A stretch of 45,581 bases of DNA from a virus. Where the stretch lies: positions 1 to 45,581 of IMG/VR virus record IMGVR_UViG_3300050821_007240. The stretch is one strand, 5' to 3'. The notes beneath the pieces were generated by a model that made no database searches, had not been told where the DNA came from, and saw only the letters and a list, made by a program, of their open reading frames with translations. The position numbers were made by a program, and so were the translations under genes. Shown here piece by piece: positions 1 to 45,581 of the stretch (position 1 is the stretch's first letter; each line of letters opens with the position of its first letter).

Positions 1-72
1 GTCATCATGGCGCTGGAAGGGCTGACGTTCGTAAAGTCGGCTTCGCTGGCGACGGTGCAAGAGCAGCCGTGA
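1..72 (+). CDS. 3' end of a 45-residue protein (join-spanning gene)
   Basis: This is the last 23 codons plus stop of the small gene seen whole at 45419-45556. It is partial here only because the circle was cut inside it. Its TGA (70-72) overlaps the GTG start of the next gene at 69, which makes the two coupled and shows that the operon continues across the join. No family is recognised. Confidence 0.8.
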   Translation, partial: VIMALEGLTFVKSASLATVQEQP

Positions 73-97
73 ACGATACGACGCCGAAGCCGCTGCC
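1..97. repeat. Terminal direct repeat, left copy
   Basis: These 97 bases are identical to 45485-45581. The most likely reading is the overlap left when an assembler closes a circular or circularly permuted genome. A gene runs intact through the join, which a physical terminal repeat would not require. A true short terminal repeat cannot be excluded from sequence alone. Confidence 0.95.
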
Positions 98-386
98 TGG
101 CCTCTTGATGTTTATGCGCTGCCTCGCGCCGTTTTCGTGCGACCGCAAGGGCGAAGGCGAGTGCTACGTTTGCGAAGCCAAGCGTGTACTTTCAGAGCAG
201 GCCGCCACCATCGACGCCTTACATTCCCGGCTTGCAGCGGAGGTCAGCGATGAGGAAGTGGAGGCGGCGATAAGCGCGTGGCGCGGGGCTTTCAGTCTGC
301 CGTCGCATTGGCTCTCAGCCGTCGCCGTTCGCACCCTGCTCGAATCAGCCCGGCAAGTGCGACTGAAGGGAGAGAACAATGAGTGA
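69..386 (+). CDS. Hypothetical protein with Cys cluster, 105 aa
   Basis: Starts at GTG, overlapping the preceding TGA by GTGA. The N-terminal third has four cysteines (about residues 18, 24, 32 and 35), the last two as CxxC in CYVCEAK, which could hold a zinc. The rest is a predicted helical region rich in Glu and Ala. No family is recognised. It heads a run of very small coupled early genes. The same start is repeated, truncated, at 45553-45581. Confidence 0.7.
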   Translation: MNDTTPKPLPGLLMFMRCLAPFSCDRKGEGECYVCEAKRVLSEQAATIDALHSRLAAEVSDEEVEAAISAWRGAFSLPSHWLSAVAVRTLLESARQVRLKGENNE

Positions 387-546
387 CGAGATTATTTGCA
401 GCCAATGCGGCGGGCGGGGGCACGACGGATGTTTTATTCCGAACAACGATATGCCCGAGTCTGAGATTCGCAGGCTTGCACGACGGCAACGGCTTTCGGC
501 CGAGGCTGGCTTTCCATCCGCAAGCGCACGAGAGGAACAGCCATGA
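379..546 (+). CDS. Small zinc-knuckle protein, 55 aa
   Basis: ATG at 379 overlaps the end of the previous gene by 8 bases, and its TGA overlaps the next ATG (543). Residues 7-18 read CSQCGGRGHDGC. The CxxCxGxG half is the zinc-binding repeat known from DnaJ central domains and from many short phage zinc-knuckle proteins. A single repeat with a following His and Cys could form one zinc site. The remaining 37 residues are charged and featureless. Specific function unknown. Confidence 0.65.
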   Translation: MSDEIICSQCGGRGHDGCFIPNNDMPESEIRRLARRQRLSAEAGFPSASAREEQP

Positions 547-944
547 CCGCCCCTCATTCACAGCCGGACCTCACGGCGCGGCTGGCCGAAATCCGCGAAC
601 GCTGCGAGAAGGCAACGCCGGGGCCGTGGACGCGCGAGGTTGGTGGAACCGCTTGCATCGGCGTTCCATCTCCCCCGGCGGCGTGGACGTTATTGGCGCA
701 GGTGTATGGCACCAACCATGCGGCTAACGAAACCTTCATCGCCGCAGCGAGAGAAGATGTCCCGTGGCTTTTGGCAGAGGTGACGGCGCTGCGCGAGCGC
801 ATCGAGGCCGTGGAAGCGTTGTGCGAGCGCGAAGAAAAGAAGATGCCTAAGTGCGGCGTCGGGGACTGCGAATGTTGGGTTGCGGTTGACGTAGACGATG
901 TACGCGCTGCAATCCGAGGCGCAGCAGCAGAGGAGGGAACGTGA
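543..944 (+). CDS. Ead/Ea22-like phage protein, 133 aa
   Basis: The pattern LAEIRERCEKATPGPW near residue 13, followed by a stretch ending in AAREDVPWLLAEVTALRERI (residues about 69-88), is typical of Ead/Ea22-like accessory proteins of tailed phages, whose job is unknown. The C-terminal half is a coiled-coil-like helix followed by Cys-rich KCGVGDCECW. The last codons (RGAAAEEGT) lie in a 25-bp sequence that is repeated downstream at 1179-1203. Start and stop overlap the neighbours (ATGA, GTGA). Confidence 0.75.
   Translation: MTAPHSQPDLTARLAEIRERCEKATPGPWTREVGGTACIGVPSPPAAWTLLAQVYGTNHAANETFIAAAREDVPWLLAEVTALRERIEAVEALCEREEKKMPKCGVGDCECWVAVDVDDVRAAIRGAAAEEGT
918..942 (+). repeat. 25-bp repeat carrying a ribosome binding site, copy 1
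   Basis: These 25 bases are identical to 1179-1203. They contain the Shine-Dalgarno run AGGAGGGA just before the GTG at 941. A diverged relative lies at about 1457-1482, before the ATG at 1483. This copy also encodes the C-terminus of the Ead-like protein. Confidence 0.9.
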
Positions 945-1168
945 GCGTTGGTACTGAGCTTCTGAACGAGATAGAGCGCGTCAGCGCAAAGCGCGAGCGG
1001 TGGCGCGGCTACTGCAAGGATACGCCTTCCCTGGCCCCTGGGATGCAACCCGCGATGTTAATGATGGGTATGGCAATCGACGCCGCAAAGAAAGCCATTG
1101 CGGACAACGACGCGGTGGCGTCGATTCGCGCCCTCGAATCGCTGCGCGGGTTCGACAGCGATGATTAA
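941..1168 (+). CDS. Hypothetical helical protein, 75 aa
   Basis: GTG start overlaps the upstream TGA and sits 4-5 bases after AGGAGGGAAC. The protein looks all-helical, with a Met-rich centre (PAMLMMGMAID) and an acidic C-terminus. No family is recognised. It is a coupled member of the small-gene operon. Confidence 0.65.
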   Translation: MSVGTELLNEIERVSAKRERWRGYCKDTPSLAPGMQPAMLMMGMAIDAAKKAIADNDAVASIRALESLRGFDSDD

Positions 1169-1172
1169 CGCC

Positions 1173-1205
1173 ATGAGGGGCGCAGCAGCAGAGGAGGGAA
1201 CGTAA
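1173..1205 (+). CDS. Ten-codon micro-ORF, possible coupling leader
   Basis: Reads MRGAAAEEGT and stops at TAA directly before the ATG at 1206. Nine residues match the C-terminus of the Ead-like protein because the DNA is the 25-bp repeat. It contains the Shine-Dalgarno run for the next gene. It is either a remnant of a duplicated gene end or a leader used to load ribosomes. A second ten-codon ORF at 1454-1486 has the same layout. Confidence 0.35.
   Translation: MRGAAAEEGT
1179..1203 (+). repeat. 25-bp repeat carrying a ribosome binding site, copy 2
   Basis: Exact copy of 918-942, here placed so that AGGAGGGA serves the ATG at 1206. The copy includes the end of the Ead-like reading frame, so the duplication moved a gene tail together with the ribosome binding site. 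Confidence 0.9.
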
Positions 1206-1457
1206 ATGGGATGGACGCTAAGTGGCCGGGCCTTTGAAATCGCGTGGCAACGGGCCACTGAAAACAGTGGTCCTTGGAAGAAGCATAACCACGGTACGGC
1301 ACGGGCTGTCGTAGAAATGCTAGAAAAACGCTCGACCGGCAAAGTGCAAAGCACCGCCGAAATGTTCCGCGCCGTCGGCGAAATCATTACCGCGATGGGT
1401 GACGAGTTTGAATCCGTCCAAAGCGCGGTCGATATGGTCGAAGGCACCGGGCCATGA
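1206..1457 (+). CDS. Hypothetical protein, 83 aa
   Basis: ATG lies immediately after the stop of the micro-ORF and about 8 bases after AGGAGGGA. The sequence is mixed helical (residues about 30-75 look amphipathic) with a basic N-terminus. No motif or family is recognised. Its stop is overlapped by the ATG of another ten-codon ORF (1454-1486). Confidence 0.65.
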   Translation: MGWTLSGRAFEIAWQRATENSGPWKKHNHGTARAVVEMLEKRSTGKVQSTAEMFRAVGEIITAMGDEFESVQSAVDMVEGTGP

Positions 1458-1486
1458 GCGCAGCAGCGAGTGAGGGGGACGAATGA
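1454..1486 (+). CDS. Ten-codon micro-ORF linking two genes
   Basis: Reads MSAAASEGDE. Its ATG overlaps the previous TGA (ATGA) and its own TGA overlaps the ATG at 1483 (ATGA). It resembles the 1173-1205 micro-ORF in length and sequence, and it also carries the Shine-Dalgarno run (GAGGGGGA) of the gene behind it. A role in coupling is more likely than a functional peptide. Confidence 0.35.
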   Translation: MSAAASEGDE

Positions 1487-1596
1487 CGCCACGCCATCTG
1501 AGTCACCGCGCGCTCCACGCATCGTTGGTGCTCTACCTTATATACGGGTTATTCTACGCGGGGCTGCTCCTGCTCACGGTGCTGTGGCGGCCATGA
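1483..1596 (+). CDS. Single-span membrane microprotein, 37 aa
   Basis: Starts at ATG 1483, 5-6 bases after GAGGGGGA. A basic N-terminus (about 11 residues with His and Arg) precedes one hydrophobic segment of about 22 residues, LVLYLIYGLFYAGLLLLTVL. It ends WRP, and its stop overlaps the next ATG (1593). No family is recognised. It is one of seven tiny hydrophobic proteins in this arm, so membrane or host-takeover roles are possible but unproven. Confidence 0.6.
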   Translation: MTPRHLSHRALHASLVLYLIYGLFYAGLLLLTVLWRP

Positions 1597-1688
1597 CGAC
1601 GCCCTACTGCGAGCGGCATCACTGGAGACTCAACGCGCAGCGCAATCGTTGGGAGTGCATACGCTGCGGAGCATGGCGCCCCAAATGA
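1593..1688 (+). CDS. Zinc-finger-like microprotein, 31 aa
   Basis: The frame could be read from a GTG at 1470. ATG 1593 is preferred because it overlaps the upstream TGA and its own stop is overlapped by ATG 1685. Residues 6 (C), 9-10 (HH), 23 (C) and 26 (C) give a CxxHH...CxxC pattern that fits one zinc ribbon. Function unknown. Confidence 0.55.
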   Translation: MTTPYCERHHWRLNAQRNRWECIRCGAWRPK

Positions 1689-2032
1689 CCTGCGACCTCT
1701 GCGCCTGGGAGACGCGCGTCATCGACTCCCGCGACACCGCCACCCAAGTCCGCCGCCGACGGCAGTGTCTCAACCCCGCGTGCAAGGCGCGGTTCACGCC
1801 CTACGAAGTCCCTGCCGAACTCTACTCGACCATCCACTACAGTGCCGCCACCGTCCGCAAGCTCGTGGACCTGCGTGCCGAGCTGGGCTCGGTCCTCGAC
1901 ACCATCCAATCATCCTTAGAAGGTACGCCGCTGCGCGGCGACTCGTCACCGAGTGCCACACCGCCGTCGCGCAGCGGCACACCGCTGTTGACACCGCCGG
2001 GGGAGTCCGGTGCCGCACCGCCACTTCCGTAA
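1685..2032 (+). CDS. NrdR-like zinc-ribbon protein, 115 aa
   Basis: ATG 1685 overlaps the previous TGA. Residues 3-38 closely follow the N-terminal zinc ribbon of NrdR, the repressor of ribonucleotide reductase genes: CDLC (3-6), VIDSR (12-16), VRRRRQCL (22-29) and ARFTPYE (35-41). The second Cys pair is C28-x4-C33, not CxxC. NrdR normally continues into an ATP-cone of about 90 residues. That is absent here and replaced by a short helical stretch and a Pro/Ser/Thr-rich tail (about residues 80-115). It can probably bind DNA or zinc but cannot sense nucleotides. It may interfere with the host regulator; that is inference. The last 23 bases overlap the next gene. Confidence 0.75.
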   Translation: MTCDLCAWETRVIDSRDTATQVRRRRQCLNPACKARFTPYEVPAELYSTIHYSAATVRKLVDLRAELGSVLDTIQSSLEGTPLRGDSSPSATPPSRSGTPLLTPPGESGAAPPLP

Positions 2033-2201
2033 CCGCCCCGACGCACGCGAGCGCGACTCCAGCGTCGAGCGGCGCCTGTCGTCGGCAGGGTACGACTCGG
2101 ACATCCCCACCATGCGCGAGATGGCGCCCGTGGTGTCGGTGCCCCCCGACATTGCTGCGCTGTGGCGTTCCCTACTAAAGAAGAAACCTCGTAGTACCTA
2201 A
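2010..2201 (+). CDS. Hypothetical basic protein, 63 aa
   Basis: GTG start inside the 3' end of the previous gene (23-base overlap). The N-terminal half is Arg-rich (RNRPDARERDSSVERR) and the end is LLKKKPRST. No family is recognised. It is the last gene before a 421-base non-coding stretch. The long overlap and lack of a strong ribosome binding site leave some doubt. Confidence 0.5.
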   Translation: MPHRHFRNRPDARERDSSVERRLSSAGYDSDIPTMREMAPVVSVPPDIAALWRSLLKKKPRST

Positions 2202-2235
2202 CGGCCCTGTAACGTCTTTCGGTAGACATATACGG

Positions 2236-2521
2236 TTGGTCTAAGCCTCCCCTGCCCCTCCACGACACACAGGACCCCGGACCCCCTCCGCGCTCAGCTA
2301 CGACAAACGTCGCACACATACGCCTGGGTCCGTGTGCTTGAAGACGGTGACTCTAGTATCTTGGTCTACCTAACGATTGTGCTTGGTCTATACAGCGCAA
2401 CGTTGGTGCGTCAAGCAGTACGCCTGGGTGCGTTGTCTTGCATAGCCTCCATGCAGGCGTTGACGACCGCGCCGCTCACACCATAACCGGCGTCAACGGT
2501 TGGCCGGTTATGCTTGGTCTA
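2236..2521 (+). repeat. Four TTGGTCTA iterons
   Basis: Exact octamers at 2236-2243, 2361-2368, 2383-2390 and 2514-2521. The second and fourth extend to TTGGTCTACC, and the third and fourth share GCTTGGTCTA. All point the same way. The 22-bp step between copies two and three is about two helical turns, which suits a protein binding one face of the DNA. Confidence 0.7.
2482..2512. repeat. Perfect 10-bp inverted repeat (hairpin)
   Basis: CATAACCGGC (2482-2491) pairs with GCCGGTTATG (2503-2512). The 11-base loop contains its own short CAA/TTG pairing. There is no T-run after either arm, so it does not look like an intrinsic terminator. The right arm abuts the fourth iteron. It could be a protein-binding palindrome or a DNA hairpin used in replication. 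Confidence 0.7.
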
Positions 2522-2547
2522 CCAACATTAGAATCCTCAGCAGGGGG

Positions 2548-2576
2548 GGTCTCACAGCGGAGACCTGTGGTATTAT
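2548..2576 (+). promoter_or_regulatory. Candidate promoter with operator at its -35
   Basis: TGGTATTAT (2568-2576) fits an extended -10 element. The expected -35 position carries no consensus but is covered by a perfect inverted repeat, GGTCTC (2548-2553) and GAGACC (2560-2565), a likely operator. Transcription would start near 2583, leaving a 40-base leader with the Shine-Dalgarno run AAGGAGA of the gene at 2623. Confidence 0.45.
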
Positions 2577-2622
2577 GGTTGGCAGAAGCGCTCGATTGTG
2601 GGCGCTGGACAAGGAGACGACT

Positions 2623-2823
2623 TTGAACGATTCTCACACCGAGCGGCCCGGATGCTTTGACGCGGGGTGCGTCCACCTCGAAGCCCGCCCGAGGCGTCAG
2701 GCCGAAGCACCATCCGTGGCCCGGCTCCCTATCGAGCTTGACGTTGAGCCGCGCGACCTCAATGACCCCGACTGCTACGATGAGGTCATGGCCGATGACT
2801 ACCGGACGGGAGTGCTGCCGTGA
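2623..2823 (+). CDS. Hypothetical acidic protein, 66 aa
   Basis: The TTG at 2623 is chosen because ACAAGGAGACGA (2609-2620) lies just before it. The same 12-mer precedes the genes at 3231 and 11370. An in-frame ATG at 2574 lacks a ribosome binding site and would fall inside the promoter. The product has two cysteines (CFDAGC) and an acidic C-terminal half (LDVEPRDLNDPDCYDEVMADD). No family is recognised. The stop overlaps the next start. Confidence 0.6.
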   Translation: MNDSHTERPGCFDAGCVHLEARPRRQAEAPSVARLPIELDVEPRDLNDPDCYDEVMADDYRTGVLP

Positions 2824-3047
2824 TGACGCTTGGTAACTACCCGCGCCTAACGCAGAAGCAGGTCAAGGCTATTCTTGCCGAGCCCGCGTCACAATCGGCA
2901 CAGTGGCGCATTCGTACCGAGCGCAACGGCAAAGGCGACTACGGACGCGACGAAACGTACTACCGCAACGACGAGGCGGTCTTTCTGCTCGTCGTTTCGT
3001 ATATCGACGCAAAGACGATAGCCTACGACCTGCGAGGCGCGGCATGA
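2820..3047 (+). CDS. Hypothetical protein, 75 aa
   Basis: GTG at 2820 overlaps the upstream TGA. ATG at 2823 is an equally possible start, one residue shorter. The sequence looks like a small alpha/beta domain (KQVKAILAEP, a tyrosine-rich middle, then VFLLVVSYIDAKTIAYDL). No family is recognised. The stop overlaps ATG 3044. Confidence 0.65.
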   Translation: MMTLGNYPRLTQKQVKAILAEPASQSAQWRIRTERNGKGDYGRDETYYRNDEAVFLLVVSYIDAKTIAYDLRGAA

Positions 3048-3124
3048 CGGTGCTCGTTGTGGCGTTTGCGGTGGGAGCCGTGGCGTGGTGCTTGCACCGA
3101 GCCCTCGGGTTGCATCCGGGCTAG
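3044..3124 (+). CDS. Membrane microprotein, 26 aa
   Basis: ATG overlaps the upstream TGA (ATGA). The first 17 residues form a hydrophobic segment (MTVLVVAFAVGAVAWCL), followed by a short basic and glycine tail. It is very small, but the coupling and the series of similar microproteins in this arm support it. No function can be assigned. Confidence 0.5.
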   Translation: MTVLVVAFAVGAVAWCLHRALGLHPG

Positions 3125-3159
3125 GGCTGCTAGCGTCACGGGTGGCGGGTGTCCCGCTG

Positions 3160-3210
3160 TATAAATCTAGCACGCGCTTGGTAAACGCAGCGCGTGAGGT
3201 CATACTTCAC
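3160..3210 (+). promoter_or_regulatory. Control site with two palindromes
   Basis: A TATAAA (3160-3165) could be a -10, though no -35 is visible. Just downstream lie a perfect inverted repeat, CACGCGC (3171-3177) with GCGCGTG (3190-3196), and an imperfect one, GTGAGGT-CAT-ACTTCAC (3194-3210). Palindromes placed between a -10 and the gene at 3231 suggest repressor control. Confidence 0.4.
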
Positions 3211-3230
3211 TTTTGAACAAGGAGACGAAC

Positions 3231-3728
3231 ATGGCTAGAACTATCATGCCCGGCCTGAGCCGGACACAGGCGAACCGATACCTCCTCAATATCGGCGTGC
3301 ATCCGTTGCGCGTTCGCAATCAAATCATCGAGGCCGCCGCAGGACGTGCCACGCGCGTTGACGGTGGGGCGCTTTGGCTTGAGGTCAAGCAGCGTGGTTA
3401 CAATCCGATGGGCGCAGTTGGCCCCAGGACGCGACGGAAGCCCTCCCGATGGCACCAAGGACGCCTCGGCGGGCGCGGACGCGCCAGAGGGGCAGGAAAC
3501 GGCACAGGAGCCCACGTTCTGCGCGCACAGGAGCCCACGTTCTGCGCGCACGGGAGACACCGGACGCTTCGGTGTGACCTCTGCCTCGTGGAGGCGTCGA
3601 TTGCGGACGGGACGGTGGCGTCGTCCGTGCCGATGACCCTGGCCGATGCCCGGGCCATTGTTGCGATGGGGCCTCGGTTCGCGGCGACGGTGGCGAACCT
3701 GGCCGCGCTGGGAGGGTTGGAAGCATGA
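3231..3728 (+). CDS. Hypothetical zinc-finger protein with shifted linker, 165 aa
   Basis: ATG 3231 follows ACAAGGAGACGA. The N-terminus (to about residue 64) and the C-terminus look like real protein. The C-terminus carries CAHGRHRTLRCDLC (residues about 106-119), a possible zinc site, then helices. Between them (about residues 65-103) this frame gives an Arg/Gly-rich linker. The +1 frame of the same bases gives a normal Asp/Ala/Pro/Glu linker that ends in the same QEPTFCAH segment. A 23-bp tandem duplication at 3503-3548 moves that segment back into the main frame. The gene is open throughout, but part of it is probably read in a derived frame. No family is recognised. Confidence 0.6.
   Translation: MARTIMPGLSRTQANRYLLNIGVHPLRVRNQIIEAAAGRATRVDGGALWLEVKQRGYNPMGAVGPRTRRKPSRWHQGRLGGRGRARGAGNGTGAHVLRAQEPTFCAHGRHRTLRCDLCLVEASIADGTVASSVPMTLADARAIVAMGPRFAATVANLAALGGLEA
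3503..3548 (+). repeat. Tandem 23-bp duplication within a gene
   Basis: Two exact 23-bp units (3503-3525 and 3526-3548), followed by a degenerate start of a third. Because 23 is not a multiple of three, gain or loss of one unit changes the reading frame of the surrounding gene. Confidence 0.9.
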
Positions 3729-3835
3729 CGATGCCCGACTTGTCTCGGTTCGAGGTGCCGGTGGCGGTAGCAATCTATCCGGTTGCACTGTGCCTTATCG
3801 TGGCGCTCTGCGTCCTCATTCGGCGGAGGGCGTAG
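3725..3835 (+). CDS. Single-span membrane microprotein, 36 aa
   Basis: ATG overlaps the upstream TGA. A short acidic head (MTMPDLSRFEV) precedes a hydrophobic segment of about 20 residues (residues 12-31) and the tail RRRA, so the positive-inside rule puts the C-terminus in the cytoplasm. No family is recognised. The next GTG lies two bases after the stop. Confidence 0.55.
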   Translation: MTMPDLSRFEVPVAVAIYPVALCLIVALCVLIRRRA

Positions 3836-3837
3836 CC

Positions 3838-4002
3838 GTGAAGTTTGGACACGTTGTAACCTCCAAGGACCAAGGACGCATCGCGTGTCAAGTTGACGAT
3901 TGCGAGAAGCCCGCGACGGTCTGCCTCTACGGTGACCGCGTAGGCTACTACTATCATTGCGACGAGCACACGCGCATCATACTTAACGGCGCGGACAAGT
4001 GA
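3838..4002 (+). CDS. Zinc-finger-like protein, 54 aa
   Basis: GTG 3838 directly follows the previous TAG. The frame is open upstream, but that part is the shadow of the neighbouring gene. Residues 17-25 (CQVDDCEKP) and 43-46 (CDEH) give a CxxxxC...CxxH arrangement, a plausible small zinc site. The stop overlaps the next GTG (GTGA). Function unknown. Confidence 0.6.
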   Translation: MKFGHVVTSKDQGRIACQVDDCEKPATVCLYGDRVGYYYHCDEHTRIILNGADK

Positions 4003-4253
4003 ACGGGGACGACCTCTGCGGGCACCTTCCGCGCTGCGTCGTGCCGAACTGCTTCGGCGCGAAGTTGTGGGCCGTCGTGCAGTTGTACGGCGGCTCGCGA
4101 ACGGCGGCTCGTATCGTCGGCGTACCCCGCTGGACGCTCTACCGCTGGCGCAAGCTAACGTCGGCGGACAACTTGCAGGTGGGGACGCTGGCGCGGCTAA
4201 CGTCGGCGTTCCCCGAACTCAAAACACTACTTGAACAAGGAGGCGGAACATGA
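3999..4253 (+). CDS. Helix-turn-helix DNA-binding protein, 84 aa
   Basis: GTG overlaps the previous TGA. Residues about 32-53 (GGSRTAARIVGVPRWTLYRWRK) have the shape of a helix-turn-helix: a helix, a GV turn, then a recognition helix with Trp/Tyr/Arg contacts, as in small transcription regulators. Two Cys (13, 18) lie upstream. A regulator of the palindromic operators at 3171-3210 or 6014-6071 is a natural candidate, but this is only context. It is followed by ACAAGGAGGCGG, the ribosome binding site of the next gene. Confidence 0.6.
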   Translation: MNGDDLCGHLPRCVVPNCFGAKLWAVVQLYGGSRTAARIVGVPRWTLYRWRKLTSADNLQVGTLARLTSAFPELKTLLEQGGGT

Positions 4254-4471
4254 AGAATCATTGGCTCTGCTGGTGCGGCGACGGTTGCGCTTCGGGTCAT
4301 CAGACCGAATGTGTAAGGCCCACGGTGTACGCGGTACACGATGTGGAAACGGTGTACGAAATCTTTTCGACGCGCCGCAAGGCGGAGGCGTTCATCAAAA
4401 CGTGCCACTCGCCCGAACGCCTCGGCGTCATGGCCTACAAGCTCGACCGCATCAACGCCAAACCCGCGTGA
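4250..4471 (+). CDS. Hypothetical Cys-rich protein, 73 aa
   Basis: ATG 4250 follows AAGGAGGCGG and overlaps the upstream TGA. The N-terminus has CWCGDGCASGHQTEC, a cluster of four Cys and one His that may bind metal. The rest (VYAVHDVETVYEIFSTRRKAEAFI) resembles a small alpha/beta fold with a repeated V-Y motif. No family is recognised. It directly precedes the primase-helicase. Confidence 0.6.
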   Translation: MKNHWLCWCGDGCASGHQTECVRPTVYAVHDVETVYEIFSTRRKAEAFIKTCHSPERLGVMAYKLDRINAKPA

Positions 4472-5997
4472 CGCCCGAGCAGTTGATTCGCGCGCAGGCG
4501 CCGCACGATGCCCGCCTGTTCGCGCTCGTCCCGTGGACGAAGCGCCCCCGTTCGGAGCACGCGCACCTCGATGCCGTGGACCGCGAATCGTTCCTTGCGT
4601 TGTGGGTGTCGGGGAACTACGGCATTGCGTTAGACGGGCAGTATCTGCTTGTCGATAAGGACCGCGACGATGAGGTCGTGCAAGCCTTTGAGGCACGCCT
4701 GCCCGAAACGTGGATGCAAACGACCTGGAAACGCGGCACGCACCGGCTCTATCGCGTGCCGCGCGGGTTCGTTGGCCGCAATGGTCGGTGGCCCGGCGGC
4801 GAGCTCAAGGTCAACGGCTACCTCGTCGGTCCCGGTTCGTCGGTGCACGCCGACGGACTGGTCGGAACCTATGAGATTATCTCGTCGGCGGACCCCGTAG
4901 AGGCACCGGATTGGCTGCTCGATATGGTGCGTGCCGATGCGCCGCGCGCGACGTTGACGAGTGCCGCTGACATCGACGTGATGCTCGACGGCACGCGCGA
5001 CAACGAGCTTGCATCCATTGGCGGATTCATGCGGCACAAGGGGTACAGCGAAACCTTCATCTGCGCTGCGCTCGCCGGTATCGTAGACTCCGGTGTCGTC
5101 GAACAGACACCGGGGCGCGAGATTCGGTCGGTGGACATCGAACGCATCGCGCACAGCGTTGCACGGTACACGCCGGGGCCCGGCGACGTTCGCATCGGCG
5201 CTGCCGATTGGATATGCGGGAGCAACGTGGCAATCGTCGGGCCGCCCGTTGACTGGTGGGTGCGCGGGTTCTTGCCGCACAACGAACTCATCGGCATCTT
5301 CGGCGGCAAAGGCGTTGGGAAGTCATCGTTCGCGTCATGGATTGCGACGCAAGTCACCAAGGCAGGCGGCTCGTTCCTTTTCGTCGGTGTCGAGGAACCC
5401 TTTCCACGCTTTCTCGGGCGCTCCGTACTGTGCGGCGGGGACCGCTCGCGCATTTTTTCCTATGGGCAAGCGAGTCAACTCATGCTGCCCAAGGCCGTAC
5501 CCGAGCTACGCGAGGCCGTCAGGACGGCGGGCACGAGTTTCGTCTACTTCGATTCGATATACACCCACTTCGAGCGCATCCAAGGTGAAAACATGGCCGA
5601 GCGGGCGCGGCGCTGCCTCGGGCCGCTGGCCGAAATGGCGCAGGATACCGGCTGCACGATTGCAACGGTCTTTCACGAACGGCGCGACGGCGACTACCTC
5701 GGCTCGACGGAGATGATTAACGTCGGGCGGGTGACGCTCCATGCCGAACGCGCGGAGAACCAGCCACTGGTCGTCTCGGTGCATACGACGAACCTCTGGG
5801 AACCAGCATTTGAGTTGACGTTCTACGCCGAGGAGAAAGCACTGCGCGACCCCGACACCGACGAAATCCAATACGAGAGGGTCGATGGGGAACTGGTTCC
5901 GATGACGGTTCGGGTCCCAACGCGCGGGCCTGACCGCAAGAAAGGTATCCGCGCCGGTAACGTAGCCGACTTCGAGGATACAGACGACGAGCCCTAA
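4468..5997 (+). CDS. Prim-pol primase / RecA-type helicase, 509 aa
   Basis: GTG 4468 overlaps the upstream TGA. The frame is open back to 4231, but that part shadows other genes. Residues about 1-170 match bifunctional primase-polymerase domains: a DKDRD metal-binding segment (63-67), KRGTHRLYR (88-96) and GYLVGPGSSVH (117-127). Residues about 250-480 are a RecA/DnaB-like ATPase with Walker A GGKGVGKSS (279-287) and Walker B FVYFD (Asp362). The protein should make primers and unwind DNA at the phage fork, working with the polymerase at 9035. The acidic tail (FEDTDDEP) may bind a partner. It is the first large gene of the replication module. Confidence 0.85.
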   Translation: MTPEQLIRAQAPHDARLFALVPWTKRPRSEHAHLDAVDRESFLALWVSGNYGIALDGQYLLVDKDRDDEVVQAFEARLPETWMQTTWKRGTHRLYRVPRGFVGRNGRWPGGELKVNGYLVGPGSSVHADGLVGTYEIISSADPVEAPDWLLDMVRADAPRATLTSAADIDVMLDGTRDNELASIGGFMRHKGYSETFICAALAGIVDSGVVEQTPGREIRSVDIERIAHSVARYTPGPGDVRIGAADWICGSNVAIVGPPVDWWVRGFLPHNELIGIFGGKGVGKSSFASWIATQVTKAGGSFLFVGVEEPFPRFLGRSVLCGGDRSRIFSYGQASQLMLPKAVPELREAVRTAGTSFVYFDSIYTHFERIQGENMAERARRCLGPLAEMAQDTGCTIATVFHERRDGDYLGSTEMINVGRVTLHAERAENQPLVVSVHTTNLWEPAFELTFYAEEKALRDPDTDEIQYERVDGELVPMTVRVPTRGPDRKKGIRAGNVADFEDTDDEP

Positions 5998-6013
5998 AGG
6001 CGAGGGCGTCGTA

Positions 6014-6071
6014 TGTACCGTAGGTACAATGGGGCTGTTCCCATTATGGGAAGGTATAATCCCATAATGGG
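6014..6071 (+). promoter_or_regulatory. Promoter inside three palindromic operators
   Basis: A perfect -10, TATAAT (6055-6060), is flanked on both sides by related palindromes: TTCCCAT-T-ATGGGAA (6038-6052) and CCCATAATGGG (6061-6071), which are reverse complements of each other over 11 bp. A third, unrelated palindrome, TGTACC-GTA-GGTACA (6014-6028), lies at the upstream edge near the -35 position, where no consensus hexamer is seen. A dimeric repressor on the inner pair would block the promoter. An activator on the outer site could replace the weak -35. The site controls the gene at 6108 and probably those beyond. Confidence 0.75.
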
Positions 6072-6099
6072 GCGTACCCACGCAGACAAAGGAGACGCG

Positions 6100-6111
6100 A
6101 TGCTACCGTGA
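6100..6111 (+). CDS. Three-codon minigene (Met-Leu-Pro)
   Basis: ATG CTA CCG TGA follows a strong Shine-Dalgarno run (AAAGGAGA), and its stop overlaps the GTG start of the next gene. Ribosomes placed by the run would first meet this ATG. It could be a coupling device. Lambda bar minigenes are a known precedent for very short phage reading frames that affect translation. Confidence 0.4.
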   Translation: MLP

Positions 6112-6581
6112 CCCGAGGCTCCCTTATCAAGCTCATCCGAGTCTTTGCCGCTAATGCTATAAAGCACGACGACCAGCCCTTCGGACGCCAGCTTGCGACT
6201 ATCTGCGAGCAAGCTGCCGTAACGCTGCGCGCCAAGTTCGGAGGGCGGTCGGTGTTACTCGACGTTACCAAGTACAGTGCCAAAAAAGCGGCACAGTCAC
6301 CGTCAAACGGCATTAGCCGGTCACCCACACCCGATAAGGTCGAGATTCGCGTTCTAAGCCCCGAGGAACGGTGGGAGCGAGAGCTGGCCCTTTGGCGCGA
6401 GCTGGCAGCCGATGAGAACCCGCTGTATGCCACCAATCAGTACGCCGTGTGGCAACGCATCGAAGCCGTCGGACTCAAATCTACGGACTTTACGCGACCG
6501 ATACTGGCCGCACGCCGCGAGAAGCGCCCGCTCGTGATTACATCCCCCAACGGCGAAGCAATACCGATTGACAACCGATAA
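6108..6581 (+). CDS. Hypothetical protein, 157 aa
   Basis: GTG 6108 is reached through the minigene stop (GTGA overlap), or directly from AAAGGAGA 12 bases upstream. Helical N-terminal part (residues 1-45), a linker rich in Ser and Pro (about 55-75), then a helical region with ERWERELALWRELAADENP. No family is recognised. It is the first gene behind the triple-operator promoter, so it is probably tightly regulated. Its last bases form part of the next promoter. Confidence 0.65.
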   Translation: MTRGSLIKLIRVFAANAIKHDDQPFGRQLATICEQAAVTLRAKFGGRSVLLDVTKYSAKKAAQSPSNGISRSPTPDKVEIRVLSPEERWERELALWRELAADENPLYATNQYAVWQRIEAVGLKSTDFTRPILAARREKRPLVITSPNGEAIPIDNR

Positions 6582-6596
6582 ACAATCTGAGACAAT
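6568..6596 (+). promoter_or_regulatory. Sigma70-type promoter with shared 15-mer
   Basis: TTGACA (6568-6573), 17 bases, then GACAAT (6591-6596). The first 15 bases, TTGACAACCGATAAA, recur exactly at 43825-43839, where GACGAT sits at the same spacing. It lies across the stop codon of the upstream gene and 12 bases before the ATG at 6608, which lacks a clear ribosome binding site. Confidence 0.55.
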
Positions 6597-6607
6597 GACA
6601 ACCTAAA

Positions 6608-6844
6608 ATGGATGAGACAAAACTCGAACTTGTTTGCGCCGCCGACATCGACGTGTGGATTCAGATTCGCCCCGGCATGAAAATCCTCGACGAAATCGAG
6701 GACAAGGGCGTTACAGTCGCGTTCAAAGAGTTTTTCAAGTTTCCCGACTCCAATCGCGAGCCGGTCGTGTGGGTCGATGAGGATGACACGCCCCACTACT
6801 GCGGCCCAATTATTGTGCGCGGCCCCGACGTGCCGAATCCATGA
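6608..6844 (+). CDS. Hypothetical acidic protein, 78 aa
   Basis: ATG 6608 is the first start after the promoter at 6568-6596. The product is acidic, with beta-strand-like stretches (LELVCAADIDVWIQI, VTVAFKEFFKF). No family is recognised. The stop overlaps the next ATG (ATGA). Confidence 0.65.
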   Translation: MDETKLELVCAADIDVWIQIRPGMKILDEIEDKGVTVAFKEFFKFPDSNREPVVWVDEDDTPHYCGPIIVRGPDVPNP

Positions 6845-7149
6845 CGCTGCGCGAAGCCCTGCGGGCGACCGACACGTTCATGTCCGTTGCCGACGCCGAG
6901 CAGGATTACGACGGCGGCATCCCGTACCGCGACGCGCTCAAGGGGCTGCTGTCGGCAATGGCTGTATCGCGTGAGGACCGCGTGCATATCCTGCGCGCGT
7001 ACGACCGGCTCGAACGGTATCGCAGCCACATCAACCGCAAACGCTTCAACGACATCGTACTGCCTGACGGGCGGAAGCTCTCGGCAGCCAGCGTGCGTGA
7101 TGCGTTCGCCGCGCAGCAAAGCGTTCTTGGCAGGTTGTACGCGCGATGA
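6841..7149 (+). CDS. Hypothetical helical protein, 102 aa
   Basis: ATG overlaps the upstream TGA. The protein is almost entirely helical and charged, with an Arg-rich centre (ILRAYDRLERYRSHINRKRF). No family is recognised. The stop overlaps the ATG of a membrane microprotein. Confidence 0.65.
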   Translation: MTLREALRATDTFMSVADAEQDYDGGIPYRDALKGLLSAMAVSREDRVHILRAYDRLERYRSHINRKRFNDIVLPDGRKLSAASVRDAFAAQQSVLGRLYAR

Positions 7150-7295
7150 GTTTTTTCGGTTTGTTAAAGTGCGCTTTGGGGTTTCTGCTCTTTGGACTGT
7201 ACTCTACGGCACTCAACCCTTTCGAGTGGTTCGGCAACGGACTTGTTACCGTCATCGTCATTGCTGTCTCGCTTGTGCCGGAAAGCAAACGATGA
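7146..7295 (+). CDS. Two-span membrane microprotein, 49 aa
   Basis: ATGA overlap at both ends. There are two hydrophobic segments, residues about 3-20 (FFGLLKCALGFLLFGLYS) and about 30-43 (GLVTVIVIAVSLVP), separated by a polar turn. Holins can have this shape, but the gene sits among replication genes far from the lysozyme. Function unassigned. Confidence 0.55.
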   Translation: MSFFGLLKCALGFLLFGLYSTALNPFEWFGNGLVTVIVIAVSLVPESKR

Positions 7296-8671
7296 TTCTC
7301 CCCCCCATGTGGCGCCACCAAGCGCGCGAACTAGAGCAGAACCATCATAAGCCCAAGCTCGCGTTGTTTTGGTCGCCGCGCATGGGCAAGACGCGCGCCG
7401 CAGCCGAAGATGCCCGCAAGAGCGGCCTGCCGCGCGGCCTGGTGACGGCACCGCTGTCGGTCTGCAACGATTGGGTCGATATGCTCGTCGCGCTGGGGTT
7501 CACCGTCGTCCCGGCGCACAAGGCCCCCGTCAAGTCGCTCACCAAAATCCGCGAGCTGCGCGCGAGCGGCGCGGTCATCGTCATCAACGACGACAAACTC
7601 CCCGCCGCGTGCGAGGAGCTGCTGCGCTTTGACCCGCAGTTCTGCATCTTTGACGAAGCGCACCGACTCAAGCGCCCATCGGGGAAAAAGAGCCGCGCCG
7701 CTCGGCGTTTGGGATACAACGCGCAGCGCGTCCGCCTGCTCACCGGCACGCCCGCGCCCAACCATTACGGCGACCTGTGGGCCCCGATGAGCATGACGAG
7801 CCGCGACGAAAACGAATGGGGTTCGGCGTTCGGGCGCTTTCGCGAACGCTTCCTCATCTATGACTATATGTTTCCCAGCCGCATCCTGGGCCACAAGAAT
7901 ACCGACGTGCTGCAAGGGCTCATTCTCAAGTACGCGAGCATCGTGCGCCGCGAGGATGTGTTCGGCCCCGACGACTTCCAATACGTCACGCGCAGCGTCG
8001 AGCTGCCGCCCCACGCACGCAAGCTCTACGACACGTTTGCCGACAAGTGGATGCTCGACGAGCCCGCACTCAAGGCCGATAACGTGCTGACGCACATCCT
8101 GCGCCTGCGCCAAATCGCAGCGGGGTACGCTGAAACCGAGCTGGTGCATACGGCGCTCATCGACCGGCTGCTGGCCGACTTGGGCGAGGTCGTGGAGTCG
8201 GGCGAGAAGGCCATCGTCTACCATCAGTTCCGCTGGGAGGGCGCCCAGGCGGCCAGCCGCGCGCGTGCCGAGCTGCACGTTCCCGTGTATGAATACCACG
8301 GCGACGTTGGCCCCGACGACCGCAAGCGCATCGAGCGTGAGTTCAATACGACCCCCGGCGCGCGCGTCGCGTTCGTGCAGATTCAAAGCGGCGGCACGGG
8401 CATCAGTTTCGCCTCGGCAGAACATTTGATGTTCCTGAGTTCCACTTTCAGCTTCGCCGAAATGTGTCAGGCGCGGGACCGTGTGTATGCGCCCGACCCC
8501 GAGTTGGGGAAAGGGAAGCGCCGCGTGATTTACGACTACCGAGCCAAGGAAACCATCCACGATTTCATCGGGGAAGTGTTAGCGCGCAAGGGTTCCGTTC
8601 ACGAAGCCCTGCGGAACGCCGACCGGGAAGCCATCGCTTACGGCTCATTCAAACGGAGGAAGGCATCGTGA
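7292..8671 (+). CDS. SNF2-family DNA helicase/translocase, 459 aa
   Basis: ATG 7292 overlaps the upstream TGA. The frame runs further upstream only as a shadow. Superfamily 2 motifs are in order: Walker A PRMGKT (29-34), DEAH box (121-124), TGTP (151-154) in the first RecA-like lobe, then QSGGTG (365-370) and QARDR (393-397) in the second. This is the compact phage-type SNF2 helicase, with no extra DNA-binding domain visible. It likely moves along duplex DNA to remodel forks or recombination intermediates together with the nuclease, ATPase and SSB-like proteins downstream. The stop overlaps the next GTG. Confidence 0.85.
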   Translation: MILPPMWRHQARELEQNHHKPKLALFWSPRMGKTRAAAEDARKSGLPRGLVTAPLSVCNDWVDMLVALGFTVVPAHKAPVKSLTKIRELRASGAVIVINDDKLPAACEELLRFDPQFCIFDEAHRLKRPSGKKSRAARRLGYNAQRVRLLTGTPAPNHYGDLWAPMSMTSRDENEWGSAFGRFRERFLIYDYMFPSRILGHKNTDVLQGLILKYASIVRREDVFGPDDFQYVTRSVELPPHARKLYDTFADKWMLDEPALKADNVLTHILRLRQIAAGYAETELVHTALIDRLLADLGEVVESGEKAIVYHQFRWEGAQAASRARAELHVPVYEYHGDVGPDDRKRIEREFNTTPGARVAFVQIQSGGTGISFASAEHLMFLSSTFSFAEMCQARDRVYAPDPELGKGKRRVIYDYRAKETIHDFIGEVLARKGSVHEALRNADREAIAYGSFKRRKAS

Positions 8672-8835
8672 TTGTAGACATTGCGGTCATCGTGTTCCTG
8701 CTGTGGACGTTGAGCGGGTACTTTTGGCTACTTAGCAGTTACTACCCGACAACGTACCTGCCCGAGTATTGGTACGCCGTTTGGGGGCTCAACCCGTTCG
8801 TGCAAATCATGCGCGAGATGCTGAAGCGGATGTAA
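8668..8835 (+). CDS. Single-span membrane protein, 55 aa
   Basis: GTG overlaps the helicase TGA. An N-terminal hydrophobic segment of about 23 residues (IVDIAVIVFLLWTLSGYFWLL) is followed by a Tyr/Trp-rich region and a short basic tail (EMLKRM). The arrangement suggests an N-anchored inner-membrane protein. No family is recognised. Confidence 0.55.
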   Translation: MIVDIAVIVFLLWTLSGYFWLLSSYYPTTYLPEYWYAVWGLNPFVQIMREMLKRM

Positions 8836-8850
8836 AATGGGGAAAGCATC

Positions 8851-9042
8851 GTGAATGACACGCCGCATATTCAAGAACGCTACGACGCGTTGCGCGCCGA
8901 GATTTTGGTCCGGCGTCAGGAAGAACGCCGCATAAGGATTCTGTGCAATGACCCCGACGAGACGAAAACGCTACGCGACGTTGTACGCGATGCGCTACGG
9001 GCGACGACTGCTGCAGCGCAACGAGCGCGCCCGCATGGGTAG
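8851..9042 (+). CDS. Hypothetical helical protein, 63 aa
   Basis: GTG 8851 is preceded by GGGGAAAG. The protein is highly charged and helical (ERYDALRAEILVRRQEERRIR), with one Cys. Its last 8 bases overlap the polymerase start at 9035. No family is recognised. Confidence 0.6.
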   Translation: MNDTPHIQERYDALRAEILVRRQEERRIRILCNDPDETKTLRDVVRDALRATTAAAQRARPHG

Positions 9043-11377
9043 CGACTGCACCCTGTGCCCCCTCCATCGCGAAGCCCTCACCGTTTGCGTTCCCGGTCGC
9101 GGCAACCCTGACGCCAAGATTCTACTCGTGGGACAAAATCCTGGGCCTCGTGAGAATACGCTTGGCGAAGCCTTCATCGGGAAATCCGGCAAGCTGCTCG
9201 ACGAAATGCTTCTCGACGCCGGGTACAACCTCGACGACGTTTTCCGCACCAATGCGGTGAAATGTATCACACCCGTCGAGAAGGGCACGTTCTCCGAACG
9301 CGCGCCGATGACCGAGGAGATTGACGCCTGCCGCGAGCACCTCGTGCGCGAGATTCACGCCATGAAACCCGACGTTATCATTGCGTTGGGCGACGTGGCG
9401 CTGCGTTCGCTGACGCGCCTGTCGGGCATCGGGAACAAGCGCGGCAAGAGCTTCCCGCTGCACAAGAGCTTCGCGTATGACTGCGAGGTTTTCCCAACGT
9501 ACCACAGCGCCTACGTCATGCGCGTACCGATGAGCCGCAACACCGTCGTCGCGGACTTCCGGCGAATCCGCGACCGGGGCATGGAGCAGACTCCGATACA
9601 GTGGGAGTGGGTCAAGCCGCTGCCAAAGCTCTTGTGGCCCGTGTATGCGCAAGACTTCGTTGCCCTTGACATCGAAACGATTGACGGCGACGGCAAGATA
9701 ACACCTAACCCTACACAGGTCGCATTAGCATGGGGCGTCGATACCGTTAAGTGTGTCGTCGCGCTGATGCCGTATGACTTCGGTATTTGGCCCGAGACAA
9801 TGATTCACCACAACGGGCTCGACTTCGACTTACCGAAACTCGGGCGCGCGCCATCGGGCTACGACACCATGTACCTCGCGCACCTCATCGACGAGAACCA
9901 ACCACTAGGGCTCGAACCGTTGTGCGTCAAGTACCTCGGCGTTCGCGGCTGGAAGGAAGACGAGTTCGCACCGCTTGGCTCCGATGAACTTGCCGCTTAC
10001 AACGCGCGCGATGCCGTCAACACGCTACGCCTGTTCTTCAAAGAACGTGAGCTGCTCGGCCCGCGCATCAAGATTTACGAGCAGATTCTCCTGCCTGCCC
10101 GCTTGGCGCTCAACGAGTGCAGCCGCCGAGGGCTGTGGATTGACGGGCAGGCCGTCGAAGCGATGTGCGTCAAGGTCGAGGCCGACATCGAACGCTTCCG
10201 CACCAAGGTCAAGATGATTGCTAGCGAGACGATTCCGTTCCATGAACAGTCAGACTTCTCGAAGTTCAATCCCAACAGCATCGCGCAGGTCGCCGTCATT
10301 CTCCAGAAGATGGGCATAGAGCTGCCCAGGACGCGCAAGACGGGGGCCTTGAAGGTGGATAAGGGCGTGCTCCAAGCGCACCCGCAGAGCGGCTTCTGCG
10401 TGGCGCTGCTGGCCTATCGCGAGGCCACCAAGACCAAGAGCACCTACGTCACGCCCTACGCCCGCGCAGCGGCCTCAGGCAACCACCGGATGCACCCTGA
10501 GTACACCCTCATCCGCACCGTCGTCGGACGCACGTCGGCCCGTCGGGCGCGCAATCCCGTCGAAGGGCTCGACCCCGGCACCAACGTCCAAAACCTCGAC
10601 CGCGACTTGGAGTTCTTTGGCGCCCCGCCGGGGAAGGTGTTCGTCAAGGCCGACTACTCCGCGCTGCATTTTCGGCTCGCGGCCTGGTGCGCGGGAGCGC
10701 GTTCGATTCTCGACCGCTACGCCAAGGACCCCAACTGGGACCCGCACCGCTTCTTCGCCGCGCGATTTTATCGCAGCATCGACCACTTGATTCTGGAACG
10801 CACCGTCACCAAGGAGCAGCGACAGGTGGCGAAGTCCGCAAACTTTTCCCAGCTATACTTGGGCGACGAGCACACGCTGCAAAACTACGCCTATAAAATG
10901 GGCATCGAGTTGGAACTGCCGTTCTGCCGCGCGCTGCACGTTGCCTGGCACGCGACCTTCCCCGAGTTCCTCCCTTGGTATCAGCGCGTGTGGGACCAAG
11001 TAGTCGAGAAGGGCTACGCCGAGACGGCAGTCGGACGACGGCGGAACTTCGGTGACATCAAGCTGCTCAACAGAGCCGGGCGTGCCGCAGCGCATCGCGA
11101 GGCTGTAAACTTCCTCGTATTGGGGCTCGAACCCGACATCGCGCTGCTGGGCTTGAGTGAGTGCCAAAAAGCTGGATTACCCGTCAACGGCTTCTTTCAC
11201 GATTGCGTAAGTCTTGAGGTTGACAGCCGAGCCGTTTTCGAGGATAATAAGGACCTCATCACGCGCTGCATGATAGACCGCCCGCTGGCAATCTTGCGCG
11301 ACGAGTTCAACTGCCAAATAGATGTTCCGCTCGCCGTGGAGTTCACGGTGTACGACAAGGAGACGACAAGTGCCTAA
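9035..11377 (+). CDS. Uracil-DNA glycosylase / family A DNA polymerase fusion, 780 aa
   Basis: The frame is open to an ATG at 8948. ATG 9035 is chosen because the glycosylase family normally starts just before the first CxxC. Residues 1-190 resemble family 4 uracil-DNA glycosylases: cysteines 5, 8, 77 and 99 as [4Fe-4S] ligands, GQNPGPREN (33-41) and TYHSAYVMR with His157. Residues about 205-340 are a 3'-5' exonuclease with DIE (212-214) and Tyr322/Asp326. Residues about 380-780 are a Pol I-type polymerase: motif A Asp540, motif B with Lys600 and Phe604, motif C His722-Asp723. No 5' nuclease is present. SPO1 polymerase is a known case of a fused glycosylase-like domain. Together the parts would synthesise, proofread and check for uracil. 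Confidence 0.85.
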   Translation: MGSDCTLCPLHREALTVCVPGRGNPDAKILLVGQNPGPRENTLGEAFIGKSGKLLDEMLLDAGYNLDDVFRTNAVKCITPVEKGTFSERAPMTEEIDACREHLVREIHAMKPDVIIALGDVALRSLTRLSGIGNKRGKSFPLHKSFAYDCEVFPTYHSAYVMRVPMSRNTVVADFRRIRDRGMEQTPIQWEWVKPLPKLLWPVYAQDFVALDIETIDGDGKITPNPTQVALAWGVDTVKCVVALMPYDFGIWPETMIHHNGLDFDLPKLGRAPSGYDTMYLAHLIDENQPLGLEPLCVKYLGVRGWKEDEFAPLGSDELAAYNARDAVNTLRLFFKERELLGPRIKIYEQILLPARLALNECSRRGLWIDGQAVEAMCVKVEADIERFRTKVKMIASETIPFHEQSDFSKFNPNSIAQVAVILQKMGIELPRTRKTGALKVDKGVLQAHPQSGFCVALLAYREATKTKSTYVTPYARAAASGNHRMHPEYTLIRTVVGRTSARRARNPVEGLDPGTNVQNLDRDLEFFGAPPGKVFVKADYSALHFRLAAWCAGARSILDRYAKDPNWDPHRFFAARFYRSIDHLILERTVTKEQRQVAKSANFSQLYLGDEHTLQNYAYKMGIELELPFCRALHVAWHATFPEFLPWYQRVWDQVVEKGYAETAVGRRRNFGDIKLLNRAGRAAAHREAVNFLVLGLEPDIALLGLSECQKAGLPVNGFFHDCVSLEVDSRAVFEDNKDLITRCMIDRPLAILRDEFNCQIDVPLAVEFTVYDKETTSA

Positions 11378-11525
11378 CTCTACGCGAGAGCGCCCGCCGT
11401 TTTGGCCGCCGTATCAACCCAATGGCGAACCCAACTACGAACAGGCATGGCGCGAAGTCAATCGCATCGCGCAGCGCGGCACACTTGGCTATCAAACGCC
11501 GATTCGCGAGTGGTACGGATGCTAA
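11370..11525 (+). CDS. Hypothetical protein, 51 aa
   Basis: GTG 11370 follows ACAAGGAGACGA (11355-11366), the phage's favoured ribosome binding module, and overlaps the polymerase stop. Rich in Pro, Tyr and Trp at its N-terminus (RPPFWPPYQPNGEPNYEQAW). No family is recognised. It overlaps the nuclease start by 7 bases. Confidence 0.6.
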   Translation: MPNSTRERPPFWPPYQPNGEPNYEQAWREVNRIAQRGTLGYQTPIREWYGC

Positions 11526-12394
11526 CGCCACAAATCGTCAACGGCAAGCCCTATTTCGTCATCTCCATGAGCGGGCTGCAAGCGTTCAAACGCTGCCGCA
11601 AGAGCTTCGACTTAGGCTACGTTCGCGGCTACGAGGCCATCAGCGTACCCGAGCCCGTCGAACGTGGCGCGAGCATCCATCGGCACCTGGCGGCGCTGGC
11701 AACGGGGCAGGAGCAGTCCGTCATCACTGCCATCGAGCGGGGCGACCAGGATGCCGCCATTGCTTGGGCCTACAACGTCTTCAAACCCGTGCCGCAGGGC
11801 GAGCGCGTCATCGCCGTCGAGCAGCCCTTCTACCGCATCCTTATCGAACCGCACGACCCTGTACCCGGCATCATCATGCGCTGCACGTTCGACATGGCCT
11901 ACCGTTCGGATAGTGCCGTCGTCATTCGAGATTACAAGAGCTTCGACCGTGCTCCGACGCTCAACGTTGACCTCGACTTCCAAGGGAAGATTTACAGCGC
12001 GTTCGGGATGCGGTACTTCAAGACGCCGCACGTTTTCTTCGAGTACGAGCACATTCGGCGCACGCTGCCCAACGTCCCCAAAGACAAGTCGGGGGGAATG
12101 TGGAGCGAGTCGGAGTGCTACATCAATACCCAACTCATCATCTCGACCCGCGAGGCCGACGCGCTGTGGCTGGAAACTCAACAAGTGGCCTACGACCTCG
12201 TGCGCGCCATCGACGAGCAGCGATTCTACCGCACCGACCTGCGTGGCTCAAGCCCGCACACCTGCGCGAGCTGCTTCTTCCGTAACGGCTGCGTGGCCGA
12301 GGTGCAGCAGGGCGTGCTTGACAGTCAGACCGCAGCCCTTTTCTATGCGGTGCGCGAGCCCGTCACGATTCCCGAAGGGACCGTAGTCGAATGA
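11519..12394 (+). CDS. Fe-S PD-(D/E)XK nuclease, Cas4/RecB-like, 291 aa
   Basis: ATG 11519 overlaps the previous stop. The core PD-(D/E)XK signature is Asp125 with DYK at 138-140. The lead-in SGLQAFKRCRKSF and ERGASIH match the RecB/Cas4 nuclease fold. One N-terminal Cys (26) and three C-terminal ones (249, 252, 258, in CASCFFRNGC) reproduce the four-cysteine layout that holds a [4Fe-4S] cluster in Cas4 and AddB. A 5' or 3' end-processing exonuclease that makes recombination-ready single strands is the likely role. There are no CRISPR genes here, so the Cas4 likeness does not imply CRISPR. Confidence 0.8.
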   Translation: MLTPQIVNGKPYFVISMSGLQAFKRCRKSFDLGYVRGYEAISVPEPVERGASIHRHLAALATGQEQSVITAIERGDQDAAIAWAYNVFKPVPQGERVIAVEQPFYRILIEPHDPVPGIIMRCTFDMAYRSDSAVVIRDYKSFDRAPTLNVDLDFQGKIYSAFGMRYFKTPHVFFEYEHIRRTLPNVPKDKSGGMWSESECYINTQLIISTREADALWLETQQVAYDLVRAIDEQRFYRTDLRGSSPHTCASCFFRNGCVAEVQQGVLDSQTAALFYAVREPVTIPEGTVVE

Positions 12395-12504
12395 CGGCAC
12401 TAAACTTTATCTTGCTGGGGGCAAGCAACGTGCTTTATGGCATCGTGATTTTATGTTTGAACTACAGACTAACTAAACTAGAGAAAGGCTCATCAGCCGA
12501 ATGA
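12391..12504 (+). CDS. Single-span membrane microprotein, 37 aa
   Basis: ATGA overlaps at both ends. One hydrophobic segment (residues about 3-24, ALNFILLGASNVLYGIVILCL), then a basic tail (NYRLTKLEKGSSAE). Its last codons overlie GAAAGGCTCATCAGC, the start region of the next gene. Function unknown. Confidence 0.55.
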   Translation: MTALNFILLGASNVLYGIVILCLNYRLTKLEKGSSAE

Positions 12505-12830
12505 GCAGACTGCGCCCGTGCCTCGTATCGACGAACGAGCCGTGTATACCGGACGAGGATGCGCTTTGGCTCATCCGAGCCGCCGTGCGGCGTCGCGAGT
12601 CGCTCATTTACGGCAAGTTACGCGACAACGGTGGCGTCTGCGCCATCGGCGGATTCTTCGATGACTACCCCAAATCGGTACTGACGACGCGCCTCATCGA
12701 CGAGGTTGCTGGCGTTAACGATTCGCTAGGACCAAGGCGCTCGGCCAAGGAGCGCCGCAAAGAAGTTTTAAGGTTTCTAAACTACAAAATCAAACTACTG
12801 CTACACCGAAAGGACTCATCAGCAAAATGA
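12501..12830 (+). CDS. Hypothetical protein, 109 aa
   Basis: ATG 12501 lies three bases after CTCATCAGC, which also precedes the next gene's start by three bases. The protein is basic and mostly helical, ending in KERRKEVLRFLNYKIKLLLHRK, with one GGVCAIGGFFDDYP stretch. No family is recognised. The stop overlaps the next ATG. Confidence 0.6.
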   Translation: MSRLRPCLVSTNEPCIPDEDALWLIRAAVRRRESLIYGKLRDNGGVCAIGGFFDDYPKSVLTTRLIDEVAGVNDSLGPRRSAKERRKEVLRFLNYKIKLLLHRKDSSAK

Positions 12831-13075
12831 AAACCAAGCATCATCTCATCATGGCGTTAATGAACGCTGGCCTCGACGAGAAGCGCGCCGTCTACATCGC
12901 GGGCAAAGCCTTTGCCGAGCCGCGTGACGGTAAGCCCGCAGGGCCGCCCCCGCGCGAGTACGTCAAGATTCTCCACGACCGCATCGTCGTCGAGCACAAG
13001 GCCATCGAAACCGAGAAGCACGCGCTGCATCAGGCGCTGCAATCGTGGGACAACGAACGCGCTAATGGGAACTAA
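12827..13075 (+). CDS. Hypothetical protein, 82 aa
   Basis: ATG 12827 overlaps the upstream TGA. The N-terminal half (LIMALMNAGLDEKRAVYIAGKAF) is helical, followed by a Pro-rich turn (GKPAGPPPREY) and a charged helix rich in His and Glu. No family is recognised. It overlaps the ATPase start by 11 bases, so the two are probably translated together. Confidence 0.6.
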   Translation: MKTKHHLIMALMNAGLDEKRAVYIAGKAFAEPRDGKPAGPPPREYVKILHDRIVVEHKAIETEKHALHQALQSWDNERANGN

Positions 13076-13808
13076 GTTCCTCCTCGACGCTGACGGAACG
13101 GGCCGCGACTCCATCGGCAAGCGCATTGCCGCAGGCGAGGTGCAGCTCATTCCCTGCGGCAGCTTCGTGGAATACGATGCGGCCTGCATGAAGTTGGCCC
13201 AACGCAAGCCCCAACCCGGCGACCGCGTTGTCCTCGACACGTTCACGCACCTGCTCTCGACGACGCGCGGCGACTTCAAACACGGCACCGACCCTGCCGC
13301 ATCGGTATGGGCCAATCAGGCACTGTGGTTCGGGGACAAGCAAGGAATGAACGCTTACCAAGCGGCAAGCAATATGTCGATGCGCTGGCTCAAGAACCTT
13401 CGTAACGTCGGGTACGATTTAGTCGTGCTCGCACAAGAAGACGAGGCGCTCGACGAAGTGACGATGACGACCAAACGCGGCCCCAAGGCTAACCCCGAAG
13501 CGCGGGATATGCTGCTGGCGTCGTCCACCGACATCTTCCGCCTCACCGAAGTCACGCAAGACGTGACCGAAATGGTCAACGACGTGCCGACCGTCGTGCT
13601 GCCCAAGGGCGAACGACTGCTGCACCTGCGGCGCACCCGCGAAGCTACGGCGAAGTTTCACGTTGACCTCGACGTATCCCCAACGCTCCCCGACGCCATT
13701 AAGGCCCCGACGATGGAGAAGCTCTGCAAAGTGCTTGGGAAAACGCCAGGCTTCCTTGTCGTGTACGGATTAAGTGGTTCGGGCAAGACGACTTTCTCTA
13801 CTTCGTAA
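13065..13808 (+). CDS. RecA-like recombination ATPase with P-loop at the C-terminus, 247 aa
   Basis: ATG 13065 starts inside the previous gene; the frame upstream is a shadow. The body follows phage AAA_24/Sak4-type single-strand annealing ATPases: FLLDADGTG (5-13, the strand after the P-loop helix in relatives), Walker B RVVLDT (54-59, Asp58), YDLVVLAQEDE, LLASSTDIFRLTE and a C-terminal LPDAIKAPTMEKL. Relatives begin with the Walker A. Here it is the last element, YGLSGSGKTT (234-243), four residues before the stop. So strand 1 and the P-loop have moved from the N- to the C-terminus, a circular permutation. The next gene is SSB-like, as usual for Sak4 neighbours. Probable role: loading and annealing in recombination-dependent replication. 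Activity of the permuted form is unproven. Confidence 0.7.
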   Translation: MGTKFLLDADGTGRDSIGKRIAAGEVQLIPCGSFVEYDAACMKLAQRKPQPGDRVVLDTFTHLLSTTRGDFKHGTDPAASVWANQALWFGDKQGMNAYQAASNMSMRWLKNLRNVGYDLVVLAQEDEALDEVTMTTKRGPKANPEARDMLLASSTDIFRLTEVTQDVTEMVNDVPTVVLPKGERLLHLRRTREATAKFHVDLDVSPTLPDAIKAPTMEKLCKVLGKTPGFLVVYGLSGSGKTTFSTS

Positions 13809-13849
13809 CACCAACACACCTAAGCTCATCAGCTAGAAAGTAAACCATC

Positions 13850-14446
13850 ATGGCAGAATCCGATTACAAACAACTCAGTAGCGAGGACATTGCCGGGGGC
13901 ATCAAGCTCTCGGACATCTCCGAAATGGGGGCGCTGGTCCCCGCCGGACGCTACAAGGTTCGGCTCTCGCGCGTCGAGGCCAAAGACTCCAAGAGCGCCA
14001 TCCCAATGGTGCTCGCGGGCTTCGATGTCCACGACGGTATCGTGGCGCCGCCCAAGGACGGCTCCCAACCCGTGAGCATCGAGAGCCTCAAGGGCGTCGA
14101 ATCGACGGTATTCTACTCGATGTACGTCGGCAAGTCCGAGAAGTCGGGGCGCACGATTGCGCCGGGTATCATGGAGTTCAAGGCTGCGGCTGCTGCCGTG
14201 GGCAAGCCGCTGCCCGACGACTTCATCATCCCCGGCAACCCCAAGGAGTTTGCACGGCTCGTGCATGACACGCTGCACCCGCGTAGCGTCGGGGACCTCG
14301 AAGCCGTCGTGCTCGACGAGCCCGACCGCAACGACAAGACCAAGACCCGCACGCGCACGCGCATCGTCGGACGCTGGGGCGGCTCCGGTGCCCCCGAAAT
14401 CCCCATCGCCGCCGGTAGCAGCGGCACCGTCGCGAACATCGTCTAA
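13850..14446 (+). CDS. SSB-like protein (DUF669-type), 198 aa
   Basis: ATG 13850 follows a 41-base gap with CTCATCAGC and GAAAG. ALVPAGRYKVRLSRVEAKDS (residues about 24-43), then a long beta-rich part, resembles the DUF669/OB-fold single-strand-binding proteins that accompany Sak4-type ATPases in phages. The C-terminus is Lys/Arg/Thr-rich (KTKTRTRTRIVGRWGG) and then flexible. It should coat single strands and work with the ATPase next door. The stop overlaps the next ATG (TAATG). Confidence 0.6.
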   Translation: MAESDYKQLSSEDIAGGIKLSDISEMGALVPAGRYKVRLSRVEAKDSKSAIPMVLAGFDVHDGIVAPPKDGSQPVSIESLKGVESTVFYSMYVGKSEKSGRTIAPGIMEFKAAAAAVGKPLPDDFIIPGNPKEFARLVHDTLHPRSVGDLEAVVLDEPDRNDKTKTRTRTRIVGRWGGSGAPEIPIAAGSSGTVANIV

Positions 14447-14745
14447 TGCCCGAAGGCGCTATCACCTCGCGCGTGCTCAAGGAGTTACGCGCGAGGGGCG
14501 TCGCCGCGTTCAAGCACTTCAGCGGTGCGTATTCGTCGCGGGGCATCAGCGACATCATCGGCGTGCTGCCGCCGCACGGGCGGGCGTTCTTCATCGAGAT
14601 GAAAACCCCCGAAGCCTACAAGACCGCCTGCAACGGCGCGACTGCCCATCAAGTCGAGTTCCTGCGCGAGATGCGCGCAGCGGGAGCTATCGCGTTCTGC
14701 GCGAGTTCGTGGGAGATGGTACGCGAGACGCTGGGCCTGCCTTAG
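14446..14745 (+). CDS. VRR-NUC nuclease, 99 aa
   Basis: Length and pattern fit stand-alone VRR-NUC domains: an N-terminal helix, SRGISD (31-36) with Asp36, FFIEMKTP (48-55) with the catalytic E51-x-K53, then AHQVEFLREMRAAGAIA. These PD-(D/E)XK enzymes are structure-selective and could resolve branched DNA before packaging. It is the last + strand gene. Its TAG (14743-14745) overlaps the stop of the opposing late arm. Confidence 0.8.
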   Translation: MPEGAITSRVLKELRARGVAAFKHFSGAYSSRGISDIIGVLPPHGRAFFIEMKTPEAYKTACNGATAHQVEFLREMRAAGAIAFCASSWEMVRETLGLP

Positions 14746-15143
14746 CCCATCGGAACGTCGGGTACGATTTTGCGCGTCGGCATCGAAGCCGAGGTGCGCG
14801 TCGGGATGCCGTCGCCGTAGTCCGTCGAAATCCGTTTGCCCTGCGTCTTGAGCTTGGCCTCGATGAGGTCGGCGTGCGCCCGGTGCTTCTGCGCCTGCGC
14901 GAGATGATGGCTGTGACGCCGCAGCGTCGCATCGTCGGCGCCGTCCTTCTTCTTGCCACCGGACTTCTTTTTAGCAGGGGCCTTGCGCGAATTTCCCGCC
15001 TGTTTCTCGGCTATGGCAATCTCTTGGGCGCGTGTGCGGTCGCCGTGATGTTTTCCATGTTTTAGGTCGTGCATCGTGGCGGCAATGACCTTCTGCTTCT
15101 TGGCCCTGGGGGCGCCTTTCTTTAATGGCTTCGGTAACGGCAT
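14742..15143 (-). CDS. Lys-rich basic protein (DUF6496-like), 133 aa
   Basis: Residues about 18-56 (KVIAATMHDLKHGKHH...AQEIAIAEKQAG) resemble the DUF6496-type pattern seen in small basic phage proteins. The rest is Lys/Arg/His-rich (KKKSGGKKK), suited to binding nucleic acid. A good ribosome binding site, GGAGG, precedes the ATG. It is the last gene of the late arm and overlaps the VRR-NUC stop by four bases. Possibly packaged; function unknown. Confidence 0.6.
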   Translation of the reverse strand: MPLPKPLKKGAPRAKKQKVIAATMHDLKHGKHHGDRTRAQEIAIAEKQAGNSRKAPAKKKSGGKKKDGADDATLRRHSHHLAQAQKHRAHADLIEAKLKTQGKRISTDYGDGIPTRTSASMPTRKIVPDVPMG

Positions 15144-15153
15144 GATGTGCCTC

Positions 15154-15525
15154 CTAGTGGTGCGTGAGTACGATTATGGTCGTAGCGATAGCGCCGATTG
15201 CTCCGATGCCTGCGACGAGAAACCCGAAGAGCCTCGCCGTTCCGGTTGCGCTCGCCTCGATGGTCGTCACGCGGTTGGTCAGCGTGTCGAGTCGGCTGTT
15301 GAGCGCGTCGTGCTCGGCATGGTAGGCATCGGACGTTATGAACCGCGCTGCCTGGTCGTTGACAAGCTCCCGCAACTCGTTCACGTTGTCGAAGCGCCGC
15401 GTGAGGTCCCGCGCTTGAGTGTCGGACTCGCGCTGAATCGTCGATAAACGGTCGTCGGAGCGCTGGCCTATCGCATCCAGCCGCGTATCGACGTAGGTTT
15501 TCAGCGTCTCCAAATCCCAAGGCAT
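15154..15525 (-). CDS. Coiled-coil protein with C-terminal membrane anchor, 123 aa
   Basis: Residues about 1-95 are a long charged helix/coiled coil (RLDAIGQRSDDRLSTIQRES, DALNSRLDTLTNRVTTIEAS). Residues about 99-120 form one membrane span (LFGFLVAGIGAIGAIATTII), ending VLTHH. Similar proteins beside lysis or ejection genes are often called holin-like or spanin-like, but the topology (cytoplasmic coil, C-terminal anchor) does not decide. AAAGGA precedes the ATG. Confidence 0.65.
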   Translation of the reverse strand: MPWDLETLKTYVDTRLDAIGQRSDDRLSTIQRESDTQARDLTRRFDNVNELRELVNDQAARFITSDAYHAEHDALNSRLDTLTNRVTTIEASATGTARLFGFLVAGIGAIGAIATTIIVLTHH

Positions 15526-15536
15526 TCACGAATCCT

Positions 15537-15590
15537 TTATTTCGGCACCAAACGGTTAATAACGTGCTCGTCCCACCACTGCTCAGTCAT
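15537..15590 (-). CDS. 17-codon micro-ORF
   Basis: The ATG overlaps the TGA of the 1001-residue gene (ATGA), as at most junctions here, and the frame reads MTEQWWDEHVINRLVPK before TAA. It fills an otherwise empty 61-base gap. The coupling is suggestive, but a chance frame this short is common. Confidence 0.25.
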   Translation of the reverse strand: MTEQWWDEHVINRLVPK

Positions 15591-18500
15591 TGGCCTTTAC
15601 CCTCGGCCCAATCCCATACGTCTTCGTAGAACTTCTCGCCCTTTTTCAAGCGCTCGCGTTCTTCCCGCGCGGCATACCGTTCGTTGGCGGCCTTTGCAAG
15701 GTAGAATGACGCCGGTATCGCCATGATTGCACCGGCAAGGTGGTCCATCAACGACATCTTCTGCCCCGGCATGGGATTGAACTGACTGTCTTGCGGATGC
15801 GCGTGGGCCCACTGTGCTACGTTTGCAACCGTACCCAAAGGGTCATAGTAACTCAGGGCATGAAACACCGCCTCAGGCCACGAGTCGCCTTCACGAAGTC
15901 CCTCGGCTGTCTGGTAGAAGTATCCTATCGCGCCAATCGTTGATGGCGACAGAAAGTATTTAAGGAACGTGTCTCCGGGGATAAACGACGACAGCATTTC
16001 CGCGTAGTCCTGCACAGGGTCCATAACGGTAAACGTATTAGCATTGCGCCCCTGCGGCGTGCGATTCTGCTGAATGTCGAGCACCGGGCGGATGGCCGCG
16101 AGCACGCGCTGCGGATTCTTGATAATCGCGTTCGTTACCGCGCGCGGCACGATGCCCAAGCGGTACGCCGTAAATACCCCGCCAGTTTGCTCGAAGGTGC
16201 GAACGAACGCCGCCACATTACGCACGTCGCCCGCGACTTCTTGCACCATCTGCCCTCGAATCAACGGTTCGAGCTTGCGCGTCTCGGGATTGCGTTCAAG
16301 CGCATCCCACAACGACGCGCGCCATCCAGTTTCCATTGCCTGCAAATGCGACTGCATCCGAATGACATGGCTCCGCAGTGCATTGCCGCCTAGCCAACGC
16401 GGCCAATCATTCCAGATACCAGGGGCTTCGTGTTCGTGGACATACGTCGGCATTGCGCCGTAACGCGCGAGCTTCTCCTCATCAGGAACCAGCGAACCCG
16501 GCAGCTTGCCATCCGACGCTTTGCCCGCCATGTACCGAAAGGCGCCGATGACCGTAGAGATACCTTGGCGCTCGGGCGCACCGAAATACGAAATCTGCCC
16601 GACATTGCCGATGCCGTGGACGTAGGGGAACAACATGACGCGACTGCGTTGCACCTCGCGCAGGATGCGGAATACCTCTTGTGCCCCTGCGGCCTCGCCC
16701 ACGGCGCGCTTGGGTCCCATGCCGATGCTGCGCCAATCCTCAACAGTCTGCGGCGTACTGCCGGGCCGCAGCGAATCGGGATGCTCGGCCACAAAATCGT
16801 GGGTCCGTTGGGCCACGGCATACTCCCGCACGCGGTTGCGGCCTTTGGAAAGTGCGTTTAGGACCTCCTGGGGGTCCTTGTAAAGGCCCGAAGGCTTCCC
16901 AATGGATAGAATGTCGCCTACAGTGCTGCGAGCGTCTGAGAGCCCCTTAACGCCCGCTAACCACCCCGTCGCCTTGACCGGCGCCGCGCCAAGTAGCCGT
17001 GAAGCCACATCGGAGTCGGCCTGAGAGCCGTGCTGGCGCATGAATCGGAGGTATTGTGCGGCCAGCGCCTGGTTCGGCTTGGTCGCGTGGCGAGCGGCTT
17101 CTTGGTCAGCGGCACGCCCGGCATTGCGGGCATACGTCTCGGAGTTCTCGGTGCCCATGCGGCGCTGCTTGCCTTCAAACGTAAAGCCCCCCTGATGCGC
17201 GACTTTTCCCTTGCTGAAATCTGAGAGGTCGGGGCGAATCGAAAACGTGTCGGCAAGTTTGCCTCCAATCTTCCCCGATACGGTACGCACGGCTGCTGAG
17301 GTCTTGAGCAGCCCCGACGGGACGATTTTGAGCAGGTCGGCCCAGGCTCCGACTTTCTCGCCAGCTTTTGCGGCGCGCACCATGTCCTCAATGGCGGCAA
17401 CAGTGCGGGCACTCTCGCCCAGCCCCTTGATACCGTACTCGATGCCTTTGGCCCAAATACCCAAACCACCGGCATACGTCAGCGGGTCGGAAACCGTTTG
17501 CGCCATGAAATCTTCCGTCGTATTCATGGCGTTGGCGAGATACGGGCGAATCGCCGCAGGAATGTCGCTCTCGTTAACCCACTCCTTTATACGCTCGCGT
17601 GATACGAACGGCCCCTCAAAAGGCCCGATGCGAACCGACAGTGCTGCGCGCACCGAATCGGTCGCGTGCTGTGCTGTCTCAACGTCGGTAAGTCCGTGCC
17701 ACACGTCCTGCATGAGTTGCACGGGATTGTGCCCTGCGATGATGCCCCCGGCGTACTCTCCAACGCCGCGCTGAGGCGTGCCGAGTACGTTGGCGATGCC
17801 TTGAATAGGAACTCGTTGCAATACCGAAATAACCGACCGAATATGCGCTTCACTTTCAGCCTGTTTACGAGCATATGCGCGCATAACTTGCGAAACGGGT
17901 AGCTGGAAACTTGCAACGCCTGCCGTACTCATTTGATGAACGGTCATGTGCGAGTACGGGTCGGGCGTCGCGTGCGTGTCGGTCATGCCATCAGGCGTCA
18001 ACTCGACGTGAACGTGCCCGGGACTGTCGATGAACGCGCGCTCGCGCATCCCCTCGGGGAGTTGCGCGTACAGTTCTTTTGGTACACCGACGCGCGCGTG
18101 CTCGTTTTCGGCCAGCGCCGTCTCGATGAACGAGCCGATTTTCGGCGTGAGTTTGGTGCCGACTGACTCGCCGTTGATGGAATCAACGTCCATCGCGCGT
18201 CCGTCGAGGTGTGGGTCGTTAGGCGCGTAGTGGTGCCCGCGGTCGAAGTCGTACACGCCCATCGAAAACCCGGCCTGCCCGAGTTCGTCAACGTAGCTCT
18301 TGAACTGCGGGCGGATGCCGCCTTTGCCGAAGGTGCGCCACGATGTATTGTAATCGGCGGTGACGTTATTGGGGCCGACGCCGTAGAGCCACTTGGGCGG
18401 CTTGCCGGGCTTGGGCATCGCCCAGTCGAGGTCCTCGGGCTTGGGGCTTGGCGACGTTGAGTGTTCTTGCCATTGCAGCTTCCCTGGCGGTGCAGTCGGA

Positions 18501-18592
18501 CGCTGGCCCTGCCACTGCAACTTGGGCGCATCGACAGAGGCCCCGCCGGACAGCGGGGCCCATTGCAGCGCCGTGGGGTCTATCTGCGTCAT
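15587..18592 (-). CDS. Internal virion/ejection protein with M15-like peptidase domain, 1001 aa
   Basis: The N-terminal 60 residues carry four spaced LQW/LDW motifs (LQWAP, LQWQG, LQWQE, LDWAM) about 15 residues apart. Residues about 85-200 show a zinc peptidase signature of the M15/DD-carboxypeptidase type: HLDGRAMDVD (128-137) and GHVHVE (192-197), fit for cutting peptidoglycan cross-links. The remaining 800 residues are long and mixed with no catalytic motif, like internal core proteins of podoviruses. It probably leaves the head with the DNA and opens the cell wall. Tail-to-tail with small genes 14742-15525; its start overlaps the gene upstream. Confidence 0.7.
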   Translation of the reverse strand: MTQIDPTALQWAPLSGGASVDAPKLQWQGQRPTAPPGKLQWQEHSTSPSPKPEDLDWAMPKPGKPPKWLYGVGPNNVTADYNTSWRTFGKGGIRPQFKSYVDELGQAGFSMGVYDFDRGHHYAPNDPHLDGRAMDVDSINGESVGTKLTPKIGSFIETALAENEHARVGVPKELYAQLPEGMRERAFIDSPGHVHVELTPDGMTDTHATPDPYSHMTVHQMSTAGVASFQLPVSQVMRAYARKQAESEAHIRSVISVLQRVPIQGIANVLGTPQRGVGEYAGGIIAGHNPVQLMQDVWHGLTDVETAQHATDSVRAALSVRIGPFEGPFVSRERIKEWVNESDIPAAIRPYLANAMNTTEDFMAQTVSDPLTYAGGLGIWAKGIEYGIKGLGESARTVAAIEDMVRAAKAGEKVGAWADLLKIVPSGLLKTSAAVRTVSGKIGGKLADTFSIRPDLSDFSKGKVAHQGGFTFEGKQRRMGTENSETYARNAGRAADQEAARHATKPNQALAAQYLRFMRQHGSQADSDVASRLLGAAPVKATGWLAGVKGLSDARSTVGDILSIGKPSGLYKDPQEVLNALSKGRNRVREYAVAQRTHDFVAEHPDSLRPGSTPQTVEDWRSIGMGPKRAVGEAAGAQEVFRILREVQRSRVMLFPYVHGIGNVGQISYFGAPERQGISTVIGAFRYMAGKASDGKLPGSLVPDEEKLARYGAMPTYVHEHEAPGIWNDWPRWLGGNALRSHVIRMQSHLQAMETGWRASLWDALERNPETRKLEPLIRGQMVQEVAGDVRNVAAFVRTFEQTGGVFTAYRLGIVPRAVTNAIIKNPQRVLAAIRPVLDIQQNRTPQGRNANTFTVMDPVQDYAEMLSSFIPGDTFLKYFLSPSTIGAIGYFYQTAEGLREGDSWPEAVFHALSYYDPLGTVANVAQWAHAHPQDSQFNPMPGQKMSLMDHLAGAIMAIPASFYLAKAANERYAAREERERLKKGEKFYEDVWDWAEGKGQ

Positions 18593-19977
18593 TGTGGCGG
18601 CTGCTGCATCAAGTCCGGTCGCAGGGTGCCGTCGCTGTCGTACACGCTGCCGTCGGGCACGCGGTAGTACGTCGTGCCGTCAGGGCCGCGCGCGAACTGC
18701 GTGCCTTTGGGCAGGTGCGCGGTGTCGATATACGGGTCGCCCTGCGTGTACCCCCCCTGCCCAAACGTCGAAGCGTTGGTGCGAGGGTTCTGCTGCGGCG
18801 TGTCGGTCACGACCGGCGGCGGCTCGGGCAGCGTCATCGGCCCGCCGACGTTGACGGACTTGGCGCCCATCCCCGTCCGCAGCGACGAGCCCGACGCGGT
18901 AATCGTTTTGATTTGCGTGTAGGTGTCGTTGAGCATCCCGGCAGCCTGCTGGTAGGCGGCCTTAGCGGCAGCGCGTTTGGCCGAGAACCCTTGCAGCGTC
19001 GCGGTATCGGCACCGTGATTGAGCGCGTCGTTGTAGGCCGCGTCCGCTGCTGCAAGCTGCTCCTTGGCGCGTTCGGCCATGCCGGTGAGGCGCTTGTAAG
19101 AGGCGACGACCGTTCCCGCCATCGCGGGGTTCCCGCGCAGCGCCAGGACCTGAGCGCGCAGCGTGCCGCCGCCTGCGTTGACGAACTGCGAGAGTTCTTG
19201 GGTCTGCATGATGGCGCGATTGGCGTCGGCATTGGCGCGCGTCGCGTCGGCACCTTCGCGGTTGATTTTGGCTTGCAGCTCGGCACGCACCAGCGGATTG
19301 TTCTCGCGCAGCAGGTTCTCTCTATCTTGTGCGATGGCGGCGCGTTGACGTGCCGTTTCATCGACGTTATCGAGATGAATCCCCATCTGCGTGACCTGCT
19401 GCATCTTCGCCAACTCGGTGCCGGTGTAGTCGGGGCCAGCGGTATACATCGAATCGGGCACGCCTGAGTGCTGGTTGAGAATCGCGGTCTTGGCCGGGCC
19501 TGCGTGCATCTGATTGAGCAGCACGATGTCTTTGTCGGTCAGCGGCGTGAGGAACTGCGACTTGTCAAAGCTGCCGTCGGCCCCGAAGGGGTCGGGCATA
19601 CCGGCTTGCGCGGCCAGGGCCTTCATCCGCATCTGCCATTGCGGGGACTTCACGACGTTGGGGTCGCGCACGCCGACCTGTCCGAACTGATTGTAAAGCT
19701 GGAGCGCCTGCTGCTGATTGGCCGTCGATGCTTGGGACTGCTCGACCTGCGCGCGAGCCGCGTCGCTTTGCGTTTGCGCTTGGGTTTGAGCAAGCTGCGC
19801 GCCGAACAGTTTATTGGCCTGCTGGGTCTGCTGAAAGGCTTGGAAGCCCTTGATGACTTGGGCGAGTGGACCTTGCTGCTCGTTGACGTAGGCGGCCCAA
19901 TCGGGCGCCGGGACGCTGACGTTGGTCGGCATCTGCGGAACGCCGCCGCCCATTCGCATCGGAGCTACACCAGGCAT
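18589..19977 (-). CDS. Internal virion-type coiled-coil protein, 462 aa
   Basis: Low-complexity Gln/Ala helices (QTQQANKLFGAQLAQTQAQTQ and following) run to about residue 95. Long Ala-rich coils fill residues about 200-360 (AERAKEQLAAADAAYNDAL). The C-terminal 90 residues are Pro/Gly/Asp-rich (GPDGTTYYRVPDGSVYDSDG). Composition and position next to the 1001-residue protein fit a T7 gp15/P22 ejection-protein role. No homologue is recognised. Confidence 0.6.
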   Translation of the reverse strand: MPGVAPMRMGGGVPQMPTNVSVPAPDWAAYVNEQQGPLAQVIKGFQAFQQTQQANKLFGAQLAQTQAQTQSDAARAQVEQSQASTANQQQALQLYNQFGQVGVRDPNVVKSPQWQMRMKALAAQAGMPDPFGADGSFDKSQFLTPLTDKDIVLLNQMHAGPAKTAILNQHSGVPDSMYTAGPDYTGTELAKMQQVTQMGIHLDNVDETARQRAAIAQDRENLLRENNPLVRAELQAKINREGADATRANADANRAIMQTQELSQFVNAGGGTLRAQVLALRGNPAMAGTVVASYKRLTGMAERAKEQLAAADAAYNDALNHGADTATLQGFSAKRAAAKAAYQQAAGMLNDTYTQIKTITASGSSLRTGMGAKSVNVGGPMTLPEPPPVVTDTPQQNPRTNASTFGQGGYTQGDPYIDTAHLPKGTQFARGPDGTTYYRVPDGSVYDSDGTLRPDLMQQPPQ

Positions 19978-21347
19978 TAGTTTTTGTCTCCGTCCTCGTC
20001 AGGTTCCAGCACCGGCGTCGTTTCCCAACCCATCGCCGTCATGTCATCGAGGTCGCTCTCGATGATTTTCTGAGCGTCTATTCTATACTGTAAGTTGGGT
20101 ATCGAGAGCCGGTCCTTCAAGTAAGCATACATATCGTCGCAAGCGGCGGTCAAGGAGGACCCCGACGCCACCGCAACACCAACGTGCCCCGACGCATCAT
20201 CGACGAAATACCCGTTGGGGCCTTTGCTCAAGCCCTCGGCAACGAAGAACTTGTCCCACAGCCCGTCGAGTCCGCCGAGTACGGGCGTCGTGCGCGCAAG
20301 TTTGGGGCGCAACGACTCTTTGAGGTCCGAGGCCCCCATCGGATACGGCGGCAGCGTCAAGCGGATGCCCGCGTACACCTTATTGGCGTCGAAGAACTCA
20401 TCAACGGATGTGCCATGCACCAGCGCCGACAGAAACCCGGCGTAGTTCGTGATGCCGCGCTGCGCCGTCGCCTCGCTGTCGTAGCCGAAACGCGGCGTCC
20501 ATTCGAGAAACCACACGCCTTTGCGATTGACGATGGCGTTGATGTCATAGATACCCGGCGGGGCGTTGTTTTTGCGAAACGTCGCCGCGAGCCGCTCGAA
20601 CTGCAACGCATCGGCAACGTGCGGCTCGCCTGCGTAATACCACACGAGATTGAGCATACACCCCGTCGAGGGGCCAACGTCACCGGCCATCATCTTCTTT
20701 TCTTCGATGGTGCCTTCGTAGGGACCGACCCACGCGCGACCGTTCCACCAGCGCGCCGTCGAGATAGCGACACCTTTGATTTTCTCTTGCAGCAGGCAGG
20801 TGTGGTTGTCACCGAACTTCGGCAGCGCGCAGAGTTGCAGCCACGTCAGCATCGCTTCGGTCGATTCGTCAATCCACGTTGAGTCGGCACCAAGGTCGGT
20901 ATTGGGTTTCCAGGCCCACCCACCGTCACCGTGTTTCTGCTTGGGGTCTTTTTTGAGGAACGCGATGGCTTGGGTCAGCGTCGAGAATCGGTACGACGGC
21001 GGCGCCTGGATACCGTGCGCCTCGGCGAACGCCTCGCCATACGGACGGTCGTTCTCCAAGCGGTCGCAGAACGCGCCCGCACCGACGACGAAACAGCCCG
21101 CACCGCGCAGCCGGTCGGCCATCTCGCCGCGTCCGGTAAAATCAAAGAGCGAAATCGTGCCCGGCTGGCGCGCGTACTGTTGCCACTCGAATACCGATTG
21201 CGTCTTGGTCGTAATGCCGTCGCCGACGTGCTGGGAGTTCTTGCCGTTCTCTTTGTCGATGAAGACGAGCACCTCGTGGCCTTCGTCCATCAACCGCTTA
21301 TGCAGCCACAGGTTCCCGCCGCGTACCGAGTACAGCGCGAATCTCAC
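19977..21347 (-). CDS. PurD-like ATP-grasp ligase, 456 aa
   Basis: GTG start overlaps the upstream TGA. The order matches phosphoribosylamine-glycine ligase: SVRGGNLWLHKRL (7-19, N-domain), LLQEKIKGVAIS (185-196), KKMMAGDVGPSTGCM (217-231, the GPNTGGM region) and YDINAIVNRKGVWFLEWTPRFG (267-288, the metal-binding EFNxRFGDPE region). The Asn expected two residues after Glu282 is Thr284, a possible change at a metal ligand. PurD makes GAR in purine synthesis. A phage enzyme among virion genes may instead join an amino acid to another acceptor, such as a modified base or a virion protein. That is inference. Confidence 0.75.
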   Translation of the reverse strand: MRFALYSVRGGNLWLHKRLMDEGHEVLVFIDKENGKNSQHVGDGITTKTQSVFEWQQYARQPGTISLFDFTGRGEMADRLRGAGCFVVGAGAFCDRLENDRPYGEAFAEAHGIQAPPSYRFSTLTQAIAFLKKDPKQKHGDGGWAWKPNTDLGADSTWIDESTEAMLTWLQLCALPKFGDNHTCLLQEKIKGVAISTARWWNGRAWVGPYEGTIEEKKMMAGDVGPSTGCMLNLVWYYAGEPHVADALQFERLAATFRKNNAPPGIYDINAIVNRKGVWFLEWTPRFGYDSEATAQRGITNYAGFLSALVHGTSVDEFFDANKVYAGIRLTLPPYPMGASDLKESLRPKLARTTPVLGGLDGLWDKFFVAEGLSKGPNGYFVDDASGHVGVAVASGSSLTAACDDMYAYLKDRLSIPNLQYRIDAQKIIESDLDDMTAMGWETTPVLEPDEDGDKN

Positions 21348-22117
21348 ATCCCAAACATTCCCATGAACGGCATGATGCTTCCGAGAATCGAACCGATGCC
21401 GCTGCCCATACTTGGCTGCCCTGCCGACGCTTGAGCGTACATCCCGGCTTGCTGCGCCATGCTCTGATACAGCGAGTCGAGGCTGTTCATCGCGTTGCCT
21501 TCCATCGAAACGCCTTGGCCGATAAATGAGTTGGCCGCGCCCAGTGTGTTCATCTCGTTGCCCGCGAGTCCCTGAGCGCCTTGGGCCTTGTACTGTTGCG
21601 ATTCACCGGCAAGTTGGGCGCTCTGATTGGCGGCCTGGGTGAGGTACTGATTCTGCGCGCCGAGCTGTTCGGCACCGAGGTTTCCACCCGGCGTAGCCTG
21701 CGAGCGCAAATCGTTCATCGAGGAGTTGTAACCTTGCAGAAGCTGGTTCATCGCATTGGTCTGCACCTGCGGCGAGAGCCCGGTCTTCGCCATCTGCGCG
21801 TATACCTCGTTGGAGAGCGGCAGATTGCCCTGGCTCGATTGCAAATCACTCATAATCGAGGAGCCCTCGGCACCCATCGCGGGCTGGTAATACTTTGAGA
21901 AATCGTTATTGAGGCCGCCAATCATCTGCATCAACTGCGACGACATTGCCGACTCCGACCCTTGCATCTGCGAAAGCGAACTCTGCATCGAGTTGCCGCC
22001 AAAGAGCGAGCCGAGTCCCGGCAGAAGCCCCGCAAGAAGTTGCGCCCACGGGAAACTCGAACCCGACGCGCCACCGGAGCTGTCGCCAAATCCCGAGTCT
22101 CCGAATCCACCCATCAT
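21344..22117 (-). CDS. Ser/Gly/Gln/Met-rich virion-type protein, 257 aa
   Basis: Two adjacent ATGs (22117 and 22114). A Gly/Ser-rich head contains a hydrophobic stretch (FPWAQLLAGLLPGLGSLFGG, about residues 22-41). Helices rich in Gln, Asn and Ser follow, then a second hydrophobic end (SGIGSILGSIMPFMGMFGM). Similar low-complexity proteins with hydrophobic ends are found as T7 gp14-like ejection proteins that enter the outer membrane. Assignment rests on position and composition. Confidence 0.6.
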   Translation of the reverse strand: MMGGFGDSGFGDSSGGASGSSFPWAQLLAGLLPGLGSLFGGNSMQSSLSQMQGSESAMSSQLMQMIGGLNNDFSKYYQPAMGAEGSSIMSDLQSSQGNLPLSNEVYAQMAKTGLSPQVQTNAMNQLLQGYNSSMNDLRSQATPGGNLGAEQLGAQNQYLTQAANQSAQLAGESQQYKAQGAQGLAGNEMNTLGAANSFIGQGVSMEGNAMNSLDSLYQSMAQQAGMYAQASAGQPSMGSGIGSILGSIMPFMGMFGM

Positions 22118-22521
22118 AGCAGTTCATCCTCAATGCGAGTGCCGTTGGGTTCGAGTGGCACCGGCTCGCGGCGGCACTCGCCGTACCGCTCCAACTGTGC
22201 CGATTGTAACCGAATATACAGCGACGGTGATGCCGGGACGATGACGATGGTCCCGCGCGCGAAGTCCATCGAGCGCAGGAGGTGCGTCATCCACATATCC
22301 TCAGTTTGTGAACCGTCGCCGAACGGCCCGAAAACCGCGAGGGTATGGGGCTCATAGTCGGCCCAGCCCATCATGGCACGGATGCTGCCCGACTCGTATC
22401 CTGCCCACCAAATCATCGCGCCGCCCGATTCGACATCGTAGGGCAGGCCGTAGCGGCGGCAGGCCGCGTACACGAACGGCAGGGCAATCTCGGTGCCTAT
22501 CGAGGCTACGTCCATGCTCAT
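22114..22521 (-). CDS. Hypothetical protein, 135 aa
   Basis: Overlaps its neighbours by ATGA on both sides. It looks like a compact alpha/beta domain with an aromatic core (GGAMIWWAGYESGSIRAMMGW) and the segment GTIVIVPASPSLYIRLQSAQLERYG, faintly like an acetyltransferase-fold C-terminus, though no acetyl-CoA loop is seen. No family is assigned. Confidence 0.6.
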   Translation of the reverse strand: MSMDVASIGTEIALPFVYAACRRYGLPYDVESGGAMIWWAGYESGSIRAMMGWADYEPHTLAVFGPFGDGSQTEDMWMTHLLRSMDFARGTIVIVPASPSLYIRLQSAQLERYGECRREPVPLEPNGTRIEDELL

Positions 22522-22952
22522 TGCATCGGCGTCCCGCGTGCGAACGGCGACTGTCCCATCGTGCCGCCGCCACCCATCCCGAGGCTCGATAGCATCTGGA
22601 GAAGTTGGGCGAGCTGCGGATTCTGCTGCGGTGCCTGTCCGCCGGGCATCTGCGCGCCGCCCTGTCCGCCAGGGAGCTTTGCTCCACCGCCGCCCGCGCC
22701 GGGGCTCCCAGGCGGCCCTGCGGCCCCAGGAGCGCCCGCTGGCGGCTGTTGCGGCTGCATCGACTGCAAGAGCATCGGCAGCAGCGAAGCCATGCTGTTC
22801 TGCCCAACCGCCTGCCCACTGCCCGCCGCAGGGCCCATCGCCTGCGGCCCGCCCTGAAGCATCGACATCAAAAGTGAAATGAGGCTCTCAGGCCCAAACT
22901 GTAATTGCTGCCCGCCGGGCTGCTGCGGTTGCTGTTGTGGAGGGCCGTTCAT
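22518..22952 (-). CDS. Gly/Pro/Gln-rich collagen-like protein, 144 aa
   Basis: Low complexity: Gln/Pro-rich head (PPQQQPQQPGGQQ), Met/Leu-rich helical patches (ESLISLLMSMLQGG, SLLPMLLQSM), a short collagen-like Gly-x-y run (GAPGAAGPPGSPGAGGGG) and another Gln/Leu helix. Probably a flexible virion component. No homologue is recognised. Confidence 0.55.
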   Translation of the reverse strand: MNGPPQQQPQQPGGQQLQFGPESLISLLMSMLQGGPQAMGPAAGSGQAVGQNSMASLLPMLLQSMQPQQPPAGAPGAAGPPGSPGAGGGGAKLPGGQGGAQMPGGQAPQQNPQLAQLLQMLSSLGMGGGGTMGQSPFARGTPMQ

Positions 22953-23137
22953 GTCGGGTAACCTTTCTTCGGCGTTCGCCGGTTACTCATGGGAGCTATC
23001 TTCGGGCCATAGATGCCTGCGGCCCCTTGCCCCATGCCGCGCGGGCCCTGCACCGTCTGCCGCGGGTCGGGAAGCTCTGGGAGCTTGGGCATCGGCGTCG
23101 CGCCCTTGCGCCAATCGGGAAGCTGCGGCAGTTTCAT
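22949..23137 (-). CDS. Hypothetical Pro-rich protein, 62 aa
   Basis: ATG 23137 is chosen because it follows the upstream TGA (23141-23139) by one base. The frame extends back 11 codons only into that gene. Begins MKLPQLPDWRKG, with repeated PxLP (LPQLPDW, MPKLPELPDP). Basic and proline-rich, so probably extended. No family is recognised. Confidence 0.55.
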   Translation of the reverse strand: MKLPQLPDWRKGATPMPKLPELPDPRQTVQGPRGMGQGAAGIYGPKIAPMSNRRTPKKGYPT

Positions 23138-23138
23138 C

Positions 23139-23663
23139 TCAGCCCTGCGCCTGCACGAGATGCGCACCAACCGTGCCCGACACTTGCTGCGTGAGCGGCG
23201 AGTTGGCGATGGTGACGACGGCTTGGAACGTGAGAAAGTTTTCCGACCCGAGATGCGGTCCCGTTACGATGGTTCCGGTTTTCGTTATCGCCTGCGGCGT
23301 CGCGGTGACGACCGTACCCGCCGCGCCAGGGCTGCCTTGAATGAAACACAGCAGCAGCAGATACCCGTTGGGCCCGACTTGCAGCGACTGATTGTCTGCC
23401 GATGCGTACAACGGCGTGAGCGGGTTGGGGCCGAGATTGCGCTTGGGCAGATTGGGGAACGTCACGGTGATTTTGGTCGGGCTCGACGGGTTCCCCAGTG
23501 CCGAGAACGGCACGGAGTCCGCGCCGACGAACTGCGTCTGCGCGTTGGGATTGGCATTGGTGTTGGTACTCTGCGTCTGCCCCGGTGCAAACGTCTGCCC
23601 GCCAGGCGTAATGACCATCGGCGCCGCGACCATGATGCCGCCTTGGGGCGGTGGTATAGCCAC
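23139..23663 (-). CDS. Structural beta-rich protein, 174 aa
   Basis: Two starts are possible: GTG 23663, just after the upstream TAG, and ATG 23633, with AAGG nearby. A Gln/Asn/Thr-rich stretch (about 28-45) precedes a beta-rich domain with many Val/Thr strands (KITVTFPNLP, GTVVTATPQAITKTGTIVTG). It looks like a small virion or fibre-attachment domain. No homologue is recognised. Confidence 0.6.
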   Translation of the reverse strand: MAIPPPQGGIMVAAPMVITPGGQTFAPGQTQSTNTNANPNAQTQFVGADSVPFSALGNPSSPTKITVTFPNLPKRNLGPNPLTPLYASADNQSLQVGPNGYLLLLCFIQGSPGAAGTVVTATPQAITKTGTIVTGPHLGSENFLTFQAVVTIANSPLTQQVSGTVGAHLVQAQG

Positions 23664-23665
23664 GG

Positions 23666-26011
23666 CTACTGGTCCGACTGACTCTCGGGTGCATACTGAC
23701 GGTTCTGCACACCCGACGCGGCGATGCGATTGATGATGGTGCCGGGCATCGTCGTCGTCAGCGAAAACTGGAGCTGCATATCGACGAACTCGATGAGTTG
23801 GGTCGAGACACGATGGCGCGGCAGCCCTTGACTGAAGTCGATGTTCGTTTGCGGCGTCGGAACCGGCGGCCAAACCGTCTGCTGCGCGCCGTCATCGCAG
23901 ACGAACTGATAGGAAAACATCGCCGTCGTAACCGGCGCATCGACGAGCAGGTGCTGCAAGATTTTAACCCAGGACATATCGGGGTCGCCCGAGACGCGCG
24001 TGACGCCGGTGGCGACCAGCGGCTGCCCGAGGTCCGTGCCCGATTGAAACCAGGCATCGACGTTGGTTGGCGAGCCACCGCGCAGCGCCACAATCGGCGT
24101 ATCGCTCTCGATGTCGTAGAGCGCCTGCTCGGTAAAGTACGGCAGCGGCCACCAGCCCTGGCTGCGCGGGTCGTAGAGATAGGTGCGGCCCGTGCTGGCA
24201 AACGAGAACGCGAGCATCCGCGCGTACCAAAAACCGACGACGAGCTTGAGTTGGTCAAGCGATGTTTGGTCGAAGACGTTCTTGATATTGCTCTGCTGGA
24301 AGTTTCCATCGGTGAGGTTATTGGGCAGCCCCATGCCGTTCCACAAGTAGCCCCCTTGGCGGCTTACCCAGCCCATCATGCCATACGCCGCACAGATGGA
24401 ACGCGCCGACGAGCAGCCGGTGTCGGAGATTTTGAACAGCCCCGAGGCCCACGTCGCATCGCTGTTGCCGTAGAGCCCATAAAACCCGTAGCGTTTGCAA
24501 ATCCCCATCATCGAACCGATAGACGCCATGCCGACGCCGGGGTCGCCTTCGAGCGCCTGCCCGACGGTCAACACGTTTTGCAGCGCGTTGAATCCCCACG
24601 GTTCGGCGTAGTTGCTCCACCACAGCGACGACGAGTTGTTCGTATTATTAGGGCTGCCCTCGGGCGCGTGTAGCGTGTTGAGCCCAAAGATGCGCTGCTG
24701 GTGCCCACAGATGTAGGCAAACGGCGGCGGTGGGTCGCGATAGACGACCAGCGCCTGCCCGGTCAAGTCGGTGTCAGCGGTAATGTCGAGGTAACTCGTC
24801 ACGAGGTTGTCGGGCAGCGTATCGACGAGACGCCATTGCCCTAGCGCCCCGCCCAAGCGATAGATGTTCCGCTCGGTGACCTGCGGGTCGGGTGAGATGG
24901 GGATGTTCGTGAGTTGAATCGCGTTGTCGGTCTGCCCGCCCGATGCGTTGCCGGGGTCGGATTGGTTGGGGTCGCAATGGTACGGCCCGCCCGACGGCGC
25001 GTGCAGGTCGTCAACGTAGTATTTGACGTAGCCCGCCGTGTCGATGGCCGCACCGTTGGAGTCGGCAATCGAGATGTTAATGACGGAGTTGCCCCCGATA
25101 AGGGACGTCGTTGCCGTCACCGTCAGCGTGCCGGTTTTCTGCCCCTTGGTGTACGCCAGCGGGTACGCCGCGTTGATGGCGACGGCGATTTGGTGCGCGG
25201 CGTTCTCCGCCGACTCGGTGCTGATGGTCGTGTAGACCGCGCCATAGGGGTAGTCGGCACCGCCGACACGCAGTGTAAACTGGAAGTTGTATCCCGCGCC
25301 GATACCGGAGATTGACGAGTCAATCGTCACCGAACCCGTCGCAGGAGTCTGCGACATCGTGTACGGCTGCGAAATCTTGCCCTGGCTGCTCTCCTGGCCC
25401 GGTGCGGTAACGCCCGTTTTCTTCACGCCAAACGTGACGCAGTAGTAGTACGGACTCTGCCCGTAGGAGAGCTTCCCGCCCTGGGCGCCTGCAAGCTGCG
25501 GCGTTGTTGGCGGGGGCACGATGCCCCACTGCGTGACCGTTAGCGCGTTGTCGATTTTAAGCGGCGTGTCGGTGCCGTTGGAGACAAAGAGCCACACGCC
25601 CGCCTCGGCGAAGAACGTCTGCTGCCCCGCCGTCAACGTGTTCCCCACGCCGAGCAGGAGCTGCTGCAATCCACCCACGCCGTCGTCGCGAATGTACCAC
25701 AGCGTACCGGCGCCCTCGTAGTCGATGGCGAAGACGTACACGCTGGGCGTAATCGTGTACGGGTTGTAACGGTGAAACAGCCCGATGCCGCGGCACGGGC
25801 CGGGCAGCACGAGTTCCTCATCGAGTCCCGGCAGCACGCCGCGCCCCAACGCCGTCGTCAGCGCGCCGTACCCCTGGTCGGGCAGGAAGTTGGTGCAATC
25901 GACGAGGTTTTTGGGGTTGAGCAGATACGGTGCCGACGTGCCGTCAACGCCCGCAACGACATCGACGGTCAGCAGCGGCTGCTCACCTTGGTTTGTAGGC
26001 TGGCCGGGCAT
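23666..26011 (-). CDS. Tail tube nozzle / head-tail stabilisation protein, 781 aa
   Basis: Starts with a pattern common to podovirus nozzle and stabilisation proteins (T7 gp12, P22 gp10): DGTSAPYLLNPKNLVDCTNF (residues 23-42). It continues with all-beta blade-like repeats, NIYRLGGALGQWRLVDTLP, a SYLDITADTDL connector and a late CGHQQRIFGLN...LWWSNYAEPWGF motif. Length and position, downstream of the connector gene in transcription order, suit a six-fold beta-propeller tail nozzle. Confidence in the general class is good, the exact subfamily uncertain. Confidence 0.7.
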   Translation of the reverse strand: MPGQPTNQGEQPLLTVDVVAGVDGTSAPYLLNPKNLVDCTNFLPDQGYGALTTALGRGVLPGLDEELVLPGPCRGIGLFHRYNPYTITPSVYVFAIDYEGAGTLWYIRDDGVGGLQQLLLGVGNTLTAGQQTFFAEAGVWLFVSNGTDTPLKIDNALTVTQWGIVPPPTTPQLAGAQGGKLSYGQSPYYYCVTFGVKKTGVTAPGQESSQGKISQPYTMSQTPATGSVTIDSSISGIGAGYNFQFTLRVGGADYPYGAVYTTISTESAENAAHQIAVAINAAYPLAYTKGQKTGTLTVTATTSLIGGNSVINISIADSNGAAIDTAGYVKYYVDDLHAPSGGPYHCDPNQSDPGNASGGQTDNAIQLTNIPISPDPQVTERNIYRLGGALGQWRLVDTLPDNLVTSYLDITADTDLTGQALVVYRDPPPPFAYICGHQQRIFGLNTLHAPEGSPNNTNNSSSLWWSNYAEPWGFNALQNVLTVGQALEGDPGVGMASIGSMMGICKRYGFYGLYGNSDATWASGLFKISDTGCSSARSICAAYGMMGWVSRQGGYLWNGMGLPNNLTDGNFQQSNIKNVFDQTSLDQLKLVVGFWYARMLAFSFASTGRTYLYDPRSQGWWPLPYFTEQALYDIESDTPIVALRGGSPTNVDAWFQSGTDLGQPLVATGVTRVSGDPDMSWVKILQHLLVDAPVTTAMFSYQFVCDDGAQQTVWPPVPTPQTNIDFSQGLPRHRVSTQLIEFVDMQLQFSLTTTMPGTIINRIAASGVQNRQYAPESQSDQ

Positions 26012-26295
26012 CAGATGTTAAACCACTGCTCGTCGGTGCGGCTCTCCCCCCGCGCTGGCGGCGTTCCCATCAGGCCCAAGACTTCGATATACTCCTGGTC
26101 GATGCGGCAGTTGAAGTCCCCGCCTGCAATCAGCCCCAGCACTTCAACGTATTCCTGGTCGATGAGCGCGTGGTTGGGGGTGCCTTTAATCGCGCCGACG
26201 ACCTCAACGTACTCTTGGTCGAGACGCGCGTTGCCTTCATCGGGGCCTAATACCTCGACGTATTCTTGGTCGATAAGCGCATTGTCTACGCTCAC
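26011..26295 (-). CDS. Four-repeat IDQEYVEVLG protein, 94 aa
   Basis: The whole protein is four near-copies of I/L-DQEY-V/I-EV-L/V-G (beginning near residues 8, 25, 45 and 65) separated by 7-10 residue spacers of the GxPN or AGGD type. Each repeat is likely a beta-strand. Comparable Q-x-Y-x-E-V repeats occur in phage proteins beside tail genes, where they may decorate fibres or the head surface. GTG start overlaps the upstream TGA. Confidence 0.6.
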   Translation of the reverse strand: MSVDNALIDQEYVEVLGPDEGNARLDQEYVEVVGAIKGTPNHALIDQEYVEVLGLIAGGDFNCRIDQEYIEVLGLMGTPPARGESRTDEQWFNI

Positions 26296-27365
26296 GTTTG
26301 CAGCTTTGCACTCACTTCGAGCGTGTTCAAATCAACGAGCGCCCACGCAACGTCGGTAAACGGATTGAAGCTGTATGGTGCGGTGTTCATCCTGTAGGTC
26401 GTGCCCAGGCCCCACGTCGCAAACGGTGAGGTGTAGTTCTGCCCCGAACCGTTGCCGACGCCTAGGCTGGTCGTGCGCCCACCGCCCGCCGTATCCTGGC
26501 GCTGATTAGCAATGACGCAGATGCCATATACCGCCGTGATATTCGCAACTGCCGTCAACGCACACGATTCCTGGTCGCCGGGGTTGCTGTCATAAATGTA
26601 CGACGTATCCCCCGCAGGCGGAACGACCGAGAGCGCCTCCCAGCCCAACGAGACGCCATGCACCGACCATGCTGAGACGTGACCAGGAGCCGACGGAAAC
26701 ATCGGCGTCGAGATACACGGCCCCAGCGGCGCGTTGTTTACGGTGCCAGTCGTATCGAGCGCGTACACAGAGTCCACGACGACGGTTGCGGCGTCGGCAG
26801 CGACAGTGCCACACGCGACCTGCACGGTATGAATCGTCGCGCCGTCGGACAGGCCCGTGAGCCCACCGTAGTAACTTGACAGCACGATGTTGGTGAGCCC
26901 GGGAACAGGTACGCCGTCGAGAATCACCGATACTTGGTTCGCCGAAGTAAACGACGACACGAACAGCTCCACTTCGTGGCGGCTGCCGAACGTAAAGACC
27001 CCCGACGCCGACGAGTACCCGCTGACAGACGTAAGCGACAGTTGCATTGACCCGTCAGAGCTGACTTGAACGTAAAGCGCGTACACGTTGCCGCCAACTT
27101 GGTAAAGCGTCACAGGTTGCGCTCCCACGCCCGAGACTTTGAACCCGGCGCCGATGCACAAGCCGTTGCCGTTGATGGGAATGGCGATGTTAGGTACCAG
27201 AACGCCGTTGCTCGCACCGTCACAATGCACCGTGTTAATCGGTGTCGCACCGGGGCCGTCACCGACGCCGACCGTCGGCGCACCAACGACACCAGCGAAC
27301 GCACCGGGAAGCTGCGTGCCCGATGCGGTGAGGTTGTTGCAACTATAGGCGAAAAGTAAAGCCAT
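26292..27365 (-). CDS. Virion protein with LamG/lectin-like fold, 357 aa
   Basis: ATG 27365 is chosen with GTAGGAG five to nine bases before it. The frame is open 19 codons further. Residues about 55-170 look like a laminin-G/concanavalin jelly roll: SSDGSMQLSLTSVSG, FTFGSRHEVELFVSS, NQVSVILDGVPV. A second beta domain follows. Such domains on tails or heads bind polysaccharide. Candidate receptor-binding or head-fibre protein. Confidence 0.55.
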   Translation of the reverse strand: MALLFAYSCNNLTASGTQLPGAFAGVVGAPTVGVGDGPGATPINTVHCDGASNGVLVPNIAIPINGNGLCIGAGFKVSGVGAQPVTLYQVGGNVYALYVQVSSDGSMQLSLTSVSGYSSASGVFTFGSRHEVELFVSSFTSANQVSVILDGVPVPGLTNIVLSSYYGGLTGLSDGATIHTVQVACGTVAADAATVVVDSVYALDTTGTVNNAPLGPCISTPMFPSAPGHVSAWSVHGVSLGWEALSVVPPAGDTSYIYDSNPGDQESCALTAVANITAVYGICVIANQRQDTAGGGRTTSLGVGNGSGQNYTSPFATWGLGTTYRMNTAPYSFNPFTDVAWALVDLNTLEVSAKLQT

Positions 27366-27372
27366 GATGCTC

Positions 27373-27840
27373 CTACGAGGCCACGTTAGCGAAAAGTACG
27401 ACGTACACCGAGAGCCCGGCAATCACCGGGTCGAGTACGGTCCAATCGGTACGGAACTTCCAACCCGACGGCGCTTGCGTCACCGCAAGGCTCGCGGGGC
27501 GCGCGGACTCGTTGACATCCTCGGGCAGATTGACGCCAGCGGTGTCAATGTACCCCGCGACGGTGAAGTCCCCCGCAACGGTCGAATACTGCACGCGAAC
27601 GGTCGAGGTTTCCGTCGTGCCGGGCGTCTCGGCTCGCGCGAAGATGTCCGAAATGGTCCACGTTATCGGGGTCACGTCGTCAACGGGCGACCAGGGCACG
27701 ACGGCAACGGAGTTGGAGTCAACGCCCGTCCCCGAAGGGTCGTAGCCCGAACCCGACATCTTGAGCCGAATGGCAAGCATTTGCTGGTCAGTTCCCGGCG
27801 GCTCGTAAAACGGAAAGTAAACGAAGCTGCCCAGCGTCAC
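27373..27840 (-). CDS. Beta-rich structural protein, 155 aa
   Basis: GTG 27840 overlaps the upstream TGA (GTGA). A TTG one codon earlier is also open. Beta-rich throughout: PITWTISDIFARAETPG, STVRVQYSTVAGDFTVAGYI, LSVYVVLFANVAS. No family is recognised. Position between the connector and the lectin-like protein fits a small tail or head component. Confidence 0.6.
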   Translation of the reverse strand: MTLGSFVYFPFYEPPGTDQQMLAIRLKMSGSGYDPSGTGVDSNSVAVVPWSPVDDVTPITWTISDIFARAETPGTTETSTVRVQYSTVAGDFTVAGYIDTAGVNLPEDVNESARPASLAVTQAPSGWKFRTDWTVLDPVIAGLSVYVVLFANVAS

Positions 27841-28652
27841 CAATCACCGCCATATCCCCCACCCGAGCCGTAGCCAGGCCGGAAGTCCGTGCGAATCGTG
27901 CGCGGCACGAACGTCTTAGGCTTGTTCTGTTGCAGCTTGTTCTGCCGCCACAGATTGAGCCGCGTCATCTCACGCTCGAACTCGGCGTCGGCGAGTTGGT
28001 ACATCGCATTTTGGTCGCTCATGCGGCAATACTTCACGATACCCCACACGAACGCCATCAAGAACGTGCGCGGGTAAATCGAAAGCTGCCCCATCGACAC
28101 GAGGTCCGGCGGCGTCGGCACGCAGTCAACCAGCAGCGTGTCGCCCGAGGCAGCAACGTCGGGCGGCAAGATGCCGATGTACCCGCCGCGCAGGTAGTAG
28201 CACGGGCGCTGCGCGCCACCCAGCGTGTTTTGGTACGGGTACTTCGTGCCGACCGTGCCGCCAATCGTCGTCGGATAGGGGTAAGCCACGGGCGGCTGCG
28301 TGAGCCACTGCGGGCTCTGAATCGGTGCGCCGACGACGGTGCCCGACGTGTTGTCGTACAGTTCGAGGATGTCGCCTTCAAGGGTTGGGATGTCGGTTGG
28401 ATACAACTCGATGATGCTGCCGCCTGCCGTCTTGACGTAGACGCGCAGAATCTTGGTGAGCGTATCGAGTTGGTACTGCTGCTGCCCGCCGACAATCGGG
28501 TAGGTAATCGTTGCTTCGGGGAAGTCGAGTTCCATCGAAATCTGACGTTGAATGACCGACGCCTGCTGGAGCAGCGTGGTATTAGGGAAACGGTTCTGCG
28601 ACGGCTCCCCCAGAATCATCCGTGCTTGCGTAACGATGTCTTGCCCCTGCAC
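27837..28652 (-). CDS. Head-tail connector / tail adaptor, 271 aa
   Basis: The N-terminal helices (QDIVTQARMILGEPSQNRFPNTT...QASVIQRQISMELDFPEA) followed by beta strands and a late helix (ADAEFEREMTRLNLWRQNKL) match the adaptor family that sits under the portal (T7 gp11-like, P22 gp4/HK97 gp6-like). The C-terminus is Gly/Tyr-rich (GYGSGGGYGGDW). Lies upstream of the nozzle gene in transcription order, as expected. Confidence 0.65.
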   Translation of the reverse strand: MQGQDIVTQARMILGEPSQNRFPNTTLLQQASVIQRQISMELDFPEATITYPIVGGQQQYQLDTLTKILRVYVKTAGGSIIELYPTDIPTLEGDILELYDNTSGTVVGAPIQSPQWLTQPPVAYPYPTTIGGTVGTKYPYQNTLGGAQRPCYYLRGGYIGILPPDVAASGDTLLVDCVPTPPDLVSMGQLSIYPRTFLMAFVWGIVKYCRMSDQNAMYQLADAEFEREMTRLNLWRQNKLQQNKPKTFVPRTIRTDFRPGYGSGGGYGGDW

Positions 28653-28655
28653 GGT

Positions 28656-29375
28656 TCAGGACTTCTTTTTGCCGGGCAGTTTGCCTTTGACGGTCTTGAT
28701 GGTGCGGCCCGTAGACGTGCGCGCCGTCTTGGTGTTCTCGGCAACGTACTTGCGCTGACGCGGCGAACGATTCAACTCGCGCGGCGTGCGGCCTGAGCCA
28801 CGCGGCCCCGATTTGGGGCGCGTCACTTTCGCGGCGTCGGTACGCATCGTGCGCTTGGGCGCACCGCGCGGCAGTTCGGCCTTGCCCGCAGGCAGAGCCC
28901 GGCGCGAGGCCGTCCTCCCGATGTCCTCGACAGTCGTTTTGCCGACGACACGCGGCCCCACGCCAGGAATGGTGCGTTTAGCAACTTGTCCGGCGCCACG
29001 TCCCAACGCCTTACGAGCAACACCTTCAACGGCTCGTGGAACCGACGCTCCCAGCGCCGAGCGCCCCAGTCCGATGAGACTGGCGGCGTCGCCAAGGCCA
29101 CCGCCGACCATCGCGACGTTTGCCATCTGCTCGCCGGGGGACGCACCGGGTTTCTGCGTGAGGTCCGCCTCGCGCCCGGTGAGCTTCATGCCAGCCTTTT
29201 TGTGGATGGTTGCTGCCTCGCGCGTCACGGCATCGCTGCCGCCGCGTTTCTCCTTGTTCTCATCGGAGATACGCTGCGCGCGGTAAAACTTCTGCTGCTT
29301 GGTCAGCCCCGGGTTCTTGTCGGTGACGCCCTTGAGCGTCTTTTGAAACTCGGGGTCGTTATTGCGTTGCGCCAC
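28656..29375 (-). CDS. Basic virion-associated protein, 239 aa
   Basis: GTG start after the upstream TGA. Lys/Arg-rich throughout, especially the C-terminal half (TVKGKLPGKKKS), with a short hydrophobic middle (VAMVGGGLGDAASLIGLGRSAL, about residues 87-108). Composition suggests nucleic acid binding, perhaps DNA in the head. No family is recognised. Confidence 0.55.
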   Translation of the reverse strand: MAQRNNDPEFQKTLKGVTDKNPGLTKQQKFYRAQRISDENKEKRGGSDAVTREAATIHKKAGMKLTGREADLTQKPGASPGEQMANVAMVGGGLGDAASLIGLGRSALGASVPRAVEGVARKALGRGAGQVAKRTIPGVGPRVVGKTTVEDIGRTASRRALPAGKAELPRGAPKRTMRTDAAKVTRPKSGPRGSGRTPRELNRSPRQRKYVAENTKTARTSTGRTIKTVKGKLPGKKKS

Positions 29376-29378
29376 GGC

Positions 29379-29783
29379 TCACGTCGCAGCGAGCATCAGC
29401 AGAATCACCGGCGCAGCAGTCCACCCGCCCATCGGGCTGGTCGCAACGGCGTACACCGCTGCGAGTGGCGCGTTGCAATAAAACATTCGCGTACCGGCGG
29501 CATCGGTGAGCGGGTTGCTCCACGCGGGCGAGGCTTCAGTCGAGGGCGCGGGAATCGGCTCCCAGTTGCTTGCGTTGCCTTCGGCGGTATTGCGGTCGAG
29601 TGTTCCGAAAATCTCAACCGATACGTCGGTCGCGCCGCCGAGTAGCAGTTGGAACGTCCGCGCCTTGTAAAACGGCGGGACTTCGAGGAAGCCCAAACCG
29701 ACGGCGCCGGAGTTGCCCGGCCCCAAAAACGTCGCGACGACTTTCCCGCAAAGATTGCCAACCGATGCACCGTTTGAACTCAC
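29379..29783 (-). CDS. Beta-rich structural protein, 134 aa
   Basis: GTG 29783, six bases after the upstream TAG. Beta-rich with Ala/Gly/Pro content (ARTFQLLLGGATDVSVEIFGTLDRN). Short C-terminal hydrophobic end (TAAPVILLMLAAT). No family is recognised. Probably a minor head or decoration protein from its place just after the capsid group. Confidence 0.55.
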   Translation of the reverse strand: MSSNGASVGNLCGKVVATFLGPGNSGAVGLGFLEVPPFYKARTFQLLLGGATDVSVEIFGTLDRNTAEGNASNWEPIPAPSTEASPAWSNPLTDAAGTRMFYCNAPLAAVYAVATSPMGGWTAAPVILLMLAAT

Positions 29784-29789
29784 GGCGCG

Positions 29790-30779
29790 CTAGTCCGTAC
29801 TCGGGCAGCCGATGGTCGAGTTTTTCGGAGCCCACGGCGCGCTGTGCGGCTGCGTCGGGTCGAGAATGTACGGCAGCGCGAGCACGCTGACTTGCAGCGT
29901 AGCCGCGTTGGCGTAGCCCGCGATGATTCCCACGAGCGCGAGCGTGCGGTCGCACGGGAAGATGATGTCCCACTCCACGGTGCCGATGGCGGCAACGAGG
30001 CCGGGATAGAAAACCGTATTGGCCCCGGCAACGCTGCTGGGGACGTTGTGAAACCGCTCAAACAGCAACTGCCCCGAGGCCGCCGTCTGCGGCGGAACCG
30101 CCGTGGCGACTCCGGATGCCCCGGCGGGGCCGGAGTTGTCGGACTTCCCCTGCGCCGCCGTCGGGACGCCGGAGAACGCCGTCGCGGTTGTCGGGCTGAC
30201 GGTCTGCGTTGCGATGCCCGCCGAGAGCACAGCCTGGTACGTTTGCGCGCTGCCAAGACCGGCCAGCACACTGGGGATGCCGAGTTGGAAAATCGTGACG
30301 ACGCCAGCGGAGTTCGTGGCGAAGATTTGCGGGCCGCCCGAATCGGCCACGGCGTTGATGGCCGCGACGGCAGCCGCCGCCGATTGCGTCACCGTGCTGG
30401 TCGCGCCGATGGCGACGACGATGGTCTGCGACGTTCCCGCCGTAGGACCAGCGATAGTAATGGTACACGTTCCGGCGCTGCCCGAGTTGGTGCCCCCAGC
30501 AAACGTAATCGTGCCGGTCGCGTAGCTGCCGACAGCCGACCCCGACGCCACGTTGATGCCGATGCCGGTGTTGATACCGCCCGAGCAGAACGCGGCAATG
30601 GCGAGAATCTTCGAGTTGCACGGCAGCGGAAGCTGCGCCAGCACGGCGGGCGTAACGAGACTCGACGACGGCGTGACCCCGACATTGGCCGCGACGGCGT
30701 AGGACGGGAACGTCACCCATTGGGCTGCGCCGAACGTCGCGTATTCGCGCGTCGGGGATGCACTCTGAAGAACTGCCAT
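29790..30779 (-). CDS. Ala/Gly/Thr-rich structural protein, 329 aa
   Basis: ATG follows ACAAGGAAAG. Long low-complexity beta-rich region of Ala, Gly, Ser and Thr (GTCTITIAGPTAGTSQTIVV) between two ordered ends, with ATLQVSVLALPYILDP near the C-terminus. The 40-base gap to the capsid gene is empty apart from the ribosome binding site. Possible head fibre or decoration protein. Confidence 0.6.
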   Translation of the reverse strand: MAVLQSASPTREYATFGAAQWVTFPSYAVAANVGVTPSSSLVTPAVLAQLPLPCNSKILAIAAFCSGGINTGIGINVASGSAVGSYATGTITFAGGTNSGSAGTCTITIAGPTAGTSQTIVVAIGATSTVTQSAAAAVAAINAVADSGGPQIFATNSAGVVTIFQLGIPSVLAGLGSAQTYQAVLSAGIATQTVSPTTATAFSGVPTAAQGKSDNSGPAGASGVATAVPPQTAASGQLLFERFHNVPSSVAGANTVFYPGLVAAIGTVEWDIIFPCDRTLALVGIIAGYANAATLQVSVLALPYILDPTQPHSAPWAPKNSTIGCPSTD

Positions 30780-30819
30780 TACTTTCCTTGTTTGATAGAC
30801 TTAGCGAGTGCTAGATTTA

Positions 30820-31785
30820 CTAGGCTCCATTTGAACCTACCACGCCTCGGCCATTTGCGGCGCCCCACGCGGAGCGGAACTCGGTTTCGTGATTGAGCGA
30901 CTGCGTGTCTTCTTGGTAGAAGGCGCGCTGCTCATCCCACTTCGTGGTGGCGAACATCGTGTGGGCGTCGGTGCCGGGCATACCCTTGCCCGAGGCCACG
31001 AACCACGGGTACGGCCCGTTAGTCGGCGCGGTGAGATACTCCGAAGCGCACGGCTGCAACGTACCGGCCACGACATTGACGCGGTTCTCGTCGGTTGACG
31101 GGTAGTAGTAGGACGACATCACTTCGGTCGCCGTCTGATGCAAGAAGATGGGATAGATGAGTTGGACCGGCGTGCGGCTGGTCTGCAGCCCCCGGTCGTC
31201 GGGCATCGAGAGCATCAGGTTGAAGGCTTGATTGATGGTTTCGACGGTGAGCGCGACCGGCCCGAGGTAGTTGCTCCACGTTATGCCCGGCGCACCCGCG
31301 CAGGTGTGGACGTTGGAGAACAGCGCGAGGCCGTCGTTGACATCGTAGCCGCCCGAACCCGCTGCGAGGAAGCCGAGATTGAGGATGTTCCAGAAGTTGA
31401 CTTCCTGCGTTTGGTAGGACGAGTACCGCAGCAGTCGCGGCAGCATCGGAATGATTTTGCGAGCGTCTTCGCGCGCCATCTCTTTGGTAACGATGTAGCG
31501 CAGCGCGTATGAAACGTATGGAAAGAACTGCAGCGTGCCTTCCGACGCGGCGTCGATGCTGGCGGTCTGCCCTTCCTGTTTGACGGGGAGGTAGCCGAAG
31601 CCGACGATGGAGAGCAGTTGAAAGAACTGCCGTTCCATGTCGCCTTCCCAGCCCGAGCCCGAACCGTTGAAGACGGCGGGGTAGCGCAGAGGCTTCATCG
31701 GGTCGGTATTTGAGTAAATATCCGTGACGATGTGCGTCTGCGCTTGGAAGAAGGTCCTGGTGTTCGTAAGCGTCGATTGCGCCAT
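30820..31785 (-). CDS. Major capsid protein, HK97-fold type, 321 aa
   Basis: Order and content fit a Mu gpT-like/HK97-fold capsid: an N-terminal arm, residues about 85-135 with the long helix VSYALRYIVTKEMAREDARK, then DGLALFSNVHTCAG, and P-domain strands with NVVAGTLQPCASEYLT and PYPWFVASG. It lies after the decoration and scaffold genes in transcription. No N-terminal protease extension is seen and no prohead protease is recognised nearby. It should form the icosahedral shell. Confidence 0.75.
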   Translation of the reverse strand: MAQSTLTNTRTFFQAQTHIVTDIYSNTDPMKPLRYPAVFNGSGSGWEGDMERQFFQLLSIVGFGYLPVKQEGQTASIDAASEGTLQFFPYVSYALRYIVTKEMAREDARKIIPMLPRLLRYSSYQTQEVNFWNILNLGFLAAGSGGYDVNDGLALFSNVHTCAGAPGITWSNYLGPVALTVETINQAFNLMLSMPDDRGLQTSRTPVQLIYPIFLHQTATEVMSSYYYPSTDENRVNVVAGTLQPCASEYLTAPTNGPYPWFVASGKGMPGTDAHTMFATTKWDEQRAFYQEDTQSLNHETEFRSAWGAANGRGVVGSNGA

Positions 31786-31786
31786 G

Positions 31787-32359
31787 CTAGTGCCCCGTTA
31801 CTGGCGAGAGGTCGGCAGGAATGAATGAGATGTAGACGCGCGCGCCGAGGTCGCCTACCCCCCCGAAGCCGGGGCCCAGGATTTTCTGCGAGACGTAGGC
31901 CACCTTGTTGCTGGCGTTGGGGTCGGCGTAGAAGAAGCCGGTCGTGCCGTCGATGCCCAACCCGACTGCCGTGCCCAGCGTCGCCTGATACGTTCCGCCC
32001 GACACCCAGCCGGTGAGCGCCGAGAGGTTGATGGCGACGATGATGTTGGCGCCCAGGGTTACGACGAGCACCTCGCCCGGCGTGCCGGGTAAGAGCGGCG
32101 TGTTCTCCTGGGAGCTTCCGAAGACGGCTTGCAGCCCGGTCGTTACTTGGTCGTAGACCGCGTTGCTGTCGTGCTGCGCGATGCCGATGATGCCCGAGGC
32201 CACGTTGGCCGAGCACGTCTCAATCTCGCCCGAAGTCGAGTGGAACTGCACGATGTCGGCGTCGTTAATATGTGAATAGGCCCGCGCCGAGAATATCGGG
32301 GGCCCCATCTGACCCGATGCGACGTTCGCAATCGGACTTTGGTAGGGAATAAGTGCCAT
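31787..32359 (-). CDS. Head decoration/stabilisation protein, 190 aa
   Basis: ATG 32359 with GAGGACG just before it. The frame is open 21 codons further into the promoter region, but that part is implausible. Beta-rich, Gly-rich (VASGIIGIAQHDSNAVYDQ, EVLVVTLGANIIVAINLSAL, YVSQKILGPG), as in capsid-decorating proteins encoded directly before the capsid. First gene behind the promoter at 32394-32422. Confidence 0.6.
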   Translation of the reverse strand: MALIPYQSPIANVASGQMGPPIFSARAYSHINDADIVQFHSTSGEIETCSANVASGIIGIAQHDSNAVYDQVTTGLQAVFGSSQENTPLLPGTPGEVLVVTLGANIIVAINLSALTGWVSGGTYQATLGTAVGLGIDGTTGFFYADPNASNKVAYVSQKILGPGFGGVGDLGARVYISFIPADLSPVTGH

Positions 32360-32393
32360 GTACGTCCTCGCAGAGAAGCGTTTCTGCGTCTGA

Positions 32394-32422
32394 GTATGGC
32401 TGGGCCGCGTCGGCGGTGTCAA
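32394..32422 (-). promoter_or_regulatory. Late capsid promoter
   Basis: On the - strand: TTGACA (32422-32417), 17 bases, then CATACT (32399-32394), four of six to the -10 consensus. It lies between a strong hairpin and the decoration gene, so capsid mRNA can start afresh after upstream transcription stops. Confidence 0.55.
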
Positions 32423-32437
32423 AGAGGACCGGGCACG

Positions 32438-32472
32438 ACAAGGCCCCCGCTTATGTCAGACGGGGGCCTTGT
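32438..32472 (-). terminator. Strong hairpin between scaffold and capsid genes
   Basis: Perfect 12-bp stem, ACAAGGCCCCCG (32438-32449) with CGGGGGCCTTGT (32461-32472), and an 11-base loop. Neither side has a clear T-run, so it may slow or process RNA and not fully terminate. Its place just upstream of a promoter supports a boundary role. Confidence 0.6.
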
Positions 32473-32502
32473 GGTACGACACTAGTGGTTCCCGAGAGAT
32501 TG

Positions 32503-33162
32503 CTACTCGATTGGGCTCAGGACTTCCTTTCGAGTGTATTCGACCGACGCCTGCCCGCGCGTGAGTTCCTTCACTTGGTCCTTGAGCCGCTCGAACGGCG
32601 CGCCACCGGCCTGCTTCATAATCGCTTGGGCCGCCGGGAGCTTGTAGAGCCGTTTGACGGCTTCGGGCGTGACTTCCATCAACTGCACGTCGAACATTTG
32701 AGCATACGCCTTCTTCCCGGCGTTCTTGTGCGTCACGAGTTCGTACTGCGAGATGGGAAGGTCGATGTCGTCCTTCAACTCGTCAAGCTCGACGCGCCGG
32801 TAGAGATGCGAACGCACCTTAGCTGCTGCCAGCGGGTCGTCTTTCTTGGCCCAAACGTACATCGCACCGGGAAGCGGGTCTTTCATGTACTTGGCCGTGT
32901 CGGCGAAGATGGACTTGTGGTCGCCCGCGAGATATTCGTGGTCGAGATTGAGGTCGGAGATTTTGACTTTGCGCCCGTTGGGGAAGACGACGTACCCTGG
33001 CTCGGCGCGGTTGGCAATCTGCTCGGGTGTTGCGGTGAGGTTCCGCAGCGACGTAACCGCCTGCTGCGAAAAGTCCTCGGTTACGTCACCCGTTTCGATA
33101 CCGGCGTCGTTGAGCAGCAAGTCGGCCTGCTCGCCCGTGAGTTTGGGATTCATGGCCGTCAT
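32503..33162 (-). CDS. Hypothetical head-module protein, 219 aa
   Basis: ATG overlaps the scaffold gene's TGA. Mixed charged helices with a central alpha/beta part (GYVVFPNGRKVKISDLNLDHEYLAGDHKS). It is the last gene before the hairpin boundary and next to the scaffold, so a capsid assembly role is likely, but no family is recognised. Confidence 0.55.
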   Translation of the reverse strand: MTAMNPKLTGEQADLLLNDAGIETGDVTEDFSQQAVTSLRNLTATPEQIANRAEPGYVVFPNGRKVKISDLNLDHEYLAGDHKSIFADTAKYMKDPLPGAMYVWAKKDDPLAAAKVRSHLYRRVELDELKDDIDLPISQYELVTHKNAGKKAYAQMFDVQLMEVTPEAVKRLYKLPAAQAIMKQAGGAPFERLKDQVKELTRGQASVEYTRKEVLSPIE

Positions 33163-33953
33163 GCGCGTCCCTCGGCTTCCATTTCATCAAGGGCTTTGCG
33201 GATACGGTCCTCGGGAATCCCCGCATCACGCGCGCTCAGAACGTACTGCTTCTGCACGGCGTTGAGCGCCTTCTGCCGCGACGCCGGTCGCTGACCGGAA
33301 CTCACGCTGCCCGTCGCATACGGCGGCGGGTCTTCGCGCCGACCGTTGCGCGCCTGCTTCATCGCGTACTTGCCCGCCGATATCTCGTAAATCGCTTCGA
33401 CGGCCTGGTCCTGCATATCTATCGGCATCGCCGCGATGCCGGGCATGGCCTGGTTGACGCGCTGCTCGAAGTCGTCTTTAACGTGGGGGAACAACGGGTC
33501 GTCTTTGGCTTGTGCCACGAAGTTGCGAATCGCTTGACGCGCGTTTCCCGTCGCCGCCGGGGCTTGCGCCTTGGCAAGTTCCGCTTTGACCATCGCCTGA
33601 TTGAACGCGAAGATGTCTTGCGCGGCGCCTTCGTAGTCACCCTCAAGCTGCTTCTTGGAAATCCCGCGAAGATAGGCTTGGTACTGCTCGCGGCTGGCCG
33701 CTTCATCGACGACCGGCGCTGCCGGTGCAGCAGGCGCCGTTACGACCGGCGCGCGTTCAAGTGCAAGGCGGGCAGTGTCACGCTCAACGGCGTAGAGTGC
33801 GGCGTCGCGTGAGACTTTATCGAGTTCGGCTTGGAGTTCTTCGGCGGTCTTGGGTTTGGTAGGAGCCGCTGGGAGGGCGTCGAGTCGGGGGTCGGTAATC
33901 TCGGGTTCGTCGTCTACGTCAAGACGGAACGGCTCTTGGTCGTTAGGGTCCAA
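33159..33953 (-). CDS. Scaffolding protein, 264 aa
   Basis: TTG 33953 is chosen with AAAGGAA before it; TTG 33959 is also possible. Acidic N-terminus (PNDQEPFRLDVDDEPEITD), long charged helices (AEELQAELDKVSRDAALYAVERD), a Pro/Ala linker and a basic helical C-terminus (QKALNAVQKQY...RIRKALDEMEAEGRA). This composition and the position between portal and capsid are typical of scaffolds. It should guide the shell and then leave. Confidence 0.65.
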   Translation of the reverse strand: MDPNDQEPFRLDVDDEPEITDPRLDALPAAPTKPKTAEELQAELDKVSRDAALYAVERDTARLALERAPVVTAPAAPAAPVVDEAASREQYQAYLRGISKKQLEGDYEGAAQDIFAFNQAMVKAELAKAQAPAATGNARQAIRNFVAQAKDDPLFPHVKDDFEQRVNQAMPGIAAMPIDMQDQAVEAIYEISAGKYAMKQARNGRREDPPPYATGSVSSGQRPASRQKALNAVQKQYVLSARDAGIPEDRIRKALDEMEAEGRA

Positions 33954-34206
33954 TGTCAAGTTCCTTTTTGAGCCAGGGAGGAATGTCGAGGGACACCTTG
34001 TCGAAGGCCCCCGTAATCCCTGCACAGAGGGCCTCTATTGCCCGCTGGTAGCCCAGCCGCTCATCCAGCGGCAGCGCGAAGTTATGCACCAGCTCGCGGC
34101 GCCAGCTCCGAATGAACTCCAGCTCCCCTTCGAGGTAGAGCCGGAACCCGTTGCTGCGAAGGAACTCGTTGAAAAGCTCGCGCTGCTCGCGGTTGAGGTC
34201 GGCCAC
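33943..34206 (-). CDS. Hypothetical protein, 87 aa
   Basis: GTG 34206 overlaps the portal stop (TAG, then GTG sharing a base). The longer open frame is a portal shadow. Helical N-terminus (REQRELFNEFLRSNGFRLYLEGELEFIRSW), then LDERLGYQRAIEALCAGITGAFD. No family is recognised. Confidence 0.6.
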   Translation of the reverse strand: MADLNREQRELFNEFLRSNGFRLYLEGELEFIRSWRRELVHNFALPLDERLGYQRAIEALCAGITGAFDKVSLDIPPWLKKELDIGP

Positions 34207-36143
34207 TACGCCGCTGGCGCTTGCGGCGGCGCGGGAGCCTGTGGGCGCTGCGGCGCTTGCGGTGCGCCGGGATGCGGTTTGCCGAACGCGGCGTGACTGA
34301 TGACCTGCATGAGCATCTGCTGTTTTTGGGCATCCTGTTGGGCCTTCGCCATCGCTTGGGCCTGCTGCATCGCTTCTTGCATCGTACCGATGTACGCCGT
34401 AACTTCGGGAATGTCGTGGGTTTCGAGCACCATGCGCGTCATCTGCCAAATCCGCCCGAGGTTCCCTTGTACCAGCGGGTTGGGCATGAGGAACTGCGCG
34501 AGCATCAGCGAGTCTTGTTTGCGCTGCTCCTTGTCAAACGGCCCACCGCCGCCCGAGACGCCCATCGTCATATCAAGCGAGAGAATCTCTTTGGGAACGG
34601 TAACGGTCTGCGTGCCTTGAGAAGTCGGCATGGCGGCCTGCATTTGGTCGTCGCCGTACTGGATGTAAAGCCCTAACGTATAGTTGCCCAAATCCAGAAG
34701 CCACTCGCGCGCGTCGGTAATGACGCTGTTGCTCTGCATCGCAAGAATCGCTTGCTGAGCCTGCGCGGCCCGTGCCGATTGACGCGCACCCGACGCGACC
34801 GGAGCGGCAGCGGCTTGCGGGCTCCCAACGGCGCGGTCGGCTAACTGATAGAGCGACTGCTCCTCGATAGTGGACTGCTGCGGAATGGTCGGCGCGTCCA
34901 CGAAGCCGAAGTCTTCTTTCTTGGTGACGATAATCTCCGAGTCCATGCCCCAGCGTTTGTCCTCGTCGGCAAACTTGACGGCGTTGGTGCGCCAGCGCAT
35001 CGGAGAGAGCGCGTAGTCGAGCATATCGAGCCGCCCGTTGTGCTGCGCGTTGCCTTCCTCTTGCGCGAACCGCACGAGTTCAGGCACCGAGAACCCGTAG
35101 AAGCGATTGGGACGCGGGATAAGACTGAGTGGAAAGTACGGCCAGCCGCGCCAGTATTGGAACGGCGCGACGCCGAGCAGAATCCGCCCCTGGTCGTAGG
35201 TCCACACGAAGTTGTCTTCAAACTGCCCGTCGCCGTCGAGGTCAAACGTGCGCCACAACCCGCGCCACACTTCAATCGGCCCGCGCGCCAGGCCGAGGTT
35301 GTCGGGCGGCGCCACGCCGATGTCGGCCACCTGCACGCGCCCGGCAATCGTGTAGGTCCGCGCGCCTTGACGGTCACGGCTGAGTTCACCCATGCCCGAT
35401 TGCACATAGGACAGCGCCTTCTCGACGGCATCGGGGTAAAAGATGCCCGCCGACACCATGCGCTGGCAGTCCATCTCACTCATATAAATCTTGCGAACGA
35501 ACCCGTCAGCCGCGGCAATCGACGGCGCGTACACCGGGCAGAGCAGCGCATCGCGCAGTTCGATGGCCTGCCACGATGGGTCGTCGTAATCAACGATGCT
35601 CACCTTGCGGCGCACCGTCTTGCCCGTACCGGGGTCCTTGTCGAGGCGGTACTCGGTGCGCGCGGTGAGTTTCCACATCACCTCCATCACCGACGTACCA
35701 TCGCGGGCCGACAGGTGCATGGCCTGTTTGGCCTCTTTGTGCCAACGTTTCTCGTCGTACTTCCCGTTGATGAACTGCTCGACGACGTGGGCGTACTGCG
35801 CCGCCACCGGGTCGTTGCCGTGCATCGTAAACGGTCGCGGCCCAAGTACCGTCCCGGCGATGCGGCTGGTGAACTCGTTAACCGCCGAATGAACCACCGG
35901 GAGGCAGTAGTTGCTCGCGTTGGGCCACGGATAGTCACGCGGGCGGGTACGCATCTCGTACATCGCGTTCCAGTAATCCAGGGTGTAATCCAACGCTGCA
36001 CGGTTGCCGAGATTGAGGTCGATAAGGATGCTCTGCGTCTCGCCTAAGCTCTGACGCTGCGCCTCATCAAGTTCGGGAATCGGCAGCGAAAGTGGCTGAG
36101 ACGGAAACAGCGTGCCTGTTATCGAACGCTGTGCGCGCGCCAC
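34206..36143 (-). CDS. Portal protein, 645 aa
   Basis: GTG start with AGGACA nearby. Features of large podovirus-type portals: PWPNASNYCLPVVHSAVNEFTSRI (residues about 73-96), a wing and stem region with FYGFSVPELVRFAQEEGNAQHN, the crown part with Ala/Gln-rich stretches, and a long C-terminal Gln/Ala/Pro tail (KAQQDAQKQQMLMQV, PQAPAPPQAPAA). It forms the twelve-fold entry ring for packaging, bound by terminase and adaptor. Confidence 0.8.
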   Translation of the reverse strand: MARAQRSITGTLFPSQPLSLPIPELDEAQRQSLGETQSILIDLNLGNRAALDYTLDYWNAMYEMRTRPRDYPWPNASNYCLPVVHSAVNEFTSRIAGTVLGPRPFTMHGNDPVAAQYAHVVEQFINGKYDEKRWHKEAKQAMHLSARDGTSVMEVMWKLTARTEYRLDKDPGTGKTVRRKVSIVDYDDPSWQAIELRDALLCPVYAPSIAAADGFVRKIYMSEMDCQRMVSAGIFYPDAVEKALSYVQSGMGELSRDRQGARTYTIAGRVQVADIGVAPPDNLGLARGPIEVWRGLWRTFDLDGDGQFEDNFVWTYDQGRILLGVAPFQYWRGWPYFPLSLIPRPNRFYGFSVPELVRFAQEEGNAQHNGRLDMLDYALSPMRWRTNAVKFADEDKRWGMDSEIIVTKKEDFGFVDAPTIPQQSTIEEQSLYQLADRAVGSPQAAAAPVASGARQSARAAQAQQAILAMQSNSVITDAREWLLDLGNYTLGLYIQYGDDQMQAAMPTSQGTQTVTVPKEILSLDMTMGVSGGGGPFDKEQRKQDSLMLAQFLMPNPLVQGNLGRIWQMTRMVLETHDIPEVTAYIGTMQEAMQQAQAMAKAQQDAQKQQMLMQVISHAAFGKPHPGAPQAPQRPQAPAPPQAPAA

Positions 36144-36177
36144 TAGTGTCCTAGAAGCACTAAAGCGAGGTAATTCA

Positions 36178-37656
36178 CTAGAGCCCTAGCGCCGCCGTGT
36201 GCGTGCAGAGCGTAGTTTGCGAAAGCGCCGTGTTGTGCACCGAGAGTTTCGCCATCCGGCCGAGGAATGGGGGATTTGCCCCTGGGACTCCGCCCCAGCC
36301 TCCCGGGGAACCGGTATTATAGACACCGCTGGCAGCCTGGCTTGTACTAAAAAGCAGTTCGCAGTTGACATAAAAAGACAGCGTTGTAGCAGAGCTATTG
36401 TAAACAAGCGCCTCATCGAGTGGTACGCCAATCGCCATCATATCTATTGGGCCCTTGGCACCCGAAGAGCCGCCGTAAAATAGTTTGTGCCCAACGAAAC
36501 TCGACGTTAGTACGTTGTCGTCAATCGTGTCCGACAGAATCGCGCCGTTGCTTCCGTCCAGTTCAAAAATAACCGCCGTAAGGCTTCCTGAAGCAATGTA
36601 GGGTGACGCGCTCTTGTCTACCCACTCAATCGTGTACGAGCCGCTTGTCGGCATCGTTACGGCCGGTACTACAAAGTAGCCTTGCCCGACGTTTGCAGTT
36701 CCGTTATTTGTGGCGGCCGGGAACTCGATGGAGGTTTCGCCATCATTTGTGATACTTGGAAACCCGCAAACGGGATACGGACCCGGTGTGCCGCCAGGCG
36801 TGGGCGTCGTAAGCGGAACCGGAGAAGGTACGGCGGTCGCGCCGCCAGCGATAGCGTCGGCTATCGTCGTGCACCCGCTCGCATCGTTCCCCTTCCAAAA
36901 GTGCGTGGCGCTAGCTTCAGAGAGAATCAAGCCGTCATAGCTGCTGTTGGTAGGCGAGCAACTCGACGCGGTGAGGTTCAACTCCATCTGCCCCGCCACC
37001 ACGGGGAAGCACGGCCCAAGGTTGATGGACGCGACGTTCGTGGTCGAGTTCCAAATGATTGGCGGCGAGCCGCTGGGAACCGGGCTAATCGTCCCCGCCG
37101 GGCCTGGCGAACCCGGCGGCCCAGTAGGGCCCGCAGGCCCTGGCGCACCCGATGCTCCCGGCTGCGTCACGCGCGCTACCGACGCCGAACAGGTAATCGT
37201 CACGGGCACTACACCCTGCGTAAACGAGAGCTGCACGAAGACCCATTGGTCGCTGGCGAGACTGACGTACACTTTCGCGGGCGCCCCCGAAAACGTCGGT
37301 GCAGGCGTCGCGTAGAACGGGCTCGTGGTCGGGCCGGGCTTGTTCCCGATGTCGGCAGCCGTCCACACCTGAGCGGTAAAGATGGCCGCAATCGGCGTAC
37401 TGGTCGGGCCGGGAGTCGGCGTCGCGGGAGGCGTCGGGCTGGGCGTCGGCGTGGGGCCGGGGATGGTCGTCGCGAGGGCCTGGATGACGGCGGTGCTCTG
37501 CCCCTGGCCGCAGCGCCCGTAAATCAGCGGGTTGGCGCTGGAGAGCGGGCTGGGGCTCTGAAACTGATTGCTGGGAATGTCCGCGCGAAGCCCCGTCGCC
37601 ATCGAAACGACGAGCGCCACGGCGCCGAGGGCCGAGAGCGCGTACTTGAGCCGCAT
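36178..37656 (-). CDS. Exported collagen-like and LamG-like protein, 492 aa
   Basis: AAGGAGGC precedes ATG. Residues 1-25 are a clear signal peptide (MRLKYALSALGAVALVVSMA, cut after about LRA). A Pro/Thr linker (about 66-90) follows, then a Gly-x-y collagen-like run (about residues 169-188), another Pro/Thr linker and a C-terminal beta domain with the feel of a LamG lectin (KLFYGGSSGAKGPIDMMAIG). Unusual for a phage: it should leave the cell by the Sec route, not stay in the capsid. It may coat the host or bind sugars. Lies between terminase and portal. Confidence 0.65.
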   Translation of the reverse strand: MRLKYALSALGAVALVVSMATGLRADIPSNQFQSPSPLSSANPLIYGRCGQGQSTAVIQALATTIPGPTPTPSPTPPATPTPGPTSTPIAAIFTAQVWTAADIGNKPGPTTSPFYATPAPTFSGAPAKVYVSLASDQWVFVQLSFTQGVVPVTITCSASVARVTQPGASGAPGPAGPTGPPGSPGPAGTISPVPSGSPPIIWNSTTNVASINLGPCFPVVAGQMELNLTASSCSPTNSSYDGLILSEASATHFWKGNDASGCTTIADAIAGGATAVPSPVPLTTPTPGGTPGPYPVCGFPSITNDGETSIEFPAATNNGTANVGQGYFVVPAVTMPTSGSYTIEWVDKSASPYIASGSLTAVIFELDGSNGAILSDTIDDNVLTSSFVGHKLFYGGSSGAKGPIDMMAIGVPLDEALVYNSSATTLSFYVNCELLFSTSQAASGVYNTGSPGGWGGVPGANPPFLGRMAKLSVHNTALSQTTLCTHTAALGL

Positions 37657-37665
37657 GGGGCCTCC

Positions 37666-37923
37666 TTACTTGGCGGTGATTTTTTTCTTGCGCGGGGCCG
37701 CCGACGGCTTGGGAATCTGCGCGATGGCCTTGCCGGGGTTGGGCGTCATCGCGACCTGCTTGGCGCGCGACTTGGCGGCGAGGGCCTTGACGGCTTTGGG
37801 ATGGTGCGGCGCGCCCTTCTTCTCGGCCACCTTGCCGGGGCGACCGCCCTTGATGGCATCCTTCGCCATCGCTTTCATCATCATCACTTTTTTGCCGCCG
37901 GGGCGCTTTTTGCTCGCGGACAT
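37666..37923 (-). CDS. Lys-rich protein, 85 aa
   Basis: Overlaps the gene before it by one base (TAATG). Lys, Arg, Ala and Gly dominate (KKRPGGKKVMMMKAM, APRKKKITAK), with a Met patch. Histone-like composition fits DNA or RNA binding, perhaps inside the head. No family is recognised. Confidence 0.6.
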   Translation of the reverse strand: MSASKKRPGGKKVMMMKAMAKDAIKGGRPGKVAEKKGAPHHPKAVKALAAKSRAKQVAMTPNPGKAIAQIPKPSAAPRKKKITAK

Positions 37924-38165
37924 TACTTCTTGGCCTTACCGGGGAGCGCGACGCGCGGCTTGGGGCCGTCCCAGCCTTTGCCCTTGTGAATCGTTTTAAT
38001 CGGCGTCGCGGAGCTTTTCTTGCCCGCGCCCAATCCGGCGGTTTCGCGCACCGTGCGGATGGGATTAGGGTCCCCGGCCTTGATTTTGCTGCCCATGCCC
38101 ATCGCCTCGGTTTGCGAGGGAACGTGCAGGATGCCGGAGCCCTTACGGTCTTTCTTTGCGCTCAT
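37923..38165 (-). CDS. Lys-rich protein, 80 aa
   Basis: Starts after a clear ribosome binding site (AAGGAGAC). Another highly basic protein (MSAKKDRKGSG, PGKAKK at the end) with Gly and Pro. Placed with its basic neighbour between terminase and the exported protein. No family is recognised. Confidence 0.6.
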   Translation of the reverse strand: MSAKKDRKGSGILHVPSQTEAMGMGSKIKAGDPNPIRTVRETAGLGAGKKSSATPIKTIHKGKGWDGPKPRVALPGKAKK

Positions 38166-38177
38166 GTGTGAGTCTCC

Positions 38178-39872
38178 TTAGACGGGATAGTCGCGATTAT
38201 CATACGCGGTCCTGCCTCCAGGGGTCAACGAGGGCCTCCCGGTTACGTCCCATTGTGTGCCCGCGCGCGAGCCGGGGCGGTCGTACGCGCCCGCGCCGAA
38301 CGTCTTTTGATAGCGTTGGTACTCGGGGTCAATCGGGTTGTCGTCTTCGCGCTGCCACGACTCCGGTATGCGCGCGAACTCCTCGTGCTGTGCCAACGAA
38401 TCGAGTACGTCCTCGTGCTCTTGCTGCGCCGAGATGCTGAAGCTCTCGATTTGATTGAGCAGAACGTGGTGCTGCGGGCGCAGGATGTACCCGCCGCGCT
38501 CCCAACGTGGCTGCACCGCCGTCGCGATGCGGACGTTCTTGGGCACGCCGCCGGTGCGGTACTCGTAAATATAAATCCGTGGGATGCCGCGCCGGTCCAA
38601 CTCGACGCACAGCAGTTCTTGCCACATCCCGCCGCCGCCGTCTTGTTCGATGGAGAGCGCCCACAGCTTGTAAAACAAAATCAGGTTGATAACGGCGTTG
38701 ACGACCTCGGTGGGCTTGCCTTTGTAGCTGAGTGCTTCGCAGACCCAACGCAAGTCGGCCATATCGGTGCCGCACACGGTGATGCCGTGGCTGTCGGAGG
38801 TCGCCGTCGCGATGCGCCCCGCCGGGTCCCACGCCCCGGTCGTGAGCACGGGCATTTGACCGCGACCCGGCAGCACGACGTAGCCCCCTCCGGTACGCCG
38901 CGCGAGGAAGTCGAACGCCCGAACGCGGCTGCGCTCCATCGCAAACGTGCGGTCCTCGTCGGCAATCGGTTCGTTGTTATATTGGGCCTCGAACTTGCGG
39001 CTGCCCATGCGCTCGCGCTGGTCGCGCAGGAAACTTTCGGTCAAAACCGATGGAAAGAACAGCGTGCCGTCGGGATTGTGGCACTTGTGAATGATTTTGG
39101 TGAAAAACGGACGTTCTTTTTCACGGACGCGCTGCGCGTCGGCGCGAATCAGCCGCCCGTAGGCGTCATCGGTGTGCCAGCGCGTAAATATAAGCACCAA
39201 AACGCCGGTTGGGCTCAAAATCGGCAGCAAATCGAGGATGTAGTCGTACACCTTGTCGCGCATCTGCTTGGTACGGATGTTCGTGTCGGTTACGAAGTCG
39301 TCACCAATGATTAAATCGAAGTGGCCGCCGGTCATCGAGCGGTCCAAACCCGCGCACGCGATGCTAGGGTCAATCAGCGTCTTATCCGTGCGCCGCATGA
39401 CGTAAATCGAGTCGTCGTTCCACACGTCTTCGCGGAACTCGGGCTTCCAGCCGTCGCCAAACCATGCGTGAAAACGTTGGTTGAACTCTAAATCTTGTTT
39501 GACGGCCCGCAGGCGCTTCTTACTGATGTCGTGGCGGAAGCTGCTGATGAGCACGCGGGCATTTGGGTTGCGCCCAAGCGTCAGCGAAGGCAGCCCTTGA
39601 GCAAATAGCGTCGTCTTGTAGGTGTGGCGGGGCAGCCCGACCATGTAGAGCCGCTGCTCGCCCGTCGAAAACGAATAGTCGCCCATCGCGGTGTCGATGA
39701 ACTCGGCCACTTCGAGGTGCGGTTGGGGCTCTACGTCATAGCCATAAATGTTTTTGAACGCGCTGTAAGCGAAACTCGCGTTGCAACGTGCGAGGATAGC
39801 GTCGTCGGGCTCCGCTGGCGCGGGGTCGCGAGCCTCGAAACCCGATAGCTCGTCTAAAAGACCATCATACAT
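38178..39872 (-). CDS. Terminase large subunit, 564 aa
   Basis: ATPase part: a Walker A-like GLPRHTYKTT (79-88), Walker B FDLIIGDD (185-192) and coupling motif FTRWH (229-233). The nuclease part starts near residue 340 and ends with HEDVLDSLA, the acidic RNase H-type signature. The motor pumps DNA into the prohead and cuts it. The ATG is preceded not by a ribosome binding site but by a terminator-like hairpin (39882-39920) whose tail, TTTTCTCTT, touches the start codon. No small subunit is certain. Confidence 0.85.
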   Translation of the reverse strand: MYDGLLDELSGFEARDPAPAEPDDAILARCNASFAYSAFKNIYGYDVEPQPHLEVAEFIDTAMGDYSFSTGEQRLYMVGLPRHTYKTTLFAQGLPSLTLGRNPNARVLISSFRHDISKKRLRAVKQDLEFNQRFHAWFGDGWKPEFREDVWNDDSIYVMRRTDKTLIDPSIACAGLDRSMTGGHFDLIIGDDFVTDTNIRTKQMRDKVYDYILDLLPILSPTGVLVLIFTRWHTDDAYGRLIRADAQRVREKERPFFTKIIHKCHNPDGTLFFPSVLTESFLRDQRERMGSRKFEAQYNNEPIADEDRTFAMERSRVRAFDFLARRTGGGYVVLPGRGQMPVLTTGAWDPAGRIATATSDSHGITVCGTDMADLRWVCEALSYKGKPTEVVNAVINLILFYKLWALSIEQDGGGGMWQELLCVELDRRGIPRIYIYEYRTGGVPKNVRIATAVQPRWERGGYILRPQHHVLLNQIESFSISAQQEHEDVLDSLAQHEEFARIPESWQREDDNPIDPEYQRYQKTFGAGAYDRPGSRAGTQWDVTGRPSLTPGGRTAYDNRDYPV

Positions 39873-39881
39873 AAGAGAAAA

Positions 39882-39920
39882 CCCGGCAATGACAAGGAGA
39901 CGAATCCAAACATTGCCGGG
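39882..39920 (-). terminator. Terminator-like hairpin before terminase
   Basis: Perfect 10-bp stem: CCCGGCAATG (39882-39891) with CATTGCCGGG (39911-39920), and a 19-base loop. On the - strand it is followed by TTTTCTCTT, a fair intrinsic terminator tail, directly before the terminase ATG. On the + strand the loop contains ACAAGGAGACGA, identical to the early-gene ribosome binding module. Confidence 0.65.
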
Positions 39921-39944
39921 TCCTAGTCAGAAACGAGCGTGCGG

Positions 39945-40238
39945 TTACGTTTCCAGGAATGACTTTAGCACATTCATGGCCGCCCGTCGAGTTTCACGGG
40001 CGAGTTCGAGGTCGGCCTTGTCGGCGTGCTCCTCGGCTTTGCAGAGTTGGTTGAACCCCGACGTGACGAGATTGAAGGCGTGCGTGGCACGGGCGCTTGC
40101 GTACTGCCGGTCGTTGAGGAGCTTCTGATACTCGAACGCTTCGCGTTGCGTCGCTATTTCCTCCTCGGACGGCGGACGGGGCACGGGATGCACGCCGACG
40201 GTTCCACGCAACTCGGGAGGGACGTTGCGTAAATCCAC
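39945..40238 (-). CDS. Hypothetical protein, 97 aa
   Basis: GTG overlaps the upstream TAG. Pro-rich start (PELRGTVGVHPVPRPPSEEE), then a continuous charged helix (QREAFEYQKLLNDRQYASARA and on). Lies just upstream of the terminase, where a small subunit would be expected, but it has no helix-turn-helix that I can see. A DNA-packaging role remains possible. Confidence 0.55.
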   Translation of the reverse strand: MDLRNVPPELRGTVGVHPVPRPPSEEEIATQREAFEYQKLLNDRQYASARATHAFNLVTSGFNQLCKAEEHADKADLELARETRRAAMNVLKSFLET

Positions 40239-40573
40239 TAGTCGGGCGTCTCGGTAACGAGAAGGTCATCGGTCGCCAGCGCTTCGGTAAACGTGAAGCC
40301 GCGACCGAACAGGTCAACGTGCTGCGAGAGCTTGGTCTTGGGCAGCGGGTACTTCATCGTGAACGGCGCGTCGGCAAGCATCGCGAGCAGCAGCGCGATG
40401 ACTTCGGTGCCGAACGTCTTACCGCTGGGGAGCAGTTGCGCTTGCAGGTTCTGCAGTGCGGTGACGGCAGCGGCTTTGGCTGCCGGGTCGGGCGGCGGTG
40501 CGGGCGCGACTGCCGGTTCGTTACCCGATTGCGAATCATAGTTCGCTTCGGGCGTCTTGGGGTCGGTATACAT
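40238..40573 (-). CDS. Hypothetical protein, 111 aa
   Basis: Pro/Ala-rich, acidic N-terminus (residues 1-35), then helical regions (AAAVTALQNLQAQLLP, TEVIALLLAMLADAPF) and a basic beta part. No family is recognised. It lies between holin candidate and terminase. Confidence 0.55.
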   Translation of the reverse strand: MYTDPKTPEANYDSQSGNEPAVAPAPPPDPAAKAAAVTALQNLQAQLLPSGKTFGTEVIALLLAMLADAPFTMKYPLPKTKLSQHVDLFGRGFTFTEALATDDLLVTETPD

Positions 40574-40575
40574 GA

Positions 40576-40887
40576 CTAACTCGCTTTCGTTGGCGGAGCG
40601 GTAGGGATTGGGGAGATGGTGTTGATTCCGGTAACGGGAGTATTCGCCGTCGTCACTGTCGTTCCGGCAGGAACCGATGGCGCAAAGTCAATGACGGACT
40701 TTGCAGGGGCATCGGTCTTGTTCGTCAGCACACGGATGATTTGCCCCGCAGCAAGCCCCACGACCGCAAGGATGCCCGCCACATACGCGCCGTGGCCGGG
40801 GAACAGCGTTTCGAGCGCGGGCTCCGAGATGCCCGATGCGACGGCGGCAATGATGGAGCAGATGGATACGATGTCGCTGACGGTCAT
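40576..40887 (-). CDS. Holin candidate, two membrane spans, 103 aa
   Basis: Two hydrophobic segments, about residues 3-20 (VSDIVSICSIIAAVASGI) and 34-54 (YVAGILAVVGLAAGQIIRVL), with a polar turn. The soluble Thr/Pro-rich tail is about 50 residues. Size, two spans and closeness to the lysozyme (41055-41672) fit a class II-like holin. A second small two-span protein sits between them, so which one makes the hole is not settled. Confidence 0.6.
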   Translation of the reverse strand: MTVSDIVSICSIIAAVASGISEPALETLFPGHGAYVAGILAVVGLAAGQIIRVLTNKTDAPAKSVIDFAPSVPAGTTVTTANTPVTGINTISPIPTAPPTKAS

Positions 40888-41058
40888 CTAATGAGGCCGC
40901 AACACGAACCAACCGAGGATGCCGATGCAGACCAGCGGCATCGCCCACCCAAAGTTGTACGGACGGCCCGGCGTAGCCGGTGCGCCGGAACTGAAGTACC
41001 AGCCTCCCGCCCAACTCAAGATGTAAAGAACCCAAAAAACTAAGCCGATTAGTGTCAT
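40888..41058 (-). CDS. Two-span membrane protein of the lysis cassette, 56 aa
   Basis: ATGA overlap with the lysozyme stop; its TAG abuts the next ATG. Two hydrophobic segments (MTLIGLVFWVLYILSWAGG; PLVCIGILGWFVL) flank a short polar loop (SSGAPATPGRPYNFG). Possible holin, antiholin or pinholin. Its coupling to the endolysin is the main clue. Confidence 0.6.
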   Translation of the reverse strand: MTLIGLVFWVLYILSWAGGWYFSSGAPATPGRPYNFGWAMPLVCIGILGWFVLRPH

Positions 41059-41672
41059 CGCGTGATTCCTTTCAAGTCGGTTCCGTTGTAGCAGTCGAGG
41101 TCAACGAATCCTGGGATACCGGCGATGGAGCCGCCGCTGGAATACTGTTGGATGGTCCATGCCTTCCATCCCTGCGGCATAGCCGGATTCCCAGGCGTTC
41201 CTGTGAAGCTCGCCACCCACAGCGTATGCCCCGAAAAGTCGTCGCTGCCACCGAAGGCGTTGTCCCAGGTGTCCTGATTCGTATAGATGATGGGTGTCGC
41301 CGATGCCGCTGCAACCGTCGTATTGAAGGCCGCCAGGGCCGCAATGTTTCCCACCACGCTACCCATCGTACCCGAGCCCTCCTCGACATCGACCATCGGG
41401 CGAAGCTGTCCCTCGTACCCGTCGATAAGGTCGAGGAAGTGGAAGGCTTGCGCTACCGGGTCTTCGGTGAGCAGAAAGAACATATACGGCCCAAACGGAA
41501 TGCCGTTGGCTTTGCAGCCGTCGTGGTTGGCCGTAAAGATTGCGCCGTCGTCGTCAGCAGGATTGCTGCCGTAGCAGGCTCGCGCATACGCAAAGTCGAT
41601 GCCAGCGCCTTTGACTGCCTTCCAATCTATCGAGCCGCCTTGCGCGTAACTGACATCGATGCCGTAAAGCAT
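41055..41672 (-). CDS. GH25 lysozyme (endolysin), 205 aa
   Basis: ATG 41672 follows GGAGGTGG; the longer frame shadows the next gene. The GH25 muramidase fold is shown by GIDVSYAQG (Asp6), FAYARACYG, and DVEE (Asp95, Glu97 as catalytic acid pair), with the usual later WQYS-like segment (AWTIQQYSSGG). It cuts peptidoglycan between MurNAc and GlcNAc. There is no signal peptide or binding domain, so it needs a holin. Full length for the family. Confidence 0.85.
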   Translation of the reverse strand: MLYGIDVSYAQGGSIDWKAVKGAGIDFAYARACYGSNPADDDGAIFTANHDGCKANGIPFGPYMFFLLTEDPVAQAFHFLDLIDGYEGQLRPMVDVEEGSGTMGSVVGNIAALAAFNTTVAAASATPIIYTNQDTWDNAFGGSDDFSGHTLWVASFTGTPGNPAMPQGWKAWTIQQYSSGGSIAGIPGFVDLDCYNGTDLKGITR

Positions 41673-41674
41673 AG

Positions 41675-42373
41675 CTAGTCCACCTCCAAAGTAACGGGTT
41701 CTGGGAATATAACGCATTTGAGTTCCTCGATGGGTGCGATGACGACGGGCAGCGTCCTGTCGCCGTTGGCGCGCGTGTCGTACCCCAACAGTTCGTCTGA
41801 GTAGCGCGCGTACACGACCATCCGCCCCGGCACGAGGTCGGGGTTGGCCTCGAACGTCGCAACGGGTACGGTGAGAATGTGCGCCCATATCCGTGGGAAC
41901 TTCTCATTCTTGGCGGCAATGAGCCCGCCTTCGTACACGCCAGCAGGGCTGTACGGGCGCATGAGAACGTGCCCCTCGATGGGGACCCAATGCAACGCGA
42001 GACTCGTCCGCGGTAGCTCGTCGATGTAAAAGACTCGCGCCATGATGTCAACGTCGTTTTCGTAGTAGGTCGCGAGCACGTCGCACTCGTCGATGTCGAG
42101 GATGCTCTCGGGCATATCGAGCTTCGGCTGGCAGACCGACAGACTTGCACCGCACCCCGGCACGAGAAAGACTTTGGTGCCGACCGGCGTGGCGGTGTCG
42201 TCACCCGTGGCGAGCACGACTGCCGTGTTCTCAACCGTTGCGTAGGTGTCGGGGAGCACGAGGCCCGTCGGCGCCTTGCCGTCATCGAGCTTGACGAACA
42301 GGTGCCCACGCATCGGGCACAGGCCGATGTCAAGCTGCGGATGCGTAAGCATCGAAGAAGTCAAGACATCCAC
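41675..42373 (-). CDS. Tandem GroES-like (Cpn10) protein, 232 aa
   Basis: GTG 42373 gives 232 residues; ATG 42352 (225) is equally possible. Two domains follow the GroES plan. Domain 1, about 20-104: PMRGHLFVKL, TGLVLPD, ENTAVVLATG, VGTKVFLVPG, ILDIDECDVLA. Domain 2, about 131-224: PIEGHVLMRP, EGGLIAA, PGRMVVYA, PVVIAPIEELKCV. The mobile loop of GroES (residues about 17-32) is short in domain 1. T4 gp31 is a known phage co-chaperonin that lets GroEL fold the capsid protein. A two-domain form recalls plastid Cpn20. Likely role: capsid folding. Confidence 0.65.
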   Translation of the reverse strand: MDVLTSSMLTHPQLDIGLCPMRGHLFVKLDDGKAPTGLVLPDTYATVENTAVVLATGDDTATPVGTKVFLVPGCGASLSVCQPKLDMPESILDIDECDVLATYYENDVDIMARVFYIDELPRTSLALHWVPIEGHVLMRPYSPAGVYEGGLIAAKNEKFPRIWAHILTVPVATFEANPDLVPGRMVVYARYSDELLGYDTRANGDRTLPVVIAPIEELKCVIFPEPVTLEVD

Positions 42374-42561
42374 ACTTTAAAACCGGGCGTTTCACACAGG
42401 TCGCAATGCACGGGCCCGTTGTCGAGCGGCGAATGGCAGCAGTAAATGACACCTTCAGCGTTACGGTGGACAACGAGCCCCGACACTTTGATACCAGCCT
42501 CCGATTCGCCCAACTCAACTTCGAGAAGCTGGTCGAAAACGGGGCGCGTAAGCTCGTCCAT
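42361..42561 (-). CDS. Hypothetical zinc-binding protein, 66 aa
   Basis: One CxxC (CDLC, near residue 53) and an upstream CCHS pair suggest a zinc site. The N-terminus is an acidic helix (ELTRPVFDQLLEVELGESEA). Overlaps neighbours at both ends. No family is recognised. Confidence 0.6.
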   Translation of the reverse strand: MDELTRPVFDQLLEVELGESEAGIKVSGLVVHRNAEGVIYCCHSPLDNGPVHCDLCETPGFKVWMS

Positions 42562-43187
42562 TACGTCGCCTCGGGGAATGCCGACGACATTGCTTCAGAA
42601 ACGGTCGGCGGGACTTCTTTGGATTCGCGCAGCGCCTGCGTGAGCCGTTCCAATCCGAAGTTCACCAGCGCGGCGAGCACGGTCGTCGGGCTGACGTTGG
42701 AGCGTTTGGCGATGCCGTAGACGGCAGCGGCAGTGCGTCCCGTCAGCCGCGCACCGAAGCTAAAGAGTGTGTGCGGGTGGGCCCGGCACTGGGCATGGCG
42801 GTTGGCATCGGTGCGCGTGTACCCGCGAAACCCCGGCGACATCTTCTTGGAGTTGAACCCGACCGGCAGGCTCGCGCGGCGCAGCCACAAGTCCAGCCGC
42901 GCCAGCTCCCGCCAGCGAATCGCCCCCGAACGGGCATCGCTGTCGAGCACGCCTTCGAGGTACGCCAGCGCGCGGGGGGAGAGCAGGTGCTTGACGGAGT
43001 GCGCCACGATGTGCAGCGCCTGGATGTACGTCGGGTCGCTGGGCGGGACCTCGATGGCTTCGTTGACGGCAGCCTCGACGAACGCGGCGGCCTGCTGGCG
43101 GCGCTCGACCGACTCGGCGCGGCGCTGCTCACCGAGCTTGGCGAAGTGGCTCTCGCTGCGGTAGGGTTCGAGTTCGACGACGGTCAC
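42561..43187 (-). CDS. Hypothetical helical protein, 208 aa
   Basis: GTG overlaps the upstream TGA. Charged helical first half (HFAKLGEQRRAESVERRQQAA), Arg/Trp-rich middle (IRWRELARLDLWLRRA), and a late part (RTAAAVYGIAKRSNVSPTTVLAALVNFGLERL) with a ribbon-helix-helix-like look. It might bind DNA; no certain family. Second large gene of the late operon. Confidence 0.55.
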   Translation of the reverse strand: MTVVELEPYRSESHFAKLGEQRRAESVERRQQAAAFVEAAVNEAIEVPPSDPTYIQALHIVAHSVKHLLSPRALAYLEGVLDSDARSGAIRWRELARLDLWLRRASLPVGFNSKKMSPGFRGYTRTDANRHAQCRAHPHTLFSFGARLTGRTAAAVYGIAKRSNVSPTTVLAALVNFGLERLTQALRESKEVPPTVSEAMSSAFPEAT

Positions 43188-43348
43188 GCTGTGCGTTCCG
43201 GCAGCGCATAGGCCATCGCCTCGTCAAGCCACTTCTCGCCTTGTTCGTTAAATGTAAACGAGCCGGGAATCGCGGCAAGGTTCAACTCCTGCCAACGTGC
43301 GACGACGCGCCGCGCGTATTCCGCAAGGTCGAGATACTCGTTGCTCAT
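43184..43348 (-). CDS. Hypothetical protein, 54 aa
   Basis: ATG 43348 overlaps the upstream TGA (ATGA). The longer frame shadows the previous gene. Helical (MSNEYLDLAEYARRVVARW). No family is recognised. Its stop overlaps the next GTG. Confidence 0.55.
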   Translation of the reverse strand: MSNEYLDLAEYARRVVARWQELNLAAIPGSFTFNEQGEKWLDEAMAYALPERTA

Positions 43349-43602
43349 CCGCGGCGCTGCTTCTTGCTTACGGTCCCTGCGTCGGTCAGCCACTTCCAGC
43401 TCAGGCGGGCTTTGATTTTATAGACGGCTTGGCGTGAGAGCCCGTACTGCTGCGCGAGTTTCTCGCACGAGAGCGGGCTGCGCCGGATGGCGAGGACCTG
43501 CTGCACGGTGACGCGGGCGCTGGTGTGGTTTTCGCCCTTGGCATGATTGCCGTGGCTGCCCCGGCGGCTCTGCAAATCGGAGAACGACTCCCTCATGGGC
43601 AT
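43345..43602 (-). CDS. Helix-turn-helix protein, NUMOD-like, 85 aa
   Basis: ATG 43602 (or 43596, two codons later) lies next to the promoter, so its leader would be very short. Residues 21-67 (GNHAKGENHTSARVTVQQVL...LAQQYGLSRQAVYKI...WKWL) resemble the DNA-binding tail of phage HNH homing endonucleases, with a helix-turn-helix and the final WK. The nuclease half is missing, so it is either a remnant or a small regulator. First gene of the late arm. Confidence 0.6.
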   Translation of the reverse strand: MPMRESFSDLQSRRGSHGNHAKGENHTSARVTVQQVLAIRRSPLSCEKLAQQYGLSRQAVYKIKARLSWKWLTDAGTVSKKQRRG

Positions 43603-43608
43603 GGTCCC

Positions 43609-43638
43609 AGAATAGTTTATAGGTGGGCAGGTTGTCAA
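43609..43638 (-). promoter_or_regulatory. Late-arm promoter
   Basis: On the - strand: TTGACA (43638-43633), 18 bases, then TATTCT (43614-43609). TTGACAACC is shared with the two + strand promoters. Transcription should begin near 43602, right at the ATG, so the first message is probably leaderless or starts at a later codon. Confidence 0.5.
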
Positions 43639-43654
43639 ACCCGAAGGGAGCGGC

Positions 43655-43828
43655 ATGAACGATGACACCGACGACGAGACAATCTCCGACGCGCCTGTGG
43701 AGCCCGAGCACTACGGCCATCGCGGCTTCCCCATTGCTGGCGACCCGCCCCCGCAGTCCTGGCACCAGCAGCGCCCCAAGCCTCCGCCGCAAACGCCGCC
43801 CGGCCCGCGCCCCGACCGAGGCACTTGA
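43655..43828 (+). CDS. Hypothetical acidic-then-Pro-rich protein, 57 aa
   Basis: ATG 43655 has AAGGGAG nine bases upstream. Acidic head (MNDDTDDETISDAPVEPEHY) and Pro/Gln-rich tail (PKPPPQTPPGPRPDRGT). No family is recognised. It diverges from the late arm. Its stop codon overlies the TTGACA of the next promoter. Confidence 0.6.
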   Translation: MNDDTDDETISDAPVEPEHYGHRGFPIAGDPPPQSWHQQRPKPPPQTPPGPRPDRGT

Positions 43829-43853
43829 CAACCGATAAAGGATATGCGACGAT
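43825..43853 (+). promoter_or_regulatory. Early promoter, same 15-mer as 6568
   Basis: TTGACAACCGATAAA (43825-43839) matches 6568-6582 exactly, and GACGAT (43848-43853) lies at the same 17-base spacing as GACAAT there. A further ACCGATAAA occurs at 43866-43874. It would drive the gene at 43886 and probably the whole join-spanning operon. Confidence 0.5.
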
Positions 43854-43885
43854 TCGTATGTGACTACCGATAAAAACTTCCCCGC

Positions 43886-44077
43886 ATGAAGCTGCTGCTT
43901 GCCGTCGCTACGATTGTACTCGCCGTAGCGGCCGGGAACGTGCTCGATGCGTGGGCGCGTATGTGGCCGACGCCTCCGCCTTCGCCGACGCCGGAACCGA
44001 GCGCGCAGGTCGAACAGTGTTACCGCGAAGCGTTTCCCTCCGCGTGCCAACCGACACCCACACCGAAGGCAAAGTAG
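43886..44077 (+). CDS. Small exported or anchored protein, 63 aa
   Basis: N-terminal MKLLLAVATIVLAVAAGNVLDAWA looks like a signal peptide or anchor. The rest is Pro/Thr-rich (WPTPPPSPTPEP) with two Cys (45, 54) that could pair outside the cell. No ribosome binding site is visible. Function unknown. Confidence 0.55.
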   Translation: MKLLLAVATIVLAVAAGNVLDAWARMWPTPPPSPTPEPSAQVEQCYREAFPSACQPTPTPKAK

Positions 44078-44079
44078 CG

Positions 44080-44427
44080 ATGGCTGACACTCCCAACGCG
44101 AGCCCGGATGCTCCCCGCAAGCCGATGCTGTCGAACGACCGGATTTACAACGCCGCCCTTGACGACGCGGAGGACCAGGACGTTCCAGACGCCGACGCGC
44201 TCGCGTACCGGATGGGCCACCGTCGCGGCGCACGATTCGCCCGTAGCGTTTACGAGGCGAAGCTAGCCGACCTGGAGCGACTGCTCAACGATTACGACCC
44301 GATTCCGGAAAGTAAAGCGCGCACCGATATGCGCGAAGGACGGCCCTACGAAGTCGAGCCGTGGTTGCGGCAATTTATCCTTTTCGCAGACGACCTGCGC
44401 GCCGCATTGAAAGGCGAGAACCCATGA
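44080..44427 (+). CDS. Hypothetical protein, 115 aa
   Basis: ATG 44080, two bases after the previous stop; the frame upstream is a shadow. Charged and mostly helical (NAALDDAEDQDVPDADALAY, EAKLADLERLLNDYDP). No family is recognised. The stop overlaps the next ATG. Confidence 0.6.
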   Translation: MADTPNASPDAPRKPMLSNDRIYNAALDDAEDQDVPDADALAYRMGHRRGARFARSVYEAKLADLERLLNDYDPIPESKARTDMREGRPYEVEPWLRQFILFADDLRAALKGENP

Positions 44428-44612
44428 TTAGCGTTAAGTTCACACCTGAGCCTGGGAAGCGCGGCGTTATGTCAGTCCGCATTATCGGCCACGCAGACGA
44501 CGACGTATGCCTCGCGACTAGCACCGCCTTCTTTGGGCTCTACGCGCAAATCGAACAGCTTGCCAAGGCTTACCCCGAGCAAATCCGCATCGTGAAAGGA
44601 CGTAACCCATGA
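44424..44612 (+). CDS. Small protein, faintly Prp-like, 62 aa
   Basis: ATG overlaps the upstream TGA. VRIIGHADDDVCLATSTAFF (residues 18-37) recalls the GHA...DIVCA...S core of Prp, the ribosomal-processing cysteine protease, with His and Cys kept but closer than usual (six residues apart, not about twelve) and the protein about half length. So it may share the fold but not the activity. Treat as a hint. Confidence 0.35.
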   Translation: MISVKFTPEPGKRGVMSVRIIGHADDDVCLATSTAFFGLYAQIEQLAKAYPEQIRIVKGRNP

Positions 44613-45418
44613 GCGAGCGCACGAACCTTGAGATTGCGGCGGACCTGGATTCGCGGCTTCACGGATTGACGCACGGCGAGCTTTTCGTTTCCGCTGCCGT
44701 TCTCCGCGAAGCTATCGCTACGCTCCGTTCCCCCGCCGCCCATATCTACACGTTCGAGGAAGCCGGGGCCGAGATGGACCGTATCCTCCAAGAAGAACCG
44801 AACTGCCTCAACTGCAAGCAGCCGCAGCCGCATCCCGGCGCACACTTCGACGGCACGGAGTTTACTTGCGACGACGCGCCTACGTCTCATTGCCCGTCGT
44901 GCCGCTGTCATTCCGCCACCCCCGCAGCAAGCGAAGCCCACGCGATTGCGCGAGAGTGCCCTGGCGAAGATTGTCCCATGTGTAACGGCGAGGCGTGTAA
45001 TCTTTGCGGTGCGGGCTGTTGGGGCGGCATGGGATTCGGAACGACGAAACCGCGTTGCGAGCATGACGTAATCGAGCGACACAAAGCCGCCGCCCTCATC
45101 GAGCGCCTTGTCGCAGCCGATGCGATGCCGCAATGCTCTTGCTATCCAACCGCCTGTAACGACCCAAGGTGTCCGCGTCATACCGGACAGCGCGAATTCA
45201 CCCGCGCCCTTCACGCGCGCACGATGCGAGAGCAGGGCTTCGAGGGCGACTGTGTTTGCGAGGTTTGCGTGGAGCGCCTTGTCGTAGCCGAGCCGGATGA
45301 GCGATGCGAAAGCTGTCGCAAGGTCCTCGGTCGCGGCTGGAAATACGATTCGGCTGGCGAGGTAAAACTTTGTCCTCGCTGTTACAACGCGCTCGCCGCT
45401 AGAAAGGAAACAACGTAA
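44609..45418 (+). CDS. Cys-rich multi-zinc-site protein, 269 aa
   Basis: ATG overlaps the upstream TGA. After an 80-residue helical head come many Cys pairs: CLNC, CPSCRC, CPGEDCPMCNGEACNLCGAGC, CSCYP...CPRH, CVCEVC, CESC and a final CPRC. Over twenty cysteines suggest several zinc ribbons. It might hold nucleic acid or bind host proteins. No family is recognised. Its last gap holds the GAAAGGAAAC ribosome binding site of the next gene. Confidence 0.6.
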   Translation: MSERTNLEIAADLDSRLHGLTHGELFVSAAVLREAIATLRSPAAHIYTFEEAGAEMDRILQEEPNCLNCKQPQPHPGAHFDGTEFTCDDAPTSHCPSCRCHSATPAASEAHAIARECPGEDCPMCNGEACNLCGAGCWGGMGFGTTKPRCEHDVIERHKAAALIERLVAADAMPQCSCYPTACNDPRCPRHTGQREFTRALHARTMREQGFEGDCVCEVCVERLVVAEPDERCESCRKVLGRGWKYDSAGEVKLCPRCYNALAARKETT

Positions 45419-45556
45419 ATGCAAGAGACATTCGTAGTTGAGTACAATACACCCGACGACCCGCAGGCCGATTATGCCGCGCAGGTCATCATGGCGCTGG
45501 AAGGGCTGACGTTCGTAAAGTCGGCTTCGCTGGCGACGGTGCAAGAGCAGCCGTGA
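45419..45556 (+). CDS. Hypothetical protein, 45 aa (complete copy of the join gene)
   Basis: ATG 45419 directly follows the TAA at 45416-45418, with AAAGGAAA upstream. Starts MQETFVVEYNTPDDPQ. Small alpha/beta look (VVEYNT; AAQVIMALEGLTFVKSA). No family is recognised. It is complete here and repeated in part at 1-72. Confidence 0.65.
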   Translation: MQETFVVEYNTPDDPQADYAAQVIMALEGLTFVKSASLATVQEQP

Positions 45557-45581
45557 ACGATACGACGCCGAAGCCGCTGCC
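45485..45581. repeat. Terminal direct repeat, right copy
   Basis: Identical to 1-97. Removing one copy gives a closed 45,484-bp unit in which the genes at 45419 and 69 follow each other with a GTGA overlap. Confidence 0.95.
45553..45581 (+). CDS. 5' end of the 105-residue protein (partial)
   Basis: First nine codons and two further bases of the gene seen whole at 69-386, cut by the window end. It is the same DNA as 69-97. Confidence 0.75.

Follow-up and report, generated by a model that had tools for sequence, protein, structure and literature searches.

The window analysed here, that is, the whole stretch of 45,581 nucleotides, is a 45.6 kb virus record with podovirus-like head-tail genes. 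On its plus strand lie, in this order, a DNA polymerase I with an N-terminal UDG-superfamily domain (PolA; 8948-11377), a Cas4-like PD-(D/E)XK exonuclease (11402-12394), two small ORFs, the Sak4-type ATPase gene that concerns us (13065-13808; 247 aa plus stop), a weakly SSB-like or DUF669-like protein (13850-14446; E 0.002), likely the Sak4 partner, and a Holliday-junction-resolvase-like endonuclease (PHROG_93; 14446-14745). This is the usual genomic place of Sak4, with PolA and a Cas4 exonuclease on the 5' side and an SSB-like gene on the 3' side, with the reservation that the SSB assignment is weak. An 82-aa ORF on the same strand (12827-13075), for which no homologue was found and which has no P-loop, overlaps the start of the ATPase gene. 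The 9-mer CTCATCAGC, following AAGG or TAAG, occurs at window positions 12489, 12815 and 13825, just 5' of the starts at 12501, 12827 and 13850; these are three of the four exact copies in the window, and the 9-mer is perhaps a repeated leader or a cassette boundary. An 11,085-base contig of another IMG/VR record (locus L087) is 100% identical to window positions 31376-42460, and the same phage population has therefore been assembled twice.

The protein encoded by the gene (hereafter the window protein) matched PHROG_124, the Sak4-like annealing proteins (1.6e-17, residues 43-220), Pfam AAA_24 (PF13479; 1.7e-8, residues 44-197) and, by profile, the Sak4 of PDB 8rc5 (4.9e-14). GC contents at the three codon positions (0.62/0.44/0.76) agree with those of the adjacent polymerase gene (0.62/0.42/0.78), which argues that the frame is coding. 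Third-position GC is 0.55 in the 22 tail codons (13740-13805) against 0.76 in the whole gene, but these codons are too few to judge.

The order of elements along the chain is β2, Walker B, the old C-terminal helix, a linker of about six residues, β1, the P-loop and the stop. Profile alignment places β2, Walker B and the old C-terminal helix in a body (residues 3-225; 13071-13739) that represents the whole Sak4 core minus β1 and the P-loop. The chain thus begins with β2, as the initial annotation had proposed when it placed the N-terminus at the strand that normally follows the P-loop helix. At the end of β2 stands D8-A-D10 (13086-13094), where normal Sak4s have D-x-x-E, and the Walker B strand VVLD (residues 55-58; 13227-13238) ends at Asp58, the residue which that annotation had named. 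At the old C-terminus, LPDAIKAPTMEKLCKVL aligned to LPxxIxxPTxxxLIxxI of normal Sak4s; β1 comes a few residues later, across the short linker (residues 225-230; 13737-13754). The β1 strand (residues 231-235; 13755-13769), shifted from the N- to the C-terminus according to the alignment and present as a strand in the structure model, runs into the Walker A motif, the P-loop YGLSGSGKTT (residues 234-243, with K241 and T242; 13764-13793), and only the four residues FSTS (13794-13805), the end of the short P-loop helix and the new C-terminus, separate it from the stop, just as had been read from the letters. In the alignment, FSTS corresponds to FCTS, FGAS or FAAS of normal Sak4s. The final 18 residues, FLVVYGLSGSGKTTFSTS, thus consist of a hydrophobic strand and Walker A. 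The core is complete, the variable N-terminal extension of Sak4 being the only part absent.

Normal order was found in 86 distinct syntenic Sak4 proteins from isolated phages and two IMG/VR polymerase scans. Similar gene orders with an N-terminal P-loop Sak4 occur in Pseudomonas phage PMBT14, Serratia phage Opt-155, Gordonia phage SteamedHams, Mycobacteroides phage 8UZL and a spring-water phage. One normal-order gene, at locus L066 (11861-12730), has a single in-frame TAG in the conserved stretch LPMV*IYTAQER, which could be a nonsense mutation, an error or a site of readthrough.

Against a reference profile built from 64 normal-order Sak4 relatives, the native window protein gave two domains whose order was inverted, with hmm 136-262 aligned to residues 94-224 (22.1 bits) and hmm 37-52 to residues 232-247 (7.9 bits). 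Put into normal order, it gave a single domain (hmm 37-261, 45.1 bits). When all 247 rotations were scored, the best cuts fell at residues 225-230 with 46-47 bits, and the best-domain score rose from 22.1 bits in the native chain to 46.9 near residue 229, compared with at most 27.7 for shuffled tails (n=500). The natural break, between FSTS and TKFLLD, corresponds to the loop that joins the P-loop helix to β2 in normal Sak4s, where about three residues separate GKT-T/R-F-x-x-S/T from β2. Since the break falls in this short loop, no helix is missing, and the suggestion that a partner might have to supply one finds no support.

The tail could in principle be not the native Sak4 P-loop but one acquired from a different ATPase, an idea to which the weak matches of clamp-loader and STAND-type profiles to the tail lend some support, as does a third-position GC lower than that of the body, although over 22 codons only. 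Nevertheless, when the tail was swapped for P-loops of other proteins (n=65), no score exceeded 38.1, compared with 45.0 when the true tail was in place and a mean of 52 for Sak4 P-loops. VYG...GKTTFSTS therefore scores as a Sak4 P-loop, above 65 of 65 decoys, and the joint lies exactly where a normal Sak4 would be circularised, so that we regard capture as very unlikely.

The search for homologues with the same order, which the initial annotation had called for, yielded two, both permuted. They lie on contigs of 46.5 kb (L114) and 52.5 kb (L152) from other metagenomes, with the Sak4 gene in the corresponding position and a C-terminal P-loop (...LVVYGPPKIGKTTWVAGAAYLTGVER in L114 and ...MTVYGFPKVGKTVFSTTLPT in L152). 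Identity among the three permuted proteins is 25-32%, and both relatives can be aligned with the window protein over their full length. None of them has the order expected of a Sak4, with β1 and Walker A before the body. A joint profile of these three proteins matched normal Sak4s as two segments in opposite order, and PHROG_124 matches in the window and L152 records were likewise reversed; in the L114 record, PHROG_124 matched only the P-loop piece, together with a short P-loop match in an unrelated frame of 663 codons. No second Sak4 was seen elsewhere in the three records in this PHROG_124 search. The AAA_24 match, which runs through the body, exceeds the curated cut-off in all three members.

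These relatives also bear on whether the order is merely an assembly error, a frameshift or a pseudogene remnant. The window is a single metagenomic contig, and an independent assembly of the junction was looked for without success. However, the same order recurs on two contigs from other metagenomes at 25-32% identity, the frames are open and coding, and in L114 an in-frame TGA directly precedes the GTG start, so that an N-terminal P-loop would be impossible there without a frameshift. Unless both L114 and L152 are independently wrong, this explanation is refuted; we find it hardly credible, and error, frameshift and chance can be considered effectively excluded. It had been recognised that the permutation would be overturned if relatives had the usual N-terminal P-loop and the window protein had lost it through a frameshift or misassembly, but the close clade is itself permuted. 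Because the profile domains are reversed, the rotation test restores a single domain, and two divergent, independent relatives repeat this order at the corresponding locus, the sequences support a genuine circular permutation in a Sak4/AAA_24-type ATPase, as first proposed. The upstream small ORFs were also considered as a source of a P-loop and rejected: none in the window has one, and they are not homologous among the three phages.

The three permuted phages are monophyletic in the PolA tree (0.993) and in the Sak4 tree (0.990), and this grouping points to a permutation that arose in one event. Taken over the clade as a whole, conservation is highest in the transferred tail, with 45-50% identity against 16-48% elsewhere, and linker residues G225 and P228 are conserved within it. 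TerL, portal and SSB-like proteins of the three phages were not detectably related in searches run without a positive control, which is why the replication module may travel separately.

The AlphaFold model of the window protein reached a pLDDT of 72.6 and a pTM of 0.66, compared with a pLDDT of 36.5 without an alignment. It contains a strand at residues 231-235, even though hardly any relatives were aligned in those columns; pLDDT falls below 50 in residues 235-247, for which the alignment offered no relatives. The best VIA match of the model was the Sak4 of phage 52A (8rc5; Z 11.1, rmsd 3.4, 162 residues), spanning residues 1-227 of the window protein, followed by Rad51 paralogues (8faz chain D, Z 10.5). 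Top matches in BFVD were Sak4/RecA-like recombinases, and a Foldseek search against the PDB gave no match at E <= 0.001.

Walker A and Walker B, both expected of a Sak4, are present as K241/T242 and D58, the last invariant in 43 of 43 aligned proteins; Y234, D8 and G13 are also kept. The Glu conserved after β2 (D-x-x-E-x-G in 83% of normal members) is absent, the window protein having D8-A-D10-G11, and Asp takes its place as D-x-D in L114 and L152 as well. The Arg of AQER is lost in the window protein, which keeps 16 of the 36 positions conserved in at least 75% of normal Sak4s, whereas every normal member keeps at least 23. Its Sak4 identity of 0.198 is slightly below expectation, namely the 0.234 of pairs with similar polymerase identity (n=23). 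In the 8rc5 structure, Lys41/Thr42 of one protomer hold the ATP analogue jointly with Lys229/Arg231/His232 of its neighbour (PMC11846896). By our reading of the alignment, a TGxR-like motif in L152 (YTGLR) and L114 (AAGVR), with AKFH at that position in the window protein, may correspond to the residues of the neighbouring protomer.

Taken together, the evidence leads us to the view, with a probability of roughly 0.78, that the gene product is a Sak4 which is circularly permuted yet functional, carrying out ATP-dependent single-strand annealing on a RecA/Rad51 core within the phage replication-recombination module. The C-terminal β1 and P-loop would slot into the central sheet of their own chain (in cis), next to Walker B, so as to rebuild a normal ATP site from K241/T242 with D58, with Asp10 substituting for the catalytic Glu. 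Packing in cis and ATPase activity are both inferences, for which the AlphaFold model offers only weak support, and there are no biochemical data. The Sak4 of HK620 performs ATP-dependent single-strand annealing with an SSB partner (PMC5928155), and by analogy the window protein may anneal SSB-coated single strands together with the SSB-like protein encoded immediately downstream. As to its origin, we infer that the simplest route, tandem duplication followed by loss of flanks, would have involved an ancestral duplication of sak4, then a new start in the first copy and a new stop in the second. No informative repeat or other trace of a duplicate was found around the gene.

A rival to this reading concerns hydrolysis. 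The permuted protein might bind ATP and hydrolyse it poorly or not at all, acting as a structural or mediator paralogue in the manner of RadB or the Rad51 paralogues, with loss of the Glu tied to the permutation. The change from D-x-x-E to D-x-D in three of three permuted members, the lost AQER Arg and the greater divergence of the window protein relative to normal Sak4s would fit this proposal. So would the roles of Sak4 and Rad51 paralogues, which serve as annealing or mediator proteins (PMC5928155). Against it, no Walker A or Walker B residue has been lost, and RecA itself has D-A-E, one residue nearer, so that D10 may still be catalytic. On balance we consider weak or absent hydrolysis possible but doubtful.

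Another arrangement would be a domain swap, in which the C-terminal β1 and P-loop enter the neighbouring protomer and the ATP sites of a filament are completed in trans. The tail is terminal, the linker is short, and in the filaments formed by the Sak4 of phage 52A, ATP sits where two protomers meet (PMC11846896). Yet a linker of about six residues makes closure in cis simplest, and direct evidence for a swap is lacking, leaving it quite improbable. Somewhat broader, though still unlikely, is the idea that the permuted order changes the filament, either by exchange of the terminal P-loop strand between protomers or by making it a removable ATP-site element that regulates assembly on DNA; if true, this would be the first natural circular permutation in the RecA/Rad51 recombinase class and one that alters how the filament works.

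Read as a functional permuted Sak4, the window protein would be a new form of the family and not an ordinary member. It resembles known Sak4s (PHROG_124, including those of HK620, PA73 and phage 52A) in being a RecA-core homologue by profile with Walker A and B, in its PolA-Cas4-Sak4-SSB-resolvase neighbourhood and in its size, which matches Sak4 minus the disordered N-terminus, but differs from them in its C-terminal β1 and Walker A and in having D-x-D, not D-x-x-E, after β2. Unlike in AAA_24 phage nucleotide-binding proteins, the N-terminal P-loop part of that profile is unmatched at its N-terminus. Natural permutations are known in the P-loop GTPases RsgA (YjeQ) and YlqF (RbgA) (PMC6912228), which still bind nucleotide; however, these are TRAFAC GTPases with another break point and function, the product of a separate permutation event. 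The NKxD guanine-specificity motif of such G4-G1-G3 GTPases was not found in the 247-aa sequence, and the RsgA_GTPase profile matched the window protein only at E 0.23. Archaeal RadB and the eukaryotic Rad51 paralogues (BCDX2 complex) share the minimal RecA core and are the second-best structural matches, but keep the normal motif order. The open-licence literature, which leaves out subscription papers, yielded no account of a RecA/Rad51-class recombinase permuted in nature.

RecA/Rad51-class ATPases are usually seen as fixed in the order Walker A then Walker B. A permuted version kept over large divergence in a phage clade would imply that this order is not required, and would mark the loop between the P-loop helix and β2 as a place where the chain can open beside the ATP site. 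Nature would thereby have supplied a ready way to ask whether connectivity of the chain matters for forming filaments and for controlling annealing by ATP, and the break point could serve in the engineering of RecA-like proteins.

The case also carries a warning, namely that profile searches may underscore or miss permuted recombinases. Only three permuted members were found. Searches with single-protein peptide patterns, tblastn in 50,697 phage genomes and body-only alignment gave no relatives, and a scan of IMG/VR and GTDB contigs for an in-frame stop after a P-loop returned only wrong frames or truncated ordinary proteins; the latter pattern missed L114 and L152 because its spacing was fixed and TGA stops were excluded. 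Both were recovered by a second alignment-based IMG/VR scan with the polymerase. Two frames that end soon after an N-terminal P-loop (L101, 1171-1215; L107, 9839-9883) are apparently truncated ATPases. Ten PolA loci are sister to the permuted clade (L164, L166, L180, L070, L049, L054, L074, L077, L078 and L079), several of them short contigs, with no clear intact Sak4 near PolA. The layout of the UDG-domain DNA polymerase I (window 8948-11377) is similar in most related loci.

Follow-up and report, generated by a model that had tools for sequence, protein, structure and literature searches.

The window, i.e. the whole stretch of DNA analyzed here, corresponds to an IMG/VR virus record that is 45,581 bases long. 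On its minus strand, an open reading frame of 232 codons, referred to below as the tandem gene, runs from a GTG at 42373 to a stop codon ending at 41675, exactly where the initial annotation had placed a phage protein with a two-domain pattern; the plus strand across 41675-42373 is broken by stops. The candidate start codons are this GTG and an ATG at 42352, and no clear ribosome-binding site was found at either of them. Beyond the lysozyme gene that follows (Table 1), there is a small hydrophobic protein, recognized by eye, and then the terminase, the portal protein and the likely capsid protein. The tandem gene sits in a block that is presumed to be late, with packaging and lysis genes, and its immediate neighbor is a lysis gene, not a head gene.

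Table 1 Features of the tandem gene and its surroundings in the window (L003 is the related viral contig described in the text).
Feature	Position	Strand	Basis or remark
Likely major capsid protein, 321 aa, 35.5 kDa, possible client	30820..31785	-	phrog_133 E 6.1e-6, phrog_4523, weak Mu gpT
Portal protein, SU10/P22-like	34206..36143	-	family match
Terminase large subunit	38178..39872	-	family match
GH25 lysozyme (endolysin), next gene	41055..41672	-	starts 2 bases past the tandem-gene stop
GGAGGT, ribosome-binding-site-like, for the lysozyme gene	41682..41687	-	within the 3'-terminal codons of the tandem gene
Tandem GroES-like gene, 232 aa, ~25.4 kDa	41675..42373	-	open reading frame, profile matches, L003 homolog
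N-terminal GroES-like barrel, residues 15-105	42059..42331	-	profiles, hhalign; 70/91 identical to L003 (77%)
N mobile-loop equivalent, residues 30-48, G-L-V-L-P triad region	42230..42286	-	alignment with 59 Cpn10 rows
Variable linker, residues 106-123	42005..42058	-	3/17 identical to L003
C-terminal GroES-like barrel, residues 124-222	41708..42004	-	profiles, hhalign, model; 86/99 identical to L003 (87%)
C mobile-loop equivalent, residues 141-163, G-G-L-I-A-A	41885..41953	-	59-row alignment; 20/23 identical to L003
Conserved upstream gene	42561..43187	-	68% over 161 aa in L003; no function assigned

A portal-protein scan of viral contigs identified L003, a contig with another sample number, in which the terminase, portal and capsid genes are 87-95% identical to those of the window, and which carries a full-length homolog of the tandem gene (L003:2461-3144; 76% identity to the window protein). 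Over 228 aligned codons, the comparison of the two genes gave dN of 0.20 and dS of 0.74 (dN/dS ~0.27), with 43, 35 and 91 differences at codon positions 1, 2 and 3, respectively; the lower dN, together with the excess at third positions, indicates that the gene codes for a protein under selection. Thus, the tandem gene is intact and is subject to purifying selection in two divergent phages. Conservation is concentrated in two blocks (residues 15-105 and 124-222) separated by a variable linker, as expected of two folded domains with a loose connection between them.

A second contig, L002, shares 11,085 bases with the window at full identity, so that the number of independent homologs is one. 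The scans of IMG/VR for the tandem gene or its neighbors returned L003 and L002 only, with patterns that were near-exact, such that distant tandem relatives could be missed; the terminase scan also gave two distant loci, L007 and L008, which are outside this count, and two pattern matches, L184 and L186, were judged to be due to chance. No relative was detected in the genome contigs searched, nor was there a match to the window protein among 50,697 phage records (tblastn, E ≤ 1). The L003 version produced five weak rows against the same records (E ≤ 10), of which the one in Evtepia is a SacI-type restriction enzyme. A phmmer comparison of the window protein with PDB sequences yielded chance matches only (best, HST2, E 0.84).

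The GH25 lysozyme is absent from the L003 locus, where the tandem gene keeps its place and is followed by a YkuD-like gene (L003:3147-3572; L,D-transpeptidase fold, Pfam E 2.1e-5), GGAGGT again preceding the junction. The presumed lysis enzyme has been exchanged between these related phages. As for other genes of the two contigs, one plus-strand frame of the window (8948-11377) combines a uracil-DNA-glycosylase superfamily domain (aa 49-198) with a family A DNA polymerase (aa 431-800), and another (4231-5997, plus strand) contains a Prim-Pol domain followed by an AAA_25 domain and is probably a primase-helicase. A 456-aa frame on the minus strand (19977-21347), in the block with the structural genes, has a weak ATP-grasp match (GARS_A, E 0.015), and a 491-aa frame in L003 (8287-9762), phosphoesterase- or acid phosphatase-like by eye, is matched by no listed frame of the window in tblastn.

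The sequence motifs from which the initial annotation had derived two GroES-like domains are all present, namely PMRGHLFVKL (residues 20-29), TGLVLPD (36-42) and VGTKVFL (64-70) in the N half, and PIEGHVLMRP (131-140), EGGLIAA (148-154) and PGRMVVY (182-188) in the C half. In the Cpn10 profile search that had been proposed along with them, Pfam matched only the N half: its Cpn10 family (PF00166; cut-off 21.1 bits) recognizes the L003 protein above its cut-off (23.4 bits, E 6.2e-5) and the window protein just below it (19.7 bits, E 8.7e-4). PHROG 3188 ('co-chaperonin GroES') matches both (E 0.0015 for the window protein and 7.8e-5 for the L003 protein), and the best of the NCBIfam GroES models gave E 5.7e-4 on the L003 protein, all of them scoring far below their whole-protein cut-offs. 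With hhalign, the N half aligned to 10 GroES rows at E 3.6e-4 (probability 37%, residues 18-102) and to a 135-row Cpn10 profile, composed of these 10 rows and 125 others, at E 4.5e-8 (probability 95%, residues 18-101; 0 of 300 column shuffles as good), covering the Cpn10 domain from end to end. Given the agreement of three profile libraries and hhalign, the N half is clearly a Cpn10 domain.

For the C half alone, no match was found in Pfam (window and L003 proteins), PHROGs or NCBIfam. The NCBIfam GroES model NF011106 picks out two stretches of the window protein, the best of which, residues 130-193, lies within the C half (E 0.012, far below the cut-off). Our own Cpn10 profile sets the C half in a constant register, with the alignment starting at profile position 4 or 5 and P131 falling on position 5. 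The 10-row profile gave single-test E values of 0.0082 (window) and 0.00077 (L003), and shuffled sequences scored as well in 2/1000 and 0/1000 cases, respectively; for the 135-row profile, the corresponding counts were 6/2000 and 0/2000. The hhalign comparison of the C half (E 0.0012, probability 20%) reached a score of 23.4, a value attained by none of 300 shuffles (mean 11.2, sd 2.3, maximum 19.3). The Cpn10 landmarks P131, G149-G150 and G183 are in register, and the C half is 12-27% identical to 59 Cpn10 rows. When the listed frames of the window were used as a control, the tandem gene came out on top of the Cpn10 profile search with 8.3 bits, an apparent shadow frame (1765-2178) scoring 6.0; a frame with the GroES-resembling stretch ILHDRIVV (P0002, 12827-13075) had no Pfam Cpn10 match and 1.4 bits in the profile search, and was rejected. 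Direct alignment of the N half with the C half was at chance (257/500 and 160/500 shuffles reached the score in the two phages) and so gives no sign of a recent duplication.

The fold prediction, another check that the initial annotation had called for, points in the same direction, with a qualification. An AlphaFold2 model of the whole protein, built from the two-homolog alignment without Cpn10 rows, had a pLDDT of 27.4 and was set aside. The model of the C half was built from residues 124-232 as the query, the L003 counterpart and the 59 Cpn10 rows; its mean pLDDT is 69.7 and its pTM 0.65. Most of the strands form blocks with values of 82-92, and the presumed mobile loop is below 50. In a Foldseek search with this model, the first 31 rows were all co-chaperonin chains, T4 gp31 among them, with a best E of 5.6e-3 and no row reaching E 0.001. 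VIA-align scored 16 co-chaperonin entries at Z 7.1-9.9; the best row of another kind, a reductase from a superfamily that carries a GroES-like domain of its own, had 5.6. Neither program listed another fold above Cpn10, which does not thereby exclude other folds. Because Cpn10 rows were part of the input, these matches are partly circular, and constitute support, not proof. Taken together, profiles, hhalign and this model moderately support a Cpn10 fold for the C half, more weakly than for the N half but in register. The claim that a single phage protein has two GroES-like domains thus stands firmly for the N half and with moderate strength for the C half.

The hydrophobic triad of the mobile loop binds GroEL. 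Loops and roofs were compared with 72 sequences listed by hand from 160 GroES loci, of which 59 were left after the removal of rows more than 85% alike. In both phages, the N-half loop reads G-L-V-L-P, with the triad LVL, and falls within the range of the 59 rows. The C-half loop reads G-L-I-A-A in the window and G-I-I-A-A in L003 (triads LIA and IIA); the third place of the triad is L, I or M in 59/59 comparators and Ala here. Thus, of the GroEL contact loops whose presence the initial annotation had made a point to check, the aligned sequences indicate a complete one in the N half and one without the third hydrophobic residue in the C half. The roof hairpin lies between the positions that correspond to G44 and G62 in E. 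coli GroES, a stretch 16-18 residues long in 57 of the 59 rows (12 and 7 in the other two); its length here is 7 residues for the N half and 12 for the C half. By this measure, the roof loops of both halves are shortened in the manner of gp31.

On balance, the tandem protein is probably a phage co-chaperonin that consists of two Cpn10 barrels in head-to-tail fusion and acts on host GroEL. Consistent with this reading, the tandem gene keeps its place even though the next gene differs (GH25 or YkuD); the Ala in the C loop, the lysis rather than head gene next door and the dissimilarity of the halves in direct comparison argue against it. GroEL binding, late timing, the composition of the ring and the clients are what we infer from these data. 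The protein would be expressed with the packaging and lysis genes and would act as a lid for the GroEL of the host; a Cpn60 was not found in the 45,581-base record, which is not known to be complete. Docking via the N loop is plausible from its sequence: the N-domain loops (GLVLP) would make strong contacts with GroEL and the C-domain loops (G-L/I-I-A-A) weaker ones, and the short roof loops of both barrels would produce an open dome, as in T4 gp31. Late in infection, such a lid might help phage structural proteins to fold. The initial annotation had proposed, more specifically, that the lid serves to admit the capsid protein. In PMC6318259, the larger gp31 cage is invoked for T4 gp23, of about 56 kDa; the candidate capsid protein, at 35.5 kDa, is well below this size, so that size lends no support to the proposal.

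An even number of domains has to be accommodated on a seven-fold ring. Three tandem chains would contribute six lid domains, with the seventh place either empty or taken by one host GroES; alternatively, four tandem chains could be present, with one domain idle. Linked GroES domains are reported to function in vitro as rings of six or eight (PMC5780408). The Chlamydomonas ClpP complex in PDB 7ekq contains the Cpn20 chain twice, chaperonin 23 once and chaperonin 11 once, i.e. three tandem chains and one single chain, which add up to seven domains; three phage chains with one GroES would arrive at the same count as this CPN11/20/23 cap. Altered symmetry is possible but is not the sole solution, since a mixed seven-domain ring would leave the symmetry unbroken. 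The full version of this scheme, in which three tandem chains and one host GroES make a chimeric, roof-poor lid of seven domains with alternating strong and weak contacts that reprograms GroEL for late phage proteins, is conceivable but doubtful.

Three other explanations were considered. The double barrel could have the Cpn10 fold and yet be put to another use that does not involve GroEL, for instance, in timing lysis together with the endolysin or as a component of the virion. Compatible with such a role are the translational coupling to the lysozyme gene, the location in the lysis-packaging block, the altered C loop and the low similarity to true GroES, but the triad and the length of the N loop are those of a GroEL binder, and the adjoining lysis enzyme is swapped between the two phages while the tandem gene stays, which argues against a specific endolysin partner; we consider this explanation rather unlikely. 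It is also possible that the Cpn10 fold is confined to the N half, with an unrelated beta domain in the C half, and that the tandem arrangement is an over-reading. The failure of every family library to match the C half alone and the chance-level alignment of the halves would be expected in this case; the shuffle tests, hhalign, the NCBIfam stretch at 130-193, the in-register landmarks P131, G149-G150 and G183 and the model matches all speak for a second Cpn10 domain, making this explanation unlikely.

Finally, the protein could cap and block the host ClpP ring instead of GroEL, shielding phage proteins from degradation. The idea draws on the solved tandem chains, which sit in the Chlamydomonas ClpP complex 7ekq, and on the CPN11/20/23 heterotetramer, which, according to PMC8889267, caps one end of the Chlamydomonas ClpP core and, judging by the title of a preprint cited there, inhibits proteolysis. 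The window itself contains no pointer to ClpP, and the plastid cap belongs to the GroEL-type co-chaperonins, so a role as a ClpP cap seems highly improbable.

Among 160 GroES loci, of which 80 were kept from at least 524 genome matches and 80 from 203 viral matches, a sample biased to GroES near three query sequences, none (0/160) has tandem Cpn10 domains in one frame. One short viral contig (L113, ~1041-2890) has three separate Cpn10 frames (130.8, 60.6 and 59.8 bits). In the literature searched, mostly open-access journal articles at the level of abstracts, we found no phage described as having a tandem GroES.

The phage protein shares with bacterial GroES (PF00166) the barrel landmarks and, in its N half, the GLVLP loop, and differs from it in being tandem and roof-poor, with an altered triad in a C half of 12-27% identity; compared to GroES, its N loop is shorter by ~2 residues, and its C loop is of about equal length. 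T4 gp31 and the related phage co-chaperonins of PHROG 3188 are likewise phage-encoded proteins of the Cpn10 fold but have one domain per chain. PMC6318259 describes gp31 as missing the roof loops, a similarity to the protein studied here, and as having a wider opening; the mobile loop of gp31 is also longer (22 vs 16 residues), an extension that neither loop of the tandem protein shows. Phage CBB also encodes more than one Cpn10 domain, although in two separate frames, CBB_131 and CBB_268, without fusion (PMC5259590).

The comparison with tandem Cpn20, made already in the initial annotation, is apt with respect to layout. Plastid and apicoplast Cpn20 are, as far as searched, the tandem forms in print (PMC5780408, PMC3542282, PMC5904260), and Cpn20 shows that tandem subunits working with GroEL occur in nature (PMC5780408, PMC3542282). 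In these proteins (CPN20/CPN21/CPN23), a single chain of 20-25 kDa holds two head-to-tail Cpn10 domains, the layout predicted for the phage protein, and domain 1 of the Cpn20 chain 7ekq_R also lacks about ten roof residues. Unlike the phage protein, they are eukaryotic and plastid-targeted, and 7ekq_R has the full hydrophobic triad in both loops (GGVLL in both domains) and is far nearer to GroES (64.7 and 91.5 bits). The phage protein is thus Cpn20-like in layout only, with no implication of descent from a common ancestor; it would represent a further, perhaps independent, case of the Cpn20 layout and a small, tractable system for the old problem of matching lid domains in even number to a seven-fold chaperonin ring.
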